This document shows, piece after piece, positions 1-64,000 of a stretch of 64,000 bases of DNA. This DNA is from Roseinatronobacter sp. S2 (GTDB lineage Bacteria > Pseudomonadota > Alphaproteobacteria > Rhodobacterales > Rhodobacteraceae), in NCBI RefSeq assembly GCF_029581395.1, contig NZ_CP121115.1, forward strand, positions 310,001 to 374,000, in the 5' to 3' direction. Every line of letters starts with the position of its first letter. Positions within the stretch are counted from its first letter, which is position 1. The notes under the pieces are model-generated. The model was not told the origin of the DNA and did not search any database. It saw only the letters and a program-made list of their open reading frames with translations. The translations under genes were made by a program, and so were the position numbers.

Positions 1-685
1 TTATTGAGTTCGTCGACCAGATCAGCGTTACGCATGCGAAAACCCGGTCTTCATACCAGATGGGAGCTGAGATGCTGCCGGTTTCCGGTGTGAAATCGGC
101 CATCCGAAAACCCACACCCATTTCGCGTACCCGCTTCAGGATGATGTCAAGACTGCCATCGACCATAATGAATGGCGGTCGCTGACCCGTGACCTCGCTT
201 AGCAATGCCAGAAGCGACTCCCGTTCATCATCCGGCATGAATGCCAGAATGGCCCGCCCCGCAGACGTTTCGAGTACCGGCATCTGTTTTCCGACCATGC
301 CATGATTAACCGAATAAGGGCTTATCTGGTGTGTCGATTCACGCACCTCGACATGGTAGTTCCGGAACGTAACAAGGTCTATCGGCCAAAGCACCCGGCG
401 ACCCAGATCGATCATGTGCGGGACAGCGATATCACAAACCCAATCCTCATCCCGAAACCCCGAGCTAAGCGATTTCACATGCAGCGTCGGGCGCCATTTG
501 TTTGAAAAATGGTCGCGCGTGACCAGTCCCATCTCGGCCAAAGTTTCCAGCAGCCTGTAGACTGAAGGACGCGGGATGCCTGTCTTTTCAGAAATTTCCG
601 AAGGTTTCGCACCGTTAAAGCGGTTCACTGTTTGCAGGATCAAGATACCCCGCTGAAGCGATCTGATGGTCGATAGCGATGAAAT
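1..685 (-). CDS. IclR-family transcriptional regulator (MhpR-like), partial at window edge
   Basis: I translated this by hand because no ATG-initiated frame covers it. The N-terminus carries a winged helix of IclR type (SLQRGILILQTVNRF, then SEKTGIPRPSVYRLLETLAE), followed by an effector domain with VNHGMVGKQMPVLETSAGRA and LAFMPDDERE. The reading frame is still open at base 1, so the C-terminus is missing. No ATG, GTG or TTG fits. An ATT at 685 lies 6 bases after GGAGG (AAGGAGGGAGG at 692-702), and an in-frame TTG at 712 lies upstream of that ribosome site. The gene is divergent from the aromatic-degradation operon at 1050-6319, which it probably controls in response to an aromatic acid or a ring-cleavage product. 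The family is clear; the effector is unknown. Confidence 0.85.
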   Translation of the reverse strand, partial: MSSLSTIRSLQRGILILQTVNRFNGAKPSEISEKTGIPRPSVYRLLETLAEMGLVTRDHFSNKWRPTLHVKSLSSGFRDEDWVCDIAVPHMIDLGRRVLWPIDLVTFRNYHVEVRESTHQISPYSVNHGMVGKQMPVLETSAGRAILAFMPDDERESLLALLSEVTGQRPPFIMVDGSLDIILKRVREMGVGFRMADFTPETGSISAPIWYEDRVFACVTLIWSTNSI

Positions 686-1049
686 GGTGTGCCTCCCTCC
701 TTGGTGGATCAAAGCCGGTACAGGCCCCCGCACTATGAATCCTTTGCACAAGAACACAAAGCGATTTTGACATGTAAGATGTTATTTTTACGAAAAAAAC
801 CACCGATTCAGCCTCTATTATCTTGATATTAAACGCTTTCATATAAAATTTCGCAGCGCCTGCCCCGGTCGCCCACACCGCGAATGTCCGCTTAATGGAC
901 AACACACAAATTGCGCCTGCACCTGAACCGCGAACTCTCTACATACCGGAAAAGCACCCGAAACCTCTGGCGATGTGCGCTGCACGGCAGTGCTGCGCCA
1001 ATGACATCAGGCCCGGCACAGGGTGCCGGGAAACGAAAGGAAGAGGCGC
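686..1049. promoter_or_regulatory. Divergent promoter region between IclR regulator and aromatic operon
   Basis: This 364-base interval holds no believable gene. It separates two divergent transcription units and has an AT-rich core at about 765-850, so it should carry both promoters and the IclR operator. I could not pick out one clear operator palindrome. The ribosome site for the first operon gene is AGGAAGAGG just before 1050. Confidence 0.5.
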
Positions 1050-2030
1050 ATGTCGATCACGTCACTTGGCTATATTGGAGTTAATTCAAAAAAGCGGTCT
1101 GACTGGGAAGGTTTTGCAACCGGGCTTCTGGGCATGCAGAAAGTCGACAGCGGCGGCGCGATGAGCCTGTTTCGCATGGATGACCGCAAGCAGCGCCTGA
1201 TTGTCACCGGCGAAGGTGAAGAAAATCTGGCCTTCATGGGCTGGGAAGTCGACACCCCCGCAGACCTTGATGCGCTGGCGTCCCGGCTGGAAAATGCGGG
1301 TGTTGCCGTCACCCAGCAGGGCGCGGCGTTGGCAGACCAACGCCATGTTGCGCGCCTTATTTCCTTCCACGATCCTGACAATAACCGCATCGAAGTATTC
1401 TGCGGCCCTGAGATTGCCAAAGACCCGTTTCTGTCAGGCCGTCCGATATCGGGATTCAAGACCGGCTCGCTTGGTATGGGTCATGTGGTCTTGCACGTTG
1501 AAAATATCGAAGGGCTTTTGTCTTTCTACCGCGACCTTCTGGGCTTTAACGTCACCGATTACGGTCTGACGCCGTATCCGCTGTATTTCTTCCATGTCAA
1601 CGGGCGCCACCACAGCTTTGCAATGGTTGGATCAGGGCGCAAGGGTGTGCATCATTTCATGGTAGAGCTGCTGTCACTGGACGATGTGGGACAAGGTTAC
1701 GACATTGCGCAACAGCGTTCAGAGGGGGTGGCCTATTCACTGGGCCGTCACTCGAACGATCACATGCTAAGCTTTTATTCCAACACGCCATCAAATTTCT
1801 TTGTCGAATACGGCTGGGGCGCACAGATCGTCGATCCTGCCACATGGAAACCTTTTGAAACCACGCAGGGGCCATCGACCTGGGGCCACGAGCGGTTGCA
1901 CCTTCCCGAAGACAACCCAATCCGGGCCGAAATGCGCGAAATGCGGCATCAAACCGCGCGCGACGGGTTCCGCGCGCCCGATCCACAGCCAAACTGCGCA
2001 TGGCTGGGCCGCGTTGTGAATGCCGGATAG
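1050..2030 (+). CDS. Extradiol ring-cleavage dioxygenase (type I, VOC superfamily)
   Basis: A 326-residue two-domain vicinal-oxygen-chelate protein of the BphC/catechol 2,3-dioxygenase type, which cleaves a catechol ring next to the hydroxyls using non-haem Fe(II). The C-terminal domain shows the expected iron ligands: His145 (GHVVLHVE), His202 (HHFMVE) and Glu253 (FFVEYGWG). A second-shell His pair lies at 187-188 (RHHSF), where BphC has its catalytic histidine. The N-terminal domain (about 1-130) lacks this triad, as is normal for the family. The start at 1050 is preferred over upstream in-frame codons because AGGAAGAGG precedes it and the protein then begins MSITSLGYIG. It is the first gene of the aromatic operon. 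The exact catechol substrate cannot be told from sequence. Confidence 0.92.
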   Translation: MSITSLGYIGVNSKKRSDWEGFATGLLGMQKVDSGGAMSLFRMDDRKQRLIVTGEGEENLAFMGWEVDTPADLDALASRLENAGVAVTQQGAALADQRHVARLISFHDPDNNRIEVFCGPEIAKDPFLSGRPISGFKTGSLGMGHVVLHVENIEGLLSFYRDLLGFNVTDYGLTPYPLYFFHVNGRHHSFAMVGSGRKGVHHFMVELLSLDDVGQGYDIAQQRSEGVAYSLGRHSNDHMLSFYSNTPSNFFVEYGWGAQIVDPATWKPFETTQGPSTWGHERLHLPEDNPIRAEMREMRHQTARDGFRAPDPQPNCAWLGRVVNAG

Positions 2031-2078
2031 GGCCAAACCCCAAGACATCATCAACCTCCAACTTCAGGAAACAGGCTT

Positions 2079-2924
2079 TTGCGAATTACATCTCATGTGT
2101 TGCCGGACGGCACGTTTTCGTATGGCCGCGTCAACGGCACCCAGATCATTGATGCGGGCGCTGCGCTGCGCGCCAGATACCCGGATCTGAAGGCCCTTCT
2201 CGCGGCCGGTGCGACATCTGAACTTGACCACGCGGACGGCGCGTCGATTGACATAGCGAAGGCGACCTTTCTGCCAACGGTTCCAAACCCGGACAAGATC
2301 ATCTGCATCGGCCTGAACTATGTGGGACATATCAACGAGACCGGGCGCGACCGGCCTGCCCATCCGTCGATCTTCACCAGATATCCTCAGTCCTTCGTAG
2401 GTCATGGCCAGCCAATCGTGCGGCCCAAGGTCTCTGACAAACTTGACTACGAGGGCGAGTTTGCGGTTGTTATCGGCAAGGCCGGGCGCGCTATACCGGC
2501 GGGTTCTGCCTTGCACCATGTTGCAGGCTATACCTGCCTGAATGACGGGTCCATCCGGGACTTTCAACGCCATACTACCCAGTTCTGGGCCGGAAAGAAT
2601 TTTGATCGCAGCGGGTCTATCGGGCCTTGGCTGGTGACAGCAAATGAGTTGGGCGACCCGACCCTGCCGCATATGGAAACACGCCTGAACGGCAACATCA
2701 TGCAGACCACCTCGGTGGGTGATCTGGCCTTCGGGATTGCCGAACTTATCGCCTATGTCTCAACCGTCTGCGCACTCTGTCCGGGGGATATCATCGCAAC
2801 CGGCACCCCCAGCGGTGTGGGTCTGTTCCGCGACCCGCCCGTCTTTATGAAGCAAGGCGACAGGGTAGAGGTCGAAATTTCAGGCATCGGCATTCTGGCA
2901 AACGACATCATCGACGAAACCTAA
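2079..2924 (+). CDS. Fumarylacetoacetate hydrolase (FAH) family protein
   Basis: A 281-residue enzyme of the FAH/acylpyruvase superfamily, whose members hydrolyse, decarboxylate or hydrate 2-oxo acids produced by ring cleavage. Metal ligands are visible as Glu125 and Glu127 (DYEGEFAVVIG) and Asp156 (NDGSIRD). The C-terminal glycine-rich motif IIATGTPSGVG is intact. The start codon is TTG at 2079, with AGGAA 9 bases upstream; no ATG is nearby. It lies 48 bases after the extradiol dioxygenase, so the likely substrate is the meta-cleavage product or its hydrolysed derivative. It may replace the alpha/beta hydrolase usually found in mhp/bph pathways, which is absent here. The exact reaction is inferred. 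Confidence 0.88.
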   Translation: MRITSHVLPDGTFSYGRVNGTQIIDAGAALRARYPDLKALLAAGATSELDHADGASIDIAKATFLPTVPNPDKIICIGLNYVGHINETGRDRPAHPSIFTRYPQSFVGHGQPIVRPKVSDKLDYEGEFAVVIGKAGRAIPAGSALHHVAGYTCLNDGSIRDFQRHTTQFWAGKNFDRSGSIGPWLVTANELGDPTLPHMETRLNGNIMQTTSVGDLAFGIAELIAYVSTVCALCPGDIIATGTPSGVGLFRDPPVFMKQGDRVEVEISGIGILANDIIDET

Positions 2925-2953
2925 TTGCATTCCCTTAACCCAAAGGAGTCCAC

Positions 2954-4699
2954 ATGCCCAAGGCAATCACGGATGTGGCGATTATCGGCGGTGGCCCCGT
3001 CGGGCTGACCGCCGCCAGCCTTCTTGGCCATCTTGGCATCGACTGCACGCTGTTCGAACGCAACAAGACCACGTCTTTCCACCCGCGTGGTCATGTGATC
3101 AACACGCGATCGATGGAAATTTTGCGCATAATCGGCCTTGAGGAAGATATCAACAACGCCTCTTTGCCAATCGAGCGCCACGCGGGCATCGGCTTTTTCA
3201 CCAGCCTTGCCGGTGACAAAATCGGTGTGATCGAAACGCGCAGTAACCCCGAATGGCGCCGCATAGAGCAAAGCCAAAGCCCTTCGCTGAAGCGTTCATG
3301 CCCGCAGGACCGTTTTGAACCGATCTTGCGGGAACATGCGGGACAATACGACACCGTATCGCTACATTTCGACTGCAATATCAATAAATTGTCGAAAGAT
3401 GACGACGGCGTTGGACTGGAATGGCAGGCAGGGAACGGTGCCACCGGCACGACACGCGCAAAATATGTCATCGCCGCAGACGGGCCGCGAAGTGACACTC
3501 GGGATGCGGTCGGCATCACGATGCAGGGCAAATCCATCGGGCAACAAATCGGCATTTATTTTCACGCCGATCTGTGGGACCTGGTCAAGGACCGTCCCTA
3601 TCTGCTTTACTGGATATTCAACGCCAAAACATCGGGGGTTCTGATCTCGCTCGACGGGCGGCATCGCTGGACTTACAATTTCGGCTATAGCGAGGATGAA
3701 AGCCGTGAGGATTTCACCGAGGCGCGCTGTCTGGATCTGCTGCGCGCAGTAATAGGCACATCGGGTATTGATATCGACATAAAAAATATCATGCCATGGC
3801 GTATGCAGGCGCGTATCGCCGACCAGATGTCGGCAGGCCGGGTCTTTATTGCGGGTGATGCCGCGCATCCGCTGCCGCCGACCGGCGGTCAGGGCATGAA
3901 TACCGGCATTACCGATGTGCAGAACCTTGTCTGGAAACTGAACTTCGTTTTGCAGGGCAAGGCGCCGGAGAACCTGCTGTCGACTTACACCACCGAACGG
4001 CGGCCCGTCGCCAGTTTCAATGTCGAGCAAAGCGCGCGCAATGCTCAGGCAATGGCGCGCAAGGGCTTGTCAGGGATGCTTGCCAATGACAGTGATCTTC
4101 TTGCCAATCTCGAAGGGCCAAAAGGCGCGGCAAACCGTGCCAAACTGGCCGAGGGTATCCCGGAGCAACGCGCACATTTCGACTATCCGGGCCAGACGTT
4201 CGGTTTTTTCTACGAATCCGAACTAATCACCCCGGACGGAACACCCGCCCCGCAGATGGAGGTTGTCACCTATTCGCCCAATGCGCGGCCCGGCCATCGT
4301 GCACCGCATCTGCCCGTGCGCCACAAAGGCCGTGATATGTCGGTTATCGACCTTTTCGCGCTTGACGCATTCACGCTTCTGACCGGCCCTGACGGTTCAA
4401 TCTGGCGCGCCGCAGCGCAGCAACTGGACGATGACACCTTGCCTGCGTTGAATGTGTATTGCGTGGGTGACGGACAAGAGGTTGATGCAAACACCGAAAG
4501 CTGGTGCGCGCTTTATGGATCGTCCCCCCGTGGCGCTGTGCTGGTGCGACCCGATGGCCATGTTGCGTGGCGCGCCACAGATGATGCGTCTGGCGATGGC
4601 GGTGAACTGCTTGCGGCCCTCTGGCGTGCAACCGGCCAGACAGGTCCGGCCCCCACGCAGGCCCTTGGCAAGAAGGTCGAAACCGATGCGCGTTCCTGA
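2954..4699 (+). CDS. FAD-dependent aromatic monooxygenase (MhpA/phenol hydroxylase class)
   Basis: A 581-residue class A flavoprotein hydroxylase that uses NAD(P)H and O2 to ortho-hydroxylate a phenolic ring, producing the catechol for the upstream dioxygenase. The Rossmann GxGxxG is at residues 12-17 (IIGGGPVG). The DG motif is near residue 172 (YVIAADGPRSDTRDAVG). The GD motif that binds the FAD ribose is near residue 298 (FIAGDAAHPLPPTGGQGMN). The C-terminal 150 residues match the thioredoxin-like tail of the longer phenol hydroxylase/MhpA/TfdB members, and the length fits that group. AAAGGAG precedes the ATG. The ring acceptor is not predictable. Confidence 0.92.
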   Translation: MPKAITDVAIIGGGPVGLTAASLLGHLGIDCTLFERNKTTSFHPRGHVINTRSMEILRIIGLEEDINNASLPIERHAGIGFFTSLAGDKIGVIETRSNPEWRRIEQSQSPSLKRSCPQDRFEPILREHAGQYDTVSLHFDCNINKLSKDDDGVGLEWQAGNGATGTTRAKYVIAADGPRSDTRDAVGITMQGKSIGQQIGIYFHADLWDLVKDRPYLLYWIFNAKTSGVLISLDGRHRWTYNFGYSEDESREDFTEARCLDLLRAVIGTSGIDIDIKNIMPWRMQARIADQMSAGRVFIAGDAAHPLPPTGGQGMNTGITDVQNLVWKLNFVLQGKAPENLLSTYTTERRPVASFNVEQSARNAQAMARKGLSGMLANDSDLLANLEGPKGAANRAKLAEGIPEQRAHFDYPGQTFGFFYESELITPDGTPAPQMEVVTYSPNARPGHRAPHLPVRHKGRDMSVIDLFALDAFTLLTGPDGSIWRAAAQQLDDDTLPALNVYCVGDGQEVDANTESWCALYGSSPRGAVLVRPDGHVAWRATDDASGDGGELLAALWRATGQTGPAPTQALGKKVETDARS

Positions 4700-5681
4700 C
4701 ACACAGACGGCCATCATTATCACGAAAGCCGGTGGGCCGGGCGTTCTTGTGCCTTCCCGCACGCCGGTCCCCAAACCGGAAGACGGGCAGGTTCTGATCC
4801 GCGTTTCGGCCGCTGGCGTCAACCGCCACGATGTGCATCAACGTGCCGCCGGCAGGCAGAGCGACGGGCTGGCCATCCCCGGACTGGAGGTCTGCGGCAC
4901 AGTGGCGGCCTTGGGCAATGCGGTTCCCGATATCACTGTGGGGGCGCGTGTGATGGCCCTTGTCCAAGGTGGCGGCTATGGCCAGTATGTGTTGGCCAAT
5001 GCAGCGCTTGTCATGCCCGCACCCACATCGCTTTCCGACATTGAAGCTGCGGCAATCCCAGAGGCTGCTTTTACCACATGGTGGAATTTCTTTGGGCTTA
5101 TGGCACTTCAGAAGGACCAGTTTGCCCTGATTCACGGCGGGACCAGTGGCGTCGGGCATATTGCACTTCAGGCGTTGTCGGCGCTTGGTTACAAGATCCT
5201 CGCCACCAGTGGCACCGAAGAAAAATGCGCCGCCGCCCGTGGTTTCGGGGCGGATGCCGCTTTTCTTTATTCCGCCCCCGACCTTGCGGCGCAGGTTATG
5301 GCGGCAACCGGCGGGCGCGGCATCTCTGCACTGGTTGATGTTTCAGCCGGTGCACATCTGGCACAGGATCTGGACATGATGGCCCCCGACGGCACCATTG
5401 CCCATCTCTCGGGCGGGGGCGGGGCTGCGATCAATGTGCCGCTAAGTAAAATCATGGCGCGGCGGATACGGATCACCGGTTCGCTTCTTCGCCCACTGCC
5501 ACTGGAACGGAAGGCCCGCATCGCCGATATGATCCGCAAGGAAGTCTGGCCACAACTGGGGACACAAATTCGCCCCGCCATCGCCCACAGCTTTGATTTC
5601 CGGGACGCTGCGAAGGCCCATTCCGAGATGGAAAAGAACACTCATATCGGAAAAATCATGCTGACAATCAGCCATGACTGA
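4686..5681 (+). CDS. Zinc-independent quinone oxidoreductase (MDR superfamily)
   Basis: A 331-residue medium-chain dehydrogenase/reductase of the QOR/PIG3 type. It has a GroES-like N-terminal domain (GVNRHDVHQRAAG, PGLEVCGTVAALG) and a Rossmann NADPH-binding domain (IHGGTSGVGHIALQALS). No zinc-binding cysteines are present, as expected for QOR. The ATG at 4686 overlaps the monooxygenase stop by 14 bases, which implies translational coupling; the longer upstream frame is only an overlap extension. In the operon it probably reduces a quinone formed by over-oxidation of the hydroquinone or catechol, or an enone intermediate. The family is certain; the substrate is not. Confidence 0.9.
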   Translation: MRVPDTQTAIIITKAGGPGVLVPSRTPVPKPEDGQVLIRVSAAGVNRHDVHQRAAGRQSDGLAIPGLEVCGTVAALGNAVPDITVGARVMALVQGGGYGQYVLANAALVMPAPTSLSDIEAAAIPEAAFTTWWNFFGLMALQKDQFALIHGGTSGVGHIALQALSALGYKILATSGTEEKCAAARGFGADAAFLYSAPDLAAQVMAATGGRGISALVDVSAGAHLAQDLDMMAPDGTIAHLSGGGGAAINVPLSKIMARRIRITGSLLRPLPLERKARIADMIRKEVWPQLGTQIRPAIAHSFDFRDAAKAHSEMEKNTHIGKIMLTISHD

Positions 5682-5698
5682 CCATCACGGAGTCCATG

Positions 5699-6319
5699 AT
5701 GAAACTTTATTACGCGCCCGGAGCCTGTTCGCTGGGAATTCACTTTCTGCTCGAAGAGGTTGGCGCCAAGTATGACGCGATCGCCATCGACATCAAGCAA
5801 GGCCAGCAGTTCACGCCTGACTACGCCCGCCTAAATCCGAAATCCAAGGTGCCGCTGTTGCAGCGTGACGATGGCAGCACCCTGACCGAATTCGGGGCTA
5901 TTGCGCGTTGGTTGGCCAGCACGACCGGTGCACAAACGCTGCAAAGCACCAGCCTTGAGGAAGACATCCGCATAACCGAAACGCTGGACTACGTCGTGGC
6001 AACCCTTCACATGCAGGGCTTTTCGCGCATTCTGCGGCCCCAGAAATTCACCCCGAACGAGGCGGATCTGGACTGGGTCCGGCAAGTTGGCATTGAAATT
6101 GTAACCAAAGGGTTTGCCCGCCTGTCCGCACAACTGGGCCAGTCGCCCTTTATCATGGGCCAGCGCCTGAGTATTGCCGATGCTGCGCTTTTCTATACAT
6201 TGTTCTGGGCCACCAAGCGGGTAAATCTGGACCTTCCGCAGAACCTGCGGGACTATTACCAGCGGCTCAGCGCACGGCCATCGGCACGCAAGGTTCTTCA
6301 ATCAGAGGGTCTTGAATAA
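5699..6319 (+). CDS. Glutathione S-transferase, beta-class type
   Basis: A 206-residue GST. The thioredoxin-like N-terminal domain begins MKLYYAPGACSLGIHFLLEE, and the Cys that follows PGA falls at position 10, the catalytic cysteine of bacterial beta-class enzymes. The helical C-terminal domain carries the N-capping motif LSIADAALFYTLFW. Two adjacent ATGs exist (5696, 5699); the second gives GGAG a better spacing and the canonical Cys10. It is the last gene of the aromatic operon. GSTs in such clusters act as glutathione-dependent isomerases, dehalogenases or quinone scavengers; here scavenging or isomerisation is the plausible role. Confidence 0.9.
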   Translation: MKLYYAPGACSLGIHFLLEEVGAKYDAIAIDIKQGQQFTPDYARLNPKSKVPLLQRDDGSTLTEFGAIARWLASTTGAQTLQSTSLEEDIRITETLDYVVATLHMQGFSRILRPQKFTPNEADLDWVRQVGIEIVTKGFARLSAQLGQSPFIMGQRLSIADAALFYTLFWATKRVNLDLPQNLRDYYQRLSARPSARKVLQSEGLE

Positions 6320-6388
6320 TCTTCGGTCCGCCAATCACGCACAACGATGACTGCCCCTTTCTTGACTGGCCGCAATATTATCGAGGGC

Positions 6389-7147
6389 TTACGCCCTTAT
6401 CCCATCAAGGTAGCGAAGCAGCCCCTCTGGTGTGGTTATGCGCTGGTTGAACGCGATGCGGATATTCTGATCTTCCGAGGCGAAATCCATGCCTTCGGGG
6501 TCAATAGTTGCAAGGCGCCAACGCCGCCGGACCCCGCCTGCCTTGGCCAGAAAAGGCGCCAGCCTGTCAGGATTCTGTTCCAGAAATGAAATCAGATCTT
6601 CTTCATGACGCGTCAGCATTTCAGCGCCCCGCAATGAAACACGAATACTGTCGAGGTGCAGATCATCGCTGTATTGGGCCGGCCCGCCATTCAGAAAAAG
6701 ATCGCTTACCGTCATGCGGACAAGCAATGTGTCATTCAGTTCAAGGTATCTGGTTGCCCTGAAGAACTTCCGGCGGTAGCGCGCCAGCGATAGTTCCCGC
6801 TCGTGATCACGCAGGCAGCTTGCGCACCCCACCAGTGTCAGACGACTGCCGCGCAGGACATCGCTGCCGTTGAATTCTGCCAGCGTCATAGAAATGCGGT
6901 TGTCCGCAAGGATGTTCTTCCCATGGTGACTCAAGCCGGACATATAGAAAACCGGGCTTCCGTCCGGCTCTATCGACAGGTTTGTCACCGTGCTGTAGGG
7001 AAACCCGTTGATCCGGTCAATCGTTGCCAAAGCCACATTTCGCGAATGGCGCAGCAATCGACACGCCACGGCGCGCGCATTGAAAGGTTCCCCTTCTTGC
7101 GGGTCCATGGGGATTTCCCGGTCTGGAATAAAGGGATAGCTTTTCAT
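6389..7147 (-). CDS. HugZ-like haem utilization protein (pyridoxamine oxidase fold)
   Basis: A 252-residue protein with the split-barrel pyridoxamine 5'-phosphate oxidase-like fold near the N-terminus (LRHSRNVALATID, then VTNLSIEPDGSPVFYMSGLSHHGKN) and a C-terminal domain with DPEGMDF, as in the HugZ/DUF2470 haem-utilization family. Family members bind and degrade haem to release iron in the cytoplasm. The neighbours, a TonB-dependent receptor and a siderophore-interacting protein, support an iron/haem role. The start is uncertain: ATG at 7147 has an AGAAG site 7 bases upstream, and ATG at 7165 is an alternative with a poorer site. It is convergent with the GST gene. Confidence 0.82.
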   Translation of the reverse strand: MKSYPFIPDREIPMDPQEGEPFNARAVACRLLRHSRNVALATIDRINGFPYSTVTNLSIEPDGSPVFYMSGLSHHGKNILADNRISMTLAEFNGSDVLRGSRLTLVGCASCLRDHERELSLARYRRKFFRATRYLELNDTLLVRMTVSDLFLNGGPAQYSDDLHLDSIRVSLRGAEMLTRHEEDLISFLEQNPDRLAPFLAKAGGVRRRWRLATIDPEGMDFASEDQNIRIAFNQRITTPEGLLRYLDGIRA

Positions 7148-7259
7148 CTTCTGTCTTCTGTTCATTGTGCAGCACCATTTCCGCAAACACGGGGACAGAA
7201 CGGGCGGTTTTGCCCGCTCCATCCCTCGCGTGGGGGCCTCTGCTATTTCTCGACAAACC

Positions 7260-9432
7260 TTAGAAGCGCATACTCAGCCCGCCAGTGAATGTTCGCCCCC
7301 GACCGGTCATCGCCTGATACCCTTCAGAACTGCCACCGGGGTAGCCATAGACCTTGTCGAAAAGGTTTTCGACAGTGAAGAAGGCCTGCGCCACGTCGCT
7401 TATGTCATACGAGCCGTACAACCCGACAAGTGTATACGGATCACTTCTGGACCAGTAACTGCCAGCGGGAAACTGCGACCAGTCATAGGCCGCCTGTGCC
7501 GACTCACCTACATATCTGACCTGCGCGCCCAGCGTCAGCCGCTCATCCAGCGGGCGGACGCCGATATCCAATGTGGCAGTGCGTTTGGGCAATGCAGACC
7601 CTTCACCATTCCCGGCCCCTGCACCATCGCCAAGGGGCTGGTCATCGGTCTTGCTTAGCGCGACGCCAAAGTTTGCGTAGAACGCGCCGCTATCATATCC
7701 GCCCTCAACCTCCACCCCTTTCATGGTTGTGGTTCCGTCGCGGTTTATCCACATCGCGCGCGGAAAACCGACCCCCGGGATATCAACAAAATCGTTGACG
7801 ATGAAGTCTCTGATCCGGTTGCGGAAGACGCTCACCCGAAGTGTCGCTTCGTCACCGGGCTGCCAAAGGTTCCTGCCGTGATAATCCACACCGAATTCCA
7901 GATTTCTGGAAAATTCCGGCTTCAGGTTCAGGTTATTGGTCATCCCGCTTCCGACCCCGTCGCCAAACGGGACCAGTGCAAAAAACGCCTCATGTGTGGT
8001 GGGCGGGCGCAATGTATGGGAATAGCTTGCGTGCACAGTCAGTTCAGGGGACACCTGATAGGATGCCCCGACCTTGGGCAACAAACGCCCCCCATCGCGA
8101 TGCGCCCATTCATCGCCACAGGCAGCGCCACCTGCGGGACAGTCTGCGACGCCTGCGGCAAAAGGCGGACGGTAGCCGTTGATGCGCCAATAATCATAGC
8201 GCAGCCCACCGCGCAGACTGAACCTGTCGAAATCAATCTCTGCTTCGCCAAATGCACTTGCTTTGTCCAGTTTGCCCGGATGGTTCCCGCCCCGCATGGC
8301 ATGGGTCTGAAAATCATCACGATCCCAACTCAGCCCGTATTCCAGCCGGACCGTGGACCCGGAAGCAAGCGGCACCTGCGCCCTGTTGGTGATCGACACA
8401 CCATAGCTTTCCTCCTGTGTGCGCCGCCCCGCATAGCTGCCAGTGGCATCCGGATAGTTCAGATTGGTATCATTGTAATATGCGGCGACCGTCAGGTCGA
8501 TTAATGGACTGTCAGGGGTGAAGTGATAATCTGCGGTCCATGTCCGGTTGCGGACATCCCATTCATAACTCGAATTCTGAAACGTGTTGTCATAGGTCCG
8601 AAGGCCGAATTTCAGCGCGTGGCGGTTATTTGGCACGATATCAATCTTGGCAAGTCCGCCGCGCGGCGAGTTCGTCGATGCGCGCCCGTTCGGCCCGTCG
8701 GGAAGTTCACTTCCCTCGCCGGTTTTATAATTCCCCTGGTTGCGTGTGGGCATAGGCCAGCAGGAAATCAATGCGCCCATCCCCGCCCCACAGCCCGTCA
8801 AACCGCCGCCCCAAGGCCAGCATCCCGGACAGGTCATGCCCGTTTGTACCACTTTTCAACCGCGCCAATCCACCCTGACGCGCGCCATCCCTAAGAACAT
8901 CATCAATGGAAAGGGTGCGGAAATCCGCAGCACCGGTCAATGTACCGCTGCCCTTTGCACCGGATACGGCCCCGCGCGTGACATCCACGCCCGCAAGCAG
9001 TTCCGGCTGGACATACAGCATGTTCCCGCCCGAGGCTTCGTGCCCCGCGATATTGCGAAAATTCTGTGGCACCCCGTCAATCATGGAATTGACGCGCCCA
9101 TACCCGGACATGCCCCTGATGTTCACCTCTATCCCCGGCTGGTTGGGGCTTTGGCGCGTCAGGACGTTTGGAATGCTGCCAAGCGCATTCTGGACATCGC
9201 CCTGATGCCGCAGTTGAAGATCCGAACTGTCTACAGTTCTGTCGATCCCTTGCACCGCAAATGGCGAAACAATGCGGCCCAGAAATGTAGATGGTGCCGC
9301 TTCGGTGGTTTCCTGCGATGTTGATGCATCCTCGACCTGCGCTGCGGCAGGTAATGAATGAAACCCTAACAGGGCTGAAGTACCCATATAGATGAAGATT
9401 GCGCTACCAGAAGCGCGAAGTCCAGTTGTCAT
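7260..9432 (-). pseudogene. TonB-dependent haem/haemoglobin receptor, split by a frameshift
   Basis: Two overlapping frames together make one outer-membrane receptor. The first (9432 to 8725) encodes a signal peptide, the plug domain and the first barrel strands, ending FLLAYAHTQPGEL before a stop. The second (read from about 8745 down to 7260) continues RNQGNYKTGEGSELPDG and runs through the barrel, including LNLKPEFSRNLEFGVDYHG, to a typical C-terminal phenylalanine (GGLSMRF). Family proteins read AYxHRxxGNYxxG without interruption here, so one base appears to be missing at about 8741-8746. There is no homopolymer at that spot. It is probably a recent pseudogene or a sequencing error. It is co-oriented with the hugZ-like gene, which fits haem uptake. 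Confidence 0.85.
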
Positions 9433-9865
9433 GTCCGACCCCTTTGTCTGTTCAGAAAAAGAAGCCTTCCTTGATCGCTATGGCTGGTGAATATATTCTC
9501 GCCAGCTTCAACTGTCTCGGTCGCCCATAAGGTACAGATAACATCAACATTTATGATCTGCAAGGCACGCCCCCTAGATCAGGATAAAGGGCGGCCCATT
9601 TTCCGGCGCGATTTCACAAACAGCCGCCAGTTGCCGGGCGCTGTTCAGGCGCGTGTCCAACAGCCACCCATTGGGAAAAATCCGCGGTTCAAGGCGACAC
9701 CCTCTGACAGGTTTCCGATGGCAAGTTTGGTGTGCAGGCCAGCTTGACTTGCGCGCCAACAGATGCCACTTCGGCACTGGGTCGAGTCCGCACGCCCTCT
9801 GCCAGCTCCCTCTCCCGCAAATTTTCAATCAGGCCACAGACAGCCTGTAATGATGAGGGAAAGCC
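9433..9865. promoter_or_regulatory. Divergent intergenic region, TonB receptor / SIP gene
   Basis: This 433-base interval lies between the divergent receptor and siderophore-interacting protein genes and contains no gene I can support. The short frames within it have no family features. It should contain iron-responsive promoters, but I saw no convincing Fur, Irr or RirA box by eye. Confidence 0.4.
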
Positions 9866-10852
9866 ATGCAAAAAACCAACGCCTATCTGGATCTGCCCGC
9901 GACCCGGTTTCTGCCGCAGCTTTGTGACCGTGCCGAGGCATTGGGGGCAAAAGTCGCGCGCATACACGATGGCCATGCCATCGTTATTGCCGCACTTGGC
10001 ACGATAGAAGCGCACACCGAACGGGACGGGCTACGGCTGGTGGTTTCTGCCAACGATGCCGGAAGCCTCGCCTCTCTGACGGGGCATCTGGACGGTCTTG
10101 CAACTGCGGCCACCGGCAAGGCACCCGTCTGGGCCGGTCGAACGGGACCCCGGCTGACGATGGCGCGCGTTGACAATATAGACCGGATATCACCCTCTTT
10201 CCGCCGTCTCAGGCTAGCGGGCGATTTCTCTGCCTTCCTTGATGGCGGGGCGCATTTCCGGCTGCTTATCCGCCCAAAGGGGGCCACATGGCCCAGCGAC
10301 ACCGCCAACGGCCTGCACTGGCCGGGCGGCATTGATGTCTGGCACCGCCCGCCTTACACCATCCGCCGCATGGACCCGCATGCGCGCTGGATCGATGTTG
10401 ATATCTTTTTGCATGACGGCGGGCGTGTGACAGAATGGACAAAGATCGTCCGCCCCGGTGACGAAATAGCCCTTACAGGTCCCGGCGGGCGCAACGTCAA
10501 ACAGGCCGCATGGATGGGATTGGTGGGCGATGAAACTGCGCTGCCGGTGATCGTGCGCGCGCTTGAAGCCGCACATCCCGACACGCGCGGGCAGGCCTTC
10601 CTGATGGTCGCGGACCCGGCTGATGCCCAGCCCGTCACCCTGCCCGAAGGGATGCAATTAACCTGGGTGCTGCGCGAAAAACACAAAACCCTTGCAGGGC
10701 TTTTGCACCTGTTATCCCCCCCTGACGGAGAGGGGCGCCACATATTTTTCGCGGGCGAACGCCAGCAAGCCGCCGAAGCCCGCGTGATTTTGCCTGACAT
10801 GGGAGTGACACAGGGTGAATTTCACACTGCGACCTACTGGACAGCAGGCTAA
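9866..10852 (+). CDS. DUF2218-siderophore-interacting protein fusion (ferric reductase)
   Basis: A 328-residue protein. Residues 1-90 match DUF2218 (LDLPATRFLPQLCDRAEAL, later RLVVSANDAGSLASLTGHLD). Residues about 95-328 form a siderophore-interacting flavoprotein: an FAD-binding barrel with PPYTIRRMDPHARWIDVDIF and GDEIALTGPGG, and a C-terminal SIP domain (GDETALPVIVRALEA, FFAGERQQAAEARVI). SIP proteins use NAD(P)H to reduce ferric siderophores, or haem-related iron, in the cytoplasm. GAGGG precedes the ATG at 9866. The gene lies divergent from the TonB receptor and HugZ-like genes, completing an import-and-release set. Confidence 0.88.
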   Translation: MQKTNAYLDLPATRFLPQLCDRAEALGAKVARIHDGHAIVIAALGTIEAHTERDGLRLVVSANDAGSLASLTGHLDGLATAATGKAPVWAGRTGPRLTMARVDNIDRISPSFRRLRLAGDFSAFLDGGAHFRLLIRPKGATWPSDTANGLHWPGGIDVWHRPPYTIRRMDPHARWIDVDIFLHDGGRVTEWTKIVRPGDEIALTGPGGRNVKQAAWMGLVGDETALPVIVRALEAAHPDTRGQAFLMVADPADAQPVTLPEGMQLTWVLREKHKTLAGLLHLLSPPDGEGRHIFFAGERQQAAEARVILPDMGVTQGEFHTATYWTAG

Positions 10853-11181
10853 GCACCCCCGACCCAACACCGCCAATACCCGTCGCGTGAAAGGTGAACA
10901 GTGCAGCCAATTGTCTGCGCAATGCATCTGCGCCGCGCAAGCTGTCGATCTTGGGCGAAGAAGAACCAAGCCCGCCCGACATCCGATCAGCATCCGCCCC
11001 AGCGGAAAGTTCCGGCGCGGTCCGCTTTCGTATGCTGATCAATAACTGACCAAGGGTGCTCAAACCTTGACATGACCCTTTGCGATAAATGTTTTTTATC
11101 AGAAGGACGCAAAAATGACGATTTGATTCTACGCCAGCTTCCTGCCTAGGTTGAGTTATATCCCTAGAATGGAGAGATCAC
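10853..11181 (+). promoter_or_regulatory. Promoter region of TRAP/nitrilase operon with two inverted repeats
   Basis: A 329-base gap without a gene. Just ahead of the TRAP operon it holds a perfect inverted repeat, GATAAA-N5-TTTATC (11084-11100), and a second, CTAGG-N12-CCTAG (11146-11167), which ends 15 bases before the start codon. Both could be operators, the second overlapping the 5' leader. The candidate regulators are the two LysR genes nearby; this is inference. Confidence 0.45.
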
Positions 11182-12183
11182 ATGAATATGACAGTTTCGA
11201 AATACGTTGGCAGCGCGGTAACTTTGGCGATTGGTCTCAGTGCATCCAGCGCGGTGGTCGCCCAGACTTGGCGGATGTCCCACAAGATGCCACCTGAATC
11301 CATCGAAGGTAAACTGTTTCAAATGTTCGCCGACGAGGTGGCGGAACGCACCGGCGGCGAACTGAGCATCGAGGTTTATCCCAGCGAACAGCTGGGGTCG
11401 GACGATGCCGTGCTGGAGCAAATCCAGCTGGGGACAATCCATATCTACCCGGAAGGCATAAGCTATCTTCAGAAATGGGTGCCCGAGATGCAGTTCACTT
11501 CTGCGCCCTTTCTGTTCGATGACCGGGACCATTGGTCGCGTTTCATGTCATCGGATATGGTTCAGGGCTGGCTGGGGCGCGTTGAGGACGAGGCCGGGAT
11601 CATCGTGCTGGGCGACTCCACCGCGTTTGTGCGCGGCCCCTATCGGGTAATGCTGTCTTCGCGCGAATTCGAGACGCTGGAAGAAATGGATGGCATAAGA
11701 CTGCGCATGCATCCGGATGAGTTGGCCGCCGAAAGCTGGCGCCATCTGGGCGCGGAAGTGCGCACCTTGGCCTGGACAGAGACTTATGAGTCTATCGGTC
11801 GCGGCATTGTCGAGGCCGTGAACAGCCCCATCGCACTGGTTGAATCCATGCGGTTTCACGAAGTTGCGCCCCATATCCTGCGGCATGGCGAATATGAACA
11901 GGGCATGGCCTTCATGATGAGTGCCGTTTCATGGAACCAGCTGGACGAAGAGATGCAGGGCCATCTGCTTGATGCCTATGACACGGTGACGCAGGAATCA
12001 GCGCGGGTCATGGGCGAGATTGCAGACGAGGCCATCGAGCGTATGAAGGGCGAGGGCGCGACATTCAGCGAGTTGGATACTGCCCCCTTCGTCGCCCGGA
12101 TGGCGGAGATGTATGAAGCCATGGACGCGGCCGGGGACCTGCCCGAAGGTTTCCTAGATGCTGTAAACGAAACGCGCGAATAG
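11182..12183 (+). CDS. TRAP transporter substrate-binding protein DctP (system 1)
   Basis: A 333-residue periplasmic DctP-family protein. The N-terminal signal peptide ends around SSAVVAQ (residues 1-29), and the mature protein starts TWRMSHKMPPES. The family signature runs through LEEMDGIRLRMHPDELAAESW, with the binding-site Arg at about residue 175 that normally salt-bridges a carboxylate on the ligand. It delivers an organic acid to the membrane pair encoded directly downstream. GGAGAG precedes the ATG. The downstream nitrilase and RraA-like genes suggest a 2-oxo acid amide or similar carboxylate as ligand, which is only inferred. Confidence 0.9.
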   Translation: MNMTVSKYVGSAVTLAIGLSASSAVVAQTWRMSHKMPPESIEGKLFQMFADEVAERTGGELSIEVYPSEQLGSDDAVLEQIQLGTIHIYPEGISYLQKWVPEMQFTSAPFLFDDRDHWSRFMSSDMVQGWLGRVEDEAGIIVLGDSTAFVRGPYRVMLSSREFETLEEMDGIRLRMHPDELAAESWRHLGAEVRTLAWTETYESIGRGIVEAVNSPIALVESMRFHEVAPHILRHGEYEQGMAFMMSAVSWNQLDEEMQGHLLDAYDTVTQESARVMGEIADEAIERMKGEGATFSELDTAPFVARMAEMYEAMDAAGDLPEGFLDAVNETRE

Positions 12184-12193
12184 CAGACGCGCA

Positions 12194-12715
12194 ATGTTGA
12201 AACTGCTGGACCGCTTTTTGGGGCTGACGGAGAAGATCTTCTTCGTCGGCGCCAACGGTGCCCTGATCGTCATCCTGTTCATCAATATCGCAAATATCGG
12301 GTCCCGTTTCATGTGGGAGCGGGGCCTGATCTGGGTGTTCCCCTGGACGACGGTTTTGTTTGTCTGGATGGTCTTTCTGGGGTTTTATGTGATCTATCGC
12401 CGCAACAGGGACATCAAGGTTGATATCGTGTATCGATTGATGCCGCTGCGGGCGCAAAACGCCGTAACCATCCTGACGAACCTTATCATTATGGCGCTGA
12501 TGGGTGTGATCCTGTGGCAGGCACAGACGCTGCTGCCGCGTCAGGTGGGCAATATGGATTATGTCGGCCTGCAACGCTACTGGCTTTCAGTGCCGTTCTA
12601 TGCCTCCTGCGCCCTGATCTTGCTGGATTTTTTGCGCGACACTCTGGAACGGTTGATCAATGGCCCGCCGGACGAAGGTGAATCAGTTTCCGCAAACGTG
12701 CCTAGGGGTGTGTAA
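12194..12715 (+). CDS. TRAP transporter small permease DctQ (system 1)
   Basis: A 173-residue four-helix membrane protein of the DctQ family. Hydrophobic segments are visible at about residues 15-35, 50-75 (FPWTTVLFVWMVFLGFYVIY), 95-115 and 135-155. The conserved FLGFYVIYRRNRDIKVDI follows the second helix. It pairs with DctM to form the Na+-driven permease. It starts 10 bases after the dctP stop and its TAA overlaps the dctM ATG (TAATG), so the three genes are one unit. Confidence 0.9.
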   Translation: MLKLLDRFLGLTEKIFFVGANGALIVILFINIANIGSRFMWERGLIWVFPWTTVLFVWMVFLGFYVIYRRNRDIKVDIVYRLMPLRAQNAVTILTNLIIMALMGVILWQAQTLLPRQVGNMDYVGLQRYWLSVPFYASCALILLDFLRDTLERLINGPPDEGESVSANVPRGV

Positions 12716-14001
12716 TGACTGCACTGATGCTGTTCATGGGCTTTCTGGTGCTGCTGGCGCTTCGGGTTCCGATCACCATGGCGATCGGCATCTCGGTGCT
12801 GGGGTCGCTGATTGCAGCCGGTTATGACAATACGCTGTGGATTATCCCGATGCGCGTTCAGGAAGGGGTGAACAATTCCTCCCTGCTGGCGATTCCGTTC
12901 TTTGTGCTGGCAGGCAATCTGATGAATGCTGCGGGCCTGACGGAGCGTCTGTTCAACATGGCCAACGCGCTGATCGGCCATTTCAAGGCCGGTCTGGCGC
13001 AGGTCAATGTGCTTGCATCAGTGCTGATGGCGGGCGGCACGGGGGCTGCGGTGGCCGATATCGCAGGACTGGGCGTCGTGGAAATACGCGCCATGCGCGA
13101 GCGTGGCTATACGGCGTCATTCTCGGCGGCCATTACGACTGTCTCGGCCATTCTGGCGCCGTTCATCCCGCCATCGGTTCCGCTGGTGGTCTATGCGTTT
13201 CTGGCCAATGTATCGGTTGCGCGCATGTTTCTGGCGGGCATCGGACCTGCAATACTGATCGCGGTCGCGCTGATGATTTACAACCGTGTCTATGCATCCG
13301 TTGTGGATTTGCCGACCCAGCCCAAGGCAAGCGGGCGCGAGATCTGGATCTGCATCCTGAAGGGCACGCCGCCGTTGGCTGCCCCCGGCATTATCATGGC
13401 GGGTATCCTGACCGGAACGACCACCGCAGCCGAGGCAGGCATTCTGGCCTGTGGTTATACACTGCTGTTGTCGCTGTTCTATGGCAGCTTCCGGTTTTCG
13501 GCGATCTGGAATGCGGTCAGCGACACCATGCTTATTACCGCGATGATCATGATCATCATCGGGTTCGCCAATGGTATGGGCTGGTTGCTTGCAGTGGAAC
13601 GCATTCCACAAGACATTGCAGCCGCCGTGCCGGGCCTGATTGACCAGCCGTTCCTGTTTCTGATGGCGGTGGTTGGCATCGTTCTGGTGGTGGGCTGTTT
13701 CATTGATGGGGTGACTGCGAAACTGTTGCTCGTGCCGATTCTGCTGCCATTGGTCGATGCTTACGGGATTGACCGTATCCATTTCGGTATCGTCATGCAG
13801 ATGGGCCTGATCCTTGGACTTGCGACGCCGCCCATGGGCATCGGCCTGTATATTGTCGCCCGCATTGCCGAAATTCCGGTGGAACATGTGGTGCGCGCGG
13901 TGCTGCCCTTCTTCATCCCGCTGCTGATCGTTCTGACGCTTCTTGCCGCAGTGCCGCAGATCGCATTGTGGCTGCCCAATACCGTGCTTGGCCCGCGTTA
14001 G
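12715..14001 (+). CDS. TRAP transporter large permease DctM (system 1)
   Basis: A 428-residue polytopic inner-membrane protein of the DctM family, with about 12 hydrophobic helices. Recognisable segments include SLLAIPFFVLAGNLMNAAG, the re-entrant region VLMAGGTGAAVADIAGLGVV, and FIPPSVPLVVYAF. It carries the Na+/substrate translocation path and works with DctQ and the upstream binding protein. Length and end points match the family. The downstream nitrilase gene begins 41 bases later. Confidence 0.93.
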   Translation: MTALMLFMGFLVLLALRVPITMAIGISVLGSLIAAGYDNTLWIIPMRVQEGVNNSSLLAIPFFVLAGNLMNAAGLTERLFNMANALIGHFKAGLAQVNVLASVLMAGGTGAAVADIAGLGVVEIRAMRERGYTASFSAAITTVSAILAPFIPPSVPLVVYAFLANVSVARMFLAGIGPAILIAVALMIYNRVYASVVDLPTQPKASGREIWICILKGTPPLAAPGIIMAGILTGTTTAAEAGILACGYTLLLSLFYGSFRFSAIWNAVSDTMLITAMIMIIIGFANGMGWLLAVERIPQDIAAAVPGLIDQPFLFLMAVVGIVLVVGCFIDGVTAKLLLVPILLPLVDAYGIDRIHFGIVMQMGLILGLATPPMGIGLYIVARIAEIPVEHVVRAVLPFFIPLLIVLTLLAAVPQIALWLPNTVLGPR

Positions 14002-14042
14002 GGTCGGCCATCCCCCCTTTTCAACTGACTATGGAGAGTATC

Positions 14043-14879
14043 TTGAAAGTATCCCTGATCCAGATGAACACGCGTGACGACAAGGCCGAAAACCTGCGTG
14101 TGGCTCGTGAACTGATCGTGGCTGCGGTGGAAAACGACCGTCCCGATATTGTCAGCCTGCCCGAAACCTGGACCTCGATGACCGGAAATTTCGACGTGCA
14201 ATACGGAAATTCCGAAACTATCCCCGATGGCGAGGCCTGCCAGATGATGGCCGGGCTGGCACGAGAGCACGGAATTTATGTGCATGGTGGCAGCATTGCG
14301 GAACGTTCAGACGGGAAGTGCTTCAATACGACGCTGGTGTTCAATCCATCAGGCGAAATCATTGCACAATACCGCAAGATTCACCTGTTCGACGTGGACG
14401 TGCCCGGCGGCATTTCCTACCGGGAGTCGGATTCGATGAAGGCCGGATCAGACGTGGTGACCTGCGATGTGGGTGACACCACAGTTGGGCTGTCGATCTG
14501 TTATGACATGCGCTTCCCAGAGCTGTTCCGCGCCCTGCGCGATCAGGGGGCAAAGGTGGTCTTTCTGCCCGCAGCATTCACCATGATGACCGGCAAAGAC
14601 CATTGGGAAACCCTGATCAAGGCCCGTGCCATCGAAACGCAATCATGGGTCGTCGCCACCGGACAGGTGTTCGACCACGATGGCGGCAGCAAGGTCTGCT
14701 ATGGCCGTTCGATTGTCGTGGACCCATGGGGCACCGTCGTTGCCAAAGCGCCCGACAAGGTGGGGTTCATCACTGCCACCATTGATCCTTCATATGCAGA
14801 CGACGTGCGCATAAAAATGCCGGTCATGCAGCACCACCGTTTGGGCAAGACCCAGACAGCACAGCCGGTTCCGGCCTGA
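14043..14879 (+). CDS. Carbon-nitrogen hydrolase, nitrilase superfamily (Nit2/omega-amidase type)
   Basis: A 278-residue cytoplasmic amidase. The catalytic triad is clear: Glu41 (SLPETWTSM), Lys112 (YRKIHLFDVDVPG) and Cys153 (SICYDMRFPELFR). The RKIHLFD and YDMRFPELFR motifs place it in the Nit1/Nit2 branch, which deamidates 2-oxo-omega-amides or deaminated glutathione rather than nitriles. The TTG at 14043 is the preferred start (MKVSLIQMN, with GGAGAG 4 bases upstream); ATG at 14031 would place the start inside that ribosome site. Its position between a TRAP transporter and an RraA-like gene suggests hydrolysis of an imported amide to a carboxylate. Confidence 0.9.
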   Translation: MKVSLIQMNTRDDKAENLRVARELIVAAVENDRPDIVSLPETWTSMTGNFDVQYGNSETIPDGEACQMMAGLAREHGIYVHGGSIAERSDGKCFNTTLVFNPSGEIIAQYRKIHLFDVDVPGGISYRESDSMKAGSDVVTCDVGDTTVGLSICYDMRFPELFRALRDQGAKVVFLPAAFTMMTGKDHWETLIKARAIETQSWVVATGQVFDHDGGSKVCYGRSIVVDPWGTVVAKAPDKVGFITATIDPSYADDVRIKMPVMQHHRLGKTQTAQPVPA

Positions 14880-14904
14880 ACAGACCAGTAAAGGAAGATA
14901 CCAT

Positions 14905-15573
14905 ATGTACACAGTCAAGGATATGCCGCAGCAGATTTCCAAGGAAATGGCGGCAAAGCTTGCAACATGCGAAACCGCCACCATCGGCCATTTTCTGCAC
15001 GATGTTTTTGTGGACCGCGAAATCCGCGCCGTGCTGCCGAGCAAGCGCATTGCGGGAACCGCGGTAACGCTGCGGCTGGCGGGGCCGGATTCGGCACTGC
15101 TGCATTACGCCGTCAGCATCGCGCGTCCCGGTGACATCCTGATCATCGACCGCGCGGGTGACGACAAGCATGCCTGCTGGGGCGGTGTGGTCACCCATGC
15201 CGCCAAGAAGGCCGGTGTGCTGGCGGCGGTGATTGACGGCCCTGCAACGGATTTTGAAGAAATCCGCGCGCAGGACATGCCCATGTGGTGCCGTGGCCCC
15301 GCGCCCATCACGACCAAATTGCTGGGGCTTGGCGGGGGAATGAACATCCCCGTATCTGTCGGCGGCCAGTCGGTGGAACCCGGCGATGCGGTGCTGTGCG
15401 ATGAAAGCGGCGTTATTGTCCTGAAACCCCATCAGGTAGATGCGGTGGCCGAACGTGCCCTTGGCATGCAGCAACGCGAGATCGGCCTGCTGGAAAAAAT
15501 TCACGCGGGCGAAAAGCTGGCGGACCTGTCAGGGGCGCGCAAGATGGTCGAAGACAATCTGGCACCCGTCTGA
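14905..15573 (+). CDS. RraA-like protein (HMG/oxaloacetate aldolase family) with altered active site
   Basis: A 222-residue RraA-fold protein. Aldolases of this family cleave 4-hydroxy-4-methyl-2-oxoglutarate or decarboxylate oxaloacetate with a divalent metal, using a G-X20-R-D motif. Here Gly94 and Asp116 are present, but the Arg is replaced by Thr115 (AVIDGPATDFEEI). Because that Arg steadies the pyruvate enolate, a changed reaction or substrate is possible. The surrounding fold signatures are intact (GTAVTLRLAGPDS, GDILIIDRAGDD, CDESGVIVL). AAGGAAG precedes the ATG. It is the last gene of the TRAP-nitrilase operon and its stop abuts the convergent LysR gene. Confidence 0.85.
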   Translation: MYTVKDMPQQISKEMAAKLATCETATIGHFLHDVFVDREIRAVLPSKRIAGTAVTLRLAGPDSALLHYAVSIARPGDILIIDRAGDDKHACWGGVVTHAAKKAGVLAAVIDGPATDFEEIRAQDMPMWCRGPAPITTKLLGLGGGMNIPVSVGGQSVEPGDAVLCDESGVIVLKPHQVDAVAERALGMQQREIGLLEKIHAGEKLADLSGARKMVEDNLAPV

Positions 15574-16482
15574 TCACAGCGACCGACCGTGGCGGGCCCA
15601 GAAACGGCCCGCCTCCTCTCGGGCCAAGGCCGCGACAACGCCCGGCGCTGCGGACCCCGAAGCGGTGTAATGGACAGCATGGCATTCCAGCCCCGGAAAT
15701 TCCTGCTTCACCGGAATGACCTTCAGCGTCCCCTCTGCCAGTTCACGTTCGATCATGACCGGCGGAATGGCCGCAACACCGAACCCGTCCGCCGCAAGCC
15801 GGATAAGTGTCGACAATGAGTTCGAGCAGTTCAGCTGTAGCGTCCGCGCGCTTGTCCCGACCAGCGTGCGGTCGATCATGCGATAAGGTTTCGATCCGCG
15901 CGGGTAAGAGATGATCGGATAGTTGGCAAGTTCGGTCACATCTATCGGACCTTCGAACGAAAACCGGCGCGGATTGGCAACCCAGGCCATGGGAAAGGTG
16001 CCAATGCCGACATTCTCGATGCCTTCCTCGTCTACAGGGCCCATCACAAGGGCGATGTCAATCTCGCCGTTCTTCAGATCATCGATCAGCCGGATCGAGG
16101 TGTCGGCCCGCACCTCTAGGGTGACACCGGGGTTTTCGGTCTGCAAACGCTCGAACAGGTCGACCAGCCAACTGGAGATGATCGTGTCTATGGCACCGAT
16201 ACGCATTGTGCCGGTAATGCGCGGTTCCGCCTCGAAGATCGAGGTCAACCTGTCGGTCAACTCGATTATCGGCTTGGCATAGCGCAGCACCTCAAGCCCG
16301 TCGCGCGTCACGCGCACGCGTCTTGCCTCTCGGTGTAGCAATTTACGACCGAAATCGTCCTCCAGTCCGCGTATCCGCGCAGAGATTGCCGGTTGCGTGG
16401 TATTCAGATGCGCCGCCGCCTTTCGAAAACTCTCCAGTTCGGCAACAAGTATAAACGCGCGCAAAGCTCTCAATCGTATCAT
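15574..16482 (-). CDS. LysR-family transcriptional regulator
   Basis: A 302-residue LysR-type regulator. The N-terminal winged helix is FILVAELESFRKAAAHLNTT followed by QPAISARIRGLE, residues about 8-45. An effector-binding domain follows (MRIGAIDTIISSWL, IDIALVMGPVDEEG). The ATG at 16482 is chosen over the upstream in-frame start because AGGAAGG lies 7 bases before it and MIRLRALRAF is a typical beginning. It converges on the RraA-like gene with no gap. It probably regulates the TRAP-nitrilase-RraA operon or the SDR gene; neither can be proved from sequence. Confidence 0.88.
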   Translation of the reverse strand: MIRLRALRAFILVAELESFRKAAAHLNTTQPAISARIRGLEDDFGRKLLHREARRVRVTRDGLEVLRYAKPIIELTDRLTSIFEAEPRITGTMRIGAIDTIISSWLVDLFERLQTENPGVTLEVRADTSIRLIDDLKNGEIDIALVMGPVDEEGIENVGIGTFPMAWVANPRRFSFEGPIDVTELANYPIISYPRGSKPYRMIDRTLVGTSARTLQLNCSNSLSTLIRLAADGFGVAAIPPVMIERELAEGTLKVIPVKQEFPGLECHAVHYTASGSAAPGVVAALAREEAGRFWARHGRSL

Positions 16483-16580
16483 CGGTTTGCCTTCCTGTGA
16501 TATTGGCAGCGCGAAGTGTTCCCTAAAAGCCGTGAACACCTGCCCCCAACTGGCGCGCCACGCGATCCGTCGTCTGAAAC

Positions 16581-17321
16581 TCAGACGTGCTGGCCGCCGC
16601 TGATATGGATCTCGGCACCGTTAATGTAGGACGAAGCCTCCGTGCAAAGGAAGTGGATAGTCGCGGCAACTTCGGACGTGTCCCCCAGCCGCCCCATCGG
16701 CACCTCGGATGCGATCAACTCTTCCGTGCCCGGCGACAGCATCGAGGTTTCAATTTCGCCCGGCGCGATGGCATTGGTGCGCACACCCCGGCGGCCAAAT
16801 TCATGCGCCATCTCGCGCGTCAGTGCCGCAAGGGCCGCTTTTGACGCTGCATAGGCAACACCGGCAAAGGGATGCACGCGCGACCCCGCGATCGACGTGA
16901 CATTGACGATAGACCCGCGCGCGCGCTCAAGTTCGGGCAGCAATTCGCGGGCCAGAAGCGCGGTCGAAACCAGATTGACATTCAGCACCCGCGTCCATAT
17001 TTCCGCGTCCGTTCCCATAAGCCCCAAGCGTGACCGGTCTGGCCCCTTGGGCGAGATGCCGGCATTATTGACCAGCGCGTGCAGCTTGCCATGCGATAAT
17101 CGCGCGCGGACTTCGCGCGCCAGTTCACCAATCTGATCAATTTCTGCCAGATCGGCCTGAATGTGGCTCTCTCGGGCCTCTGGCCACGCGCAATCTTGCG
17201 AGAATGGCTGGCGCGAAACCGTGAGGATCCGCCAGCCATTCTTCTGGAACAGCTTGACCGTCGCGTGACCAATTCCCCGACTGGCTCCGGTCAGCAACAT
17301 GGTTGGTCGTTCATCACTCAT
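16581..17321 (-). CDS. Short-chain dehydrogenase/reductase (SDR)
   Basis: A 246-residue classical SDR. The cofactor motif TGASRGIG is at residues 11-18, NNAG at 85-88, and the catalytic Ser143, Tyr157 and Lys161 (SIAG, then YAASK) are all present. The C-terminal PGEIETSML motif is also typical. An Arg following the second strand (VSRQ) hints at NADP(H). It would oxidise or reduce an alcohol/ketone. It lies between two LysR genes and is probably part of the same acid-degradation neighbourhood; the substrate is unknown. Confidence 0.88.
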   Translation of the reverse strand: MSDERPTMLLTGASRGIGHATVKLFQKNGWRILTVSRQPFSQDCAWPEARESHIQADLAEIDQIGELAREVRARLSHGKLHALVNNAGISPKGPDRSRLGLMGTDAEIWTRVLNVNLVSTALLARELLPELERARGSIVNVTSIAGSRVHPFAGVAYAASKAALAALTREMAHEFGRRGVRTNAIAPGEIETSMLSPGTEELIASEVPMGRLGDTSEVAATIHFLCTEASSYINGAEIHISGGQHV

Positions 17322-17634
17322 TTCATACCTCGGGATTTGTGTTCAACGCCACCTGGCCTTGACCAGTTCTGAAACGCACAGCCACCATTCAAACCGCCCG
17401 TCCGGCAGGCAGGCCCGTCGAGGATCATACCCGGCCGGGCAGCGGATAAGCGGCGGGGTCACCCGAATGACCGATTCATACCCGCCTATTGCTGACAACA
17501 CTGCCGCTGCCACATCGGGTGTGCCCAGTTCAATGCAGGCGCGTCGCTGGACAGCAGCCCTTCGCACAGGCAATTCTTTCTCAGTGGCAGAATTTATTGA
17601 TTCATGCGAATGATTGTCATAATATACGAACAAG
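17322..17634. promoter_or_regulatory. Divergent intergenic region, SDR / LysR
   Basis: A 313-base interval between the divergent SDR and LysR genes. A 96-codon minus-strand frame (17343-17633) covers most of it but has no family features and no ribosome site, so I treat the interval as promoter DNA. The last 60 bases before the LysR gene are AT-rich, as expected for its promoter and autoregulatory site. Confidence 0.4.
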
Positions 17635-18576
17635 ATGAAGATTGCATCAGAAAATATGAACTTAAATCTCCGTCATCTGCGCGCGCTTCATGCCGTCGCA
17701 GCAGAAGGGTCATTCAGTGCGGCGGCGGAACGGCTCAACGTTGTTCCTTCGGCACTGTCAGAGGTGATACGGCAACTGGAAATGACCATCGGTGCACCCC
17801 TTTTCGACCGGCGCACCCGGCCACCGGCCATTACACCACTGGGTGAGAACTTTCTGCGCGACACCAAACCGCTGCTGGACGGTATGGATCGTGCGGTCAG
17901 CAGATTGCGTCAAAGCGCCGGGCTGGAGGACGGCACGCTTCTGCTGGGCGCATCACCGTCGGCAATTTCTGAACTACTGGTCCCGATTCTGCTGGATTTT
18001 CTGCACAACCGACCCGGTCTGCGCTGTACGCTTCATGACGATATTGCGGAAACCTTGGCCACAATGGTATCAGACGGGCGGCTGGACCTGGCGGTTGCCG
18101 GGCGGGCGCAGCATTCACCCGACCTGCGCCAGCGTGCAATTTTGCGCGATCCGGTCGGGCTGGCATGCTCCACCGATCATGCGCTTGCTGCCAAACATGC
18201 CGTGCCAATTGATGATCTTGACGCCGATATGCTGATCGGACTGGATTCGAATACAGGCACGCAGCACCTGCTCACAGGCTGCCCCGACATACCGCGCGGC
18301 TTTCTGACACCGCGTTTACAGGCACATTCCACGATTGCCCAGTTGTGCATGATCCGTGCAGGACTGGGGGTGGCGCTGTTGCCGCGCAACGCAGTGATGT
18401 TGTTTCGTGATCCACAGATCTGTTTCATTCCGGTTGCGGGTCTGGATTTGTGGCGCAGCCTGTATCTTCTGGAACCTGCCCGCCGCCCATTGACAGAAGC
18501 AGCCCGTGCGTTTGTCGCGATGCTTGAAGCGCAAGTACCCTTTTTGCATATGACAGAAGGGGCATCCCCGGCTTGA
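17635..18576 (+). CDS. LysR-family transcriptional regulator
   Basis: A 313-residue LysR-type regulator. The winged helix is LHAVAAEGSFSAAAERLNVV followed by PSALSEVIRQLE at about residues 17-50, and the effector domain contains GTLLLGASPSAISELL and GLGVALLPRNAV. Alternative start ATG at 17656 would give MNLNLRHLRAL, which is equally plausible. The downstream gamma-glutamyltransferase-like gene starts 15 bases after the stop, so the regulator appears to be co-transcribed with it. Confidence 0.88.
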   Translation: MKIASENMNLNLRHLRALHAVAAEGSFSAAAERLNVVPSALSEVIRQLEMTIGAPLFDRRTRPPAITPLGENFLRDTKPLLDGMDRAVSRLRQSAGLEDGTLLLGASPSAISELLVPILLDFLHNRPGLRCTLHDDIAETLATMVSDGRLDLAVAGRAQHSPDLRQRAILRDPVGLACSTDHALAAKHAVPIDDLDADMLIGLDSNTGTQHLLTGCPDIPRGFLTPRLQAHSTIAQLCMIRAGLGVALLPRNAVMLFRDPQICFIPVAGLDLWRSLYLLEPARRPLTEAARAFVAMLEAQVPFLHMTEGASPA

Positions 18577-18591
18577 GAAGGACCCAAGGAC

Positions 18592-20256
18592 ATGACCCAG
18601 AAGACCACATCGCCCGCGCTGCCGTTTGTTTGTCGCAAGGCTCCGGCTAGCAGTCAGGGCGGGATGGTAGTAACAAACCATCCGCTAGGTTCGGCCGCAG
18701 GGCACGAGATGCTGGCGGCGGGTGGAAATGCAGTCGATGCAGCTGTTGCCGCGCTACTGGCCTTAACTGTCGTCGAACCAATGATGGTGGGTATCGCAGG
18801 CGGCGGGATTGCGCATCTGCGACTGGCGGATGGCAGGCATACAGTGATTGACTGCATGTCGCATGCGGGGGCCACGGCCACACCCGACATGTTCCGCCCC
18901 CTGTCCGATACCCTGCCCGACTATATGGAGACGGAAGGACGGCGCAATCTTGTCGGGCCGTCAGCGGTGGCGGTGCCCGGCAATCTGGCGGGGTGGTGCA
19001 GCATGCACGACCAGCACGGCATTCTGGAATTTGCCGACGTGATCGCCCCTGCCATCCGCCTGGCCGCAAGCGGATTTCGCGTGACCGGATATCTGAGCAG
19101 AAACATTGAGCGTCACGCCGAAGATCTGGCAAAAGACCCGGTAATCGCATCACTGTTCCTTCCCGCTGGCATACCTGTTCAACCTGGGCAGAGGCTGATC
19201 CAGTCCGACTATGCCGAAAGCCTGCGCCTGATCGCCCGAGAGGGGGCCGCAGCCCTCTATGGGGGGGCATTAGGTCAGGCACTGGTCGACCGGCTGGGCA
19301 CGGATGGCAGTGTATCAATGGACGACCTGAGGCATTACAAATTGCGCGAGCGAGAGGCCATTTTCGGAAGCTATCGGGGTTTCGACATCGCGGGTCCGCC
19401 GCCCCCTGCGTCATCCGGGGTGCATGTGGCGCAGATGCTGAATATGCTGGAACGCTTCGATATGGCTGGCATGGGATTTGACAATCCCGACCGCCTGCAC
19501 ATTCTGGCCGAGGTGATCCGCGTGGGTTTCGAAGACCGCCGCGCCGCATCGGGTGACCCTGATTTCGTCGATATTCCGGTGAAGCGCCTGATTTCAAAAG
19601 CCTACGCCCGCGACTGTCAGGCCCGTATGCGCGACACCGGCACAGCAAAGCTTCTGTCGCCGGGGGGCTATGAAAGCCAGTCAACGACACATATCACAAT
19701 TGCCGATAAGGACGGCAACATCGTTTCAGCCACGCATACAATCAACGGTCTGTTTGGGGCGCGGTTCATGGTGCCGGGCGCCGGGTTTATTCCCAACAAC
19801 TACATGTATAACTTTGACCCGCATCCCGGAAAGGCGCTGTCGATCCAACCGGGCAAGCGCGTGCCGACATCGATGGCACCGATGATCGTCCTTCGGGATG
19901 GAAAACCGCGATTTGCCCTTGGGCTGCCAGGGGCGTTGCGGATATTTCCATCAGCAATGCAGGCCATCGTCAATCTGATTGATCACGGTATGACCGCGCA
20001 ACAAGCCGTCGAGGCGCCGCGCCTATGGACCGAAGGGGCACATCTTGAACTTGAACCCGGCTATGCCCATCATGCCGACGCACTGCGTGCCAGAGGCCAC
20101 GATGTCAGGCTGGTTCCGCATATCGGCGGGGGCATGAATGCCATTGTGTTCGGGCCTGACGGTCTGCTGACAGGTGCCGCCTGCTGGCGTGCCGACGGGA
20201 CAGTTTCAGCACTTGGCGGGGGGCTGGCCGATGACGGTGTTTCATTCAGCATCTGA
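18592..20256 (+). CDS. Gamma-glutamyltransferase family hydrolase, cytoplasmic type
   Basis: A 554-residue Ntn-hydrolase of the gamma-glutamyltransferase family, made as a precursor that cleaves itself before the nucleophilic Thr. That residue is Thr365 in the motif SQSTTHITIADKDGN. Other family blocks are AGGNAVDAAVAALLALTVVE, MVGIAGGG, AGPPPPASSGVH and the C-terminal GGGMNAIVF. No signal peptide is visible, unlike secreted GGT. Cytoplasmic members include HpxW, an oxamate amidohydrolase of the allantoin route, and acylase-like enzymes. AAGGA precedes the ATG. It follows a LysR gene by 15 bases and faces a GhrA-type reductase, so a small-acid amide is a reasonable substrate guess. Confidence 0.88.
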   Translation: MTQKTTSPALPFVCRKAPASSQGGMVVTNHPLGSAAGHEMLAAGGNAVDAAVAALLALTVVEPMMVGIAGGGIAHLRLADGRHTVIDCMSHAGATATPDMFRPLSDTLPDYMETEGRRNLVGPSAVAVPGNLAGWCSMHDQHGILEFADVIAPAIRLAASGFRVTGYLSRNIERHAEDLAKDPVIASLFLPAGIPVQPGQRLIQSDYAESLRLIAREGAAALYGGALGQALVDRLGTDGSVSMDDLRHYKLREREAIFGSYRGFDIAGPPPPASSGVHVAQMLNMLERFDMAGMGFDNPDRLHILAEVIRVGFEDRRAASGDPDFVDIPVKRLISKAYARDCQARMRDTGTAKLLSPGGYESQSTTHITIADKDGNIVSATHTINGLFGARFMVPGAGFIPNNYMYNFDPHPGKALSIQPGKRVPTSMAPMIVLRDGKPRFALGLPGALRIFPSAMQAIVNLIDHGMTAQQAVEAPRLWTEGAHLELEPGYAHHADALRARGHDVRLVPHIGGGMNAIVFGPDGLLTGAACWRADGTVSALGGGLADDGVSFSI

Positions 20257-20271
20257 ACCGGAACCCCGTCT

Positions 20272-20293
20272 GTTGTATCCCGCAACATACAAC
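20272..20293. terminator. Stem-loop between convergent GGT and GhrA genes
   Basis: A perfect inverted repeat, GTTGTAT (20272-20278) and ATACAAC (20287-20293), with an 8-base loop in the 47-base gap between two converging genes. No U-tract follows, so termination strength is uncertain. Confidence 0.45.
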
Positions 20294-20303
20294 GCCTAGG
20301 CGC

Positions 20304-21236
20304 CTAATACCCCCGTTCGGCATCCGCAACATCAGCACAGGTCCCGCTTCTGGCAAATTCCAGAAGGTTCGCGGCGATAATCTGCCCTCCGGTTTCCGCA
20401 TCAATCTGCGATGCGACATGAGGCGTTACAGTAACCGCCGGATGTGTCCAGAAAGGATGATCCGTTGGCAAGGGTTCCTGATGAAAGACATCAAGCGTAG
20501 CCTGCCTGATCTGTCCGCTGTCCAGCGCCGCCAGAAGATCACCATCCACAAGATGCGGACCGCGGGCGCAGTTAATCACACAGGCACCCTGCGGCAGTCT
20601 GTGAAACAATTTTGCATTCATGATGCCTCTGGTGTCATCGGTAAGGGGCAAAAGGTTCACAAGAATTTCGCAGCCATCAAGGAAAGCGTCAAATTCCCCT
20701 ACACCGGCGTAACATTCCACCCCGTCGATCATTTTCGCAGACCGCGCCCAGCCACGCGTAGAAAAACCAAGGCTGGCAAGCGTTTGGGCCGCCACCGCAC
20801 CAAGATTGCCCAAGCCCATCACCCCGACGGTGCGACGGCCAGCCACCGGCACAACGATGGCGTGCCAGTCACGTTCCGCTTGTGCGCGCAACTGACGTGG
20901 CATGTCGCGATGATGACGCAACACATGCAATGCCACATATTCCCGCATTCTTTGGGTCAGATCAGACCCCACGGTCCGGATAATCGGAATGCCCTTGGGC
21001 AGGGCCGCATCATCAAGAACATGATCAATACCCGCACCAATCGAGAAAATAGCCCGAAGTTTTGGAAACCGGGCCAGATCGCCGGTGCGCGGACGCCAGA
21101 CCACGGCGAAATCAATGCTCTCCGGGTCGCCAACGTCGTGCAAAGGCATGACATCCCAACCGGGCAGAAGCCCTTGCAGCATATCGACCCACCACTGGGT
21201 CTTGTCTTCGGCGGGGAGGTAAACGGCAACTCTCAT
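20304..21236 (-). CDS. ghrA: Glyoxylate/hydroxypyruvate reductase A type D-2-hydroxyacid dehydrogenase
   Basis: A 310-residue NAD(P)H-dependent D-2-hydroxyacid dehydrogenase of the GhrA branch. The Rossmann motif GLGNLG is at residues 141-146, and the catalytic Arg225 (NCARGPHLV), Glu254 (FHQEPLP) and His273 (VTPHVAS) are in place. Such enzymes reduce glyoxylate and hydroxypyruvate in the cytoplasm. The gene is convergent with the GGT-like gene. If that enzyme is HpxW-like, glyoxylate or oxamate metabolism could link the two, but this is inference. Confidence 0.9.
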   Translation of the reverse strand: MRVAVYLPAEDKTQWWVDMLQGLLPGWDVMPLHDVGDPESIDFAVVWRPRTGDLARFPKLRAIFSIGAGIDHVLDDAALPKGIPIIRTVGSDLTQRMREYVALHVLRHHRDMPRQLRAQAERDWHAIVVPVAGRRTVGVMGLGNLGAVAAQTLASLGFSTRGWARSAKMIDGVECYAGVGEFDAFLDGCEILVNLLPLTDDTRGIMNAKLFHRLPQGACVINCARGPHLVDGDLLAALDSGQIRQATLDVFHQEPLPTDHPFWTHPAVTVTPHVASQIDAETGGQIIAANLLEFARSGTCADVADAERGY

Positions 21237-21566
21237 GAAAGTTCCTTCTTCGTGTTGAACATGTGAAACATACGATGAATTTCAGGCAACTTGAAGCTGC
21301 TACAGACGAAACCACGATCAAGACATGCAGCAGGTCACAAGATTTGAACTGCCAGTCCTGAAACTGCATGAAAACATGAATCTACGCCTGTTGAACAAAC
21401 AGAAACTACGGCGGCCGCCGGGTTTGGCCGCCCGATCCGGTTCTTCATATCGGCTGGGCAGGTCAGCAACCACACTGGCGCTGCGGATTGATATGCAAAC
21501 CGCCGAATGCTGATTGACTGCTGGCAGATAACGACGATGACGCAGGCTGCATCAATCATCACTCGG
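21237..21566 (-). other. Intergenic region with possible terminator hairpin
   Basis: A 330-base gap with no gene. It includes a perfect 7-base inverted repeat, GGCGGCC (21410-21416) and GGCCGCC (21426-21432), about 135 bases downstream of the YcaQ-type gene stop. On the minus strand a T-rich stretch follows, so this may terminate that transcript. Sequence just upstream of the ghrA start should hold its promoter. Confidence 0.35.
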
Positions 21567-22763
21567 TCATGTCTGCAACCAGCCTTTTGCGAACTCTACA
21601 ACCTTGGCATCTGCCAGGTATTTGACCCTGTCCATCTCTGACACAATGCTGACAGTCCGCGCCTTGCCCATCTTGACACCTGCTTCAGGCCAGAATGCCC
21701 GGACGGTCAGGGTTTGTCCGGTGCGTTTTGCATCCACGCGCCCAATCACGCGATCGCCCTGCAACACCGGAAAGACATAATAGCCATATTGTCTTTTTGC
21801 TTCGGGAACGAATATCTCAATGCGGTAGTGAAATCCGAAAAGGCGCTCTGCACGCGACCGGTCGCGCAAGACGGGTTCGAACGGAGACAAAATACGCACC
21901 CGAGTGGAAGGTTCGGGCATGGAAGATGCGTGATCAAGCGTGGCTTCAGTCGTGAAACTATGCCGCGGGGAGCCGTCGGCCATAGCAATATCAACTTCGA
22001 TGATGCGACCCGATGCGAGTGCGTTCTTGCACCAGTTTTTTGCCTCGTCCCGCGTTACGATCTCGAAAAAGGCCGCTAATTCGCCACTCGTGCCAAAGCC
22101 GAGCCTGTCGAGGGCCTGCGACATGGCCCAATCTGCAATTTCTTCGTCTTCCCGCCGGTCGCATCGGTGCCCGGTCGGGATCACGCGCTCGGTCAGGTCG
22201 TAAAATTTCCGGAACGCCTGACGATGACAGACCGCCAGTCTGCCGGATCTCCACAGAAATTCCAGCGCTGTCTTGGACGGGTGCCAGTCCCACCAGCCGG
22301 AAGATCCCCGTTGCTCGTCCCTGCCGACATCGCGCGACGACGTGGGGCCGTTATCGGCGACGTGCTGAAGGACGGTATCAATTTCTGCGTCCCAGCCTTC
22401 GCGGCGCCATTGCGGCCAGCGTGCCCGCATCCGCGCCTCGTCCCGCGCGAATTTCAAACGCCACATGGGGTAAAACTGCATCGGGATAATCGCGGCGTCA
22501 TGGGTCCAATGCTCGAATGCCGTCCGGTGGTCTGCGACCAGCTGCATCAATGCGCGAGGTCGAAACTGACCTTGTCGGGACCACAGGATCAGGTCATGCG
22601 CGCGCGCCAGCGTGTTGACGCTGTCGACCTGCACGAAACCAAGCGCGTGCAGCAGCCGGTCCAGATCATGGGCCTTGCCGGTGCCCGTCTGCGGGCGCAG
22701 CAACTGATGTCTGTCCAGAAACAGCCTGCGGGCGGTGCGATTGTCTACAAGGGGGCGCGTCAT
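21567..22763 (-). CDS. YcaQ-type DNA glycosylase (winged-helix HTH_42 family)
   Basis: A 398-residue protein of the AlkZ/YcaQ family, which unhooks interstrand DNA crosslinks and removes bulky alkylated bases. The N-terminal region shows the YcaQ-type catalytic motif Q-V-D at residues 45-47 (LGFVQVDSVNTLARAHDL), distinct from the Q-x-Q of the AlkZ branch. The tandem winged-helix body follows (FEHWTHDAAIIPMQFYPMW; SGWWDWHPSKTALEFLWRSG), then a C-terminal beta-barrel (RIEIFVPEAKRQYGYYVFPV). It is a stand-alone housekeeping or stress gene unrelated to its catabolic neighbours. Confidence 0.9.
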   Translation of the reverse strand: MTRPLVDNRTARRLFLDRHQLLRPQTGTGKAHDLDRLLHALGFVQVDSVNTLARAHDLILWSRQGQFRPRALMQLVADHRTAFEHWTHDAAIIPMQFYPMWRLKFARDEARMRARWPQWRREGWDAEIDTVLQHVADNGPTSSRDVGRDEQRGSSGWWDWHPSKTALEFLWRSGRLAVCHRQAFRKFYDLTERVIPTGHRCDRREDEEIADWAMSQALDRLGFGTSGELAAFFEIVTRDEAKNWCKNALASGRIIEVDIAMADGSPRHSFTTEATLDHASSMPEPSTRVRILSPFEPVLRDRSRAERLFGFHYRIEIFVPEAKRQYGYYVFPVLQGDRVIGRVDAKRTGQTLTVRAFWPEAGVKMGKARTVSIVSEMDRVKYLADAKVVEFAKGWLQT

Positions 22764-23201
22764 ACCGCCAGACTATCGTTGCTGTTCGTCGGGGGCAATC
22801 GGCGCGTTGATCTGGTGTTTCATGACCCTGAGCATCCGGTCGGGTGGTGCTGGCGTGAAGCAATCACCCACAGGTGCGGAGCAAAGGGCGCAGCCCGCCG
22901 CACCATCGGTGGGCCGTCCCGCGGCCTGCCGATTTGGCCAGTGACACGCCAAGCCTATGATCCTGGGAGTATGCAGCTTGCATAAACTGCATTCTTTGAA
23001 CGTCGGACCGGCAGACCCCGGCCCACCGTTGGCGCGAGCGTTGTCCAAGTCGCAACGTCCCCTTCAGACCGGAATGAACCAGCCTTGCGGTTCGATCTGA
23101 CATGATACCACTCTTGCACATGACGACGCAGCAGCGGCTGAAGAACAACAAACCGCCACAACATCGCCAACCCTGACCGCGCGATGACGCGACCGCCAAA
23201 T
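22764..23201. other. Gene-poor interval, nothing supported
   Basis: A 438-base gap between the DNA glycosylase and the M24 peptidase. Several overlapping frames exist on both strands but none has family motifs, a ribosome site or believable composition. I see no tRNA, inverted terminal repeats or recognisable transposase remnant. The edge next to 22763 should hold the glycosylase promoter, since that gene reads away from here. Confidence 0.4.
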
Positions 23202-24440
23202 TCAAAGCGTGATCAACCCGCGTGGCAGGCTGTTCATCGACACTGGGCCAGCCTCGGTAATCTCGACCTGATCTTCGATGATGAAGCCACCAAGCCCTGT
23301 GATATACCAAGGGCATTCAAAGGCCAGCACCATGCCCGGTGTCACGCAGATATCGGCATCGGCAGAAATGAAAGGCCATTCCTCGCTGCCCGGACCCGTG
23401 CCCAGACTATGACCAAAATGGCCGCGTGCATAGCTGGCAAATCCGCGTGCCGTGATCGCTTCGGTGGTGATGCGGTGGACCTCGGACAGCGGTGTGCCCG
23501 GGGTCAGCCGTGCAAAACCGGCGTCAAACCCGGCCATCAGTGCCGCATATATCTCCGAGGCCACGCGATTGGGCTGGCCGAGGACAAAACTGCGCCCTGT
23601 ATCCGATGTATAGCCCTCGATCAGGCAGCCGACATCAACCTTGATCAGATCGCCCGGACGCGCCCGGGCATCACCGCCCCAAGGATCGACCCCGACCGAG
23701 ATGTATTCCCAGCTTCCCGTAAGCGGAAGTCCAGCGGCAGCAGTACTGATCGCGGTTTGCCAAGCCTGCGACAGTTCGCTGCGCAAGACACCGGATGCGA
23801 CCGCATCGCGCACAGCCGCGATACCCTGTTCGGCCAGCCCTACGGCTTGACGCAGATATCCAATCTCGGCGGGTGATTTAATCGCGCGCAACTCCTGCGC
23901 GATCCGCATGCCATTAACCAACACTGCCGGGGCCAGATGTTCCTGCAATGCGGGCCAGTCACTGGCCGCGATGGCCGACATTTCAACCCCGATCCGGGCG
24001 TCTTGCAAACCGCGTTCGCGCAATGCATCGCGCAGGTGCTGCCAGGTGGTGCGCGCATCAAATGTCGTGGGTCGGGTGAAGGTATCCCCGCGCCCCTCTG
24101 CCTGCCAAAGCGCGCGCATTTGGGCGGCTGCGTCCCCCTGCGCGTCCAGATCAGGGGCCGTCGCGGCCTCGACCCAGATGCGGCTGGTTCGCAGATCAGC
24201 GATATGGCTTGCACGCCGGAAGGATGGCGCAAACAGGTCGCTGGCCACCGCCATTTCGGGCAGGTTTGCATCGGCGGGCACCAACACCGCCACTGCGCCA
24301 GCCTGCCGCCACATGGTCGCCACCCCCGCAGCAGCACCAGTGGCGTGGCGAAACGCTTCCGGCGACAGCAGCAGCAACGCGTCCATCCCCGCGGCCTGCA
24401 TCAGCGTCTCGGCGCGCTTTCGGTCAAGATGAGCAGTCAT
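23202..24440 (-). CDS. M24-family metallopeptidase (Xaa-Pro peptidase/creatinase-like)
   Basis: A 412-residue pita-bread-fold protein. The N-terminal creatinase domain spans about 1-160 and the catalytic domain follows. All five metal-ligand positions are visible: Asp (KVDVGCLIEG), Asp (TSDTGRSFV), His (GHFGHSLGTGPG), Glu (LAFECPWY) and Glu (IIEDQVEI). Family members cleave Xaa-Pro or related amide bonds, or act as creatinase-like hydrolases. It is the last gene of a TRAP operon, 15 bases after dctM, with GGGGAA as ribosome site. This link suggests it processes the imported compound. DMSP lyase DddP also has this fold, but I see no specific match. Confidence 0.88.
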   Translation of the reverse strand: MTAHLDRKRAETLMQAAGMDALLLLSPEAFRHATGAAAGVATMWRQAGAVAVLVPADANLPEMAVASDLFAPSFRRASHIADLRTSRIWVEAATAPDLDAQGDAAAQMRALWQAEGRGDTFTRPTTFDARTTWQHLRDALRERGLQDARIGVEMSAIAASDWPALQEHLAPAVLVNGMRIAQELRAIKSPAEIGYLRQAVGLAEQGIAAVRDAVASGVLRSELSQAWQTAISTAAAGLPLTGSWEYISVGVDPWGGDARARPGDLIKVDVGCLIEGYTSDTGRSFVLGQPNRVASEIYAALMAGFDAGFARLTPGTPLSEVHRITTEAITARGFASYARGHFGHSLGTGPGSEEWPFISADADICVTPGMVLAFECPWYITGLGGFIIEDQVEITEAGPVSMNSLPRGLITL

Positions 24441-24455
24441 AATTCCCCCTTCGGG

Positions 24456-25748
24456 TTACAGCATCATCAGGCTTGGCAGCCACAAAACCAGTCCCGGAAA
24501 GGCCACAATCAGCGCAATCAGGCTTAGAAGTGCCAGCCAATAGGGCAACGCCGCCCATGCGGCCTGCCCCAGCTTGACCTGCCCGCCCGTCATGCCGGTC
24601 AAGACGAAAATGTTCATTCCAACCGGCGGTGTCAGCATGCCAATCTCGATCAGAAGCGTGATCAGCACGCCCAGCCAGATCGGATCATAGCCCAGCCCCA
24701 CCAGAAGCGGGAAAACAATGGGCAGGGTCATAATCATCATCGACAGCCCGTCAAAAACCGTGCCCAGCACAATATAGACTGCCACGATAATCAACAGCAC
24801 ACCCAGTGGGCTGATGCCCAGTCCGGTTATCTGGCGAAGCAATTGCTGCGGCAAACCAAGCACGCTGATGGACTGCGCCAGCACCACCGCGCCCATGAAC
24901 ACCATACCAATCACGCAAAAGGTGACAAGGGTGCTCATCAGCGCGTCCAGAACACCGCGCCATGTCAGATCGCCCGCCCAGAAACCGATCACAATGGCCG
25001 CAGCAACCCCGACGCCTGCAGATTCTGTCGGCGTGGCAAGCCCTGCGAACAAACTGCCCAGAACAGCGCCGATCAGCGCCAGAAGCGGCCAGATCCGGCC
25101 CAACCCCAACAGCGCGCGGCCCAAGCTGACCTCTGGCTTCGGTTCGGGGGCAAGGCGGGGCGTGCGCCAGACCATAAAGGCAATCCACAGCATGAACAAA
25201 AGCGCCGCAAGCATGCCCGGCAGGATTCCCGCCAGAAACAACTGGCCAATCGACGTTTCGGTAAAGGCACCGTAAATCAGCAAGCTCAGACTGGGCGGGA
25301 TCAACAACCCCAATGTGCCGCCCCCCGCCAGACTGCCAACCACCACCGCACGGTCATAGCCGCGCCGCGTCAGTTCGGGATAGGCGACCGACCCCACCGC
25401 CGCCGCCACAGCCATGGACGATCCGCTGACCGCACCGAACATGCCGCAAACCGCGATATTGGTATGCAGCAATCCGCCCGGCAGCCGCGCAAAAACGGGT
25501 GACATCGCGCGGTAGACACTGCGCGCCAGCCCCGACGCCACCAACAATTCGCCCAGCAGGATGAACAGCGGAATGGCCGTCAGGGTGAAGCTGTTGAACG
25601 TGTTCCAGACGGCCTGCACCCCAAGGCTGGTGGCCCCGCCAGACCAGAAATGCAGGATCGCGAACCCCGTCAGACCCAGCGCGGACCCCAGCACCGCGCC
25701 GGTCAGCACTGTGCCCAGAAGCGTGCCGCCCATCATCAACCAGATCAT
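24456..25748 (-). CDS. TRAP transporter large permease DctM (system 2)
   Basis: A 430-residue DctM-family membrane protein with about 12 hydrophobic segments. Signature regions are FTLTAIPLFILLGELLVASG, MFGAVSGSSMAVAAAVGSVA and LIPPSLSLLIYG. It begins within the last codons of dctQ (4-base overlap), and the M24 peptidase gene follows 15 bases later, so the four genes form one operon running leftward from 27302. Confidence 0.93.
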   Translation of the reverse strand: MIWLMMGGTLLGTVLTGAVLGSALGLTGFAILHFWSGGATSLGVQAVWNTFNSFTLTAIPLFILLGELLVASGLARSVYRAMSPVFARLPGGLLHTNIAVCGMFGAVSGSSMAVAAAVGSVAYPELTRRGYDRAVVVGSLAGGGTLGLLIPPSLSLLIYGAFTETSIGQLFLAGILPGMLAALLFMLWIAFMVWRTPRLAPEPKPEVSLGRALLGLGRIWPLLALIGAVLGSLFAGLATPTESAGVGVAAAIVIGFWAGDLTWRGVLDALMSTLVTFCVIGMVFMGAVVLAQSISVLGLPQQLLRQITGLGISPLGVLLIIVAVYIVLGTVFDGLSMMIMTLPIVFPLLVGLGYDPIWLGVLITLLIEIGMLTPPVGMNIFVLTGMTGGQVKLGQAAWAALPYWLALLSLIALIVAFPGLVLWLPSLMML

Positions 25749-26272
25749 TTTTCAAACTCCGGCGGTGCATCAGCCATCGAGACACTCTGCGGCGGGGGGC
25801 GCAGCATCTGCCAGGCCGCGACCAGCCCCGCAATCGCAACACCCGCCGCCATGCCAATCACGAAGGGCGCAAGCTGGATACGCGCCACCTCTGATCGCAG
25901 ATTGAGCATAATCGTAAACCGTGCATCGGCCAGCGCATCGCGAAAAAAGATCGCGGCAAAGGCCAGAAAAACCAGTTGGCCCAGAACCCATAAAACCCGG
26001 CGCAATCGGCCGCCAGTGTTTTCATACAGCAGACCTACGCGGATATGGGCATGCGTGGCCAGCACGAAGGGCATTCCCAGAAACACGCAACTGACCATCA
26101 GCAGGCCCGCCAGTTCTTCGGTAAAGGCAAAGGGTGCGCCCACCGCATAGCGCATGATGACGGCCATCACGACCAGCGCCGCCATTCCCGCCACGCAGGC
26201 CGCCCCGATCGCGGCAAGGGCACGGGTGACCCATAGGATCACCCGGTCTGTTCCGGCGGCAAAGCGCTCCAT
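25745..26272 (-). CDS. TRAP transporter small permease DctQ (system 2)
   Basis: A 175-residue four-helix DctQ-family protein, including ALAAIGAACVAGMAALVVMA and LAGLLMVSCVFLGMPFVLAT followed by HAHIRVGLLYENTGGRLRR. The start at 26272 (MERFAAGTDR) lies 16 bases after the dctP stop. An in-frame TTG at 26308 would overlap dctP and is less likely. The Shine-Dalgarno site is weak at both. Confidence 0.85.
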   Translation of the reverse strand: MERFAAGTDRVILWVTRALAAIGAACVAGMAALVVMAVIMRYAVGAPFAFTEELAGLLMVSCVFLGMPFVLATHAHIRVGLLYENTGGRLRRVLWVLGQLVFLAFAAIFFRDALADARFTIMLNLRSEVARIQLAPFVIGMAAGVAIAGLVAAWQMLRPPPQSVSMADAPPEFEK

Positions 26273-26288
26273 GGCTGTGCTGCCTGCC

Positions 26289-27302
26289 TCAGTCACCAAG
26301 CAGGTCAAGGATCTGCGCGCGGTAGCCTACGGCGGCCTCACCCCCTTCTTCGGACAGGGTCAGCCATGTTTGTGCTGCGGCCTCGCGGATGGCGTCCTGA
26401 TCCTCGGCATTGAAATCGTCATACCATGTGACGCCTGCTTCGGTCAGGTCTTCGCGGGCGGCGACCTCTGCTGCGGCATCATCGTCGAACTGGAAGGATT
26501 CCTCTGCCAGAACATCCAGCGCGCGGTCCAGCGCCTGCCTGTGATCTTCGCTCAGGGCCTCCAGACTGCGGGAATGCGCAACTATGGCATAGGGCGCGGG
26601 CGGGAAGGGAAAGCCGGTATAGACCGCATGCCGCGCAACTTCCTGCAACGACACGGACCGTGCAAAGCGCGCGGCATAAAGGGCGCAATCCACAACGCCG
26701 GTCTGAAGGGCTGAATACAGTTCATTTTGCGGGATGATCTGCGCGGCCACACCCAAAGCACTAAAGGTTTCCACCTGTTCGCGCGACCCGACACGCAGAC
26801 GGACACGGCGCAATTCTTCCAGATTGCGCACCGGCTCCCGGCAGAACAAAGAGGCGTCGATGATAGGCAGCGCCATGAAACCGACCACCGGAATATTACG
26901 CTGCGCGAACCCTTCGGTCAGCGCATCCTGCACGGCCGGGAGTGCGCGCAGATGTTCCTGTGCGGTCGAGACCGAACCATAGACATACAGGTTCGCCAGA
27001 TCCGGCGCATCACGCCCAATGAAGGTGGGCCAGATAAAGGCAATCTCGGGCGTTCCGGTCTGCATCCAGCGCAGCGCATCAGCGTCCTGAAGGTTCATGC
27101 CGCCCCCCTCGATCACGTTGATCGTGAAGCTTCCGCCAGAAAACTCTGCCACATTTTCTGCCAGATTGCGGATATGCGCAGATTCAGGGCGGGTCGGCGC
27201 ATAATTGTTGTTGAAACGCCAGGTGATATCCTGAGCCAGAACGCTGGTGGCGGTCGTCGCAAAAAGTGCCGCGCCGGTGACAAGGCTTGCAAGGTGTTTC
27301 AT
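26289..27302 (-). CDS. TRAP transporter substrate-binding protein DctP (system 2)
   Basis: A 337-residue periplasmic protein of the DctP family. The signal peptide is MKHLASLVTGAALFATTATS with an AxA-type site at VLAQ; the mature protein begins DITWRFNNNYAPT. The conserved region VRNLEELRRVRLRVGSREQV contains the likely ligand-carboxylate Arg. An AGGAG site precedes the ATG. As first gene of the operon with DctQ, DctM and an M24 peptidase, it probably binds a carboxylate with an amide or N-substituted group. The ligand is not identifiable. Confidence 0.9.
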   Translation of the reverse strand: MKHLASLVTGAALFATTATSVLAQDITWRFNNNYAPTRPESAHIRNLAENVAEFSGGSFTINVIEGGGMNLQDADALRWMQTGTPEIAFIWPTFIGRDAPDLANLYVYGSVSTAQEHLRALPAVQDALTEGFAQRNIPVVGFMALPIIDASLFCREPVRNLEELRRVRLRVGSREQVETFSALGVAAQIIPQNELYSALQTGVVDCALYAARFARSVSLQEVARHAVYTGFPFPPAPYAIVAHSRSLEALSEDHRQALDRALDVLAEESFQFDDDAAAEVAAREDLTEAGVTWYDDFNAEDQDAIREAAAQTWLTLSEEGGEAAVGYRAQILDLLGD

Positions 27303-27606
27303 GGTTTCTCCTGCTGTGGGAGCGAGGCGTGCGCGCCAAGCGGTTGTCGGAATAAACTTCCCTCAATCATGTGCCATATGGATGGATCATTTCAACCGCA
27401 GCGGCAAGACCTTAGGCGCCCCGTCCTGCGCAGCGACCGGCGCAGCGTCCGTCACCGCGACCAGATCGCCCATGATTGCGGCAGTGTTAAACGCGCCGGA
27501 CAGCATTGCCATGGCCACCCCGCACCGAAATTACCTATTTTTCATTTAACATTTCTAAAGGAAGCACTAGGCTTAAAGTCCTGATGCCAAATACCAAGGA
27601 GACCCT
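27303..27606. promoter_or_regulatory. Divergent promoter region, TRAP system 2 / MscS channel
   Basis: A 304-base interval between divergent genes with no supported coding region. It must supply the promoter for the TRAP-M24 operon on the left and for the channel gene on the right. AAGGAGA lies just before 27607. No clear operator palindrome was found. Confidence 0.4.
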
Positions 27607-29934
27607 ATGTTACTGCGCGTGCTTTTGTTCTGGCTTGCCTTTACCTTGCCCGCATTGGCACAAACCGCGACAGAGGGCGCAAACCAGACGTCCGGTGCCT
27701 TGGCGGACAGCGATGTTGCCAGAATGCTGGCAGACATCCTGCGCGATGATGATGCGCGCGAAACCCTTATCCGGCAGTTGGAATCAGCCGCACAAACAGA
27801 TGGCGATGCAGCCATGCAGGTTGCGCCAGATGCACCACCAGAGATGTCGTTTGCGCGCCAGATCGCCGAACAGACGCGCGATGTGGCTGAAAACGCCACC
27901 AATATTGCCGTTTCCCTGATGGGGAACGCAAATGACCTGCTGGGATTGTTCACAGGTGAAAGCCGCGTAAACTGGACCGAACTGACCGACTCGGCGGTTG
28001 CGCTGGCGTTGGTTATGGCGGTGACCATTGGTTTGTTCTTCGCGCTGCGCAGTGTCGGCCAGCGCATATTCGGCGCTATGTCACGGCGCACGGGCGGCGG
28101 ATGGTTGTTGTCTGTTGTGTGGCTTGCAGGGTCCAGCCTGATTGATGCGCTTATCATCGTGCTGGCATGGGGCGGGGGCTACAGCTTCGCGCTGTTCACC
28201 GGCGAGGCGGGCAGCATGGATTTCCGCCAAAGCCTGTTTCTGAACGCGTTCTTGCTTGTTGAAATGAGCAAGGTTGTGCTGCGCGGCATTCTGTCACCGC
28301 GCTATGCAAACCTGCGCTTTGCACCCATGAGCGATGAAACAGCGGCCTATTGGTATTTCTGGACATCGCGTCTGGTCAGCCTGTTGGGATATGGCGCGCT
28401 GCTGGTCGTGCCCATCATCAATGCGGCCGTGTCATTTGCGGTCGGGCACAGCGTGCTGATCTTGCTGGTTGTCACCGCGCTGGTCATTGCCACGCTGATT
28501 ATCCTGCAAAGCCGTGATGCCGTCGCGACGGCATTGCGCGCACGGTATGAACGTGACCCCGCCGACATGATTGGCCGTGCCGAGGCGATGGCGGCAGGTG
28601 TCTGGCACTGGTTGGCGATTGCCTATCTTCTGGCGCTGTTCATTGTCTGGGTCACGCGGCCCACAGATGCGCTGCAATTCATGCTGATGGCAACGCTGAA
28701 TTCCGTGATTGCGATCGTCATCGGTGTGGTTGTGATGGCATTCATATCGCGTGCAATCACTGGCGGAATGCGGGTTCCCGGTGACCTGCGCGCAAAACTG
28801 CCCCTGCTGGAGGACCGGCTGAACGCCTTTGTTCCCAGCATCCTGCGCGTGGTGCGGGTTCTGGTGGTGATTGCGGTGCTGATTTCGATTGCGCAAAGCT
28901 GGCAGTTCATGGATTTCCTAAGCTGGGCCGCGTCTGAGGTGGGCCGCGATGTTGTCGGGCGGCTGGCGTCGGCCGCGTTCGTGGTGCTGATGGCGATGGC
29001 TGTCTGGCTGGGCCTGTCATCGTTTGTCGAATATCGCCTGAACCCTGCTGTGGGCACCGTTCCCACCGCACGCGAACGCACGCTTCTGGCGTTGCTGCGC
29101 AATGCGCTGACCATTGCGCTTATTATTATCGCATCCATGCTGACGCTGGCTGAACTGGGCGTGAATATCGCGCCCTTGCTGGCCGGCGCGGGTGTGCTGG
29201 GTCTGGCGATCGGGTTTGGGGCGCAAAAACTGGTGCAGGATATTATCACCGGCGCCTTCATCCAGTTTGAAAACGCCATGAATGAAGGGGATGTTGTGAC
29301 CGCAGGCGGCACCACCGGCGTGGTCGAAAAGCTGACAGTGCGGTCTGTCGGGCTGCGCGATGTCAGCGGCACCTACCACCTGATCCCGTTCAGTTCCGTC
29401 GATATGGTGTCGAATTTCATGAAGGGCTTTGCCTTTCATGTGGCCGAGATCGGTGTCGCCTATCGCGAAGATATATCCGAGGTCCGGCGGCTTATGCATC
29501 GCGCCTATGACATACTGGCCGAGGGCGAGCACGCAAACGCGATACTGGAGCCGCTGGACATTCAGGGCATCGTGTCGCTGGGGGATTCCGCCGTTGTTGT
29601 GCGGGGCCGGATCAAAACACAACCCGGCATGCAATGGGCGGTCGGGCGCGCCTATACCGAGATTGTGAAACAGGTGCTGGATGAGGCAGGCATTGAAATC
29701 CCGTTCCCGCATATGACCCTTTACATGGGGCAGGACAAAGATGGCAGCGCGCCACCGCTGAACCTGCTTCATGCGTCTGCGCAACCGGCAATCGATGCAA
29801 AACCTGATGCAGCGCCCGCGCGCGATGTGCCGGAACCTGCGAAAGGGGCTGCCCGTAAGAAAGCCGGTGGTTCTGACAAGGGCGATCAAATCGAACGCCA
29901 TCAACCCGGTTCTGATGAGGCCGAGCAGAACTGA
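27607..29934 (+). CDS. Large mechanosensitive ion channel, MscS family
   Basis: A 775-residue membrane protein. It has a signal peptide (LFWLAFTLPALAQ), a periplasmic N-terminal domain to about residue 125, then roughly 10-11 hydrophobic helices. The MscS core starts near residue 515: pore helix LAGAGVLGLAIGFGAQKLVQ, then the cytoplasmic beta domain (NAMNEGDVVTAGGTTGVVEK, RSVGLRDVSGTYHLIPFS). The C-terminal 60 residues are Ala/Pro/charged and look disordered. This layout matches the YbiO-type large MscS channels that release solutes on hypo-osmotic shock. It is a single-gene unit. Confidence 0.9.
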   Translation: MLLRVLLFWLAFTLPALAQTATEGANQTSGALADSDVARMLADILRDDDARETLIRQLESAAQTDGDAAMQVAPDAPPEMSFARQIAEQTRDVAENATNIAVSLMGNANDLLGLFTGESRVNWTELTDSAVALALVMAVTIGLFFALRSVGQRIFGAMSRRTGGGWLLSVVWLAGSSLIDALIIVLAWGGGYSFALFTGEAGSMDFRQSLFLNAFLLVEMSKVVLRGILSPRYANLRFAPMSDETAAYWYFWTSRLVSLLGYGALLVVPIINAAVSFAVGHSVLILLVVTALVIATLIILQSRDAVATALRARYERDPADMIGRAEAMAAGVWHWLAIAYLLALFIVWVTRPTDALQFMLMATLNSVIAIVIGVVVMAFISRAITGGMRVPGDLRAKLPLLEDRLNAFVPSILRVVRVLVVIAVLISIAQSWQFMDFLSWAASEVGRDVVGRLASAAFVVLMAMAVWLGLSSFVEYRLNPAVGTVPTARERTLLALLRNALTIALIIIASMLTLAELGVNIAPLLAGAGVLGLAIGFGAQKLVQDIITGAFIQFENAMNEGDVVTAGGTTGVVEKLTVRSVGLRDVSGTYHLIPFSSVDMVSNFMKGFAFHVAEIGVAYREDISEVRRLMHRAYDILAEGEHANAILEPLDIQGIVSLGDSAVVVRGRIKTQPGMQWAVGRAYTEIVKQVLDEAGIEIPFPHMTLYMGQDKDGSAPPLNLLHASAQPAIDAKPDAAPARDVPEPAKGAARKKAGGSDKGDQIERHQPGSDEAEQN

Positions 29935-30056
29935 TGGCGGGGTCGGGTGCCGCAGGCCCCCGCGCGTATCCGGCCCTTCGCGACAGGTCGCACCAGACCT
30001 GATCACCCTGAGCAGGGTTGGCGCGCGGGTTTGCACCAGCGCGCCTTGCCCGCTAC

Positions 30057-30074
30057 GCCCCGCTTTGGCGGGGC
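30057..30074 (+). terminator. GC-rich stem-loop after MscS gene
   Basis: A perfect inverted repeat, GCCCCGC (30057-30063) and GCGGGGC (30068-30074), with loop TTTG, lies between the channel gene and the acyl-CoA dehydrogenase gene. It may end the channel transcript or sit in the leader of the beta-oxidation operon. No U-tract follows. Confidence 0.4.
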
Positions 30075-30122
30075 CGCTGGAACAAATTCCATGCTTGCGC
30101 GTTGGTCGGGATGGAGGGAGCC

Positions 30123-32378
30123 ATGTCGTCATTCCGCAAAAACCGCATCACAAAACCAATTTTCCACTGGGCCAAGGATGCCATGCCCGGCTTGTCGCAG
30201 ACAGAACGAGAGGCCCTTGAAGCAGGCGAGGTCTGGTGGGACGCCGAATTGATGTCCGGCAATCCCGACTGGACGAAGCTGCTGGAGGTGCCCGCCCCCG
30301 CACTTGGTCCCGAAGAACAGGCCTTTATGGATGGTCCCTGTGTCGAGCTGTGCCAGATGCTGGATGACTGGACGATCAATCGCACAGATGGTGACCTTAG
30401 CCCCGCAGTCTGGGAGTATATGCGCACCCAGCGGTTTTTCGGCATGATTATCCCGCGCGACTATGGCGGCCTGGGGTTTTCCGCCTTCGCCCATTCCGAA
30501 GTTATCCGCCGTTTGTCGATGGTGTCCATTCCTGCGGCTGTGACGGTCATGGTGCCCAATTCCCTTGGGCCGGGGGAATTGCTGCATCTGTTCGGAACGG
30601 ATGGGCAAAAGGACTACTGGCTGCCACGCCTTGCGGATGGCCGCGAATTGCCAGCCTTCGGGCTGACCAGTGACGAGGCCGGATCAGACGCATCTGCGAT
30701 GCTTGATCACGGTGTTGTCTGTCGCGGGGAATGGCAGGGGCAGGACGTTCTGGGCATCCGGCTGAACTGGTCCAAGCGCTATATCACACTTGCACCTGTC
30801 TGCACGCTGCTTGGGCTGGCGTTCAAGCTGCAAGACCCCGATGGCCTGCTGGGCGATGATCCCGAACCGGGCATTACCTGCGCGTTGGTTCCGACCGGTC
30901 TGCCGGGGGTGGACACCGGGCGCAGGCATATTCCGGCAGGCACCATGTTCCAGAATGGCCCCACAACCGGCAAGGATGTGTTCATTCCAGTGGACAACAT
31001 CATCGGCGGCGCGGATCAGGCAGGCAAGGGCTGGATGATGCTGATGAGTGCGCTTGCCGCAGGGCGCGGCGTTTCGCTGCCATCGCTGGCCTGTGCGGGA
31101 ACGACCCTTGCCGCGCATTCCAGCGGAGCCTATGCGCGAATACGCGAGCAGTTCAACCTGCCCATTGCGAAATTCGGCGGCATTCAGGAACCACTGGCAC
31201 GGCTGGCCGCGAACGCCTATGCCGTCAATGCCGCCCGCAACCTGACCTGCGCGGGCCTTGATGAAGGGCGCGCGCTGTCGGTGATTTCGGCGCTGATGAA
31301 ATACACCGCCACCGACCGGATGCGCGCGGCCATTAACGACGCAATGGACATCCACGCAGGCAAGGCCGTGATAGACGGGCCAATGAATTACCTGTCGGCC
31401 AACTACCGCGCGGTGCCCGTTGGCATTACGGTGGAAGGGGCCAATATCGTCACCCGGTCGCTTATGGTCTTTGGTCAGGGGGCAATCCGTGCGCACCCGC
31501 ATCTTCTGGATGAAATTCTGGCGCTGGAAGATGGCCAGCAAGATGCAGGGCTGGCCGCGTTTGACACGCATTTCTGGCGTCATGTCCGCCATTCCATCCG
31601 CACCATGGGGCGCAGCTTTGGTCGCGCGGTGACCGGCGCACGTTTCGCACCCGCCCCGCATGGTGCGCGGGATGCGCCGCTGTTTCGCGAACTGGCGCGT
31701 TGGTCGGCGGCGTATGCGTTCACCGCAGACATGGCGTTTCTGACCATTGGCGGCGGGCTGAAGCGCATGGAAATGCTGTCAGGACGGATGGCAGATATCC
31801 TGAGCGAGTTATACATCACCTCTGCCGTGCTGAAACGCTGGCAGGACGAAGGCAGGCCCGCGGATGATTTCGATCTGGTTGCCTATATCGCGCAAAACTC
31901 TTTTGCGCGCATAAGTGCCTTGCTGGATGAAACCATCGCCAATTTTCCATCCCGCGGGGCCGCATTTTTGCTGCGTGCAATCACCCTGCCCCGCGCTGTC
32001 GCGCGGCGCCCGTCCGATGCGCTGACGGCACGCTGCGCCGCACTTATCAGCGAACCCGGCCCCGCGCGTGACCGCTTATGCGCAGATGTCACCGGACCGG
32101 GGCACAGTGCGGGGATTAACGCGCTGAATGACGCGTTCGACAAAACGATTGCCGCCGACCCCCTGCGCCGCCGCTTGCGCGAATTGAGTATGTGCCCCGC
32201 GCAGGCGCTTGAGGCGGGTTTGCTGACACAGGCAGAAAAAGCCCAGCTTGATGCGCTTGCACAGGCCGTGGCCAAGGTCATCGCTGTGGATGATTTCACG
32301 CCTGCGGAATTTGCCGCATTGCTGCCCACGCCCGACAACGCCGCGCGCACCCCCCAACAACCGGAGGCCGCCGAATGA
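30123..32378 (+). CDS. fadE: Acyl-CoA dehydrogenase, FadE type
   Basis: A 751-residue long bacterial acyl-CoA dehydrogenase, which introduces the trans-2 double bond in beta-oxidation. The FAD-dependent core spans about 60-480 (FFGMIIPRDYGGLGFSAFAH, then PAFGLTSDEAGSDASAM and LNWSKRYITLAPVCTLLGLA). A C-terminal DUF1974-like extension includes LRRRLRELSMCPAQALEAGL. Length and architecture match FadE rather than the 380-residue enzymes. The ATG at 30123 has GGAGGGAG before it; the open frame extends upstream to 30018 without family similarity. It heads a four-gene operon with overlapping ATGs. Confidence 0.92.
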   Translation: MSSFRKNRITKPIFHWAKDAMPGLSQTEREALEAGEVWWDAELMSGNPDWTKLLEVPAPALGPEEQAFMDGPCVELCQMLDDWTINRTDGDLSPAVWEYMRTQRFFGMIIPRDYGGLGFSAFAHSEVIRRLSMVSIPAAVTVMVPNSLGPGELLHLFGTDGQKDYWLPRLADGRELPAFGLTSDEAGSDASAMLDHGVVCRGEWQGQDVLGIRLNWSKRYITLAPVCTLLGLAFKLQDPDGLLGDDPEPGITCALVPTGLPGVDTGRRHIPAGTMFQNGPTTGKDVFIPVDNIIGGADQAGKGWMMLMSALAAGRGVSLPSLACAGTTLAAHSSGAYARIREQFNLPIAKFGGIQEPLARLAANAYAVNAARNLTCAGLDEGRALSVISALMKYTATDRMRAAINDAMDIHAGKAVIDGPMNYLSANYRAVPVGITVEGANIVTRSLMVFGQGAIRAHPHLLDEILALEDGQQDAGLAAFDTHFWRHVRHSIRTMGRSFGRAVTGARFAPAPHGARDAPLFRELARWSAAYAFTADMAFLTIGGGLKRMEMLSGRMADILSELYITSAVLKRWQDEGRPADDFDLVAYIAQNSFARISALLDETIANFPSRGAAFLLRAITLPRAVARRPSDALTARCAALISEPGPARDRLCADVTGPGHSAGINALNDAFDKTIAADPLRRRLRELSMCPAQALEAGLLTQAEKAQLDALAQAVAKVIAVDDFTPAEFAALLPTPDNAARTPQQPEAAE

Positions 32379-33670
32379 GCACACGCACCCCGCAAGACGT
32401 TTTTCTGGTCGATGGCGCGCGCACGCCCTTTCTGAAGGTGCGCGGCAAACGCGGTCCATTCACCCCTGTTGATCTGGCCGTGCAATGTGGCCGCCCCCTG
32501 CTGGCACGCCAGAATTTTGCGCCCGATGCGTTCGACATGGTTATCCTTGGCTGTGTGAATGTCATCGCCGATGAAATGAACCCCGCCCGTGTTGTGGCCC
32601 TGCGGCTGGGCATGGGGGACGCGATGGTGGCGTTTACCGTGCAGATCAATTGCGGGTCGGGGATGCAGTCCATCGACACGGCCTTTCGCGCCATTCGCGA
32701 AGGGTCCAGCGATCTGATCCTTGCAGGCGGGGCAGAGGCATTAAGCCACGCACCGCTTGTGCTGCGCGATGATGCGGTTGACTGGCTGGCCGGAATGCAG
32801 ACCGCATCCGGCCCCTTGGCCACTGCGCAAAACGCATTGCAGGTCCGGCCAAAGCATCTGAAGCCTGTTGTAGGGCTGGAACGCGGACTGACAGACCCGA
32901 TCACGGATCTAAGCATGGGGCAAACTGCCGAAGTGCTGGCCCATCATTTCGGGATTACCCGCACAATGGCCGACACCTATGCGGTCGAAAGCCACAAGCG
33001 CCTTGCTGCGGCACAACAGGACGGCACCCTTGGTGATGAAGTTCTGCCCGCGTTTGACCGTGACGGGAATGTGCACCGCAATGATGACGGCGTGCGCGCT
33101 GGCAGCAGCGTTGACAAGCTGCGCAAACTGAAACCGGTTTTTGAAAAACCCTACGGGCAGGTGACAGCGGGCAATGCGTCACAGGTGACCGATGGTGCGT
33201 CATGGTGCATTCTGGCATCGGCGGACGCCGTCAAGCGGCACAATCTGACCCCGATTGCCCGTCTGGTAGACAGCGAATGGACAGCCCTTGACCCGTCTGT
33301 GATGGGGTTGGGACCGGTCATGTCGGCCACACCGCTGCTGTCGCGCCATGGTTATGGCAGTGATGATGTCGATTTATGGGAAATCAACGAAGCGTTTGCC
33401 GCGCAGGTGCTGGCCTGTCTGGCGGCATGGCAAGACCCGCGCTTTTGCCGCGATGTCCTTAGGCTGAAGGACAGCTTTGGCGTGATTGCGCGTGACAAGC
33501 TGAACATCCATGGCGGTGCCATTGCGCTGGGGCATCCGGTCGGCGCCAGTGGCAACCGGATCGTGCTGCATCTGGCAAACGCACTGAATGCGGCGGGGAA
33601 AACGCGCGGTGTTGCCACCGAATGTATCGGCGGCGGGCAAGGCGGCGCGATGATCGTGGAGGTGGCGTAA
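32375..33670 (+). CDS. fadI: Acetyl-CoA C-acyltransferase (thiolase), FadI type
   Basis: A 431-residue thiolase that performs the last step of beta-oxidation. The acyl-accepting Cys93 (QINCGSGMQS), His387 (ALGHPVGASG) and Cys417 (ECIGGGQGG) are all present. The start overlaps the fadE stop by 4 bases (ATGA). The next gene begins on its TAA (TAATG). It should form a trifunctional-type complex with the following alpha subunit. Confidence 0.93.
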   Translation: MSTRTPQDVFLVDGARTPFLKVRGKRGPFTPVDLAVQCGRPLLARQNFAPDAFDMVILGCVNVIADEMNPARVVALRLGMGDAMVAFTVQINCGSGMQSIDTAFRAIREGSSDLILAGGAEALSHAPLVLRDDAVDWLAGMQTASGPLATAQNALQVRPKHLKPVVGLERGLTDPITDLSMGQTAEVLAHHFGITRTMADTYAVESHKRLAAAQQDGTLGDEVLPAFDRDGNVHRNDDGVRAGSSVDKLRKLKPVFEKPYGQVTAGNASQVTDGASWCILASADAVKRHNLTPIARLVDSEWTALDPSVMGLGPVMSATPLLSRHGYGSDDVDLWEINEAFAAQVLACLAAWQDPRFCRDVLRLKDSFGVIARDKLNIHGGAIALGHPVGASGNRIVLHLANALNAAGKTRGVATECIGGGQGGAMIVEVA

Positions 33671-35748
33671 TGAACACGGCATTACAAACATACCTGAAAC
33701 CATCCAGGCTGGAACTGGGCAATTGCGCAGATACGCCAGCCAGCGGGCATTGGCGATACAGCGTTGATGATGACCAGATCGGCTGGTTGGTGCTGGACCG
33801 CACGGATGCATCGGTCAACACCATTTCGGACATTGTGCTGCGTGAACTTGAAACCCTTCTTGACCGGATTGAAGCAGACATGCCCCGCGCGCTTGTCCTT
33901 CGGTCGGGCAAACCGGCAGGGTTTGCCGCAGGGGCCGATATTCACGCCCTTGCCGCATTGGATGCAAATGAAACCGAACAGCTTCTGACTGACGCACATG
34001 CGCTGCTGCACCAGCTGGATGGGTTGTCCTGCCCGACCATCGCGGTCGTTCATGGCCCTGCATTGGGCGCAGGCTTTGAACTGGCGCTGGCATGTGATTA
34101 CCGCATCGCCATCAACGGGGCATCCTTTGGCCTGCCGGAAGTGCAACTGGGGCTGCACCCCGGTCTGGGCGGCACTGTGCGCCTGCCCGCGTTGATCGAC
34201 CCGCTTCAGGCCATGCAAATGATGCTGACGGGCAAAACCGCCCATACCGCGCGCGCAAAAAAGCTGGGCATCGCGGATATGGTCATTGAAGAACGCCATT
34301 TGCGCCGCGCAATCCATGCGGTTGTGAAGGGCGAGGTGCAACAGCACAAGCAAGGGTTGACAGGCAAGGCATTCGCGCTTGCCCCTGCGCGTGTATTGGC
34401 CGCCAAGAATATGCGCCGCGAGGTGCAGAAAAAAGCCCCGCAAGAACATTATCCCGCCCCCTATGCGCTGATTGACATTTGGGCGCAGCATGGTCACGAC
34501 CCGATTGCCATGCAAAAGGCGGAAATCGCGTCCTTTGCGAAGCTGCTGCAAACCGACACCTGCAAGAACCTGATGCGCGCTTTCATGCTGCGCCAAAGGC
34601 TGAAACAAGGCGCGAAGGCCACCGATGATATTGCCCGCGTTCATGTTGTGGGCGCAGGTATCATGGGCGCGGAAATCGCGGCATGGGTCGCATTGCACGG
34701 CAAGCAGGTGTCTGTCACCGACCCTGACCATGACGCGCTTGGCAAAATGGTCGCGCAGGCCACGCAAATCTGCAAGGACGCCCATAAAGACAGCCTTGCC
34801 ACCCGCGACACGCTGGACCGCCTGATGCCCGACCCGCAGGGATACGGTGTGCGCAACGCCGATCTGGTGATCGAGGCGGGACCGGAAGACCCCGAACTGA
34901 AAGCAAGTATATTCGCCGATCTGGGCCGCGATATGAAATCTGGCGCGATTCTGGCCACCAACACATCCAGCCTGCAACTGGACGGGCTATGCCAGCATGC
35001 GCCCGACAAGGCCCTGTTTGCGGGGCTGCATTTCTTTAACCCCGTCAGCAAGGTGCCCCTGATCGAAGTGGTCAGCCACGACAAGACCGCTGCGGACACC
35101 CGCGACCGCCTGATGGCGTTTTGCACAGCAATCGGCCGGTTGCCGGTCGCCGTGTCCGATGCCCCCGGTTTTTTGGTGAACCGCGCGCTTATGCCCTATC
35201 TGCTGGAGGCGCTGTTGCTGATGGATGAAGGCATACCAAAAGACCGCATCGACCGCGCAGCCCTTGAGTTCGGCATGCCGATGGGGCCTGTCACGCTGGC
35301 CGATCAGGTGGGCTTGGACATCTGCCTTGATGTGGCACAAAGCCTGAATGCATCGCTGCAAACCCCGATTGCCGACATTCCGCCCCTGCTGCGCGACAAG
35401 GTCGATGCAGGCGATCTGGGCCGCAAGACGGGGCGCGGGTTTTACGACTGGTCAAACGGCACGCCCAAGCCGCAGTCCAATGCCGCAATAAGCGCCGCGT
35501 TGACCGACAGGCTGATCCTGCCAATGCTGAATGCCTGCGCCGAATGTCTGCGCAAGGATGTTGTGGGCAGCGTGGATGATCTTGACGCCGCGATGATCTT
35601 TGCCACAGGGTTTGCGCCGTTCCGTGGTGGCCCGATGACCTACGCGCAAACGCGCGGGTTTGATACCATCCGCCAGCGTCTGGGCGAGTTGGAACAGGCC
35701 CATGGCGCACGTTTCGCACCTGACCCCTATTGGGCCGAACATGCGTGA
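33670..35748 (+). CDS. fadJ: Bifunctional enoyl-CoA hydratase/3-hydroxyacyl-CoA dehydrogenase (FadJ/FadB type)
   Basis: A 692-residue fusion. The N-terminal crotonase domain carries the two acid/base glutamates Glu137 (GAGFELALACDY) and Glu157 (GLPEVQLGLHPGLGG), 20 residues apart as in FadB. The NAD-binding motif of the dehydrogenase is near 325-332 (VVGAGIMGAEIA), and the catalytic His454 is in GLHFFNPVSKVPLIE. A C-terminal 3HCDH domain ends with FATGFAPFRGGPM. The ATG at 33670 overlaps the thiolase stop. It supplies the two middle steps of beta-oxidation. Confidence 0.93.
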   Translation: MNTALQTYLKPSRLELGNCADTPASGHWRYSVDDDQIGWLVLDRTDASVNTISDIVLRELETLLDRIEADMPRALVLRSGKPAGFAAGADIHALAALDANETEQLLTDAHALLHQLDGLSCPTIAVVHGPALGAGFELALACDYRIAINGASFGLPEVQLGLHPGLGGTVRLPALIDPLQAMQMMLTGKTAHTARAKKLGIADMVIEERHLRRAIHAVVKGEVQQHKQGLTGKAFALAPARVLAAKNMRREVQKKAPQEHYPAPYALIDIWAQHGHDPIAMQKAEIASFAKLLQTDTCKNLMRAFMLRQRLKQGAKATDDIARVHVVGAGIMGAEIAAWVALHGKQVSVTDPDHDALGKMVAQATQICKDAHKDSLATRDTLDRLMPDPQGYGVRNADLVIEAGPEDPELKASIFADLGRDMKSGAILATNTSSLQLDGLCQHAPDKALFAGLHFFNPVSKVPLIEVVSHDKTAADTRDRLMAFCTAIGRLPVAVSDAPGFLVNRALMPYLLEALLLMDEGIPKDRIDRAALEFGMPMGPVTLADQVGLDICLDVAQSLNASLQTPIADIPPLLRDKVDAGDLGRKTGRGFYDWSNGTPKPQSNAAISAALTDRLILPMLNACAECLRKDVVGSVDDLDAAMIFATGFAPFRGGPMTYAQTRGFDTIRQRLGELEQAHGARFAPDPYWAEHA

Positions 35749-37603
35749 AGCGACTGCGCAATTCACATCAGACGAACCACTTGTCGACTGGATTTTGCAA
35801 ACTGTCGGGCATGATCTGCGCGTGGCCTTGCCGCTTGGGCTGGGCAAACCCGTCACGCTTGTCAACGCGCTGGTGCGCAGGGCCTGTGCGGACCCGTCCA
35901 TCCGGTTACAGATATTCACCGCATTGACACTGGAACGCCCGACCCCGTCATCGGACATGGAGCGCCGGTTTCTGGAACCGGCGCTGGACCGGCTGTTTGG
36001 CGATTATCCGCAAATCGAATATGCGCGGCTGTTGCGCGCAGGTAAGCTGCCCGACAACATCAAGGTAACCGAATTTTTCCTGCAAGCCCCGAACTGGGTC
36101 AAGGTGCAGAGGGTCCAGCAAAACTATGTATCGGCCAATTACACACACGCGCTGGACGTGTTGCTGGCGCAGAAACCAAACCTTGTATTGCAGCTTCTGG
36201 CCATGGACGGGGACACATTAAGCCTGTCATGTAACACCGACATCACCGCCGATCTGTTGCGACTGCGCCGCGAAGACAGGGCCGCATTCACCTTTGTCGG
36301 GCAGGTTCATGCTGATCTGCCGTTCATGTCCGGCCCTGCCGTGGTTGACATGTCGGAATGCGCGGCCCTGCACACACCTGATACACCGCCGCATGCGCTG
36401 TTTTCGGTCGTCAAACAGCCCGTCAGCCTGCAAGATCATGCGATTGCGCTGCACACATCACGGCTGATCCGCGATGCCGGCACGCTACAGATCGGCATTG
36501 GCCAGATCGGGGATGCCATCGCGAATGCGCTGATCTTGCGGCAGGGCGATAAGGTTGCGCCGCTGTGGCAGTCCTGCCCGTTTCCGCAGGCAAATGAATT
36601 CAGCGAAACAGGCCCTTTCCAGACCGGGCTTTATGGCCTGACCGAAATGCTGGTGGATGGCATGCTGGCTTTGTTCGAACGCGGGATCATCCGGCGCGAC
36701 GTGGATGGTGCGGCCATTCATGCGGGGTTTTTTCTGGACAGCCGCGATTTCTATGAACGCCTGAACGCCCTGTCCCCGCCGGAACGCGCGCGCATTGCCA
36801 TGATGCCTGTGTCATTCACCAATTCACTGCTGGGCAGCGAGTCCGCAAAACGTGCCGCACGCCAGCACGCCCGCTTCATCAATTCCGCAATGATGGTTAC
36901 GCTGCTTGGCGCGGTCATTTCCGACGGCACCGAAGATGGCAAGGTCGTCAGCGGTGTGGGCGGTCAGTTCAACTTCGTTGATCAGGCCTTCGCGCTAAAG
37001 GATGCGCGCGCCATCATCACCCTGCCCGCAACCCGTCGCGGCAAATCCGGGCTGACATCGAATATCCGTTTTTCCTATGGTCATGTCACGATCCCCCGCC
37101 ACATGCGCGATATTGTGGTTACCGAATACGGCATTGCCGATCTGCGCGGCAAAAGCGATGCCGACACTATTGCCGCGTTGCTGGAAATTGCCGACAGCCG
37201 GTTCCAGAAAGAACTGGAAAATACCGCCAAGGCGTCCGGGAAACTACCTGCATCTTACCGCTTGCCTGATACGGCGTGCAACAACACCCCGAAGGTGCTG
37301 CAAAACTGGCTGGCACCGCACCGTGACACCTGTTTGCCACGGTTCCCTTTTGGAACGGATTTCACTGAAATCGAGCAATATTTGCTGCCCGCGCTTGCCG
37401 AACTGCGCCGCGCATCGCCCCATATTCCGGCCCTTTTGCGCCTGATCATGCGGGGCTTGCGGGGCCAACCTGCCCGCCATGAACATGACGCGCTGGACCG
37501 CATGGCCTTGAGCAACCCCGATGGCATCAAGGCGCGCGCCACGCAACTGGCCCTGCGCGGTGCGCTGCGCCAACACGAAGACCCTGACACAGACGCCGGG
37601 TGA
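35741..37603 (+). CDS. Acetyl-CoA hydrolase/transferase family protein
   Basis: A 620-residue protein of the family that includes acetyl-CoA hydrolases and acyl-CoA:carboxylate CoA-transferases. The C-terminal catalytic part is clear: GVGGQFNFVDQAFALKDARA, then DIVVTEYGIADLRGKSDADT. The N-terminal half resembles the family's first CoA-transferase domain (VALPLGLGKPVTLVNALVRR), and the protein is longer than the usual 420-550 residues. The ATG at 35741 overlaps the upstream stop; 35702 is an alternative. In this operon it could activate acids by moving CoA from acetyl-CoA, or recycle free CoA. Confidence 0.85.
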   Translation: MREATAQFTSDEPLVDWILQTVGHDLRVALPLGLGKPVTLVNALVRRACADPSIRLQIFTALTLERPTPSSDMERRFLEPALDRLFGDYPQIEYARLLRAGKLPDNIKVTEFFLQAPNWVKVQRVQQNYVSANYTHALDVLLAQKPNLVLQLLAMDGDTLSLSCNTDITADLLRLRREDRAAFTFVGQVHADLPFMSGPAVVDMSECAALHTPDTPPHALFSVVKQPVSLQDHAIALHTSRLIRDAGTLQIGIGQIGDAIANALILRQGDKVAPLWQSCPFPQANEFSETGPFQTGLYGLTEMLVDGMLALFERGIIRRDVDGAAIHAGFFLDSRDFYERLNALSPPERARIAMMPVSFTNSLLGSESAKRAARQHARFINSAMMVTLLGAVISDGTEDGKVVSGVGGQFNFVDQAFALKDARAIITLPATRRGKSGLTSNIRFSYGHVTIPRHMRDIVVTEYGIADLRGKSDADTIAALLEIADSRFQKELENTAKASGKLPASYRLPDTACNNTPKVLQNWLAPHRDTCLPRFPFGTDFTEIEQYLLPALAELRRASPHIPALLRLIMRGLRGQPARHEHDALDRMALSNPDGIKARATQLALRGALRQHEDPDTDAG

Positions 37604-37612
37604 TGGCCGCAG

Positions 37613-39316
37613 CTATTGCGCGACCTGTGGCTTGCGCGAAACAAGGGCCAGTGCAATTTTCATCATGCCCAATGCAACCAGAACAACCGCCATTATGCAC
37701 ACAGAAAAGGCCGCCGCCTGCGTTGCAAACCCTGCCTGATCCAGCCGCAACACGGACACGGCGCCCACACTAAGCCGCGGTGTTATAAGGAATATCACCG
37801 CCGAGAGTGTCACCATCGAGCGCATGAACAGGAAAAAGAACACGGCAACCAATGTCGGCAGCATTATGGGCAGAATGACATCGCGCATTCCCTGCAACGT
37901 GCTGCCCCCGATGCATGTCACGGTTTCTTCCAACTGGGCGGGAACGGCACGAATGCCGGATACCATCGTCAGGAAGCCCTGCGAATGGTAGTGATAGAAA
38001 TTGCAGAGCGCGATCAGAAGCGTCGTGCCATACAGCATGCCCGGTATCGCCCCCGCCACATTGAACGACAACACATAGGCAAGGCCCAGCACCAAGCCCG
38101 GCACGCCAACCGGCACGATGGCCAGCAGATACACCGCCTTTGCCATACCACGCCCCAGACGGCGCTGCGATACCACCAGCATAAACAGCATAAGCGTGCC
38201 GATCACGGCGGCCTGTGTCGACACGATCAGCGAAATCCACAGCGGCCCATACCCGCCCTGCGCGGTAATGTTGTAATTGCCCAAGGTCAGGTCCAGCCGG
38301 TAGGGCCAAAGCGTGACAAAGCTGGCGTAAACCACTGTGGCCACCACCGCGATCAGGAAAAATGCAGTTCCATAGCCAAGAATGCCCAAGGGTATGTCGC
38401 GCAATAGCCGCCTGTCCGGTTCCACCGGCATCGCGCCTTCGGTCGCGCCGCTGGTGTGGCGTTGCGCGGCAATTTTTTCGATATAAAAGGCCATAAGTGT
38501 GGGAATAAGCAGCAAAATGCCGATCACCGCGCCCATGTTGAAATTCATCTGCCCGACAACCTGCGCGTATATCTCCGTGGCAAGGACACGGTAATTGCCC
38601 CCGATGACTGCGGCATTCCCGAAATCCGTAATCGTGACGGTGAAGCACACGAAAGCAGCACTCAGCAGCCCGAAACGCGCATTCGGCAGGGTGATATCGA
38701 CAAACCGCCGCCACGGCGTTGCACCAAGCATCATGGCCGCGTCATATTGCCGTGTATCGGACTGGCGCAACGATGCCTGAATGATCATCACGGCCTGTGG
38801 CAGCGCATACATGGAATTGGAAATAACCAACCCCCAAAGCCCGTATATTTGCAGGTTCCACCCTGTCGCCTGACTGATCAGGCCATTGCGCCCGAACAGG
38901 AATATCAACCCCAGCGCCTGCACAAGCGACGGGGCCAGAAGCGGCAAAAGCAGCGCAATCGAAATCACCCATCTTAGCCGTGCGCGGGTGCGCTGCAAAA
39001 GATAGGCAATCGCAAACCCCAACAAGACGCAGATCAGCGTGGTCAGGCCACTCATGACCAGCGAATTGCGCACCACACCCAGAATATGCCCCATTGACAG
39101 GACGTCGATATAATTGCCGAGGCCCAGATTGCCGTCGCGCTGCACAAAACTGCGCTGGACAATCAACGCAAGCGGGTAAAGGAAAAACAGCCCAAGGCCG
39201 ATCAATGGCACCCAAAGGCTGGTAAGATACAAGGTCCGTGCCAAAGGCGGAATAACAAGCGGCTTCGTGCGCGCAATCTTGCGGGGCGGGTGTCCTTGTG
39301 TCGAACCGGCTGTCAT
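37613..39316 (-). CDS. ABC transporter permease, fused double-permease type
   Basis: A 567-residue inner-membrane protein with two tandem MetI-like permease halves (about 1-290 and 300-567), each with six hydrophobic segments. EAA-type loops that contact the ATPase are visible at DAAMMLGATPWRRFVDITLP and near the end at VTCIGGSTLQGMRDVILPI. This fused arrangement is typical of the iron(III), 2-aminoethylphosphonate and hexose-phosphate (AfuB) branch. Its start overlaps the ATPase stop by 4 bases. It converges on the CoA-transferase gene with only 9 bases between. Confidence 0.9.
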   Translation of the reverse strand: MTAGSTQGHPPRKIARTKPLVIPPLARTLYLTSLWVPLIGLGLFFLYPLALIVQRSFVQRDGNLGLGNYIDVLSMGHILGVVRNSLVMSGLTTLICVLLGFAIAYLLQRTRARLRWVISIALLLPLLAPSLVQALGLIFLFGRNGLISQATGWNLQIYGLWGLVISNSMYALPQAVMIIQASLRQSDTRQYDAAMMLGATPWRRFVDITLPNARFGLLSAAFVCFTVTITDFGNAAVIGGNYRVLATEIYAQVVGQMNFNMGAVIGILLLIPTLMAFYIEKIAAQRHTSGATEGAMPVEPDRRLLRDIPLGILGYGTAFFLIAVVATVVYASFVTLWPYRLDLTLGNYNITAQGGYGPLWISLIVSTQAAVIGTLMLFMLVVSQRRLGRGMAKAVYLLAIVPVGVPGLVLGLAYVLSFNVAGAIPGMLYGTTLLIALCNFYHYHSQGFLTMVSGIRAVPAQLEETVTCIGGSTLQGMRDVILPIMLPTLVAVFFFLFMRSMVTLSAVIFLITPRLSVGAVSVLRLDQAGFATQAAAFSVCIMAVVLVALGMMKIALALVSRKPQVAQ

Positions 39317-40311
39317 GCGCGCACCCAGACACCGGCATCGGGCGCCACCGAAATGGCAACGCGGTCGCCTGTTTTCAGGCCCTGACTGTGATGGCTTTCT
39401 GCCAGAAGGGTTGTTTCACCAAGATCGACGGTCAATCGCGTCACATTGCCCAGAAAGCTGGCATGTGTGATACAGGCCTGCGCGCCGTCCGACATGGATA
39501 CCGAAATATCTTCGGGGCGCAGGGCCAGCAAATGCTGCGCGTCCGGCGCGTGACTGCCCAGATCAGGCAACACCGTCTGCGCCAGTTGCGGCGTCAGGAA
39601 ATTGGAAATCCCCACGAAATCTGCAACAAATCTGGTGCGCGGGCGTGAATAGATTTCTTTTGGCGTGCCGATCTGTTCGATTTTTCCGGCATTCATACAA
39701 ACGATTTTGTCCGCCATGATCAACGCCTCTTCCTGATCATGGGTCACCATGATCGTGGGAATGCGCAGGCGGCGCTGAACATCGCGGATTTCCAGACGCA
39801 AATCATTGCGGACCCGCGCATCCAGCGCGGATAGCGGTTCATCCAGCAACAGAAGGGCCGGGTCCACCGCAAGCGCCCTTGCGATTGCCACGCGTTGTTG
39901 CTGCCCGCCGGACAGTTGATAGGGATAGCGCTGCGCAAAAGATTGCAGATGCACAAGCTCCATCAGCTTTTGCACCTTGGCTGCGCGTTCGGCGGGTGGG
40001 GTTTTGCGAATACGCAGCCCATACCCGATATTGTCGGCCACCGTCATATGCTGGAACAAGGAATAGGATTGAAACACAATCCCGAACCCGCGATTTTGCG
40101 CACCGACTGTGCTTAGATCTTTTCCTGCCAGTTCCAATGTGCCCGCGTTATATGGCTCCAGCCCTGCAATGATGCGCAGCAATGTGGTCTTTCCACAACC
40201 CGAAGGGCCAAGCAGGCAAACAAATTCCTCGTCCCCGACATCCAGATCGACGTCGGATAATGCCTGAAACTGACCATAGTATTTTTCAAGGTTACGGATT
40301 TTCAACTGCAT
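39313..40311 (-). CDS. ABC transporter ATP-binding protein (PotA/FbpC/AfuC type)
   Basis: A 332-residue ATPase. Walker A GPSGCGKT is at residues 35-42, the Q-loop in IVFQSYSLF, the signature LSGGQQQR at 133-140, Walker B LLLLDEP at 153-159 and the H-loop His191 (TIMVTHDQEE). A TOBE-like C-terminal domain (LRPEDISVSM) is present. It energises the fused permease. It is separated from the upstream binding-protein gene by 75 bases that contain a stem-loop. Confidence 0.93.
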   Translation of the reverse strand: MQLKIRNLEKYYGQFQALSDVDLDVGDEEFVCLLGPSGCGKTTLLRIIAGLEPYNAGTLELAGKDLSTVGAQNRGFGIVFQSYSLFQHMTVADNIGYGLRIRKTPPAERAAKVQKLMELVHLQSFAQRYPYQLSGGQQQRVAIARALAVDPALLLLDEPLSALDARVRNDLRLEIRDVQRRLRIPTIMVTHDQEEALIMADKIVCMNAGKIEQIGTPKEIYSRPRTRFVADFVGISNFLTPQLAQTVLPDLGSHAPDAQHLLALRPEDISVSMSDGAQACITHASFLGNVTRLTVDLGETTLLAESHHSQGLKTGDRVAISVAPDAGVWVRA

Positions 40312-40338
40312 GGCGGCTCTCTGTGTTGCATCGGGCGT

Positions 40339-40366
40339 GTGGCGGCGCCGGTGAAAACGCCGCCAC
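40339..40366 (-). terminator. Intercistronic stem-loop between binding protein and ATPase genes
   Basis: A perfect 9-base inverted repeat, GTGGCGGCG (40339-40347) and CGCCGCCAC (40358-40366), with a 10-base loop. It follows the binding-protein stop and precedes the ATPase start in the same operon, a place where hairpins raise binding-protein mRNA relative to the downstream genes. Confidence 0.6.
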
Positions 40367-40386
40367 TGGTGATTTATCCGGCCGTG

Positions 40387-41397
40387 TCAGCGCCCGACCA
40401 GTTCGCGCCAACGCTCAATTATCACGTCACGCTCCGCACCCGATGTGGCAAAATCCATTGGGAACAACACTTCGGACAGATCTTCCGGAAGTCCTGCCTG
40501 CGCCGCAAGCGGTGATCTTGGAACACCGGGCAAGGTGATCAACGCCTTGTTTTCAGAATAGACCTGCGCGGCGCTTTCCGACAATGTCCAGTCTAGGAAG
40601 CGGCGCGCGTCGTCTGCATTGCTGCTGCCACTGATCAGGGCGTTCGCTTCAAGTTCAAAACCGGCAAAATCCGACGGGATAACCATTTCCAGCGGGAAGC
40701 CCTGTTCAATGCCTTGCATCGCCACAAAGGACAAGGACGCCCCGACGGTGTATTCACCCACCTGCGCCATGCGGCATGGCCGTGATCCCGACGTGGTATA
40801 TTGTGCCATGTTCGGGTCCAGATCCTGAATCAGCTGCCAGCCTGCTTCTTCGCCAGCGCCTTGCAGGATGGCAGAAATCTGCAAGAACCCTGTGCCGGAT
40901 GAACCGGGGTCAGGCATGACAATTTCGCCCTCGAATGCCGGGTCGGTCAGATCGGCCCAGGACTGCGGCATTGGCGCGCCGATCTGTTCCAGCCGCATGG
41001 TATTGACACAAAACGCGCCCATATAGCCAATCGGGGCAAACCAGCGGTTCTCGGCATCGCGAAATTGCGCTGGCAGATCGTCAATACCTTCGGGCGCATG
41101 CGTGTCCAGCAGGTCATAAATGGCGGGGTTTAGAATGTTGGTGACCGCAAAGCCCCACAAGACATCCGCCTGCGGATTTCCCGCCTCGGCGATCAGGCGT
41201 GCGCCAAGATTACCCGTCGACAGACGCAGGACATTCACTGTCAGATCAGGCATCGCCTCTTGGGCGGCTTCAAGATAGGCCGCGATTTCCTCATCTTCCA
41301 GCGCGGAATAGACAGTTATTTCCCCTGAAATCGCGGGGGCAGCCAGAAGGCCGGTTACGGCAAGCGATGCGGAAAACCGGGTTATGGTCTGTCTCAT
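40387..41397 (-). CDS. ABC transporter substrate-binding protein (AfuA/2-AEP/FbpA-like)
   Basis: A 336-residue periplasmic protein of the type 2 binding-protein fold. The signal peptide runs through FSASLAVTGLLAAPAISG, and the mature protein starts EITVYSALEDEEIAAYLEAA, as in the 2-aminoethylphosphonate, iron(III) and hexose-phosphate (AfuA) receptors. Lacking the FbpA tyrosine pair near the C-terminus, it is probably not an iron protein. It heads the ABC operon and is divergent from a sugar-phosphatase-like gene and a DeoR regulator. A phosphate ester is the best guess for the ligand. Confidence 0.85.
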   Translation of the reverse strand: MRQTITRFSASLAVTGLLAAPAISGEITVYSALEDEEIAAYLEAAQEAMPDLTVNVLRLSTGNLGARLIAEAGNPQADVLWGFAVTNILNPAIYDLLDTHAPEGIDDLPAQFRDAENRWFAPIGYMGAFCVNTMRLEQIGAPMPQSWADLTDPAFEGEIVMPDPGSSGTGFLQISAILQGAGEEAGWQLIQDLDPNMAQYTTSGSRPCRMAQVGEYTVGASLSFVAMQGIEQGFPLEMVIPSDFAGFELEANALISGSSNADDARRFLDWTLSESAAQVYSENKALITLPGVPRSPLAAQAGLPEDLSEVLFPMDFATSGAERDVIIERWRELVGR

Positions 41398-41416
41398 GTT
41401 GCGTCTCCTGTTGATA

Positions 41417-41479
41417 AGCTTGGAAATTCAGGATAACTCAGCTTGGAAAATGTGGCAATCTGTGTTTTTGTGTCAAAAA
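41417..41479. promoter_or_regulatory. Candidate DeoR operators in divergent ABC/phosphatase promoter
   Basis: The 10-mer AGCTTGGAAA occurs twice as direct repeats (41417-41426 and 41440-41449), 23 bases apart. An inverted repeat TTTTTG-TGT-CAAAAA lies next to it at 41465-41479. All sit in the 122-base space between the divergent binding-protein and phosphatase genes. DeoR regulators commonly bind repeated sites, so the neighbouring DeoR gene is the likely partner. Confidence 0.5.
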
Positions 41480-41519
41480 TGGTTATTTTTTAATCACCAG
41501 CACAATGAGGAAGTACAAG

Positions 41520-42320
41520 ATGGAAGCAATGCAGTATCCCTCTCGGGAAATTGCCGGGTTTGCGCAGGACGTGGCCCGACAGGCGGGCATGCGGGCGCTT
41601 GAATCGTTCCGCAAACCTGTTCCCGTTGAAACAAAAGCGGATGCCAGCCCTGTCACCGAAGCCGACCGGCAGACTGAACTGTTCTTGCGCGCAGCCATTT
41701 CCGAACGCTTTCCAGACCATGCCATCTGGGGCGAGGAATTCGGCGGCGCATCCGAACCTGATGGCCCGCTATGGGTCATTGACCCCATTGACGGCACGCG
41801 CAGCTTTATCACCGGATCGCCACTTTGGGGCACGCTTCTTGCGCTGTTTGACGGTGGCAAACCAAGGATTGGCATCATCGAAATGCCAGCGCTAAACGAA
41901 CGCTGGGTAGGACAAACCGGGGCTGGCAGTTGGTTCAGCGACAAAAACGAAAGCCCCAAAGCCTGCCATGTCCGTCCGTGCAAGAACATTTCAGAAGCGC
42001 GGTTCTACACAACATCGCCAAGATATTTCACCACACCCGAGCGTGGCGCGATCGAGAAGATTTGCGACAAGGTCGACATTGCCCGTTTCGGGGGGGATTG
42101 CTATAATTACGGGATGCTTGCATCGGGCCAGATTGATCTTGTGGTGGAATCCCGTCTGCAACCCTATGACTACCTTGCCGTTGTTCCCGTAATTGAAGAA
42201 GCTGGCGGTATCATAACCGATTGGGCGGGTGCACCGCTGGGGCTGCATTCGGACGGGCGCGTGATTGCAGCGTCGACGCCCGATCTGCATGCCGCCGCAC
42301 TTGAGATGTTGAAGGTGTAA
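41520..42320 (+). CDS. Inositol monophosphatase family phosphatase
   Basis: A 266-residue Mg2+-dependent, lithium-sensitive type phosphatase fold. Metal ligands are at Glu72/Glu73 (WGEEFGG), Asp88 and Asp91 (DPIDGTRSF), and the distal Asp in GGDCYNYGMLASGQIDLVVE. The family dephosphorylates inositol phosphates, histidinol phosphate and other small phosphate esters in the cytoplasm. The ATG at 41520 follows GAGGAAG with 6-base spacing; ATG at 41505 lies inside that site. Divergent from an ABC importer and 4 bases ahead of a DeoR gene, it probably dephosphorylates the imported compound. Confidence 0.9.
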   Translation: MEAMQYPSREIAGFAQDVARQAGMRALESFRKPVPVETKADASPVTEADRQTELFLRAAISERFPDHAIWGEEFGGASEPDGPLWVIDPIDGTRSFITGSPLWGTLLALFDGGKPRIGIIEMPALNERWVGQTGAGSWFSDKNESPKACHVRPCKNISEARFYTTSPRYFTTPERGAIEKICDKVDIARFGGDCYNYGMLASGQIDLVVESRLQPYDYLAVVPVIEEAGGIITDWAGAPLGLHSDGRVIAASTPDLHAAALEMLKV

Positions 42321-42324
42321 TATC

Positions 42325-43116
42325 ATGTGGCAAGAGGAACGACGCCAGCGGCTGCGCGCGCTACTGGCCACTTTTGGCGGCGTTTCTGTTGATCGTGTGA
42401 CCGAAGAATTTGGTGTCTCGCGCGAAACCATCCGGCGCGATTTGCTGGAAATGGAACAGGACGGCGAATTGAAACGCGTCAGGGGTGGGGCCATTCCGCA
42501 CGCTGAACTGCGCGAACCCCCCTATGCCGAACGGCAGGCCGTCCGTTTGCGTGAAAAGCGCCAGATCGCCGCGTCCGCAGCAAGCCTTGTCGAATCCGGC
42601 CAGACGCTTTTGCTGGATGCTGGCAGCACCACCGCCATTCTGTCGGAACGGTTGTCGCAATTAAGCGGGCTGACGATCATCACCAATTCGGTAGATGTGG
42701 CCAGCCGCATCGGCACACCCGATTCCACGCAGGACCGGCGCAACAAAGTGGTGTTGATTGGTGGCAGGTTTACGGCACAACCGCCAGCGACCTTTGGCGC
42801 CAGCGCGATCAATGAAATCATGCGCTATTGTGCCGATGTCGCGTTTCTGTCGCCCTTTGGTCTGGATGCCCGCGCGGGCGCGACCAGCTATGACCCGGAT
42901 GAAGCGGAAATTGCGCGCGCAATGGTGGCGTGCAGCAAGAAGACCATTCTGCTGGCCGATTATTCCAAACTTGGTGTTGTAAGCCGCGTTTCATATTGCA
43001 CGGTTGACGCGCTTGATACCATAATTCTTGACCGCAGCGCCCGGACGAATGCCGAAATAGAGAATTTCAAGAAAACGAAGGCAAAAATCATCTTTGCTCA
43101 AAAACGCCCTGCCTGA
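42325..43116 (+). CDS. DeoR-family transcriptional regulator
   Basis: A 263-residue DeoR/GlpR-type repressor. The N-terminal helix-turn-helix is GGVSVDRVTEEFGVSRETIR followed by RDLLEMEQDGELKRVRGGA, residues about 15-52. The C-terminal DeoRC sensor domain contains LLDAGSTTAILSERL and binds phosphorylated sugars in characterised members. It starts 4 bases after the phosphatase stop and should control both that operon and the divergent ABC operon. Confidence 0.92.
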   Translation: MWQEERRQRLRALLATFGGVSVDRVTEEFGVSRETIRRDLLEMEQDGELKRVRGGAIPHAELREPPYAERQAVRLREKRQIAASAASLVESGQTLLLDAGSTTAILSERLSQLSGLTIITNSVDVASRIGTPDSTQDRRNKVVLIGGRFTAQPPATFGASAINEIMRYCADVAFLSPFGLDARAGATSYDPDEAEIARAMVACSKKTILLADYSKLGVVSRVSYCTVDALDTIILDRSARTNAEIENFKKTKAKIIFAQKRPA

Positions 43117-43162
43117 AACCTGATTGCGGGCTTAATACCCCCCTGCCATTCTCGGCCCTGTT

Positions 43163-43192
43163 GGGCGGGCGTTGATACATCAACGCCCGCCC
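43163..43192. terminator. Strong bidirectional stem-loop between convergent operons
   Basis: A perfect 14-base inverted repeat, GGGCGGGCGTTGAT (43163-43176) and its complement (43179-43192), with a 2-base centre. It lies in the 96-base gap between the DeoR gene (+) and the sugar-binding protein gene (-), so it can end both transcripts. No long U-tract follows on either strand. Confidence 0.8.
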
Positions 43193-43212
43193 TTGCAGCA
43201 TCATGGGGACGG

Positions 43213-44160
43213 TTATTCGGACAAAGTGAACGGTGCTGTGTAATTGTCCACGTTTTCCGGTGTGATCAACAAGCAGTCAAAAAGCTGCTTCTCCTGATCG
43301 ACCATCGGTTCGCCGTTATTGATGTAGTAATCGGCCTGAATAACCGCCTCGCGGGAAAAGACCGCAACGGGTTGCAGCACGCTATAGGCCAACTCGCCAG
43401 CCTTGATCGCTTCTACCGCGTCAGGGCTGCCGTCGAAGCCACCGATGATGGTGCCTTCAAGGCGTCCGGCTTCTTTCAGCGCGGCAATCGCACCCAGTGC
43501 CATCTCGTCATTACCCGAAATCACCGCATCGATCTGGTCATGGGCCTGCATGATCGATTGCATCCGGTTGTAACCTTGTGTGCGATCCCAGTTGGCAACT
43601 TCCTCGGCAACTTTTTCAAGACCGGGATACTGGCCTAGAACGGTGTTATAGCCGTTAGACCGGGTGGCCGCGTTGTTGTCGGACGGGTTGCCGAAGAATT
43701 CAACATATCGCGCGTCATCCCCGACCAGTTCCTGCCATGTCACGGCACCCAGCGCCGCACCTTGCGCATTGTTGGACACCAGCTGCGCGATGGCGATGCC
43801 TGCCTCGTTTATCTCGGCATTGACCAGAAAGACCGGAATGCCAGCTTCGGTCGCACGGCGCACAACGCCCACCGACCCGTCCGCATTGGCAGGGTCAAGG
43901 ATAATGGCGCGAGCCCCGTTGGTGATGGCGGCGTCAATCAGGTTCGATTCCGTGTTGGTGTCACCGCGATGGGCCGAAACATTCGCCTCGTAGCCAAGCT
44001 CTTCGGCTGTGGCGCGGGCAACTTCGCCTTCGGTGAACCAGTAGGGGTTCGCCGGATCGTTCACGATAATTGATATCAGTCCTTCGGCGGAAGCAGCGCC
44101 CGCCATAAGCGGTATGGATGCTGCGGCCGCAAGAAGTGCGCGTCTGCTGAGCTTGAACAT
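43213..44160 (-). CDS. eryG: Sugar ABC transporter substrate-binding protein (RbsB-like, EryG)
   Basis: A 315-residue periplasmic binding protein of the ribose/galactose type. The signal region FKLSRRALLAAAASIPLMAG has a twin-arginine look. The mature protein starts EGLISIIVNDPANPYWFTEG and carries DPANADGSVGVVRRATEAGI and ISGNDEMALGAIAALKEAGR. It is the last gene of the leftward operon with DUF2291, ATPase and permease genes. Divergence from eryABCD makes erythritol the likely ligand, as in rhizobial eryEFG; another polyol is possible. Confidence 0.88.
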   Translation of the reverse strand: MFKLSRRALLAAAASIPLMAGAASAEGLISIIVNDPANPYWFTEGEVARATAEELGYEANVSAHRGDTNTESNLIDAAITNGARAIILDPANADGSVGVVRRATEAGIPVFLVNAEINEAGIAIAQLVSNNAQGAALGAVTWQELVGDDARYVEFFGNPSDNNAATRSNGYNTVLGQYPGLEKVAEEVANWDRTQGYNRMQSIMQAHDQIDAVISGNDEMALGAIAALKEAGRLEGTIIGGFDGSPDAVEAIKAGELAYSVLQPVAVFSREAVIQADYYINNGEPMVDQEKQLFDCLLITPENVDNYTAPFTLSE

Positions 44161-44253
44161 GAAATTTCTCTCCCTTGGTCAGTTGTGCCGGAAACCGGCG
44201 TTGATCGCGTCAGCATTGATGTAGCGGTTTGACGCGAATATCATGAGGGCGCA

Positions 44254-45300
44254 TCAGAGTTTCGCACCCTTTCCCCCGTATTGAATGGAGTTAAGCATCA
44301 CGGCGAGCACGATGACCGCGCCGGTAAAGACTGTCTGCCAGTAAGACGACACGCCAATAATCACGAGGCCCGCGCCAAGATAGACAATCACGAATGCGCC
44401 CAGCAATGTCCCGCGCACCGTGCCACGCCCCCCCATCAGCGACGCACCCCCGACAACAACCGCAGCAATCGCGGTCAGTTCATAGGTGGTGCCAGCGGTC
44501 GGCCCTGCTGATGTCAGCTGCGAGCTGAGAACCAGACCGGCGATTGCCGCGCAGACCCCCGACAGAACATAGACCCAGACCTGCACTTTCTTGACCGGCA
44601 CGCCCGAAAGTTCAGCCGCGCGTGCATTCCCGCCGGTGGAGTAAAGCCACCGTCCGAAAGGGGCGCGCGACAGCAGCAGATGCACCGCGACCGCCGTGGC
44701 CGTCAGCACGAAAATGCTGATCGGAACACCCCATAGGCGATAGAACCCCAGCCATTCGAAGCCGGTGTTGCCGAACGCCGGATTGCCAGACAGGTTGTTG
44801 AAGGTCAGCCCGTTGGTCATCAGCAGCGCCACACCGCGCGCGACATAAAGCGTGCCTAGTGTGGCCACGAAAGCAGGCACCTTCAGATAGGCCACCAACA
44901 CCCCGTTCACCACGCCGACCAGCGCCCCCATACACAACGTGCACACGACAACCGCCCAGACAGGCAGATACAGGATCACGCCCAACCCTTCGAGTTCGAC
45001 ACCCTGCATCAGAAAACCGGCGAACACGCCACTTAGCGCCAATGTGGAGCCGACCGACAGGTCGATTCCGCCCGACAGGATTACAAGCAGCATGCCAATT
45101 GCCAGCAACCCGAAAATTGCGACCTGCGATGTCATGGTAAGGAAGTTGGAAACCGATAAATACCTGTCGGACAACAAGGCGAATATCGTGATGATCGCAA
45201 TCAGCGCAAAGAAGGCGCGCCCCTCCAGCAGAAGGTGAACGATGTTCAGATCGCCCTTCCGGCCGCCCTTTGATGCTGTGGCGCTCATTTGGTCAGACAT
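44254..45300 (-). CDS. eryF: Sugar ABC transporter permease (RbsC-like, EryF)
   Basis: A 348-residue BPD_transp_2 permease with about 9-10 hydrophobic segments. Family signatures are MLLVILSGGIDLSVGSTLAL near the N-terminus and GGASLMGGRGTVRGTLLGAF near the C-terminus. The ATG at 45300 follows GGGAGA; the open frame extends to 45405 into the ATPase gene without similarity. It sits between the ATPase and binding-protein genes of the erythritol importer. Confidence 0.9.
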   Translation of the reverse strand: MSDQMSATASKGGRKGDLNIVHLLLEGRAFFALIAIITIFALLSDRYLSVSNFLTMTSQVAIFGLLAIGMLLVILSGGIDLSVGSTLALSGVFAGFLMQGVELEGLGVILYLPVWAVVVCTLCMGALVGVVNGVLVAYLKVPAFVATLGTLYVARGVALLMTNGLTFNNLSGNPAFGNTGFEWLGFYRLWGVPISIFVLTATAVAVHLLLSRAPFGRWLYSTGGNARAAELSGVPVKKVQVWVYVLSGVCAAIAGLVLSSQLTSAGPTAGTTYELTAIAAVVVGGASLMGGRGTVRGTLLGAFVIVYLGAGLVIIGVSSYWQTVFTGAVIVLAVMLNSIQYGGKGAKL

Positions 45301-45322
45301 GGTTTGATCTCCCTGAAAGGTG

Positions 45323-46876
45323 TCAGGCAACCAGGCTCTCGCCCGAGGCGGCCATGATTGCTTCCTTTGTGATGTCGCGGGTGAATTCCGCAGAAATCCG
45401 GCCACGTCGCATGACGATCACGCGATGGGCGATAGACAGGCATTCACCGACTTCCGATGTGGTATAGATCACCGCCATCCCGTCCCTTGCGTGCTCGGCC
45501 AGGATGCGGAACACCTCTGCCTTGGCACCGATATCGATTCCGCGCGACGGCTCGTCCAGCAGCACGACCGACGGTTTTGTTGCCAGCATCTTGCCGATGA
45601 CGACTTTCTGCTGGTTGCCCCCCGAAAGCGAGCCGATGGGCGCCTGTGGCCCGTCCGTCTTGACCGTCACTTCGCGGATCGCGCGGTCAATGATCGCGCC
45701 CTCATCCTTGCGGTTGGTCAGCAGCCCGCGTGTAAAACTGCCAATTGACGCCAGCGACAGGTTGCGCCCCACACTCATCGTCTGCACCAGCCCATCGCGC
45801 TGCCGGTCTTCCGGCACCAGCACAAGGCCCGCCGCAATACGCTGTGCAATGCTCATTTGCGCCACATCCTGGCCATGCAGCAGCACTTCTCCCGCAACTG
45901 CAGCCAAGCGGCCGGCCGCGCATTCCATCATCTCGGTGCGCCCAGCCCCCATCAGCCCGTAGATGCAGACAATCTCGCCCGCCTTCACCGACAGGTCGAT
46001 CCGGTCCACCGCGTTGCCGTCACCCGTGCCCGCAGCAACCGAAAGGCCGCGCAATTCCAGCGCTGGCGCGCCCATGTCATAGCCTTCGGGCGGGCTGCCA
46101 AGGTCAAAATTCTCGCCGACCATGTTGCGCACGATCCATTCAAGATCGATCTCGTCACGCGGGGCATATGCAGTCATATTGCCATCGCGCAGAACGACCG
46201 CATGGTCCGTGATTGTCAGCGCCTCTTCCAGATGGTGCGAAATATAGACGATGGACACGCCCCGCGCCTTCAGATCGTGGATTACCTTGAACAACACCTC
46301 CACCTCTGATGCAGACAGCGCCGAGGTTGGCTCGTCCATGATAAGAATGCGGGCATTTACCGAAAGTGCGCGTGCAATCTCGACAATTTGCTGTTGACCA
46401 AGGCGCAAATTCTCGACCGGGGTCAGCGGGTCGATATCTTCTTCCAGTTCGCGCATCAGCGCACGGGTCTGGCGCGCTTCTTCGGCATAGTTCACGCCGT
46501 CCCGCCCGACAATTTCGCGGCCCAGAAAAATATTGTCACGCACATTCATATTCGGCGCAAGGCTGAGTTCCTGATGAATGATCGAAATGCCAAGCGCCTG
46601 CGCATCAACGGTGGAGTGCAACTCGATTGGCTGCCCTTCAAGGATCAGTTCGCCGCTGCTGGGCCGCTGCACGCCCGACAGGATTTTCATTAGTGTGGAC
46701 TTACCAGCACCGTTTTCGCCGAAAAGCGTTGTGACCTGTCCGCGGTGAACGTCAAAATTCACCCCTTTCAGCGCATGAACAGCCCCGAATGACTTTGCGA
46801 CATTGCGCGCCGCCAGAACGACTTCTGCCAGATCGGGGCGGGCGGCGGGGGCCTCATCGGTCAGGGGCGTTTTCAT
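45323..46876 (-). CDS. eryE: Sugar ABC transporter ATPase, tandem domains (RbsA-like, EryE)
   Basis: A 517-residue ATPase with two ABC domains. The first has Walker A GENGAGKS at residues 53-60, the signature LRLGQQQIVEIARAL and Walker B RILIMDEPTSALSA. The degenerate second half has GLMGAGRTEMMECAAG, signature GSLSGGNQQKVVIGKML and VVLLDEPSRGIDIGAKAEV. This is the standard design for monosaccharide and polyol importers of the ribose class. Its ATG overlaps the DUF2291 stop by 4 bases. Confidence 0.92.
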   Translation of the reverse strand: MKTPLTDEAPAARPDLAEVVLAARNVAKSFGAVHALKGVNFDVHRGQVTTLFGENGAGKSTLMKILSGVQRPSSGELILEGQPIELHSTVDAQALGISIIHQELSLAPNMNVRDNIFLGREIVGRDGVNYAEEARQTRALMRELEEDIDPLTPVENLRLGQQQIVEIARALSVNARILIMDEPTSALSASEVEVLFKVIHDLKARGVSIVYISHHLEEALTITDHAVVLRDGNMTAYAPRDEIDLEWIVRNMVGENFDLGSPPEGYDMGAPALELRGLSVAAGTGDGNAVDRIDLSVKAGEIVCIYGLMGAGRTEMMECAAGRLAAVAGEVLLHGQDVAQMSIAQRIAAGLVLVPEDRQRDGLVQTMSVGRNLSLASIGSFTRGLLTNRKDEGAIIDRAIREVTVKTDGPQAPIGSLSGGNQQKVVIGKMLATKPSVVLLDEPSRGIDIGAKAEVFRILAEHARDGMAVIYTTSEVGECLSIAHRVIVMRRGRISAEFTRDITKEAIMAASGESLVA

Positions 46877-47529
46877 GGTGCCACCTCGAAGGTGACGGGT
46901 GTAATCAGCCAGCTTGCGGGATTGATCATCGTGAACACGCCGGTCACCGTTACGGTCTGGCCCGGCAGCGCATCACGGTCCAGCCCCGACAGTGCTTCTG
47001 CGGCCATGGCACGGTTTATTCCTGCACCCGCGTTCTGATATTCGATCTGGTTGGTGAAATTGCCGAATTCGATATCGCCTGTAATGTCGCGCAATTCTGT
47101 GCCGTTGATGGCCGGACCGGTCTGCACGCGAATTTGCGGGCCATCGGGCAGGTCATCCACAGCAATTTCGAAGATGCCCGAGCTGCCATCACCGACAACG
47201 CCGGTCAAACGCGCTGTCAGAACCGGAAATGCGCCCGCGACCCTGCCATAATCGGCAATGGCTGCGTCCCTGTCGGCGTCAAGCGCGGCCACAAGATCCG
47301 CCGCGTCAGGTGCCCGTCCGGCAACAAAATCGCGGATGCGGGGGAATTCAGATTGGCCGAACCTGTCTGGATCAAACGCTTGCTGGCGCAGGTCCGTTTC
47401 AGACCCGATCTGCACAACCTTGGTGTCAATTGCGATGGCACCAATAAGAGCTGCGACAACAACCGCAACAATCACCCTGCGGCGCGATTGCTTCGATCCC
47501 GATATGGGTGTGGTGCCAGTCACTGTCAT
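46873..47529 (-). CDS. DUF2291 family membrane-anchored protein
   Basis: A 218-residue protein with one N-terminal hydrophobic segment (about residues 17-37, RRVIVAVVVAALIGAIAIDT) and a periplasmic-looking domain containing TGVVGDGSSGIFEIAVDDLP and EFGNFTNQIEYQNAGAGINR. It matches DUF2291, often found as the first gene of erythritol/polyol ABC operons. There is no lipobox cysteine here, although some relatives are called lipoproteins. Its function is unknown; position suggests an accessory role in uptake. Confidence 0.8.
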   Translation of the reverse strand: MTVTGTTPISGSKQSRRRVIVAVVVAALIGAIAIDTKVVQIGSETDLRQQAFDPDRFGQSEFPRIRDFVAGRAPDAADLVAALDADRDAAIADYGRVAGAFPVLTARLTGVVGDGSSGIFEIAVDDLPDGPQIRVQTGPAINGTELRDITGDIEFGNFTNQIEYQNAGAGINRAMAAEALSGLDRDALPGQTVTVTGVFTMINPASWLITPVTFEVAP

Positions 47530-47884
47530 GGCGATCTTCCCCCCTTACTTTTGTCAGGCATTGTAAACGCCTGTCATACACCCGCCCCGGTCGCATGGGC
47601 CGATACTGATGTTTCCCAATCAATCAATGCATCTAAGCGTCGATTCTTTCCCTGCACGCTGACCAAGAAACTCCTCAATTTCATCTGTCAGTCACCGCGC
47701 TGTTTCAACTACAGTAGATGAAAAAAAATACGTTGTCTGTAAAAAAATACAGACAGGCGGCATTTTTGTGCTAACTTGGCAGTCACAGGCGCCCTGATGC
47801 GCCATAATCTATGGGATAGGTCGGGTGACCGCGCCGCAAAATCCGTTTTGCAGCGCGCATCCGGCAAAAGGAGGAAAACCAGCC
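47530..47884. promoter_or_regulatory. Divergent erythritol promoter region
   Basis: A 355-base interval between the leftward ABC importer operon and rightward eryA. Apart from the palindrome at 47734-47755 and the leader frame at its right edge, no gene is supported. It carries poly-A/T tracts at 47721-47729 and 47741-47747, typical of a regulated promoter. Confidence 0.6.
47734..47755. promoter_or_regulatory. 22-bp operator palindrome, probable EryD/EryR site
   Basis: A perfect inverted repeat, TGTCTGTA-N6-TACAGACA, with an all-A centre, midway between the divergent importer and eryABCD operons. Its size and symmetry fit a SorC- or DeoR-type repressor site. EryD, encoded as the fourth gene of eryABCD, is the best candidate binder, since it represses this operon in Brucella. 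The assignment is inferred. Confidence 0.65.
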
Positions 47885-47938
47885 ATGACCAGCGGTGCCT
47901 GCCGAACCGGAAAAGGATCCGGTGCGCATGTCTTGTGA
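47885..47938 (+). CDS. Candidate 17-residue leader peptide overlapping eryA start
   Basis: ATG at 47885 has a near-consensus AAGGAGG 10 bases upstream, better than the site before eryA. The frame reads MTSGACRTGKGSGAHVL and stops at 47936-47938, overlapping the eryA ATG (47928) by 11 bases in another frame. This layout allows translational coupling. It could also reflect a one-base error that would give eryA a longer N-terminus. Confidence 0.45.
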   Translation: MTSGACRTGKGSGAHVL

Positions 47939-49496
47939 TCTTATCATCGGGGTCGATGCGGGAACGTCTGTCATAAAGGCAGTCGCCTTTGACCTGTCGG
48001 GCCATCAACTGGCCACAAGCGCTGTGCGCAACACTTACCTACAGGGCGCAGACGGGTCCGCCACACAGCGACTGTCCCAGACATGGGCCGATTGCGCCGC
48101 AGCAATTCGCGGCTTGTCGGGCAAGATAGACGGTCTTGCAGCGCGCGTTGCGGCGGTTGCCCTGACCGGACAAGGGGACGGGACATGGCTTGTCGGGGCA
48201 GGCGACACCCCCGTGGGCGATGCGTGGCTGTGGCTTGACGCGCGGGCCGCGCCGACCGTGGCGAACCTTGTCAGCGGCGGCGGCGAACGGGCCAGATTCG
48301 AGGCCACAGGAACAGGGTTGAACACTTGCCAGCAGGGCAGCCAGATGGCGCATATGAATGCGCATTTTCCAGAACTTCTGGACCGTGCCGAAGTGGCGCT
48401 GCACTGCAAGGACTGGTTGTTTCTGAACCTGACCGGCGTGCGCGCAACGGACCCGTCCGAGGCCAGCTTCACCTTCGGCAATTTCCGCACCCGCCGCTAC
48501 AGCGATGCGGTGATCGATGCGCTGGGTTTGTCGCAGCGCCGCCATCTTCTGCCCGAGATTATCGAGGGCACGACCGACACACGACCGCTGACTGCGGCAG
48601 CAGCAAGCGCGACCGGGTTGCGCGCGGGAACGCCTGTATGTCTGGGATATGTCGATATGGTGATGACCGCCCTTGGTGCGGGCGTGCATACCGGCGACGC
48701 GGGTGCTGCATGTTCAACCATAGGATCGACAGGTGTGCATATGCGCGCGGTCACATCGGACAATGTGCATCTGAATGCCGAAGGGACCGGATATGTTATC
48801 TGCCTGCCGGTTCCCGATCTGGTGACGCAGGTTCAGACAAACATGGCAGCAACACTGAATGTCGACTGGGCATTGGCACTGGCCGCAGAGTTGATGGCCG
48901 AAAGTGGCACAACCCCGACCCATGCCGATCTGGTGGGCCGGATTGATGCGTGGATGTCGCGCTCGCAACCGGGGGCATTGATCTATCATCCCTATATTTC
49001 CGATGCTGGCGAACGCGGCCCGTTCGTCAATGCCAATGCAAGCGCAAGCCTGATCGGCCTGAACGCCGCCCACCGTTTTCCCGACGTGATCCGTGCCGTG
49101 GTCGAAGGGTTGGGGATGGCGGCGCGTGATTGCTACACCGCGATGGGGACAATGCCGAATGAGCTGCGCCTGACGGGTGGGGCCGCCAGATCAGCCGCCC
49201 TGCGCCGTGTGTTGTCCGCCGCGCTGAACACACCCGTGCGCATATCGGCACGCGAAGAAGCGGGTGCAGCCGGATGCGCGATGATGGCTGCGGTTGCGAT
49301 CGGTGCCTATGAAGACATGGACGCCTGCATTGCCGAATGGACAACCCCCCATCTGGAAACCCCCGAAGGCCCGGATGCAGAACTGGTTCCGGTCTATGAC
49401 ACTCTTTTCAAGTCCTATCGCGCGGCGCGCGGCGCGCTAACGCCGGTCTGGGACACCCTGACCACGGCGCGCATTGCCAAAGGAGCAAAAAAATGA
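47928..49496 (+). CDS. eryA: Erythritol kinase (FGGY carbohydrate kinase)
   Basis: A 522-residue FGGY-family kinase that phosphorylates erythritol with ATP in the cytoplasm, the first step of the pathway. The phosphate-1 motif is IIGVDAGTSVIKAVAF near the N-terminus. Actin-like ATPase signatures follow (ALTGQGDGTWLVG, STIGSTGVHMRAV and LRLTGGAARSAALRRVLSAA). Length and N-terminus match Brucella EryA. The ATG at 47928 is chosen over the in-frame GTG at 47895 because AAAAGGA precedes it and MSCDLIIGVDAGTS fits relatives. Four-base overlap with eryB. Confidence 0.9.
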   Translation: MSCDLIIGVDAGTSVIKAVAFDLSGHQLATSAVRNTYLQGADGSATQRLSQTWADCAAAIRGLSGKIDGLAARVAAVALTGQGDGTWLVGAGDTPVGDAWLWLDARAAPTVANLVSGGGERARFEATGTGLNTCQQGSQMAHMNAHFPELLDRAEVALHCKDWLFLNLTGVRATDPSEASFTFGNFRTRRYSDAVIDALGLSQRRHLLPEIIEGTTDTRPLTAAAASATGLRAGTPVCLGYVDMVMTALGAGVHTGDAGAACSTIGSTGVHMRAVTSDNVHLNAEGTGYVICLPVPDLVTQVQTNMAATLNVDWALALAAELMAESGTTPTHADLVGRIDAWMSRSQPGALIYHPYISDAGERGPFVNANASASLIGLNAAHRFPDVIRAVVEGLGMAARDCYTAMGTMPNELRLTGGAARSAALRRVLSAALNTPVRISAREEAGAAGCAMMAAVAIGAYEDMDACIAEWTTPHLETPEGPDAELVPVYDTLFKSYRAARGALTPVWDTLTTARIAKGAKK

Positions 49497-51004
49497 CGGG
49501 TATCGCGAAAGTTGATCTATTTGTCATCGGTGGTGGAATTAACGGCGCGGGCATTGCCCGTGACGCCGCAGGCCGCGGTCTAAGCGTTGTTCTGTGCGAA
49601 AAAGACGATCTGGCCGAGGGCACGTCATCGCGTTCAGGCAAGCTGGTGCATGGCGGGTTGCGTTATCTGGAATATTACGAATTCAGGCTGGTCCGCGAAG
49701 CCTTGATCGAGCGCGAAGTGCTGATGCGCAACGCACCCCACATCATCTGGCCCATGCGGTTCGTCCTGCCGCATTCACCACAGGACCGCCCTGCATGGCT
49801 GGTCCGGCTGGGGCTGTTTCTTTATGATAACCTTGGCGGGCGCAAGAAGCTGCCCGGTTCGCGCACCCTTGATCTGCACCGCGATCCCGAAGGCGCACCG
49901 ATCAAGGACAAATACACGCGGGGCTTTGAATATTCCGATTGCTGGGTTGACGATGCGCGACTGGTGATCCTGAACGCGGTGGATGCGGCGGAACATGGCG
50001 CAACGGTCCTGACCCGGTCGCCCTGCACCTCGGCGCGGCGCGAAAACGGCGTCTGGCGCGTGACCACAACCGACACCATGACCGGCGCGGAGCGGGTTTT
50101 TGAAGCCAAGGTTCTGGTGAATGCCGCAGGGCCATGGGTCTCGGATGTTCTGACGCGTGTCGCCGGGTCAAACTCGGCGCGCAATATCCGGCTTGTAAAG
50201 GGCAGTCATATCATCGTGCCTAAATTCTGGAAGGGTGAGAACGCCTACCTTGTTCAGAACCATGACAAGCGTGTGATTTTCATCAACCCCTATGAGCGTG
50301 ACAAGGCCCTGATCGGCACGACAGATATTGCCTATGAGGGCCAGCCAGAGGATGTGACCGCAGACGAGGCCGAAATACAGTATCTGATCGACGCCGTGAA
50401 CCGCTACTTCAAGGAAGAACTGACCCGCGACGACGTGCAGACCAGCTTTTCCGGGGTCCGGCCATTATTCGATGACGGACAGGGCAACCCGTCGGCGGTA
50501 ACGCGCGATTATGTGTTTGATCTGGACGAAGCGGGCGGCGCGCCACTGCTGAACGTGTTTGGTGGCAAGATCACCACATTTCGTGAACTGGCCGAAAGGG
50601 GCATGCACCGGATCGGCAAGTTCTTTCCTGCGATGGGCAAGGACTGGACGCACAGCGCGGTCCTGCCCGGCGGCGATCTTGAACGGGCTGATTATGACCT
50701 GTTCCGCAACCAGATGAAGCTGGATTACCCGTGGATGCCACGGGCGTTGCGCCAGCATTATGGCCGACTGTATGGCACCCGTATTGCACGCATTGTCGGA
50801 ACCGCAACCGGCCTTGACGGGCTTGGGCAGCATTTCGGCGGCACCCTGTATGAAGCAGAAGTGACCTATCTGGTGCAGCATGAATGGGCGCGCACCGCCG
50901 AGGATATCCTTTGGCGCAGAACCAAACACCAGTTGCATCTGACCCCTGAAGAACGGGCCGCGTTCACGCAATGGTTCGATGCAGCGCATGCACAGGCGGC
51001 CTGA
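49493..51004 (+). CDS. eryB: Erythritol phosphate dehydrogenase (GlpD-like flavoprotein)
   Basis: A 503-residue FAD-dependent dehydrogenase of the glycerol-3-phosphate dehydrogenase family. The FAD motif is VIGGGINGAGIARDAAGRGL at about residues 8-27, followed by GTSSRSGKLVHGGLRYLEYY. The C-terminal GlpD-type domain ends with LTPEERAAFTQWFD. In the established route EryB oxidises erythritol phosphate to a 3-tetrulose phosphate and passes electrons to quinone at the membrane. Position between eryA and eryC distinguishes it from ordinary GlpD. Confidence 0.9.
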   Translation: MTGIAKVDLFVIGGGINGAGIARDAAGRGLSVVLCEKDDLAEGTSSRSGKLVHGGLRYLEYYEFRLVREALIEREVLMRNAPHIIWPMRFVLPHSPQDRPAWLVRLGLFLYDNLGGRKKLPGSRTLDLHRDPEGAPIKDKYTRGFEYSDCWVDDARLVILNAVDAAEHGATVLTRSPCTSARRENGVWRVTTTDTMTGAERVFEAKVLVNAAGPWVSDVLTRVAGSNSARNIRLVKGSHIIVPKFWKGENAYLVQNHDKRVIFINPYERDKALIGTTDIAYEGQPEDVTADEAEIQYLIDAVNRYFKEELTRDDVQTSFSGVRPLFDDGQGNPSAVTRDYVFDLDEAGGAPLLNVFGGKITTFRELAERGMHRIGKFFPAMGKDWTHSAVLPGGDLERADYDLFRNQMKLDYPWMPRALRQHYGRLYGTRIARIVGTATGLDGLGQHFGGTLYEAEVTYLVQHEWARTAEDILWRRTKHQLHLTPEERAAFTQWFDAAHAQAA

Positions 51005-51005
51005 C

Positions 51006-51938
51006 ATGGGGCTTACATTATCGCTGAACACCAATCCTTTGGTAAACCGCTTCGCTGAACCCGATGACCTGATCAATACCATCGCACGCGATATCCGCAT
51101 CCGTGACATCCAGTTGACGCATGAATTCATCAACCCCGGCTGGCCCGCCCCTGTCATTGCGCGGTTGGGTCGCGACATGGACCGCGCCCTTGCCCGCACT
51201 GGTGCGCGGGTCACATCCGGCATGACCGGCCCTTATGGGCGGCTGAACCATTTTGGCCATCCCGACAAGGATGTGCGCCGGTATTATGTGGACTGGTTCA
51301 AGAGTTTTGCCGACATTATCGGCGATCTTGGCGGAAATTCGGTCGGCACGCAGTTCGCGATCTTCACCTACCGCGATTACGATGACCCGAACCGGCGCGA
51401 AGACCTGATCCGGGCTGCGATTGATTGCTGGGCCGAAGTGGCCGAGCACGCCAAGACTGCCGGGCTGGATTATATCTTCTGGGAACCAATGAGCATCGGG
51501 CGCGAGTTCGGTGAAACAATCGCTGCGTCCCTTGCACTGCAAGCGCGGCTTACTGCCGCACCGATGGCCGTGCCAATGTGGATGATGGCCGATATTGACC
51601 ACGGCGATATCACATCCAGCAACCCGGATGACACCGACCCATATGCATGGGCGCGGGCCGTGCCGAAACTAAGCCCGATTATCCATATCAAGCAATCGAT
51701 GATGGACAAGTCGGGCCACCGGCCGTTCACTGCTGCATTCAACGCAAAAGGTGCAATCCAGCCTGCCCCGTTGCTAGAGGCATTGACGGCGGGCGGGGCT
51801 GTGGACAATGAAATATGTCTGGAACTGTCCTTCAAGGAACGCGAGCCGGATGACCGTCAGGTCATCGCGCAGATCGCGGAAAGTGTGGCGTTCTGGGCAC
51901 CATATATCGACAGCGGTATCGCAAAGCTGAAGGTATGA
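51006..51938 (+). CDS. eryC: Tetrulose phosphate isomerase EryC (xylose isomerase-like TIM barrel)
   Basis: A 310-residue TIM barrel of the AP-endonuclease-2/xylose isomerase-like superfamily. Likely metal ligands occur in IFWEPMSIGREFG (Glu), MMADIDHGDITSS (Asp/His) and IIHIKQSMMDKSGH (His). In Brucella, EryC isomerises 3-tetrulose 4-phosphate to erythrulose 1-phosphate. The ATG at 51006 is one base after the eryB stop, and the longer frame from 50979 lies inside eryB. Order eryA-B-C-D is conserved. Confidence 0.88.
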   Translation: MGLTLSLNTNPLVNRFAEPDDLINTIARDIRIRDIQLTHEFINPGWPAPVIARLGRDMDRALARTGARVTSGMTGPYGRLNHFGHPDKDVRRYYVDWFKSFADIIGDLGGNSVGTQFAIFTYRDYDDPNRREDLIRAAIDCWAEVAEHAKTAGLDYIFWEPMSIGREFGETIAASLALQARLTAAPMAVPMWMMADIDHGDITSSNPDDTDPYAWARAVPKLSPIIHIKQSMMDKSGHRPFTAAFNAKGAIQPAPLLEALTAGGAVDNEICLELSFKEREPDDRQVIAQIAESVAFWAPYIDSGIAKLKV

Positions 51939-51994
51939 TATGTCGTGACGGGTTTTGCTGACATGTTGCCGGGCGGGTGAATTTTGCCATACTG

Positions 51995-52010
51995 GTGTTT
52001 TCAAAAACAC
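51995..52010. promoter_or_regulatory. Palindrome upstream of eryD
   Basis: A perfect inverted repeat, GTGTTTT-CA-AAAACAC, in the 164-base gap between eryC and eryD. It may be an operator giving eryD a separately controlled promoter, or a hairpin in the transcript. Confidence 0.4.
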
Positions 52011-52102
52011 TTCGGCCCATGATTACAAGCCCTGCCGGAAAGCCGTTATTGTGGCGGGGCGGTCAGGCTGCTTCTGACATCACCAAGGAAAAGGACATAA
52101 GG

Positions 52103-53059
52103 ATGCCAAGAGATCGCAGCGCGGCAGATGCAGATAGCTCCCTCGCGATCCGCGCAGCGTGGCTGCATTACGTTGCCGGATTAAGGCAGGGTGAAGTTGC
52201 CAAGCGGTTGGGTGTCCCGTCGGTCAAGGCGCACAGGCTGATTGCGCGGGCCGTCGCCGAAGGGGCAGTCAAGGTCACTATCGAAGGCGACATGATCGAA
52301 TGTGTCGAACTGGAACAGGCGCTGTGCACCCGTTTCGGGCTGGAAACATGTGAAGTTGCCCCCGATCTGGATGAAGACGGGCTGCCGCTGCGCACGCTTG
52401 GGCAGGCCGGTGCCGTGCGGTTGCGGCAATGGCTGGAAAGCGGGGAGGAACTGACAATCGGTATCGGCCATGGCAGGACGCTTGCGGCCGCAGTGCATAC
52501 AATGCCGCGCTTTGCCACCAACGGGCTGCGCTTTGTGTCGCTGCTGGGCGGGTTGACCCGTAATTTTGCCGCCAACCCGCATGACGTGATGCATCTGCTT
52601 GCCGAAAAGACCGGGGCGCAATCCTATGTTATGCCGGTGCCGTTCTTCGCCAACTCTGCCGAGGACCGAGAGGTATTGCTGGCACAACACGGGGTTGCAG
52701 ATGTGTTCCAGCTTGCCCAGACCGCACCGCTGAAGATCGTAGGTATCGGCACGGTCAAGGTGGATGCGCAGCTTGTCACCTCGGGGATGATCGAACCATC
52801 CGAGATCGAGGAAATATATCAACATGGTGGTGTGGGCGAAATGCTGGGGCATTTTTTCGACGCCGACGGGCAGATCCTTGAAACGCCGCTGACATCGCGC
52901 ACCCTTGCGGTGTCACTTGATCAAGGTCAGGACGACAGGATCATCGCGCTGGCCGGCGGCAAAGAAAAGGTGCAACCCCTTAGGGCGGTGCTGAACAGTG
53001 GCCGCCTTTCTGGGTTAATCACCGATGAACGCACCGCACAGGCGTTGCTGTCCATCTGA
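52103..53059 (+). CDS. eryD: SorC/DeoR-type erythritol operon repressor
   Basis: A 318-residue SorC-family regulator. The N-terminal helix-turn-helix is YVAGLRQGEVAKRLGVPSVK followed by AHRLIARAVAEGAVKVTI, residues about 25-60. The large sugar-binding domain has ELTIGIGHGRTLAAAVHTMP and ALAGGKEKVQPLRAVLNSGR, the C-terminal SorC signature. Brucella EryD represses the ery operon until erythritol is present. The ATG at 52103 is chosen because AAGGAAAAGGA precedes it and the length matches EryD; the frame extends to 51977. Confidence 0.9.
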   Translation: MPRDRSAADADSSLAIRAAWLHYVAGLRQGEVAKRLGVPSVKAHRLIARAVAEGAVKVTIEGDMIECVELEQALCTRFGLETCEVAPDLDEDGLPLRTLGQAGAVRLRQWLESGEELTIGIGHGRTLAAAVHTMPRFATNGLRFVSLLGGLTRNFAANPHDVMHLLAEKTGAQSYVMPVPFFANSAEDREVLLAQHGVADVFQLAQTAPLKIVGIGTVKVDAQLVTSGMIEPSEIEEIYQHGGVGEMLGHFFDADGQILETPLTSRTLAVSLDQGQDDRIIALAGGKEKVQPLRAVLNSGRLSGLITDERTAQALLSI

Positions 53060-53093
53060 GACCAGCCATGCACACCGTCCGCCCGCACGCCTG

Positions 53094-54128
53094 TCAATAG
53101 CTGCGCGCCATATCCGCCAGTGACCGCGCACGGATTGCAGATGCCTGCCCGCTGGTGCCGAAGGCGTTGAATTTCTCAATGCATACGGCAGTCATGCTGT
53201 CCATTGCGGGTTTCAGGTATTTGCGCGGATCAAATTCAGACGGGGTGTCGATCAGCGTCTGGCGAATGGCTGCGGTTGCCGCCAGACGCAGATCGGTATC
53301 AATATTGACCTTGCGCACACCATGGCGGATGCCGCGCTGGATTTCTTCCAGCGGCACACCCCATGCAGGGCCAATATCCCCGCCATATTCATTGATGCGC
53401 AGCCGCAGGCTTTCGGGCACCGATGATGAACCGTGCATGACCAGATGGGTGTTCGGCAGACGTTTGTGAATAGCCTCGATCACGTTCATGGCCAGCACGT
53501 CGCCATCTGGTTGCCGGGTGAATTTATATGCACCGTGGCTGGTTCCCATGGCGACGGCCAGCGCATCGACACCCGTTGCCGCGACGAAACGCTCGGCCTC
53601 GTCCGGGTCGGTCAGAAGCTGGTCATGCGACAGCTTTTCAGTCGCACCATGGCCATCTTCCTGATCCCCCATTCCGGTTTCAAGTGATCCCAGAACCCCA
53701 AGCTCCCCCTCCACGGAGACGCCGCAGGCATGGGCCATCTGGACCACCTGACGGGTGATTGTGGTGTTATAGTCGAAATCAGCGGGCGTGGTGCCGTCGG
53801 CCTTCAGCGATCCGTCCATCATCACAGATGTGAACCCGTGCTGTATTGCCGTGGCACAAGATGCCAGATCGTTCCCGTGGTCCAGATGCATGCACACCGG
53901 AATATGCGGGTATATCTCGACCAGCCCGTCGATCAGCCGTGCCAGAACAGTGTCGTTGGCATAGGCCCGCGCGCCGCGACTGGCCTGCATGATGACCGGC
54001 GCACCGACCACGTCTGCCGCCGCCATGATGGCAAGACCCTGTTCCATGTTCGACATGTTGAAAGCTGGCACCGCATATCCGTTTTCGGCGGCATGATCCA
54101 GAAGCTGGCGCAAGGTGATACGGGGCAT
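53094..54128 (-). CDS. Class II fructose-bisphosphate aldolase, Calvin-cycle subtype
   Basis: A 344-residue zinc aldolase beginning MPRITLRQLLDHAAENGYAV, as in CbbA proteins of the Calvin subtype. Zinc and catalytic residues are in CMHLDHGNDLASC, GVSVEGELGVLG, GTSHGAYKF and HLVMHGSSSVPE. This subtype can also join DHAP and erythrose 4-phosphate to sedoheptulose 1,7-bisphosphate. It is the third gene of the tkt-fbp-fba operon and ends 34 bases from the convergent eryD. Confidence 0.92.
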   Translation of the reverse strand: MPRITLRQLLDHAAENGYAVPAFNMSNMEQGLAIMAAADVVGAPVIMQASRGARAYANDTVLARLIDGLVEIYPHIPVCMHLDHGNDLASCATAIQHGFTSVMMDGSLKADGTTPADFDYNTTITRQVVQMAHACGVSVEGELGVLGSLETGMGDQEDGHGATEKLSHDQLLTDPDEAERFVAATGVDALAVAMGTSHGAYKFTRQPDGDVLAMNVIEAIHKRLPNTHLVMHGSSSVPESLRLRINEYGGDIGPAWGVPLEEIQRGIRHGVRKVNIDTDLRLAATAAIRQTLIDTPSEFDPRKYLKPAMDSMTAVCIEKFNAFGTSGQASAIRARSLADMARSY

Positions 54129-54148
54129 GGTGCCTCCTGACTGAGGGT

Positions 54149-55147
54149 TTACGAAAGGTAGTCTTGCAAAACCGCAACTTCTGACCCCGACCCGAAGATC
54201 AACGGGACGCGATCATGCAGATGCGCAGGGCACAGATCCAGGATGGGGGTCGTGCCATCGGTTGCCGACCCGCCCGCCTGTTCGATCAGAAAGGCGATCG
54301 GAAACGCCTCATAAGCAAGGCGCAGATAGCCGCGTTCATATCCCGGACGTGCATCTGCCGGATACAGAAACAGGCCGCCCCGGCGCAAAACACGGTGCAG
54401 ATCACCCACTGCGGCGGCGATCCAGCGCATGTTGAAATCGCAGCCCCGCGGGCCGTCTACGCCCGCGATCAGGTCTGTGACATAGCTGCGCAACCCCGGC
54501 GACCAGTGGCGCATGTTCGACACATTATAGGCGATGGTGGTTGTTTGTTTCGGCACGCGAAGGGCCGTTGCGTCGATGTGGAAGCGGCCTGTTTCGGGAT
54601 CAAGTGTTGCGATTGTGACGCCTGCGCCGGTGCTGAACCCCAGATCAACGCTGTGCCCGAAAGACAGGTAGAACGCCGCAATGATATCGCGCCCCGGGCG
54701 CAGAAAACTGTCCCCCCTTGGAAAGACGCAAAAGAACGCCCCAAGGGGCGCACCGATGCCAATGCTGCCCGACCCGTCAATCGGGTCCATGGCCACATCG
54801 AAACGGCCATCGGGATCAAGGTCGATGATCTCGGGCGCTTCTTCGGACATCAGTTTTGCCACGGACAGGCTGCGCATAGCGTCTGTCAGGTGCCTGTGCG
54901 CGGCCATATCCAACGCCTTCTGCCGGTCGCCGGACTCGTTGGTGCCGACCACTGCGGACGGATCACCCGGCAACAACCCCGCCCCCAGACGCCCCGCGAT
55001 GGGAACACATGCCGCTGCAATACCGGCGATCAGGGCAGCAAGTGCCTGCTGGTCCGCATTCTGTCCGGCAGCATCGGACAGATAGGCGTCAAGGGACGCA
55101 CCCTGCACCGGGCCGTCAGTATCAAGCGTCAGGCGCGATATCGCCAT
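54149..55147 (-). CDS. Class I fructose-1,6-bisphosphatase family protein, divergent
   Basis: A 332-residue sugar bisphosphatase. The family signatures are LMSEEAPEIIDLDPDG (metal-binding Glu pair) and AMDPIDGSGSIGIGAPLGAF. The latter differs from the usual DPLDGSSNID core. The substrate-binding region DFNMRWIAAAVGDLHRVLRR and FPIAFLIEQAGGSATDG is present. It would hydrolyse fructose or sedoheptulose 1,7-bisphosphate. ATG at 55147 directly follows the transketolase stop; a GTG at 55156 is an alternative start overlapping it. It is co-transcribed with tkt and fba. Confidence 0.85.
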   Translation of the reverse strand: MAISRLTLDTDGPVQGASLDAYLSDAAGQNADQQALAALIAGIAAACVPIAGRLGAGLLPGDPSAVVGTNESGDRQKALDMAAHRHLTDAMRSLSVAKLMSEEAPEIIDLDPDGRFDVAMDPIDGSGSIGIGAPLGAFFCVFPRGDSFLRPGRDIIAAFYLSFGHSVDLGFSTGAGVTIATLDPETGRFHIDATALRVPKQTTTIAYNVSNMRHWSPGLRSYVTDLIAGVDGPRGCDFNMRWIAAAVGDLHRVLRRGGLFLYPADARPGYERGYLRLAYEAFPIAFLIEQAGGSATDGTTPILDLCPAHLHDRVPLIFGSGSEVAVLQDYLS

Positions 55148-55148
55148 G

Positions 55149-57173
55149 TCAGACACCCGATCCCAGCAGCGCGCGCGCCTTTGCGATGATGGCGTCTTGG
55201 GTAATGCCGAAGGACTTGTAAAGTGCCTCTGCCGGACCTGAAGCGCCGAAGCCGTCCATGCCGATCACGTCATCTTCGTGGGCAACATAGCGGGTCCATC
55301 CGAACTTTCCTGCCGCCTCAACAGCGATGCGCGGCGCAGTGCCAAGGGTTTCGGCACGGTATTCGGCGGATTGCATCTCGAACAATTCCCAACTGGGCAT
55401 AGATACGACAGCAATGCCCAATCCCTCGGTGCAAAGTGCCTCGGCGGCGGCAACCGCAAGGCTGACTTCGGTGCCGGTGGCCAGAAGGGTCAGGTCGCGG
55501 CGCGCGCCGAACTGGCGGATGACATAAGCCCCCTTTGCCGAAAGATTTTCATCCCCCTCCGTCAGGCGCAGTTGCGGCACGCCCTGACGGCTAAGCGCAA
55601 GCAGCGATGGCGTGGTGCGCGTGCGTATGGCAATATCCCAGCATTCCAACGTTTCCACCGCATCCGCAGGGCGCAAGGTCAGCAGGTTCGGGATCGCCCG
55701 CAATGAGGCAAGATGCTCGACCGGCTGGTGGGTCGGGCCATCCTCGCCCAGCCCGATACTGTCATGCGTCATGACATAGATCGTGCCGATACCCATCAGG
55801 GCCGACAGGCGTATGGCATTGCGCGCATAGTCCGAGAAAACAAGGAATGTGCCGCCATATGGGATCAGCCCGCCATGGGTGTTCATGCCGTTCATCGCAG
55901 CGGCCATTGCAAATTCGCGCACGCCATACCCCACATACCGGCCCGGCGCGGCGGCGCTGAACTGGCTGTCCACCGCCGGAACCCGTGTCAGGTTCGATCC
56001 GGTCAGATCTGCGGACCCCCCGATCAGTTCGGGCAGCGCGGGGGCAAGCGCGGCAAGCGCCATCTGGCTGGCCTTGCGCGTGGCAACCTTTTGCGGGCTG
56101 TCAAACAGGGCCTTGCGCGCTGCGGCAACTGTGGCTGCGTAGGTGTCTGGCAAGGTGCGGGCCATGCGACGGGTGAATTCCGCATGCATGTCCGATTGCG
56201 CAAGCCGCGCTTCCCATGCATCGCGACGGTCCTGCCCCCGCGCGCCAATCGCGCGCCACTCGCTGGCCAGTTCTTGCGGAATCTCAAAGGGGGCTGATGC
56301 CCAGCCCAATCGCACCTTTGTGGCGGCGGCTTCTTGCGGGCCAAGCGGTGCGCCATGGGATGCGGCGGTTCCCGCCTTGGTGGGCGCGCCGAAGCCTATG
56401 ACGGTTTTCATGGCGATCAGCGAAGGCTTGCCAGTTTCCGCCTTGGCATTGCGAATGGCGTTCGACACGGCGCGGGCATCATACCCGTCACACGATTGCA
56501 CATGCCAGCCGCAGGCCGACAGACGGGCTGGCACATCATCCGAGAACGAAATTGATGTAGGCCCGTCGATAGTGATCTGGTTGTCATCATAAAGAACAAC
56601 CAGCTTGCCCAGACCAAGGTGACCGGCAAGCGAAATAGCCTCTTGTCCGATGCCTTCTTGCAGACAGCCATCGCCCACGAAAACATAGGTATGGTGATCG
56701 ACAAGGTCACCCCCGAATTCGGCGGCAAGCGCGCGTTCGGCCATCGCCATACCCACCGCACTGGCCAGCCCCTGACCCAGCGGGCCGGTGGTGGTTTCAA
56801 TGCCCTTGGCATGCCCGTATTCGGGGTGTCCGGCAGTTTTGGCACCTAACTGGCGGAAGTTGCGGATCTGATCGGTCGTCATATCCTTGTAGCCTGTCAG
56901 GTGCAAAAGCGCATAAAGCAGCATGGATGCATGACCATTCGACAGCACAACACGGTCGCGGTCAGGCCAGTCCGGATTGGATGCGTCAAATTTCAGATGT
57001 TCGCGAAACAGGACCGTGGCCGCATCTGCCATACCCATCGGCGCGCCCGGATGGCCGGAACCGGCAGCTTCGACCGCGTCAATGCTAAGCGCGCGGATAC
57101 AATTCGCAAGATCGAAATTGCGCGGGTCAATCGCGGCCGTGGCGGCGATTTCTGCTGGCAGGTCGTTGGGCAT
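55149..57173 (-). CDS. tkt: Transketolase
   Basis: A 674-residue thiamine-diphosphate enzyme. His41 in EAAGSGHPGAPMGMADA, the TPP motif GDGCLQEGIGQEAISLAGHL ending in the DDN of VLYDDN, and the pyrimidine-domain DSIGLGEDGPTHQPVEHLAS are all intact. It transfers two-carbon units among sugar phosphates, including erythrose 4-phosphate. The ATG at 57173 has AGGAGG before it. As first gene of tkt-fbp-fba and divergent from the eryR-tpiA2-rpiB operon, it appears dedicated to tetrose disposal. Confidence 0.93.
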   Translation of the reverse strand: MPNDLPAEIAATAAIDPRNFDLANCIRALSIDAVEAAGSGHPGAPMGMADAATVLFREHLKFDASNPDWPDRDRVVLSNGHASMLLYALLHLTGYKDMTTDQIRNFRQLGAKTAGHPEYGHAKGIETTTGPLGQGLASAVGMAMAERALAAEFGGDLVDHHTYVFVGDGCLQEGIGQEAISLAGHLGLGKLVVLYDDNQITIDGPTSISFSDDVPARLSACGWHVQSCDGYDARAVSNAIRNAKAETGKPSLIAMKTVIGFGAPTKAGTAASHGAPLGPQEAAATKVRLGWASAPFEIPQELASEWRAIGARGQDRRDAWEARLAQSDMHAEFTRRMARTLPDTYAATVAAARKALFDSPQKVATRKASQMALAALAPALPELIGGSADLTGSNLTRVPAVDSQFSAAAPGRYVGYGVREFAMAAAMNGMNTHGGLIPYGGTFLVFSDYARNAIRLSALMGIGTIYVMTHDSIGLGEDGPTHQPVEHLASLRAIPNLLTLRPADAVETLECWDIAIRTRTTPSLLALSRQGVPQLRLTEGDENLSAKGAYVIRQFGARRDLTLLATGTEVSLAVAAAEALCTEGLGIAVVSMPSWELFEMQSAEYRAETLGTAPRIAVEAAGKFGWTRYVAHEDDVIGMDGFGASGPAEALYKSFGITQDAIIAKARALLGSGV

Positions 57174-57237
57174 CTGATCCTCCTTTGGTTCGCCATCCAA
57201 TATCGTATCTTGCCGCACTTAACAAGAAAAATCACAA

Positions 57238-57279
57238 TATAACATCATTGACGTTATTTATGGGATATGTAATGTTATA
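57238..57279. promoter_or_regulatory. Candidate DeoR (EryR) operator between tkt and eryR
   Basis: An 8-base inverted repeat, TATAACAT (57238-57245) and ATGTTATA (57272-57279), with a further half-site CGTTAT between them, fills the AT-rich divergent promoter. Arm centres are about three helical turns apart. The adjoining DeoR gene is the likely binder and would control both directions. Confidence 0.55.
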
Positions 57280-57298
57280 AGTATGAAGAGGGGCAATC

Positions 57299-58078
57299 AT
57301 GAAACGCAATGACAGACAACAGGCGATCATGGATTTGCTGATGGCAGACCGAGAGGTCGAGCTGGACTATCTTGCCGATCTCTTTTCGGTTTCAAAGATG
57401 ACGATACACCGCGATCTGGACGAGCTTGAGGGCGCGGGGCTACTGCGCAAAATCCGCGGCGGGGCAACCATCGAAGCAGGCACCCGTTTTGAAAGCGATT
57501 TCCGGTTTCGCGAATTGCAAGGCGCGGCTGCCAAATCCACCATTGCCGAAGCGGCGCTGGCGCTTGTCGAACCCGGCATGACGGTTATGATCAATGATGG
57601 CTCCATGGCGGCAGTGCTGGGCCGAATGATCCCTGCCCGCCGCCCGCTGACCGTTATCACAAACAATCTAGCCGTGATTGATGTCCTGAAGGCCGAACCG
57701 GGGATCACCCTGATCGCGCTTGGCGGTGTCTATTCGGCCAAGTTCAATGCGTTCCTTGGGAAGGTTTGCGAAGATTCCCTGACGCATCTGCGCGCCGATA
57801 TCGCCTTCATCTCGACCCCGGCTGTGACCGGCCTTGAGGTGTTCCACATGGATGACGAAGTAGTGCGCGTGAAGCGTGCGATGATGGCATCATCAGGGCG
57901 GCGTTGCCTGATGGTCAACCATCTGCGCTTTGGGCACGCGGCGCTGCACAAGCTGGCCGATCTGCATGAATTCGACAGCATCATCACCGACCGGCTTCCC
58001 GCAGCTGACACGCTGGACCCGCTGAGGGCCGCGAATTTGCCCCTGACAATCGCACACACCAAAGAGGCCACGACATGA
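57299..58078 (+). CDS. eryR: DeoR-family regulator of erythritol locus (EryR-like)
   Basis: A 259-residue DeoR-type repressor. The helix-turn-helix is VELDYLADLFSVSKMTIHRD at about residues 19-38, followed by LDELEGAGLLRKIRGGATI, and the sensor domain contains MTVMINDGSMAAVLGRM. GAGGGG precedes the ATG. It overlaps tpiA2 by 4 bases. The same deoR-tpiA2-rpiB trio accompanies eryABCD in Brucella and rhizobia, where it is called eryR or deoR. Confidence 0.88.
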   Translation: MKRNDRQQAIMDLLMADREVELDYLADLFSVSKMTIHRDLDELEGAGLLRKIRGGATIEAGTRFESDFRFRELQGAAAKSTIAEAALALVEPGMTVMINDGSMAAVLGRMIPARRPLTVITNNLAVIDVLKAEPGITLIALGGVYSAKFNAFLGKVCEDSLTHLRADIAFISTPAVTGLEVFHMDDEVVRVKRAMMASSGRRCLMVNHLRFGHAALHKLADLHEFDSIITDRLPAADTLDPLRAANLPLTIAHTKEATT

Positions 58079-58848
58079 CACCTGCCCCGTTCTGGATCGG
58101 CACCAGCTGGAAAATGAACAAGACACTGGCCGAAGCACGCGCCTTTGCAGAAGCGCTGGCCGCCGCAGACAAGGACAGGGACCCACGCATCCAGCGGTTT
58201 GTTATCCCGCCCTTCACGACTGTGCGAGAGGTCAGCACCATCCTGTCGGGGGCATCGGTCAAGGTTGGCGCGCAGAACATGCATTGGGCCGATCACGGGG
58301 CATGGACCGGCGAGGTTTCACCCGTGATGCTGGTTGATTGCGGGCTGGACATTGTGGAGCTTGGCCATTCCGAGCGGCGCGCGCATTTCGGCGAAACCGA
58401 TGCAACCGTCGCGCTAAAGACCGAAGCGGCGGTGCGCCATGGCCTGACCCCGCTGATCTGCATTGGCGAGACGCTGGAAGAACGCAACGCCGGGCGCGCA
58501 CAGGCGGTGCTGGACACACAGGTGCGCACTGCGTTGCACAAGCTGTCGTCTGATCAAAAGGCCGCCCCGATCCTGCTGGCATATGAACCCGTATGGGCAA
58601 TCGGCGAGCACGGCATCCCCGCGACGTCCGACTATGCCGATGCACGCCAGTCCGAAATTATAGCCGTGGCACAGGACGTTCTGGGCCGAAAGATTCCTTG
58701 CCTGTATGGCGGGTCGGTGAATCCGGATAACTGCGAAGAACTGATTCAGTGCCCGCATGTCAACGGGCTGTTTATCGGGCGCTCTGCGTGGAATGTCGAA
58801 GGCTACCTTGACATCCTTGCCAGATGCGCCGCCACCATCAGACCTTGA
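58075..58848 (+). CDS. eryH: Triose-phosphate-isomerase-like tetrulose phosphate isomerase
   Basis: A 257-residue TIM homologue. Catalytic Lys13, His98 (VELGHSERR) and Glu171 (AYEPVWAIG) are intact, but the usual Asn11 is Ser (GTSWKMNKT). In Brucella the equivalent EryH/TpiA2 interconverts L-erythrulose 1-phosphate and D-erythrulose 4-phosphate. The loop-6 [11 protein letters not shown] also departs from the housekeeping WAIGTGKTA. Four-base overlap with the regulator and 13 bases before rpiB make this the pathway isomerase rather than a glycolytic copy. Confidence 0.9.
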
Positions 58849-58861
58849 AAAGGAACACGAC

Positions 58862-59317
58862 ATGAAAATTGCGATTGCAGGCGACAGCGCTGGCGAAGCC
58901 CTGGCAAAGGTGCTGGCCGACCACCTGAAAGACAAGCATGAAATCCAAGAGGTTTCGCGCACCGATGACGGGCCGGACAAGTTCTATGCCAATTTGGCGG
59001 ATCGGGTGGCTTCGGCCGTGATTGCAGGCAAGTATGACCGCGCCATCCTTGTGTGCGGAACCGGCATCGGGGTTCAAATGGCGGCCAACAATGTCCCCGG
59101 CATTCGCGCGGCCCAATGCCACGACACCTATTCCGCAGCCAAAGCCTCGACCTCGAACAACGCGCAGATCATCACAATGGGCGCGCGCGTGATCGGCACC
59201 GAACTTGCCAAAGATATCGCCGATGCGTTCCTTGCCACCGCGTTTGACCCCAAGGGCAAATCGGCGGGCAATGTGCAAGCGATCAACGATGTTGACGCAA
59301 AATATCGCAAGGCATAA
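58862..59317 (+). CDS. eryI: RpiB-like tetrose phosphate isomerase
   Basis: A 151-residue RpiB-fold sugar-phosphate isomerase. The active-site Cys65 is in [20 protein letters not shown], followed by [20 protein letters not shown]. In the known pathway EryI converts D-erythrulose 4-phosphate to D-erythrose 4-phosphate. AAGGAA lies just before the ATG at 58862; the longer frame starting at 58757 overlaps tpiA2 and has no similarity. It is the last gene of this operon. Confidence 0.9.
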
Positions 59318-59355
59318 GTCAAACACCGCGACAGGGCATGCATCATAGGGGACAG

Positions 59356-59378
59356 CGCCAACATGCGCCGCATTGGCG
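59356..59378. terminator. Stem-loop between rpiB and TRAP system 3
   Basis: An inverted repeat, CGCCAA (59356-59361) and TTGGCG (59373-59378), with an inner TGC/GCA pairing, lies in the 104-base gap between convergent genes. It is a plausible bidirectional terminator without a U-tract. Confidence 0.45.
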
Positions 59379-59421
59379 TAGGGGCACATGACTGCGCGCG
59401 CCCCCCCTGTCGGGGACCAGA

Positions 59422-60705
59422 CTAGCCAAAGGCCAGTGAGGGGAGGAAAAGCGAAATCCCCGGGAAAGCCACCAGCACCACGATCAGCAGAAAGATCGCA
59501 AGGTAGAACGGCAGGCTGGCGCGCAGGTATTCCTCGATCGGGGTGTTGAGCAAGGTGCACACCGTATACATTGCCACCCCGACAGGCGGCGTCATGGACC
59601 CCAAGGTGACTATTGTCATCATCAGAATCCCAAAATGCACCGGATCAACCCCCAGACGCGTGACAATCGGCACAAGAATAGGTGTCAGCAACAAAACCAG
59701 AATTGTGCTTTCGACAAACAGCCCCGCGATGAACAACCCCAGCAGGATTACGGCCAGAATTACCAGCGGGTTTGAAAGGCTGCCCAGCAGCACGCCAGCG
59801 ACATCTTGCGGAACACGCAGGAAAATGATGGCAAACCCCAGCATGCCTGACATCAGGATAATCAGCATGATCATTCCGATATCGGACAATGCATCACCAA
59901 AGGCCCGACAAATGCTGTCCCATGTCATTGCCCGATGCGCCACTGTGCCCACCAGCAAGGCATAGACCACTGCAAACGCGCCCACCTCGGACGGGGTAAA
60001 GACACCGCCGCGAATGGACAGCAGCAACAGCACGGGAAACAGCAGCGCCCATTTCGCATCCCATGCCGCGCGCCCCAGATCGCCCCTGCGCGGCGGTTCG
60101 TCCGGCGTTGTGGTGCCGTAGCCGCTGCGCCGCGCAATCAACCATGCGGTCACCATCAGGAACACCATCATCAGCAGACCGGGCACAATACCCGCCAGAA
60201 ACAACCGCCCGATCGAAACCTGTCCGACAAATCCATACAGGATCAGCCCGATCGAGGGCGGAATAGTCGCGGTGATCAACGAACTTAGCGCAATCACGGC
60301 CGCAGTGTAGCCGCGCCCGTATCCTTGCGACAGCATTTGCGGGCCGACCACACGGCTTTGCATGGCGGCATCTGCCACCGCAGAGCCGCTGACCCCCCCC
60401 ATCAGCGTCGACAACAGGATCGACACCTGCGCCAGCCCGCCTGTCATCCAGCTTACGGCCAGTTTTGAGAAGTGGAACAATCTGTCCGTGATCCCGCTTG
60501 CATTCATCAAATGCCCTGCAAGCACAAAGAATGGCACGGCCAGCAGTGGAAAACTTTGGCTGACGGCGGCCACTTTCTGCACGCCAATAGACAGCGGCAT
60601 GACCGGCGATTCCCAGAAAAACACAAAACCCGCCATACCGATGACCAGCGCCACCGGCGCGCCGATCAGCAGAAGAACAAAAAAGACGATTGCGACACTG
60701 CCCAC
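59422..60705 (-). CDS. TRAP transporter large permease DctM (system 3)
   Basis: A 427-residue DctM-family protein with about 12 hydrophobic segments. Signatures are VAAVSQSFPLLAVPFFVLAG, LSTLMGGVSGSAVADAAMQS and ATIPPSIGLILYGF. It begins 4 bases after the dctQ stop and ends the leftward operon gntR-dctP-dctQ-dctM. Confidence 0.93.
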   Translation of the reverse strand: MGSVAIVFFVLLLIGAPVALVIGMAGFVFFWESPVMPLSIGVQKVAAVSQSFPLLAVPFFVLAGHLMNASGITDRLFHFSKLAVSWMTGGLAQVSILLSTLMGGVSGSAVADAAMQSRVVGPQMLSQGYGRGYTAAVIALSSLITATIPPSIGLILYGFVGQVSIGRLFLAGIVPGLLMMVFLMVTAWLIARRSGYGTTTPDEPPRRGDLGRAAWDAKWALLFPVLLLLSIRGGVFTPSEVGAFAVVYALLVGTVAHRAMTWDSICRAFGDALSDIGMIMLIILMSGMLGFAIIFLRVPQDVAGVLLGSLSNPLVILAVILLGLFIAGLFVESTILVLLLTPILVPIVTRLGVDPVHFGILMMTIVTLGSMTPPVGVAMYTVCTLLNTPIEEYLRASLPFYLAIFLLIVVLVAFPGISLFLPSLAFG

Positions 60706-60709
60706 TACG

Positions 60710-61207
60710 TCACGCCCCGTCAGTCATGGATGTCGCGCGCGTAAACACCCGCTGGCCCGTCATGCGCCATGCTTCGATCACGTTCGCAATCAGTGACGCT
60801 GACAATATAACGCACCCTGCCGGCACCGCACCTGTCACCCAGGCATAACTTAGCCCGCTGTCGCCGAACTGGCGCGCAAGGTTCAGCAGGGTCAGCTGGG
60901 TGCCATGCCATGCCAACGCGGCAAGAAACACAAGCGCGACACCTGCAATCGCTGTTTCCAGCAACAGCCGCGCGCGCAGGGGCAGACGACGCACCAGTAG
61001 ATCGACGCCCAGATGCGCCCGCTCGCGCAGGGCTTTCGTGGCGCCGATGAAACACAGCCAGATAAACAGAAGCTGTGCCATATCCACGGACCAGATCAGC
61101 GGCTGCCCGAAAAAACGCATGACCGCGGCAACGAACACCAGTGCGGTAATAACGGCAAGGATGATCATGCCAAGGATAAATTCTGCCTTGCGATACAGTG
61201 CCAGCAT
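60710..61207 (-). CDS. TRAP transporter small permease DctQ (system 3)
   Basis: A 165-residue four-helix DctQ-family protein (FILGMIILAVITALVFVAAV; LLFIWLCFIGATKALRERAH). The ATG at 61207 gives MLALYRKAEF directly ahead of the first helix; the frame extends to 61261 through the upstream stem-loop and is not believable there. The gene lies 72 bases after dctP. Confidence 0.87.
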   Translation of the reverse strand: MLALYRKAEFILGMIILAVITALVFVAAVMRFFGQPLIWSVDMAQLLFIWLCFIGATKALRERAHLGVDLLVRRLPLRARLLLETAIAGVALVFLAALAWHGTQLTLLNLARQFGDSGLSYAWVTGAVPAGCVILSASLIANVIEAWRMTGQRVFTRATSMTDGA

Positions 61208-61227
61208 TGCGCCACTCCCGGACAGGA

Positions 61228-61253
61228 CATGCAGGGGAAATGCCCCCTGCATG
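61228..61253 (-). terminator. Intercistronic stem-loop between dctP and dctQ (system 3)
   Basis: A perfect 10-base inverted repeat, CATGCAGGGG (61228-61237) and CCCCTGCATG (61244-61253), with a 6-base loop, right after the dctP stop. It probably protects dctP mRNA from 3' decay or partly stops transcription, giving more binding protein than permease. Confidence 0.7.
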
Positions 61254-61279
61254 CGGATCAAATGATCAGGTCTGCAAAC

Positions 61280-62260
61280 TCAGTCTGCGGCCATCTCGCG
61301 CAGCACGTCGCGCAATTCGCCATAGCCCAGATCATCATAGACATTGGCCGTGGCTTCGACAAAAGGCGTCACGTCCACGTCGCTGATGGTGACACCAGCG
61401 TCTGACAACTGCGCCTCGATGGATTCAAGGGAATCCTGCGTGCCATAGGACGCGATGTCGCCTGCGACCAATGCCTCATTACGCAAAATGGTTTGCAGGT
61501 CATCCGGCAGGGTTTCAAACCAGCCCGCGGATGTCACCAGTCCGGTAATCAGGTTGATATGGCCCGTCTTGGTGATATGGCTGACCACTTCATGCAGGTT
61601 GGCACCGACAATGGCGGGAAACTGCGCCTCTGCGCCGTCAATGACATTCGCGCTAAGGCCGGAATACACCTCGCCCCAGGGCAGCGGTGTGGGCGTTGCC
61701 CCCATGGCCGAAATGGTGCCGGTCCATACAGGGGCGCCGGGTGTGCGCATGCGAATGCCGGACAGATCAGCGGGCACGGACACTTCGCGCTTGGTCAGCA
61801 AATGGCGTTCCCCCTGCCACCAGTTGAAGCTAAGAACCTGAAGCCCCGCATTTTCAGACAGCGCATCGACCCAGCCCTCGAACATGTCCGATGTTACGAC
61901 CTTGCGGATACCATCATAACCGGATGCAAGAAACGGCGCGCCCAGCACGCCAAATTCGTTCTGGAATACCGCCAGACGCCCGCCATCAACGACCACCGCC
62001 ACAGGTGCCCCTGCCCGCGCTTGTTCCAGCACATCCTCGTCCGGGCCAAGCTGTGAATTGGGATACAGCACAACGGCCAGACGCCCATCCGACGCTTCTG
62101 CGATATTTTCCTGAAATGCTTCAAGACCGGCATAAAGCGGGTCCGATGTGGCCAGCGCAGTATTCACATTCAAGGTGAAATCCTGGGCCAATGCGCCTTG
62201 ACCCATTGCCCCGAATGCCACTGCGGCAATGGTGAATTTTGTCTTTGCAAAGTCCAACAT
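61280..62260 (-). CDS. TRAP transporter substrate-binding protein DctP (system 3)
   Basis: A 326-residue periplasmic DctP protein. The signal peptide is KFTIAAVAFGAMGQGALAQ; the mature part starts DFTLNVNTALATSDPLYAGL. The ligand-Arg region is VPADLSGIRMRTPGAPVWTG. The ATG at 62260 follows AGGAGG; the frame extends upstream to 62338 over the gntR end. Located next to the erythritol island and under a GntR gene, it may import a related acid, but the ligand is unknown. Confidence 0.9.
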   Translation of the reverse strand: MLDFAKTKFTIAAVAFGAMGQGALAQDFTLNVNTALATSDPLYAGLEAFQENIAEASDGRLAVVLYPNSQLGPDEDVLEQARAGAPVAVVVDGGRLAVFQNEFGVLGAPFLASGYDGIRKVVTSDMFEGWVDALSENAGLQVLSFNWWQGERHLLTKREVSVPADLSGIRMRTPGAPVWTGTISAMGATPTPLPWGEVYSGLSANVIDGAEAQFPAIVGANLHEVVSHITKTGHINLITGLVTSAGWFETLPDDLQTILRNEALVAGDIASYGTQDSLESIEAQLSDAGVTISDVDVTPFVEATANVYDDLGYGELRDVLREMAAD

Positions 62261-62297
62261 GTTATCCTCCTGTTGATGTTGGCGCGCTTTTTCAGCG

Positions 62298-62987
62298 CTA
62301 TGGCTGTGGTTCGAAAAATTCCGCCCGTTCCGCCGCAATCTTTGGCAGGTCGCTGATCATCCCGCTTAAATGCGCGCGCATCGCGGCTTCTGCCTGGGCG
62401 GGATCATGGGTGCGAATGGCCTCCACAATACTGGCATGCTGTTCAACCAGCGTATCTTTTGGAAATTGCTGCACGCTTAAGTAGCGCACCCGATCAAGTT
62501 GCGCTTTCAGCGCTTCGATCACATGCCATGCGTGACTGCGCCCCACCCCTTCGGACAGATGGCGGTGAAACTGGTCGTCAAGGGCAATGAAGCCTTCGAC
62601 GGAATCTGTTTGCGACTGTTCCAGCAACAGCCGGTCAAGCGTGGCGATGCGCGCGGCGTCAAACTCCTGTGCGGCAATCTTGACGACATCGGCTTCAATC
62701 GCCTCTCTGACGAAGCGGGCATCATCGACCATGCGCAGGGAAATCTTCGGCACCACGGTTCCGCGCTGCGGCCGGATTTCAAGCAAGCCCTCCTCTGCCA
62801 GCTTGATGAATGCCTCGCGGATGGGTTGGCGGCTAATTTGCAATTCCGACGCAATCCCGGCTTCGGACAAGCGCGATCCGGGGGGAAGATCACCACGAAT
62901 GATGCGCGCGCGCAGGATGGCCAGCAACTGCGCCCCAAGGGGCTGGCCGGAATTCAAGGCGGTGGCACCGATCGCATGCATCGACAT
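62298..62987 (-). CDS. GntR-family regulator (FCD subfamily)
   Basis: A 229-residue GntR-type regulator. The winged helix is RLSEAGIASELQISRQPIRE followed by AFIKLAEEGLLEIRPQRGT, residues about 40-80. The all-helical FCD effector domain has the metal/ligand motif LDDQFHRHLSEGVG. It precedes dctP by 37 bases on the same strand and probably represses the TRAP system until its acid substrate is present. AGGGAGAA lies upstream of the ATG. Confidence 0.92.
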   Translation of the reverse strand: MSMHAIGATALNSGQPLGAQLLAILRARIIRGDLPPGSRLSEAGIASELQISRQPIREAFIKLAEEGLLEIRPQRGTVVPKISLRMVDDARFVREAIEADVVKIAAQEFDAARIATLDRLLLEQSQTDSVEGFIALDDQFHRHLSEGVGRSHAWHVIEALKAQLDRVRYLSVQQFPKDTLVEQHASIVEAIRTHDPAQAEAAMRAHLSGMISDLPKIAAERAEFFEPQP

Positions 62988-63166
62988 AGCAAATTCTCCC
63001 TGTCGCGATCTATTGCAGGAGTTGCCATACTAGTCAACAATAAAGTCGAACCGCCGCAATATAAGGCATGGGCCGCCAAGTGGCAGCCCATGCAAAAACA
63101 CAAAAACGCCGGAGCCAGTTCAGCCGACATCATGCGCCGCGTTCAAAAAGTGGATGCGCGCGCAGA

Positions 63167-63571
63167 TTACCTGCCTTGCCTGACAACAAGCACGTCGCAT
63201 TCGGAATGCATGACCACATGCGCCGCGATCGAGCCAATGAAGTAATCGCGGATGCGCGGGTTGTGCGAGTTCATCACGATCAGGTCGCAACCAAACTCCT
63301 CGGCGGCGCGCGGGATTGCACGGTGTGCCGTGCCGGTGCGGACTGCGCTTTCGATCCTCACCCCGCGCGCCCTGAACGGCGCAACGAAGCTTTCCAGTTC
63401 TGGCAGGCTGTCCTCGGGCAGGACTTTCAGATTGTCGCTGATCTCTGGCACGATGGTGACGACTTTTAATGTCGCATCACTGCCTGCGGCGGTTGTAAGC
63501 GCCTTCTCCATCAGTTCGGCTGACTGCGGCACATGGCTTAATTTGACCGGCACAAGGATAGATCTATACAT
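63167..63571 (-). CDS. Universal stress protein UspA family
   Basis: A 134-residue single-domain Usp. It begins MYRSILVPVKLSHVPQSAEL and ends with the nucleotide-binding segment DLIVMNSHNPRIRDYFIGSI followed by AAHVVMHSECDVLVVRQG, close to the ATP-binding G-2x-G-9x-G(S/T) pattern but with substitutions. It follows the BCCT transporter gene on the same strand, so it may modulate that osmolyte transporter. Confidence 0.88.
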   Translation of the reverse strand: MYRSILVPVKLSHVPQSAELMEKALTTAAGSDATLKVVTIVPEISDNLKVLPEDSLPELESFVAPFRARGVRIESAVRTGTAHRAIPRAAEEFGCDLIVMNSHNPRIRDYFIGSIAAHVVMHSECDVLVVRQGR

Positions 63572-63594
63572 GCGGTTTCCCCTTCAAGTCTGCC

Positions 63595-63622
63595 GCCCGG
63601 CGCGCACCATCGCGCACCGGGC
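63595..63622 (-). terminator. Stem-loop between BCCT transporter and UspA genes
   Basis: An inverted repeat, GCCCGG (63595-63600) and CCGGGC (63617-63622), with further GC pairing inside, occupies the 61-base gap after the transporter stop. It may attenuate read-through into the UspA gene. Confidence 0.45.
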
Positions 63623-63632
63623 AAGTCATTGA

Positions 63633-64000
63633 TCACTTGGGCAAGGTCGCCATGTTCGCATCATGCGCCGCCGCATGGGGGGCCGGTTCGGCAGACAGCG
63701 CCCGGAACAGCCCCCACATCATAAGGAACATGATGATTGAAAACGGCAATCCCGCCGCCAGCGAGGCGGTCTGCAACGCCGCCAACCCGCCTGACGCCAG
63801 CAGCACGGCGGCGACAGCACCTTCGCCGATGCCCCAGAATACGCGATACGTTACCGGCGGTTCTTCCTTGCCCATCGAAATAAGTGTGGTCACCACCAAC
63901 GTGCCGCTGTCCGAAGACGTCACAAAGTAAGTGATGATCAGGATCAGCGCCACAAATGACATCAGGCTTCCGAACAGGCCCAGCCCGAAATTCTCAATGA
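63633..64000 (-). CDS. BCCT-family betaine/choline/carnitine transporter, C-terminal part
   Basis: The reading frame enters from beyond base 64000 and stops at 63633. The visible 122 codons contain ENFGLGLFGSLMSFVALI and the BCCT signature LIITYFVTSSDSGTLVVTTL, followed by VTYRVFWGIGEGAVAAVLLA and a last helix. These match the final three transmembrane segments and short tail of BCCT transporters for compatible solutes. The N-terminal three-quarters lies outside the window. Confidence 0.9.
   Translation of the reverse strand, partial: IENFGLGLFGSLMSFVALILIITYFVTSSDSGTLVVTTLISMGKEEPPVTYRVFWGIGEGAVAAVLLASGGLAALQTASLAAGLPFSIIMFLMMWGLFRALSAEPAPHAAAHDANMATLPK

Follow-up and report, generated by a model that had tools for sequence, protein, structure and literature searches.

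The erythritol island of Roseinatronobacter sp. S2 carries an operon of transketolase (tkt), bisphosphatase (fbp) and aldolase (fba) genes that we interpret as a dedicated way out for erythrose 4-phosphate (E4P), parallel to transaldolase, a reading to which we assign a probability of roughly 0.6. This explanation rests on gene content, protein groups, linkage across genomes, a repeat cluster, exchange with a transaldolase-family (tal) gene and stoichiometry as presented here, and we infer the enzyme specificities, the match between EryR and the repeats, and the flux. The original prediction of a dedicated tetrose-phosphate route is partly supported, by recurrence, separate protein groups, a predicted shared operator and the tal exchange, but the route is neither transaldolase-free, as the genome retains one transaldolase-family protein, nor a new idea.

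In the window, the 64-kb stretch of DNA analysed, the trio lies between eryABCD and eryR-tpiA2-derI (derI being the rpiB-like gene) as had been proposed, with the open reading frames in the expected places and their families above cut-off. ABC transporter genes, presumably for an erythritol importer, adjoin eryA on the reverse strand (43213..47529) and are listed as encoding a substrate-binding protein (43213-44160), a permease (44254-45405, its listed start probably over-long), an ATPase (45323-46876) and a DUF2291-like protein (46873-47529); their names come from the translations and from like genes beside eryA in Roseibium (L009) and Thalassospira (L014). The forward strand carries eryA (47895..49496), an FGGY-family kinase and by context the erythritol kinase; eryB (49493..51004), a GlpD-like FAD dehydrogenase and by context the erythritol-phosphate dehydrogenase; eryC (50979..51938), of the TIM-barrel sugar-phosphate isomerase/epimerase family (PF01261); and eryD (51977..53059), a regulator with a SorC-type sugar-binding domain (PF04198). 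On the reverse strand are fba (53094..54128), the third gene of the trio, fbp (54149..55156) and tkt (55149..57218), the first; the stretch between eryD and fba shows no notable fold (z 0.60). The forward strand resumes with eryR (57299..58078), which encodes a DeoR-family regulator, tpiA2 (eryH, 58075..58848), a TIM-family isomerase (NF000722, 434 bits) and by context the tetrulose-phosphate isomerase, and derI (eryI, 58862..59317), the D-erythrulose-4-phosphate isomerase that yields E4P (NF051858, 242.9 bits, cut-off 240). The derI reading frame is listed from 58757, and alignments of its homologues begin at 58862. The erythritol gene set is therefore complete, DerI included, and the same set is found at related loci: among the 80 DerI loci described below, eryA homologues (59-79%) are present at 55, eryB at 59, eryC at 64 and tpiA2 at 78.

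Within the trio, the probable start of tkt is the ATG at 57173, which has GGAGG just upstream, and close homologues align from residue 12; the gap between tkt and eryR is then about 125 bp. For fbp it is likely the ATG at 55147, one base past the tkt stop. The tkt product matches TIGR00232 (814 bits, cut-off 682), and Fbp belongs to the class I bisphosphatases (NF006780, 381.5 bits, cut-off 358). The class II aldolase Fba scores 572.5 bits with TIGR01521 (FruBisAldo_II_B, cut-off 496), which we take to be the Calvin subtype, and is also above the cut-off of TIGR00167 (cbbA). We propose that Fba may act as a sedoheptulose-bisphosphate (SBP) aldolase and Fbp as an FBPase/SBPase; sequence alone does not discriminate between the two phosphatase activities.

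Because the same three gene families occur together in cbb operons (e.g. L015, L016, L240, L241), the trio might be what is left of a Calvin-cycle operon after the loss of prk and Rubisco, its place in the island being accidental. In trees, however, all three proteins stand apart from cbb-operon copies: Fbp forms its own group with support of 100/100, and Tkt and Fba do so in quick trees with SH-aLRT values of 100. They are likewise separate from housekeeping copies, and the three groups also take in ery-adjacent copies from Brucellaceae, the window Fbp being 48% identical to that of Brucella gallinifaecis. The Fbp motif reads DPIDGSGSI in the window copy versus DPLDGSSNI in cbb copies. Given this separate grouping, the label 'Calvin-type' must be qualified. 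The absence of prk and Rubisco genes near the trio extended across the whole 4.45-Mb genome, in which PF00485 gave no phosphoribulokinase match among 122 candidates scored and no Rubisco large subunit was found. The sole RuBisCO_large match, an ORF of 413 aa, falls far under the Rubisco cut-offs and scores best with OiaX and OiaK, yet far below cut-off there too, and was rejected as a Rubisco. With trio genes also recurring at DerI loci in several orders and prk absent from all 15 fbp places in the family (below), we rejected the remnant explanation as very improbable.

The genome holds further enzymes of the same kinds: a second tkt on contig C1 (57% identical to the island copy), glpX, a class I Fba of the PF01791 type (NF006704, 533 bits, cut-off 277) and a single gene of the transaldolase family (PF00923), small and of the TalC/Fsa type (TIGR00875, 297 bits, cut-off 246). 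Searches with the island Fba and Fbp found no other match in the genome. PF00274, for class I aldolase, had no match in it at all; that search matched 0/14 control genomes and three relatives. Given these other copies, the trio is an extra set, and given the TalC/Fsa-type protein its route would be parallel to transaldolase; the earlier description of the route as transaldolase-free was overstated.

We used comparisons across genomes to examine how the trio is distributed. NF051858 had only two matches above cut-off over 385 genomes of the class, too few for a test of linkage, so the analysis turned to contig-derived DerI loci and to an fbp search across the family. At least one of tkt, fbp and fba is present at 31/80 DerI loci, and prk or rbcL at none of the 80 at the cut-offs used. 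In the family, fbp with at least 53% identity occurs in 15/394 genomes, the window included; within the stretch read, derI accompanies it at nine of these 15 places and prk at none, versus none and 20, respectively, of the 26 lower-scoring fbp places examined (Fisher p = 1.4e-5 for derI and 1.1e-6 for prk). In a genus sample (n = 24), fbp was found in 4/5 genomes with a close DerI and in 0/19 others (p = 4.7e-4). Genes of the trio groups recur at loci for erythritol or E4P in several gene orders and also occur on rhizobial plasmids lacking eryABC.

The three genes might still be neighbours in the island by chance, functionally unrelated to erythritol, as such an fbp lies without derI in the stretch read in six of the 15 family genomes (in one, L284, the sequence runs out after 1.1 kb on one side). 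These six genomes also weigh against the dedicated-exit reading, as do fbp or fbp-fba standing alone on plasmids of Paracoccus, Alloyangia and Salipiger and tkt-tal without derI or ery genes on the S. meliloti plasmids L318 and L320. Against chance stand the location of the housekeeping copies elsewhere in the genome, the recurrence in differing arrangements and on rhizobial plasmids, and a repeat cluster in common; together with the linkage of family fbp to derI, the location of the housekeeping copies led us to reject chance neighbourhood, which we consider the least credible of the explanations. Nor is the module required at the locus for erythritol use, since 45/80 DerI loci lack tkt, fbp, fba and tal.

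This repeat cluster consists of ATMACA/TGTKAT repeats at 57231..57278, in the divergent tkt/eryR region, and occurs once in the window. Under a first-order Markov model, chance clusters average 0.037 per random window copy, and 0.0006 of randomised copies of the intergenic stretch contain one. Among 39 clusters in 1.50 Mb, 37 lie upstream of eryR, tkt or fbp at a distance of no more than 330 bp. The cluster is probably the EryR operator.

Aestuarium and Marivivens have ery loci in which the gene after tkt is of the TalC type, in the slot that fbp-fba takes in the window. The tal gene is present at 13/80 DerI loci; at one (L055, a draft assembly) it is kept while fbp and fba appear only as fragments, and at two (L049, L051) it occurs together with tkt-fbp-fba. 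Both tal and fbp are found at 4/80 loci, versus 3.9 expected by chance from 13 loci with tal and 24 with fbp. Strict mutual exclusion was therefore rejected, and the pattern is one of exchange. Because TIGR00875 is named for fructose-6-phosphate aldolase, the transaldolase activity of the exchanged gene is a presumed one.

As a dedicated exit, the trio would act as follows. EryA-C, TpiA2 and DerI would convert erythritol to E4P, which Fba would join with DHAP into sedoheptulose 1,7-bisphosphate; Fbp would then release sedoheptulose 7-phosphate in an irreversible step at the cost of one phosphate. The island Tkt would turn this product and glyceraldehyde 3-phosphate (GAP) into pentose phosphates, and pentose phosphate with further E4P into fructose 6-phosphate (F6P). 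EryR, divergent from tkt, would probably control the isomerases that form E4P as well as the trio that consumes it. In a flux model, consumption of E4P as the only input requires transaldolase, the SBP route or oxidative pentose phosphate steps, and three E4P yield F6P and two GAP with transaldolase or two F6P with the SBP route. With the oxidative branch off, this stoichiometry fits a growth requirement for transaldolase or the SBP route.

The same Fba/Fbp pair could also build F6P from trioses. Alternatively, therefore, the trio might serve ordinary gluconeogenesis, with Fba and Fbp rebuilding F6P from transketolase-released trioses and transaldolase as the sole maker of sedoheptulose 7-phosphate. 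Both families are named for fructose bisphosphate, the two GAP left per three E4P by the transaldolase route could be recycled in this way, tal coexists with the full trio at L049 and L051, and in Paracoccus yeei fbp-fba lies apart from ery genes, beside a gene for a C4-dicarboxylate transporter. However, GlpX and a class I Fba are already available in the genome for that task, fbp-fba fills the place of tal in the tkt-tal operons of ery loci, and B. suis needs Fba on erythritol only when tal is deleted (PMC11005471). We regard gluconeogenesis as a possible but unlikely sole explanation; the two roles are compatible, not exclusive.

The fba and fbp genes located behind derI in Brucellaceae share their tree groups with the window copies. 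We take BAB2_0365 to be the ery-adjacent fba of Brucella and BAB2_0364 its fbp. A 2024 study (PMC11005471) reports, for a B. suis fba homologous to BAB2_0365, that a Δfba Δtal mutant does not grow on erythritol while either single mutant does, that transaldolase or Fba with Fbp/Bbp is required on this substrate, and that Fbp of B. suis biovar 5 hydrolyses sedoheptulose 1,7-bisphosphate in vitro. The SBP route itself is thus already known from B. suis, where E4P likewise comes from erythritol and Fba with a bisphosphatase stands in for transaldolase. In contrast, a second phosphatase, Bbp, shares the work there (PMC11005471). Six of the 80 DerI loci belong to Brucellaceae and have fbp, and only two of these also carry tkt, whereas the window has all three genes, its own Tkt included, in one operon divergent from eryR.

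Other known systems resemble the island in part. Loci with eryABCD and eryR-tpiB-rpiB have been described in Rhizobiales and other Proteobacteria (Geddes et al. 2013, PMC3599248), where, according to passages of the paper, rpiB of Brucella has a fructose-bisphosphate aldolase gene beside it and in Mesorhizobium such a gene separates the eryR operon from eryC; these passages mention no bisphosphatase gene, and 'transketolase' does not occur in the text. Alphaproteobacterial cbb operons also combine fbp, tkt and class II fba, but the window lacks prk and Rubisco, has a DeoR-type neighbour and encodes proteins of separate groups. In Bacillus methanolicus, the ribulose monophosphate cycle has an SBPase variant (discussed in PMC11005471) that similarly dedicates a bisphosphatase and aldolase to sedoheptulose 7-phosphate, although with a GlpX-type enzyme and methanol rather than class I Fbp and erythritol. 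Literature searches found no paper on the present operon. The novel features are a dedicated operon that includes a Tkt of its own, its probable shared operator, its spread, and the swapping with a transaldolase-family gene.

We lean modestly towards a broader interpretation, in which these groups of Tkt, TalC, Fbp and Fba serve as interchangeable parts of a single E4P-exit cassette, largely under EryR control, that travels with the E4P-forming isomerases rather than with erythritol as such and is also found next to genes for other sugars on conjugative rhizobial plasmids. Depending on the lineage, sedoheptulose 7-phosphate would then be made either reversibly by transaldolase or irreversibly by SBP aldolase and bisphosphatase. 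If so, the Brucella bypass would belong to a larger gene set, co-regulated and mobile, with one position occupied by either a transaldolase-family gene or an aldolase-bisphosphatase pair. Natural strain pairs of this kind would let one ask why a cell gives up a phosphate where a reversible reaction would do, and the set would offer a ready cassette for engineering the use of four-carbon sugars. The irreversible SBP option would make the non-oxidative pentose phosphate pathway one-way during growth on these sugars.

The trio of genes tkt, fbp and fba lies on the minus strand of the window (53094..57218), and its products score above the curated cut-offs for transketolase, class I fructose-bisphosphatase and the TIGR01521 class II aldolase. 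One flank is formed by eryA-D and the other by a DeoR-family regulator (eryR), a TIM-family isomerase (tpiA2) and a D-erythrulose-4-phosphate isomerase (DerI; NF051858, 242.9 bits against a cut-off of 240). ORFs and family matches thus bear out both the position of the trio and the neighbors named in the original prediction. With the likelier starts, the gaps are 1 base between tkt and fbp and 20 bases between fbp and fba; tkt probably starts at 57173 and is transcribed divergently from eryR. Elsewhere in the window, an ORF that by eye resembles an inositol monophosphatase is followed by a DeoR-like regulator (41505-43116), adjoining the presumed erythritol transporter.

The absence of phosphoribulokinase (PRK) and Rubisco genes, claimed for the vicinity of the trio, extends to the whole genome (4.45 Mb, 6 contigs, completeness given as 100%). 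PRK has no match anywhere in the 4.45 Mb, and the sole RuBisCO_large match is a 413-aa ORF on contig C3 (about 578-580 kb; L133:4335-5576 in the stretch read), the first part of which is like OiaX and the second like OiaK of the apionate pathway, both far below cut-off; this ORF is perhaps a remnant of two genes. Searches with the window fbp and class II fba matched only the window copies in this genome, which also encodes a second tkt (57% identical), glpX and a PF01791-type class I Fba. Because every member of the trio has such an alternative, the trio represents an additional set. A single transaldolase-family gene is present (231 aa, TIGR00875 above cut-off).

We examined the distribution of the trio at the best 80 DerI loci among the matches listed from a scan of genome contigs with a DerI alignment, which represent close relatives rather than a random sample. 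Queried with the window's proteins, these loci yielded fbp at 24/80, fba at 18/80 (17 if a fragment at locus L055 is discounted), tkt at 17/80, at least one of the three at 31/80 and none at 49/80, although genes may be missed at the 17 loci shorter than 19 kb. Neither prk nor rbcL was found at any of the 80 at the cut-offs used. The window's order, fba-fbp-tkt between eryD and eryR, is found at L049, L085, L101 and L107 and at L051, where the contig stops short of eryD. Other arrangements have fbp-fba behind derI and tkt before eryR (L110, Roseibium L009 and Paracoccus TOH L317) or, in Brucellaceae (L111, L112, L115-L117 and L119), fba-fbp, in some cases joined by tkt, on the opposite strand behind derI. 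Thalassospira carries the trio together with eryABCD. Plasmids of Rhizobium acidisoli, Rhizobium CCGE532 and Sinorhizobium fredii GR64 carry tkt-fbp-fba with tpi and derI, as does one of Agrobacterium salinitolerans with a DeoR gene in between; eryABC was not found within the fetched stretches of these four modules. In Paracoccus aminovorans, P. yeei, Alloyangia and Salipiger, fbp or fbp-fba occurs without derI.

Several loci showed further peculiarities. One Agrobacterium plasmid (L017, L319) has fbp-fba-DeoR-tpi-derI about 100 kb from an ery-type tkt. At four loci (L053, L054, L058 and L066), fbp alone of the trio is present, lying between eryR and eryD or eryC, which suggests that the bisphosphatase can be retained on its own. 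At L049:10559-15522, a second FGGY kinase and a GlpD-like dehydrogenase (about 30% identical to EryA and EryB) precede an ORF that by eye reads like dihydroxyacetone kinase; a similar pair lies behind derI at several other DerI loci and is possibly a second polyol branch. The contig of L050 is titled Enemella evansiae (Actinomycetota) and bears an alphaproteobacterial ery locus; the title is probably wrong.

Linkage was also evident in samples not chosen by DerI. A family-wide fbp search of 394 genomes (393 genera) matched 122, with a gap in best identities between 53% and 48%, and we read up to 20 kb around fbp in all 15 genomes at or above 53% (window included) and 26 lower-scoring places (upper ranks, short contigs skipped). 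We found derI near fbp in 9/15 (four of which, G584, G409, G663 and G446, seem also to be in the best-80 set) versus 0/26 (Fisher p 1.4e-5), and prk in 0/15 versus 20/26 (Fisher p 1.1e-6). Among the six without derI, L284 ends on one side 1.1 kb from fbp; its sole RpiB-like match, at 47%, was not counted. In a genus sample of 24 genomes, several of them incomplete, DerI (at least 69% identity) occurred in five; fbp was present in 4/5 of these and 0/19 others.

Protein trees set the ery-type copies apart. In the Fbp tree (44 rows), a branch with 100/100 support and length 0.59 splits off 37 rows (27 ery/derI loci, six rhizobial plasmids and four unlinked); one of the six plasmid loci, L239, has a derI-like gene of only 55%. 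On the other side are five copies from Calvin-cycle (cbb) operons, L007, with prk adjoining, and the long-branched L243. Residue 130 of the window Fbp is Gly in 36/37 ery-type rows versus Ser in the six cbb-side rows, L243 being left out. In trees built by a quick method, all 27 ery/derI and rhizobial-plasmid rows among the 55 of Tkt clustered together (SH-aLRT 100, length 0.58), separate from the cbb and housekeeping copies, and 29 of the 38 Fba rows formed one group (SH-aLRT 100). Brucellaceae copies fall inside all three ery-type groups.

A repeat cluster, defined as at least three ATMACA/TGTKAT hexamers within 60 bp, occurs once in the window, at 57231-57278. Chance clusters average 0.037 per Markov random window copy, and the fraction of randomized tkt/eryR intergenic stretches that hold one is 0.0006. 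The best 80 DerI loci (1,498,724 bases) contain 39 clusters, of which 37, including 15/15 of those with at least four hexamers, lie at most 330 bp upstream of eryR, tkt or fbp; the other two lie about 600 bases before eryA (L073) and at the end of eryR (L101). Clusters precede eryR at 34/56, tkt at 10/17, fbp at 7/23 and tpiA2 at 1/75 of these loci, stretches between divergent genes scoring for both, and none precedes fba (0/18), eryA (0/49), eryB (0/57), eryC (0/59), eryD (0/54) or derI (0/78). These by-gene counts are descriptive because the motif was first spotted by eye in the same intergenic stretches; the independent evidence comes from comparison with other genes and with the 26 lower-scoring fbp regions, which had no cluster. 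L112 has one cluster before eryR and another before a separate fba-fbp-tkt operon, plasmid modules L013, L017, L018, L244 and L245 have one before tkt or fbp, and L315 and L316, two tkt-tal loci, have one between tkt and eryR. The cluster is missing at 22/56 eryR loci of the best 80, at L014, L317, L318, L319, L320, L239 and L282, and before fbp of L092 and L118. EryR is predicted to bind the cluster. A four-copy operator-like cluster (about 10900-10946) also lies some 400 bases upstream of the unlinked fbp-fba of L283 (G482), with no derI in the 20 kb read.

At some loci the bisphosphatase and aldolase genes appear to be exchanged for a transaldolase-family gene (tal). The plasmid-borne ery loci of Aestuarium and Marivivens have, after the ery-type tkt, a gene annotated as fructose-6-phosphate aldolase in the slot that fbp-fba fills in the window, and in S. 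meliloti L318 and Rm41 L320 the same type of gene follows tkt without derI or ery genes nearby. Three such proteins tested exceeded the TIGR00875 (TalC/Fsa) cut-off; among the tkt-adjoining proteins pairwise identity is at least 86%, against 68-70% with the protein encoded by the window genome itself. When complete genes and genes truncated at an edge are both counted, the best 80 DerI loci carry fbp-fba (9), tkt-fbp-fba (6), fbp (5), tkt-tal (5), tal (4), tkt-fbp-fba-tal (2), tkt-fbp-tal (2), tkt (2) or none (45). A tal-type gene is thus present at 13/80, and tal or fbp accompanies tkt at 15/17 tkt loci. At L055, fbp and fba are left as parts matching residues 9-161 and 205-344, and the tkt and tal frames are open. 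Mutual exclusion of tal and fbp does not hold overall, both being present at some of the 80.

In a small flux model lacking the oxidative pentose phosphate steps, consumption of erythrose 4-phosphate (E4P) was zero when neither transaldolase nor the sedoheptulose 1,7-bisphosphate (SBP) route was available. With transaldolase, 3 E4P gave F6P + 2 GAP, and with the SBP route 3 E4P gave 2 F6P; the SBP route without Tkt again consumed none. When oxidative steps were added, E4P could leave as GAP, an exit that releases CO2. In Brucella suis biovar 5, purified Fbp cleaves SBP in vitro, and loss of fba together with tal abolishes growth on erythritol, which neither deletion does by itself (PMC11005471). 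A Rev1 double mutant in fba and tal likewise fails to grow on erythritol (PMC11508834), and PMC3599248 notes an aldolase gene near rpiB. The portions of PMC12780249, PMC5896264 and PMC5118466 seen contain nothing on a tkt-fbp-fba operon, and among the open-licence papers searched we found none that describes this operon, its operator or a swap of its genes for transaldolase. The presence of tkt-fbp-fba in the ery island is real and not due to chance. The SBP-bypass chemistry is already known from Brucella; what is new is its packaging, its probable regulation and its exchange with a transaldolase-family gene. The trio is most likely a dedicated exit for E4P that would bypass transaldolase.
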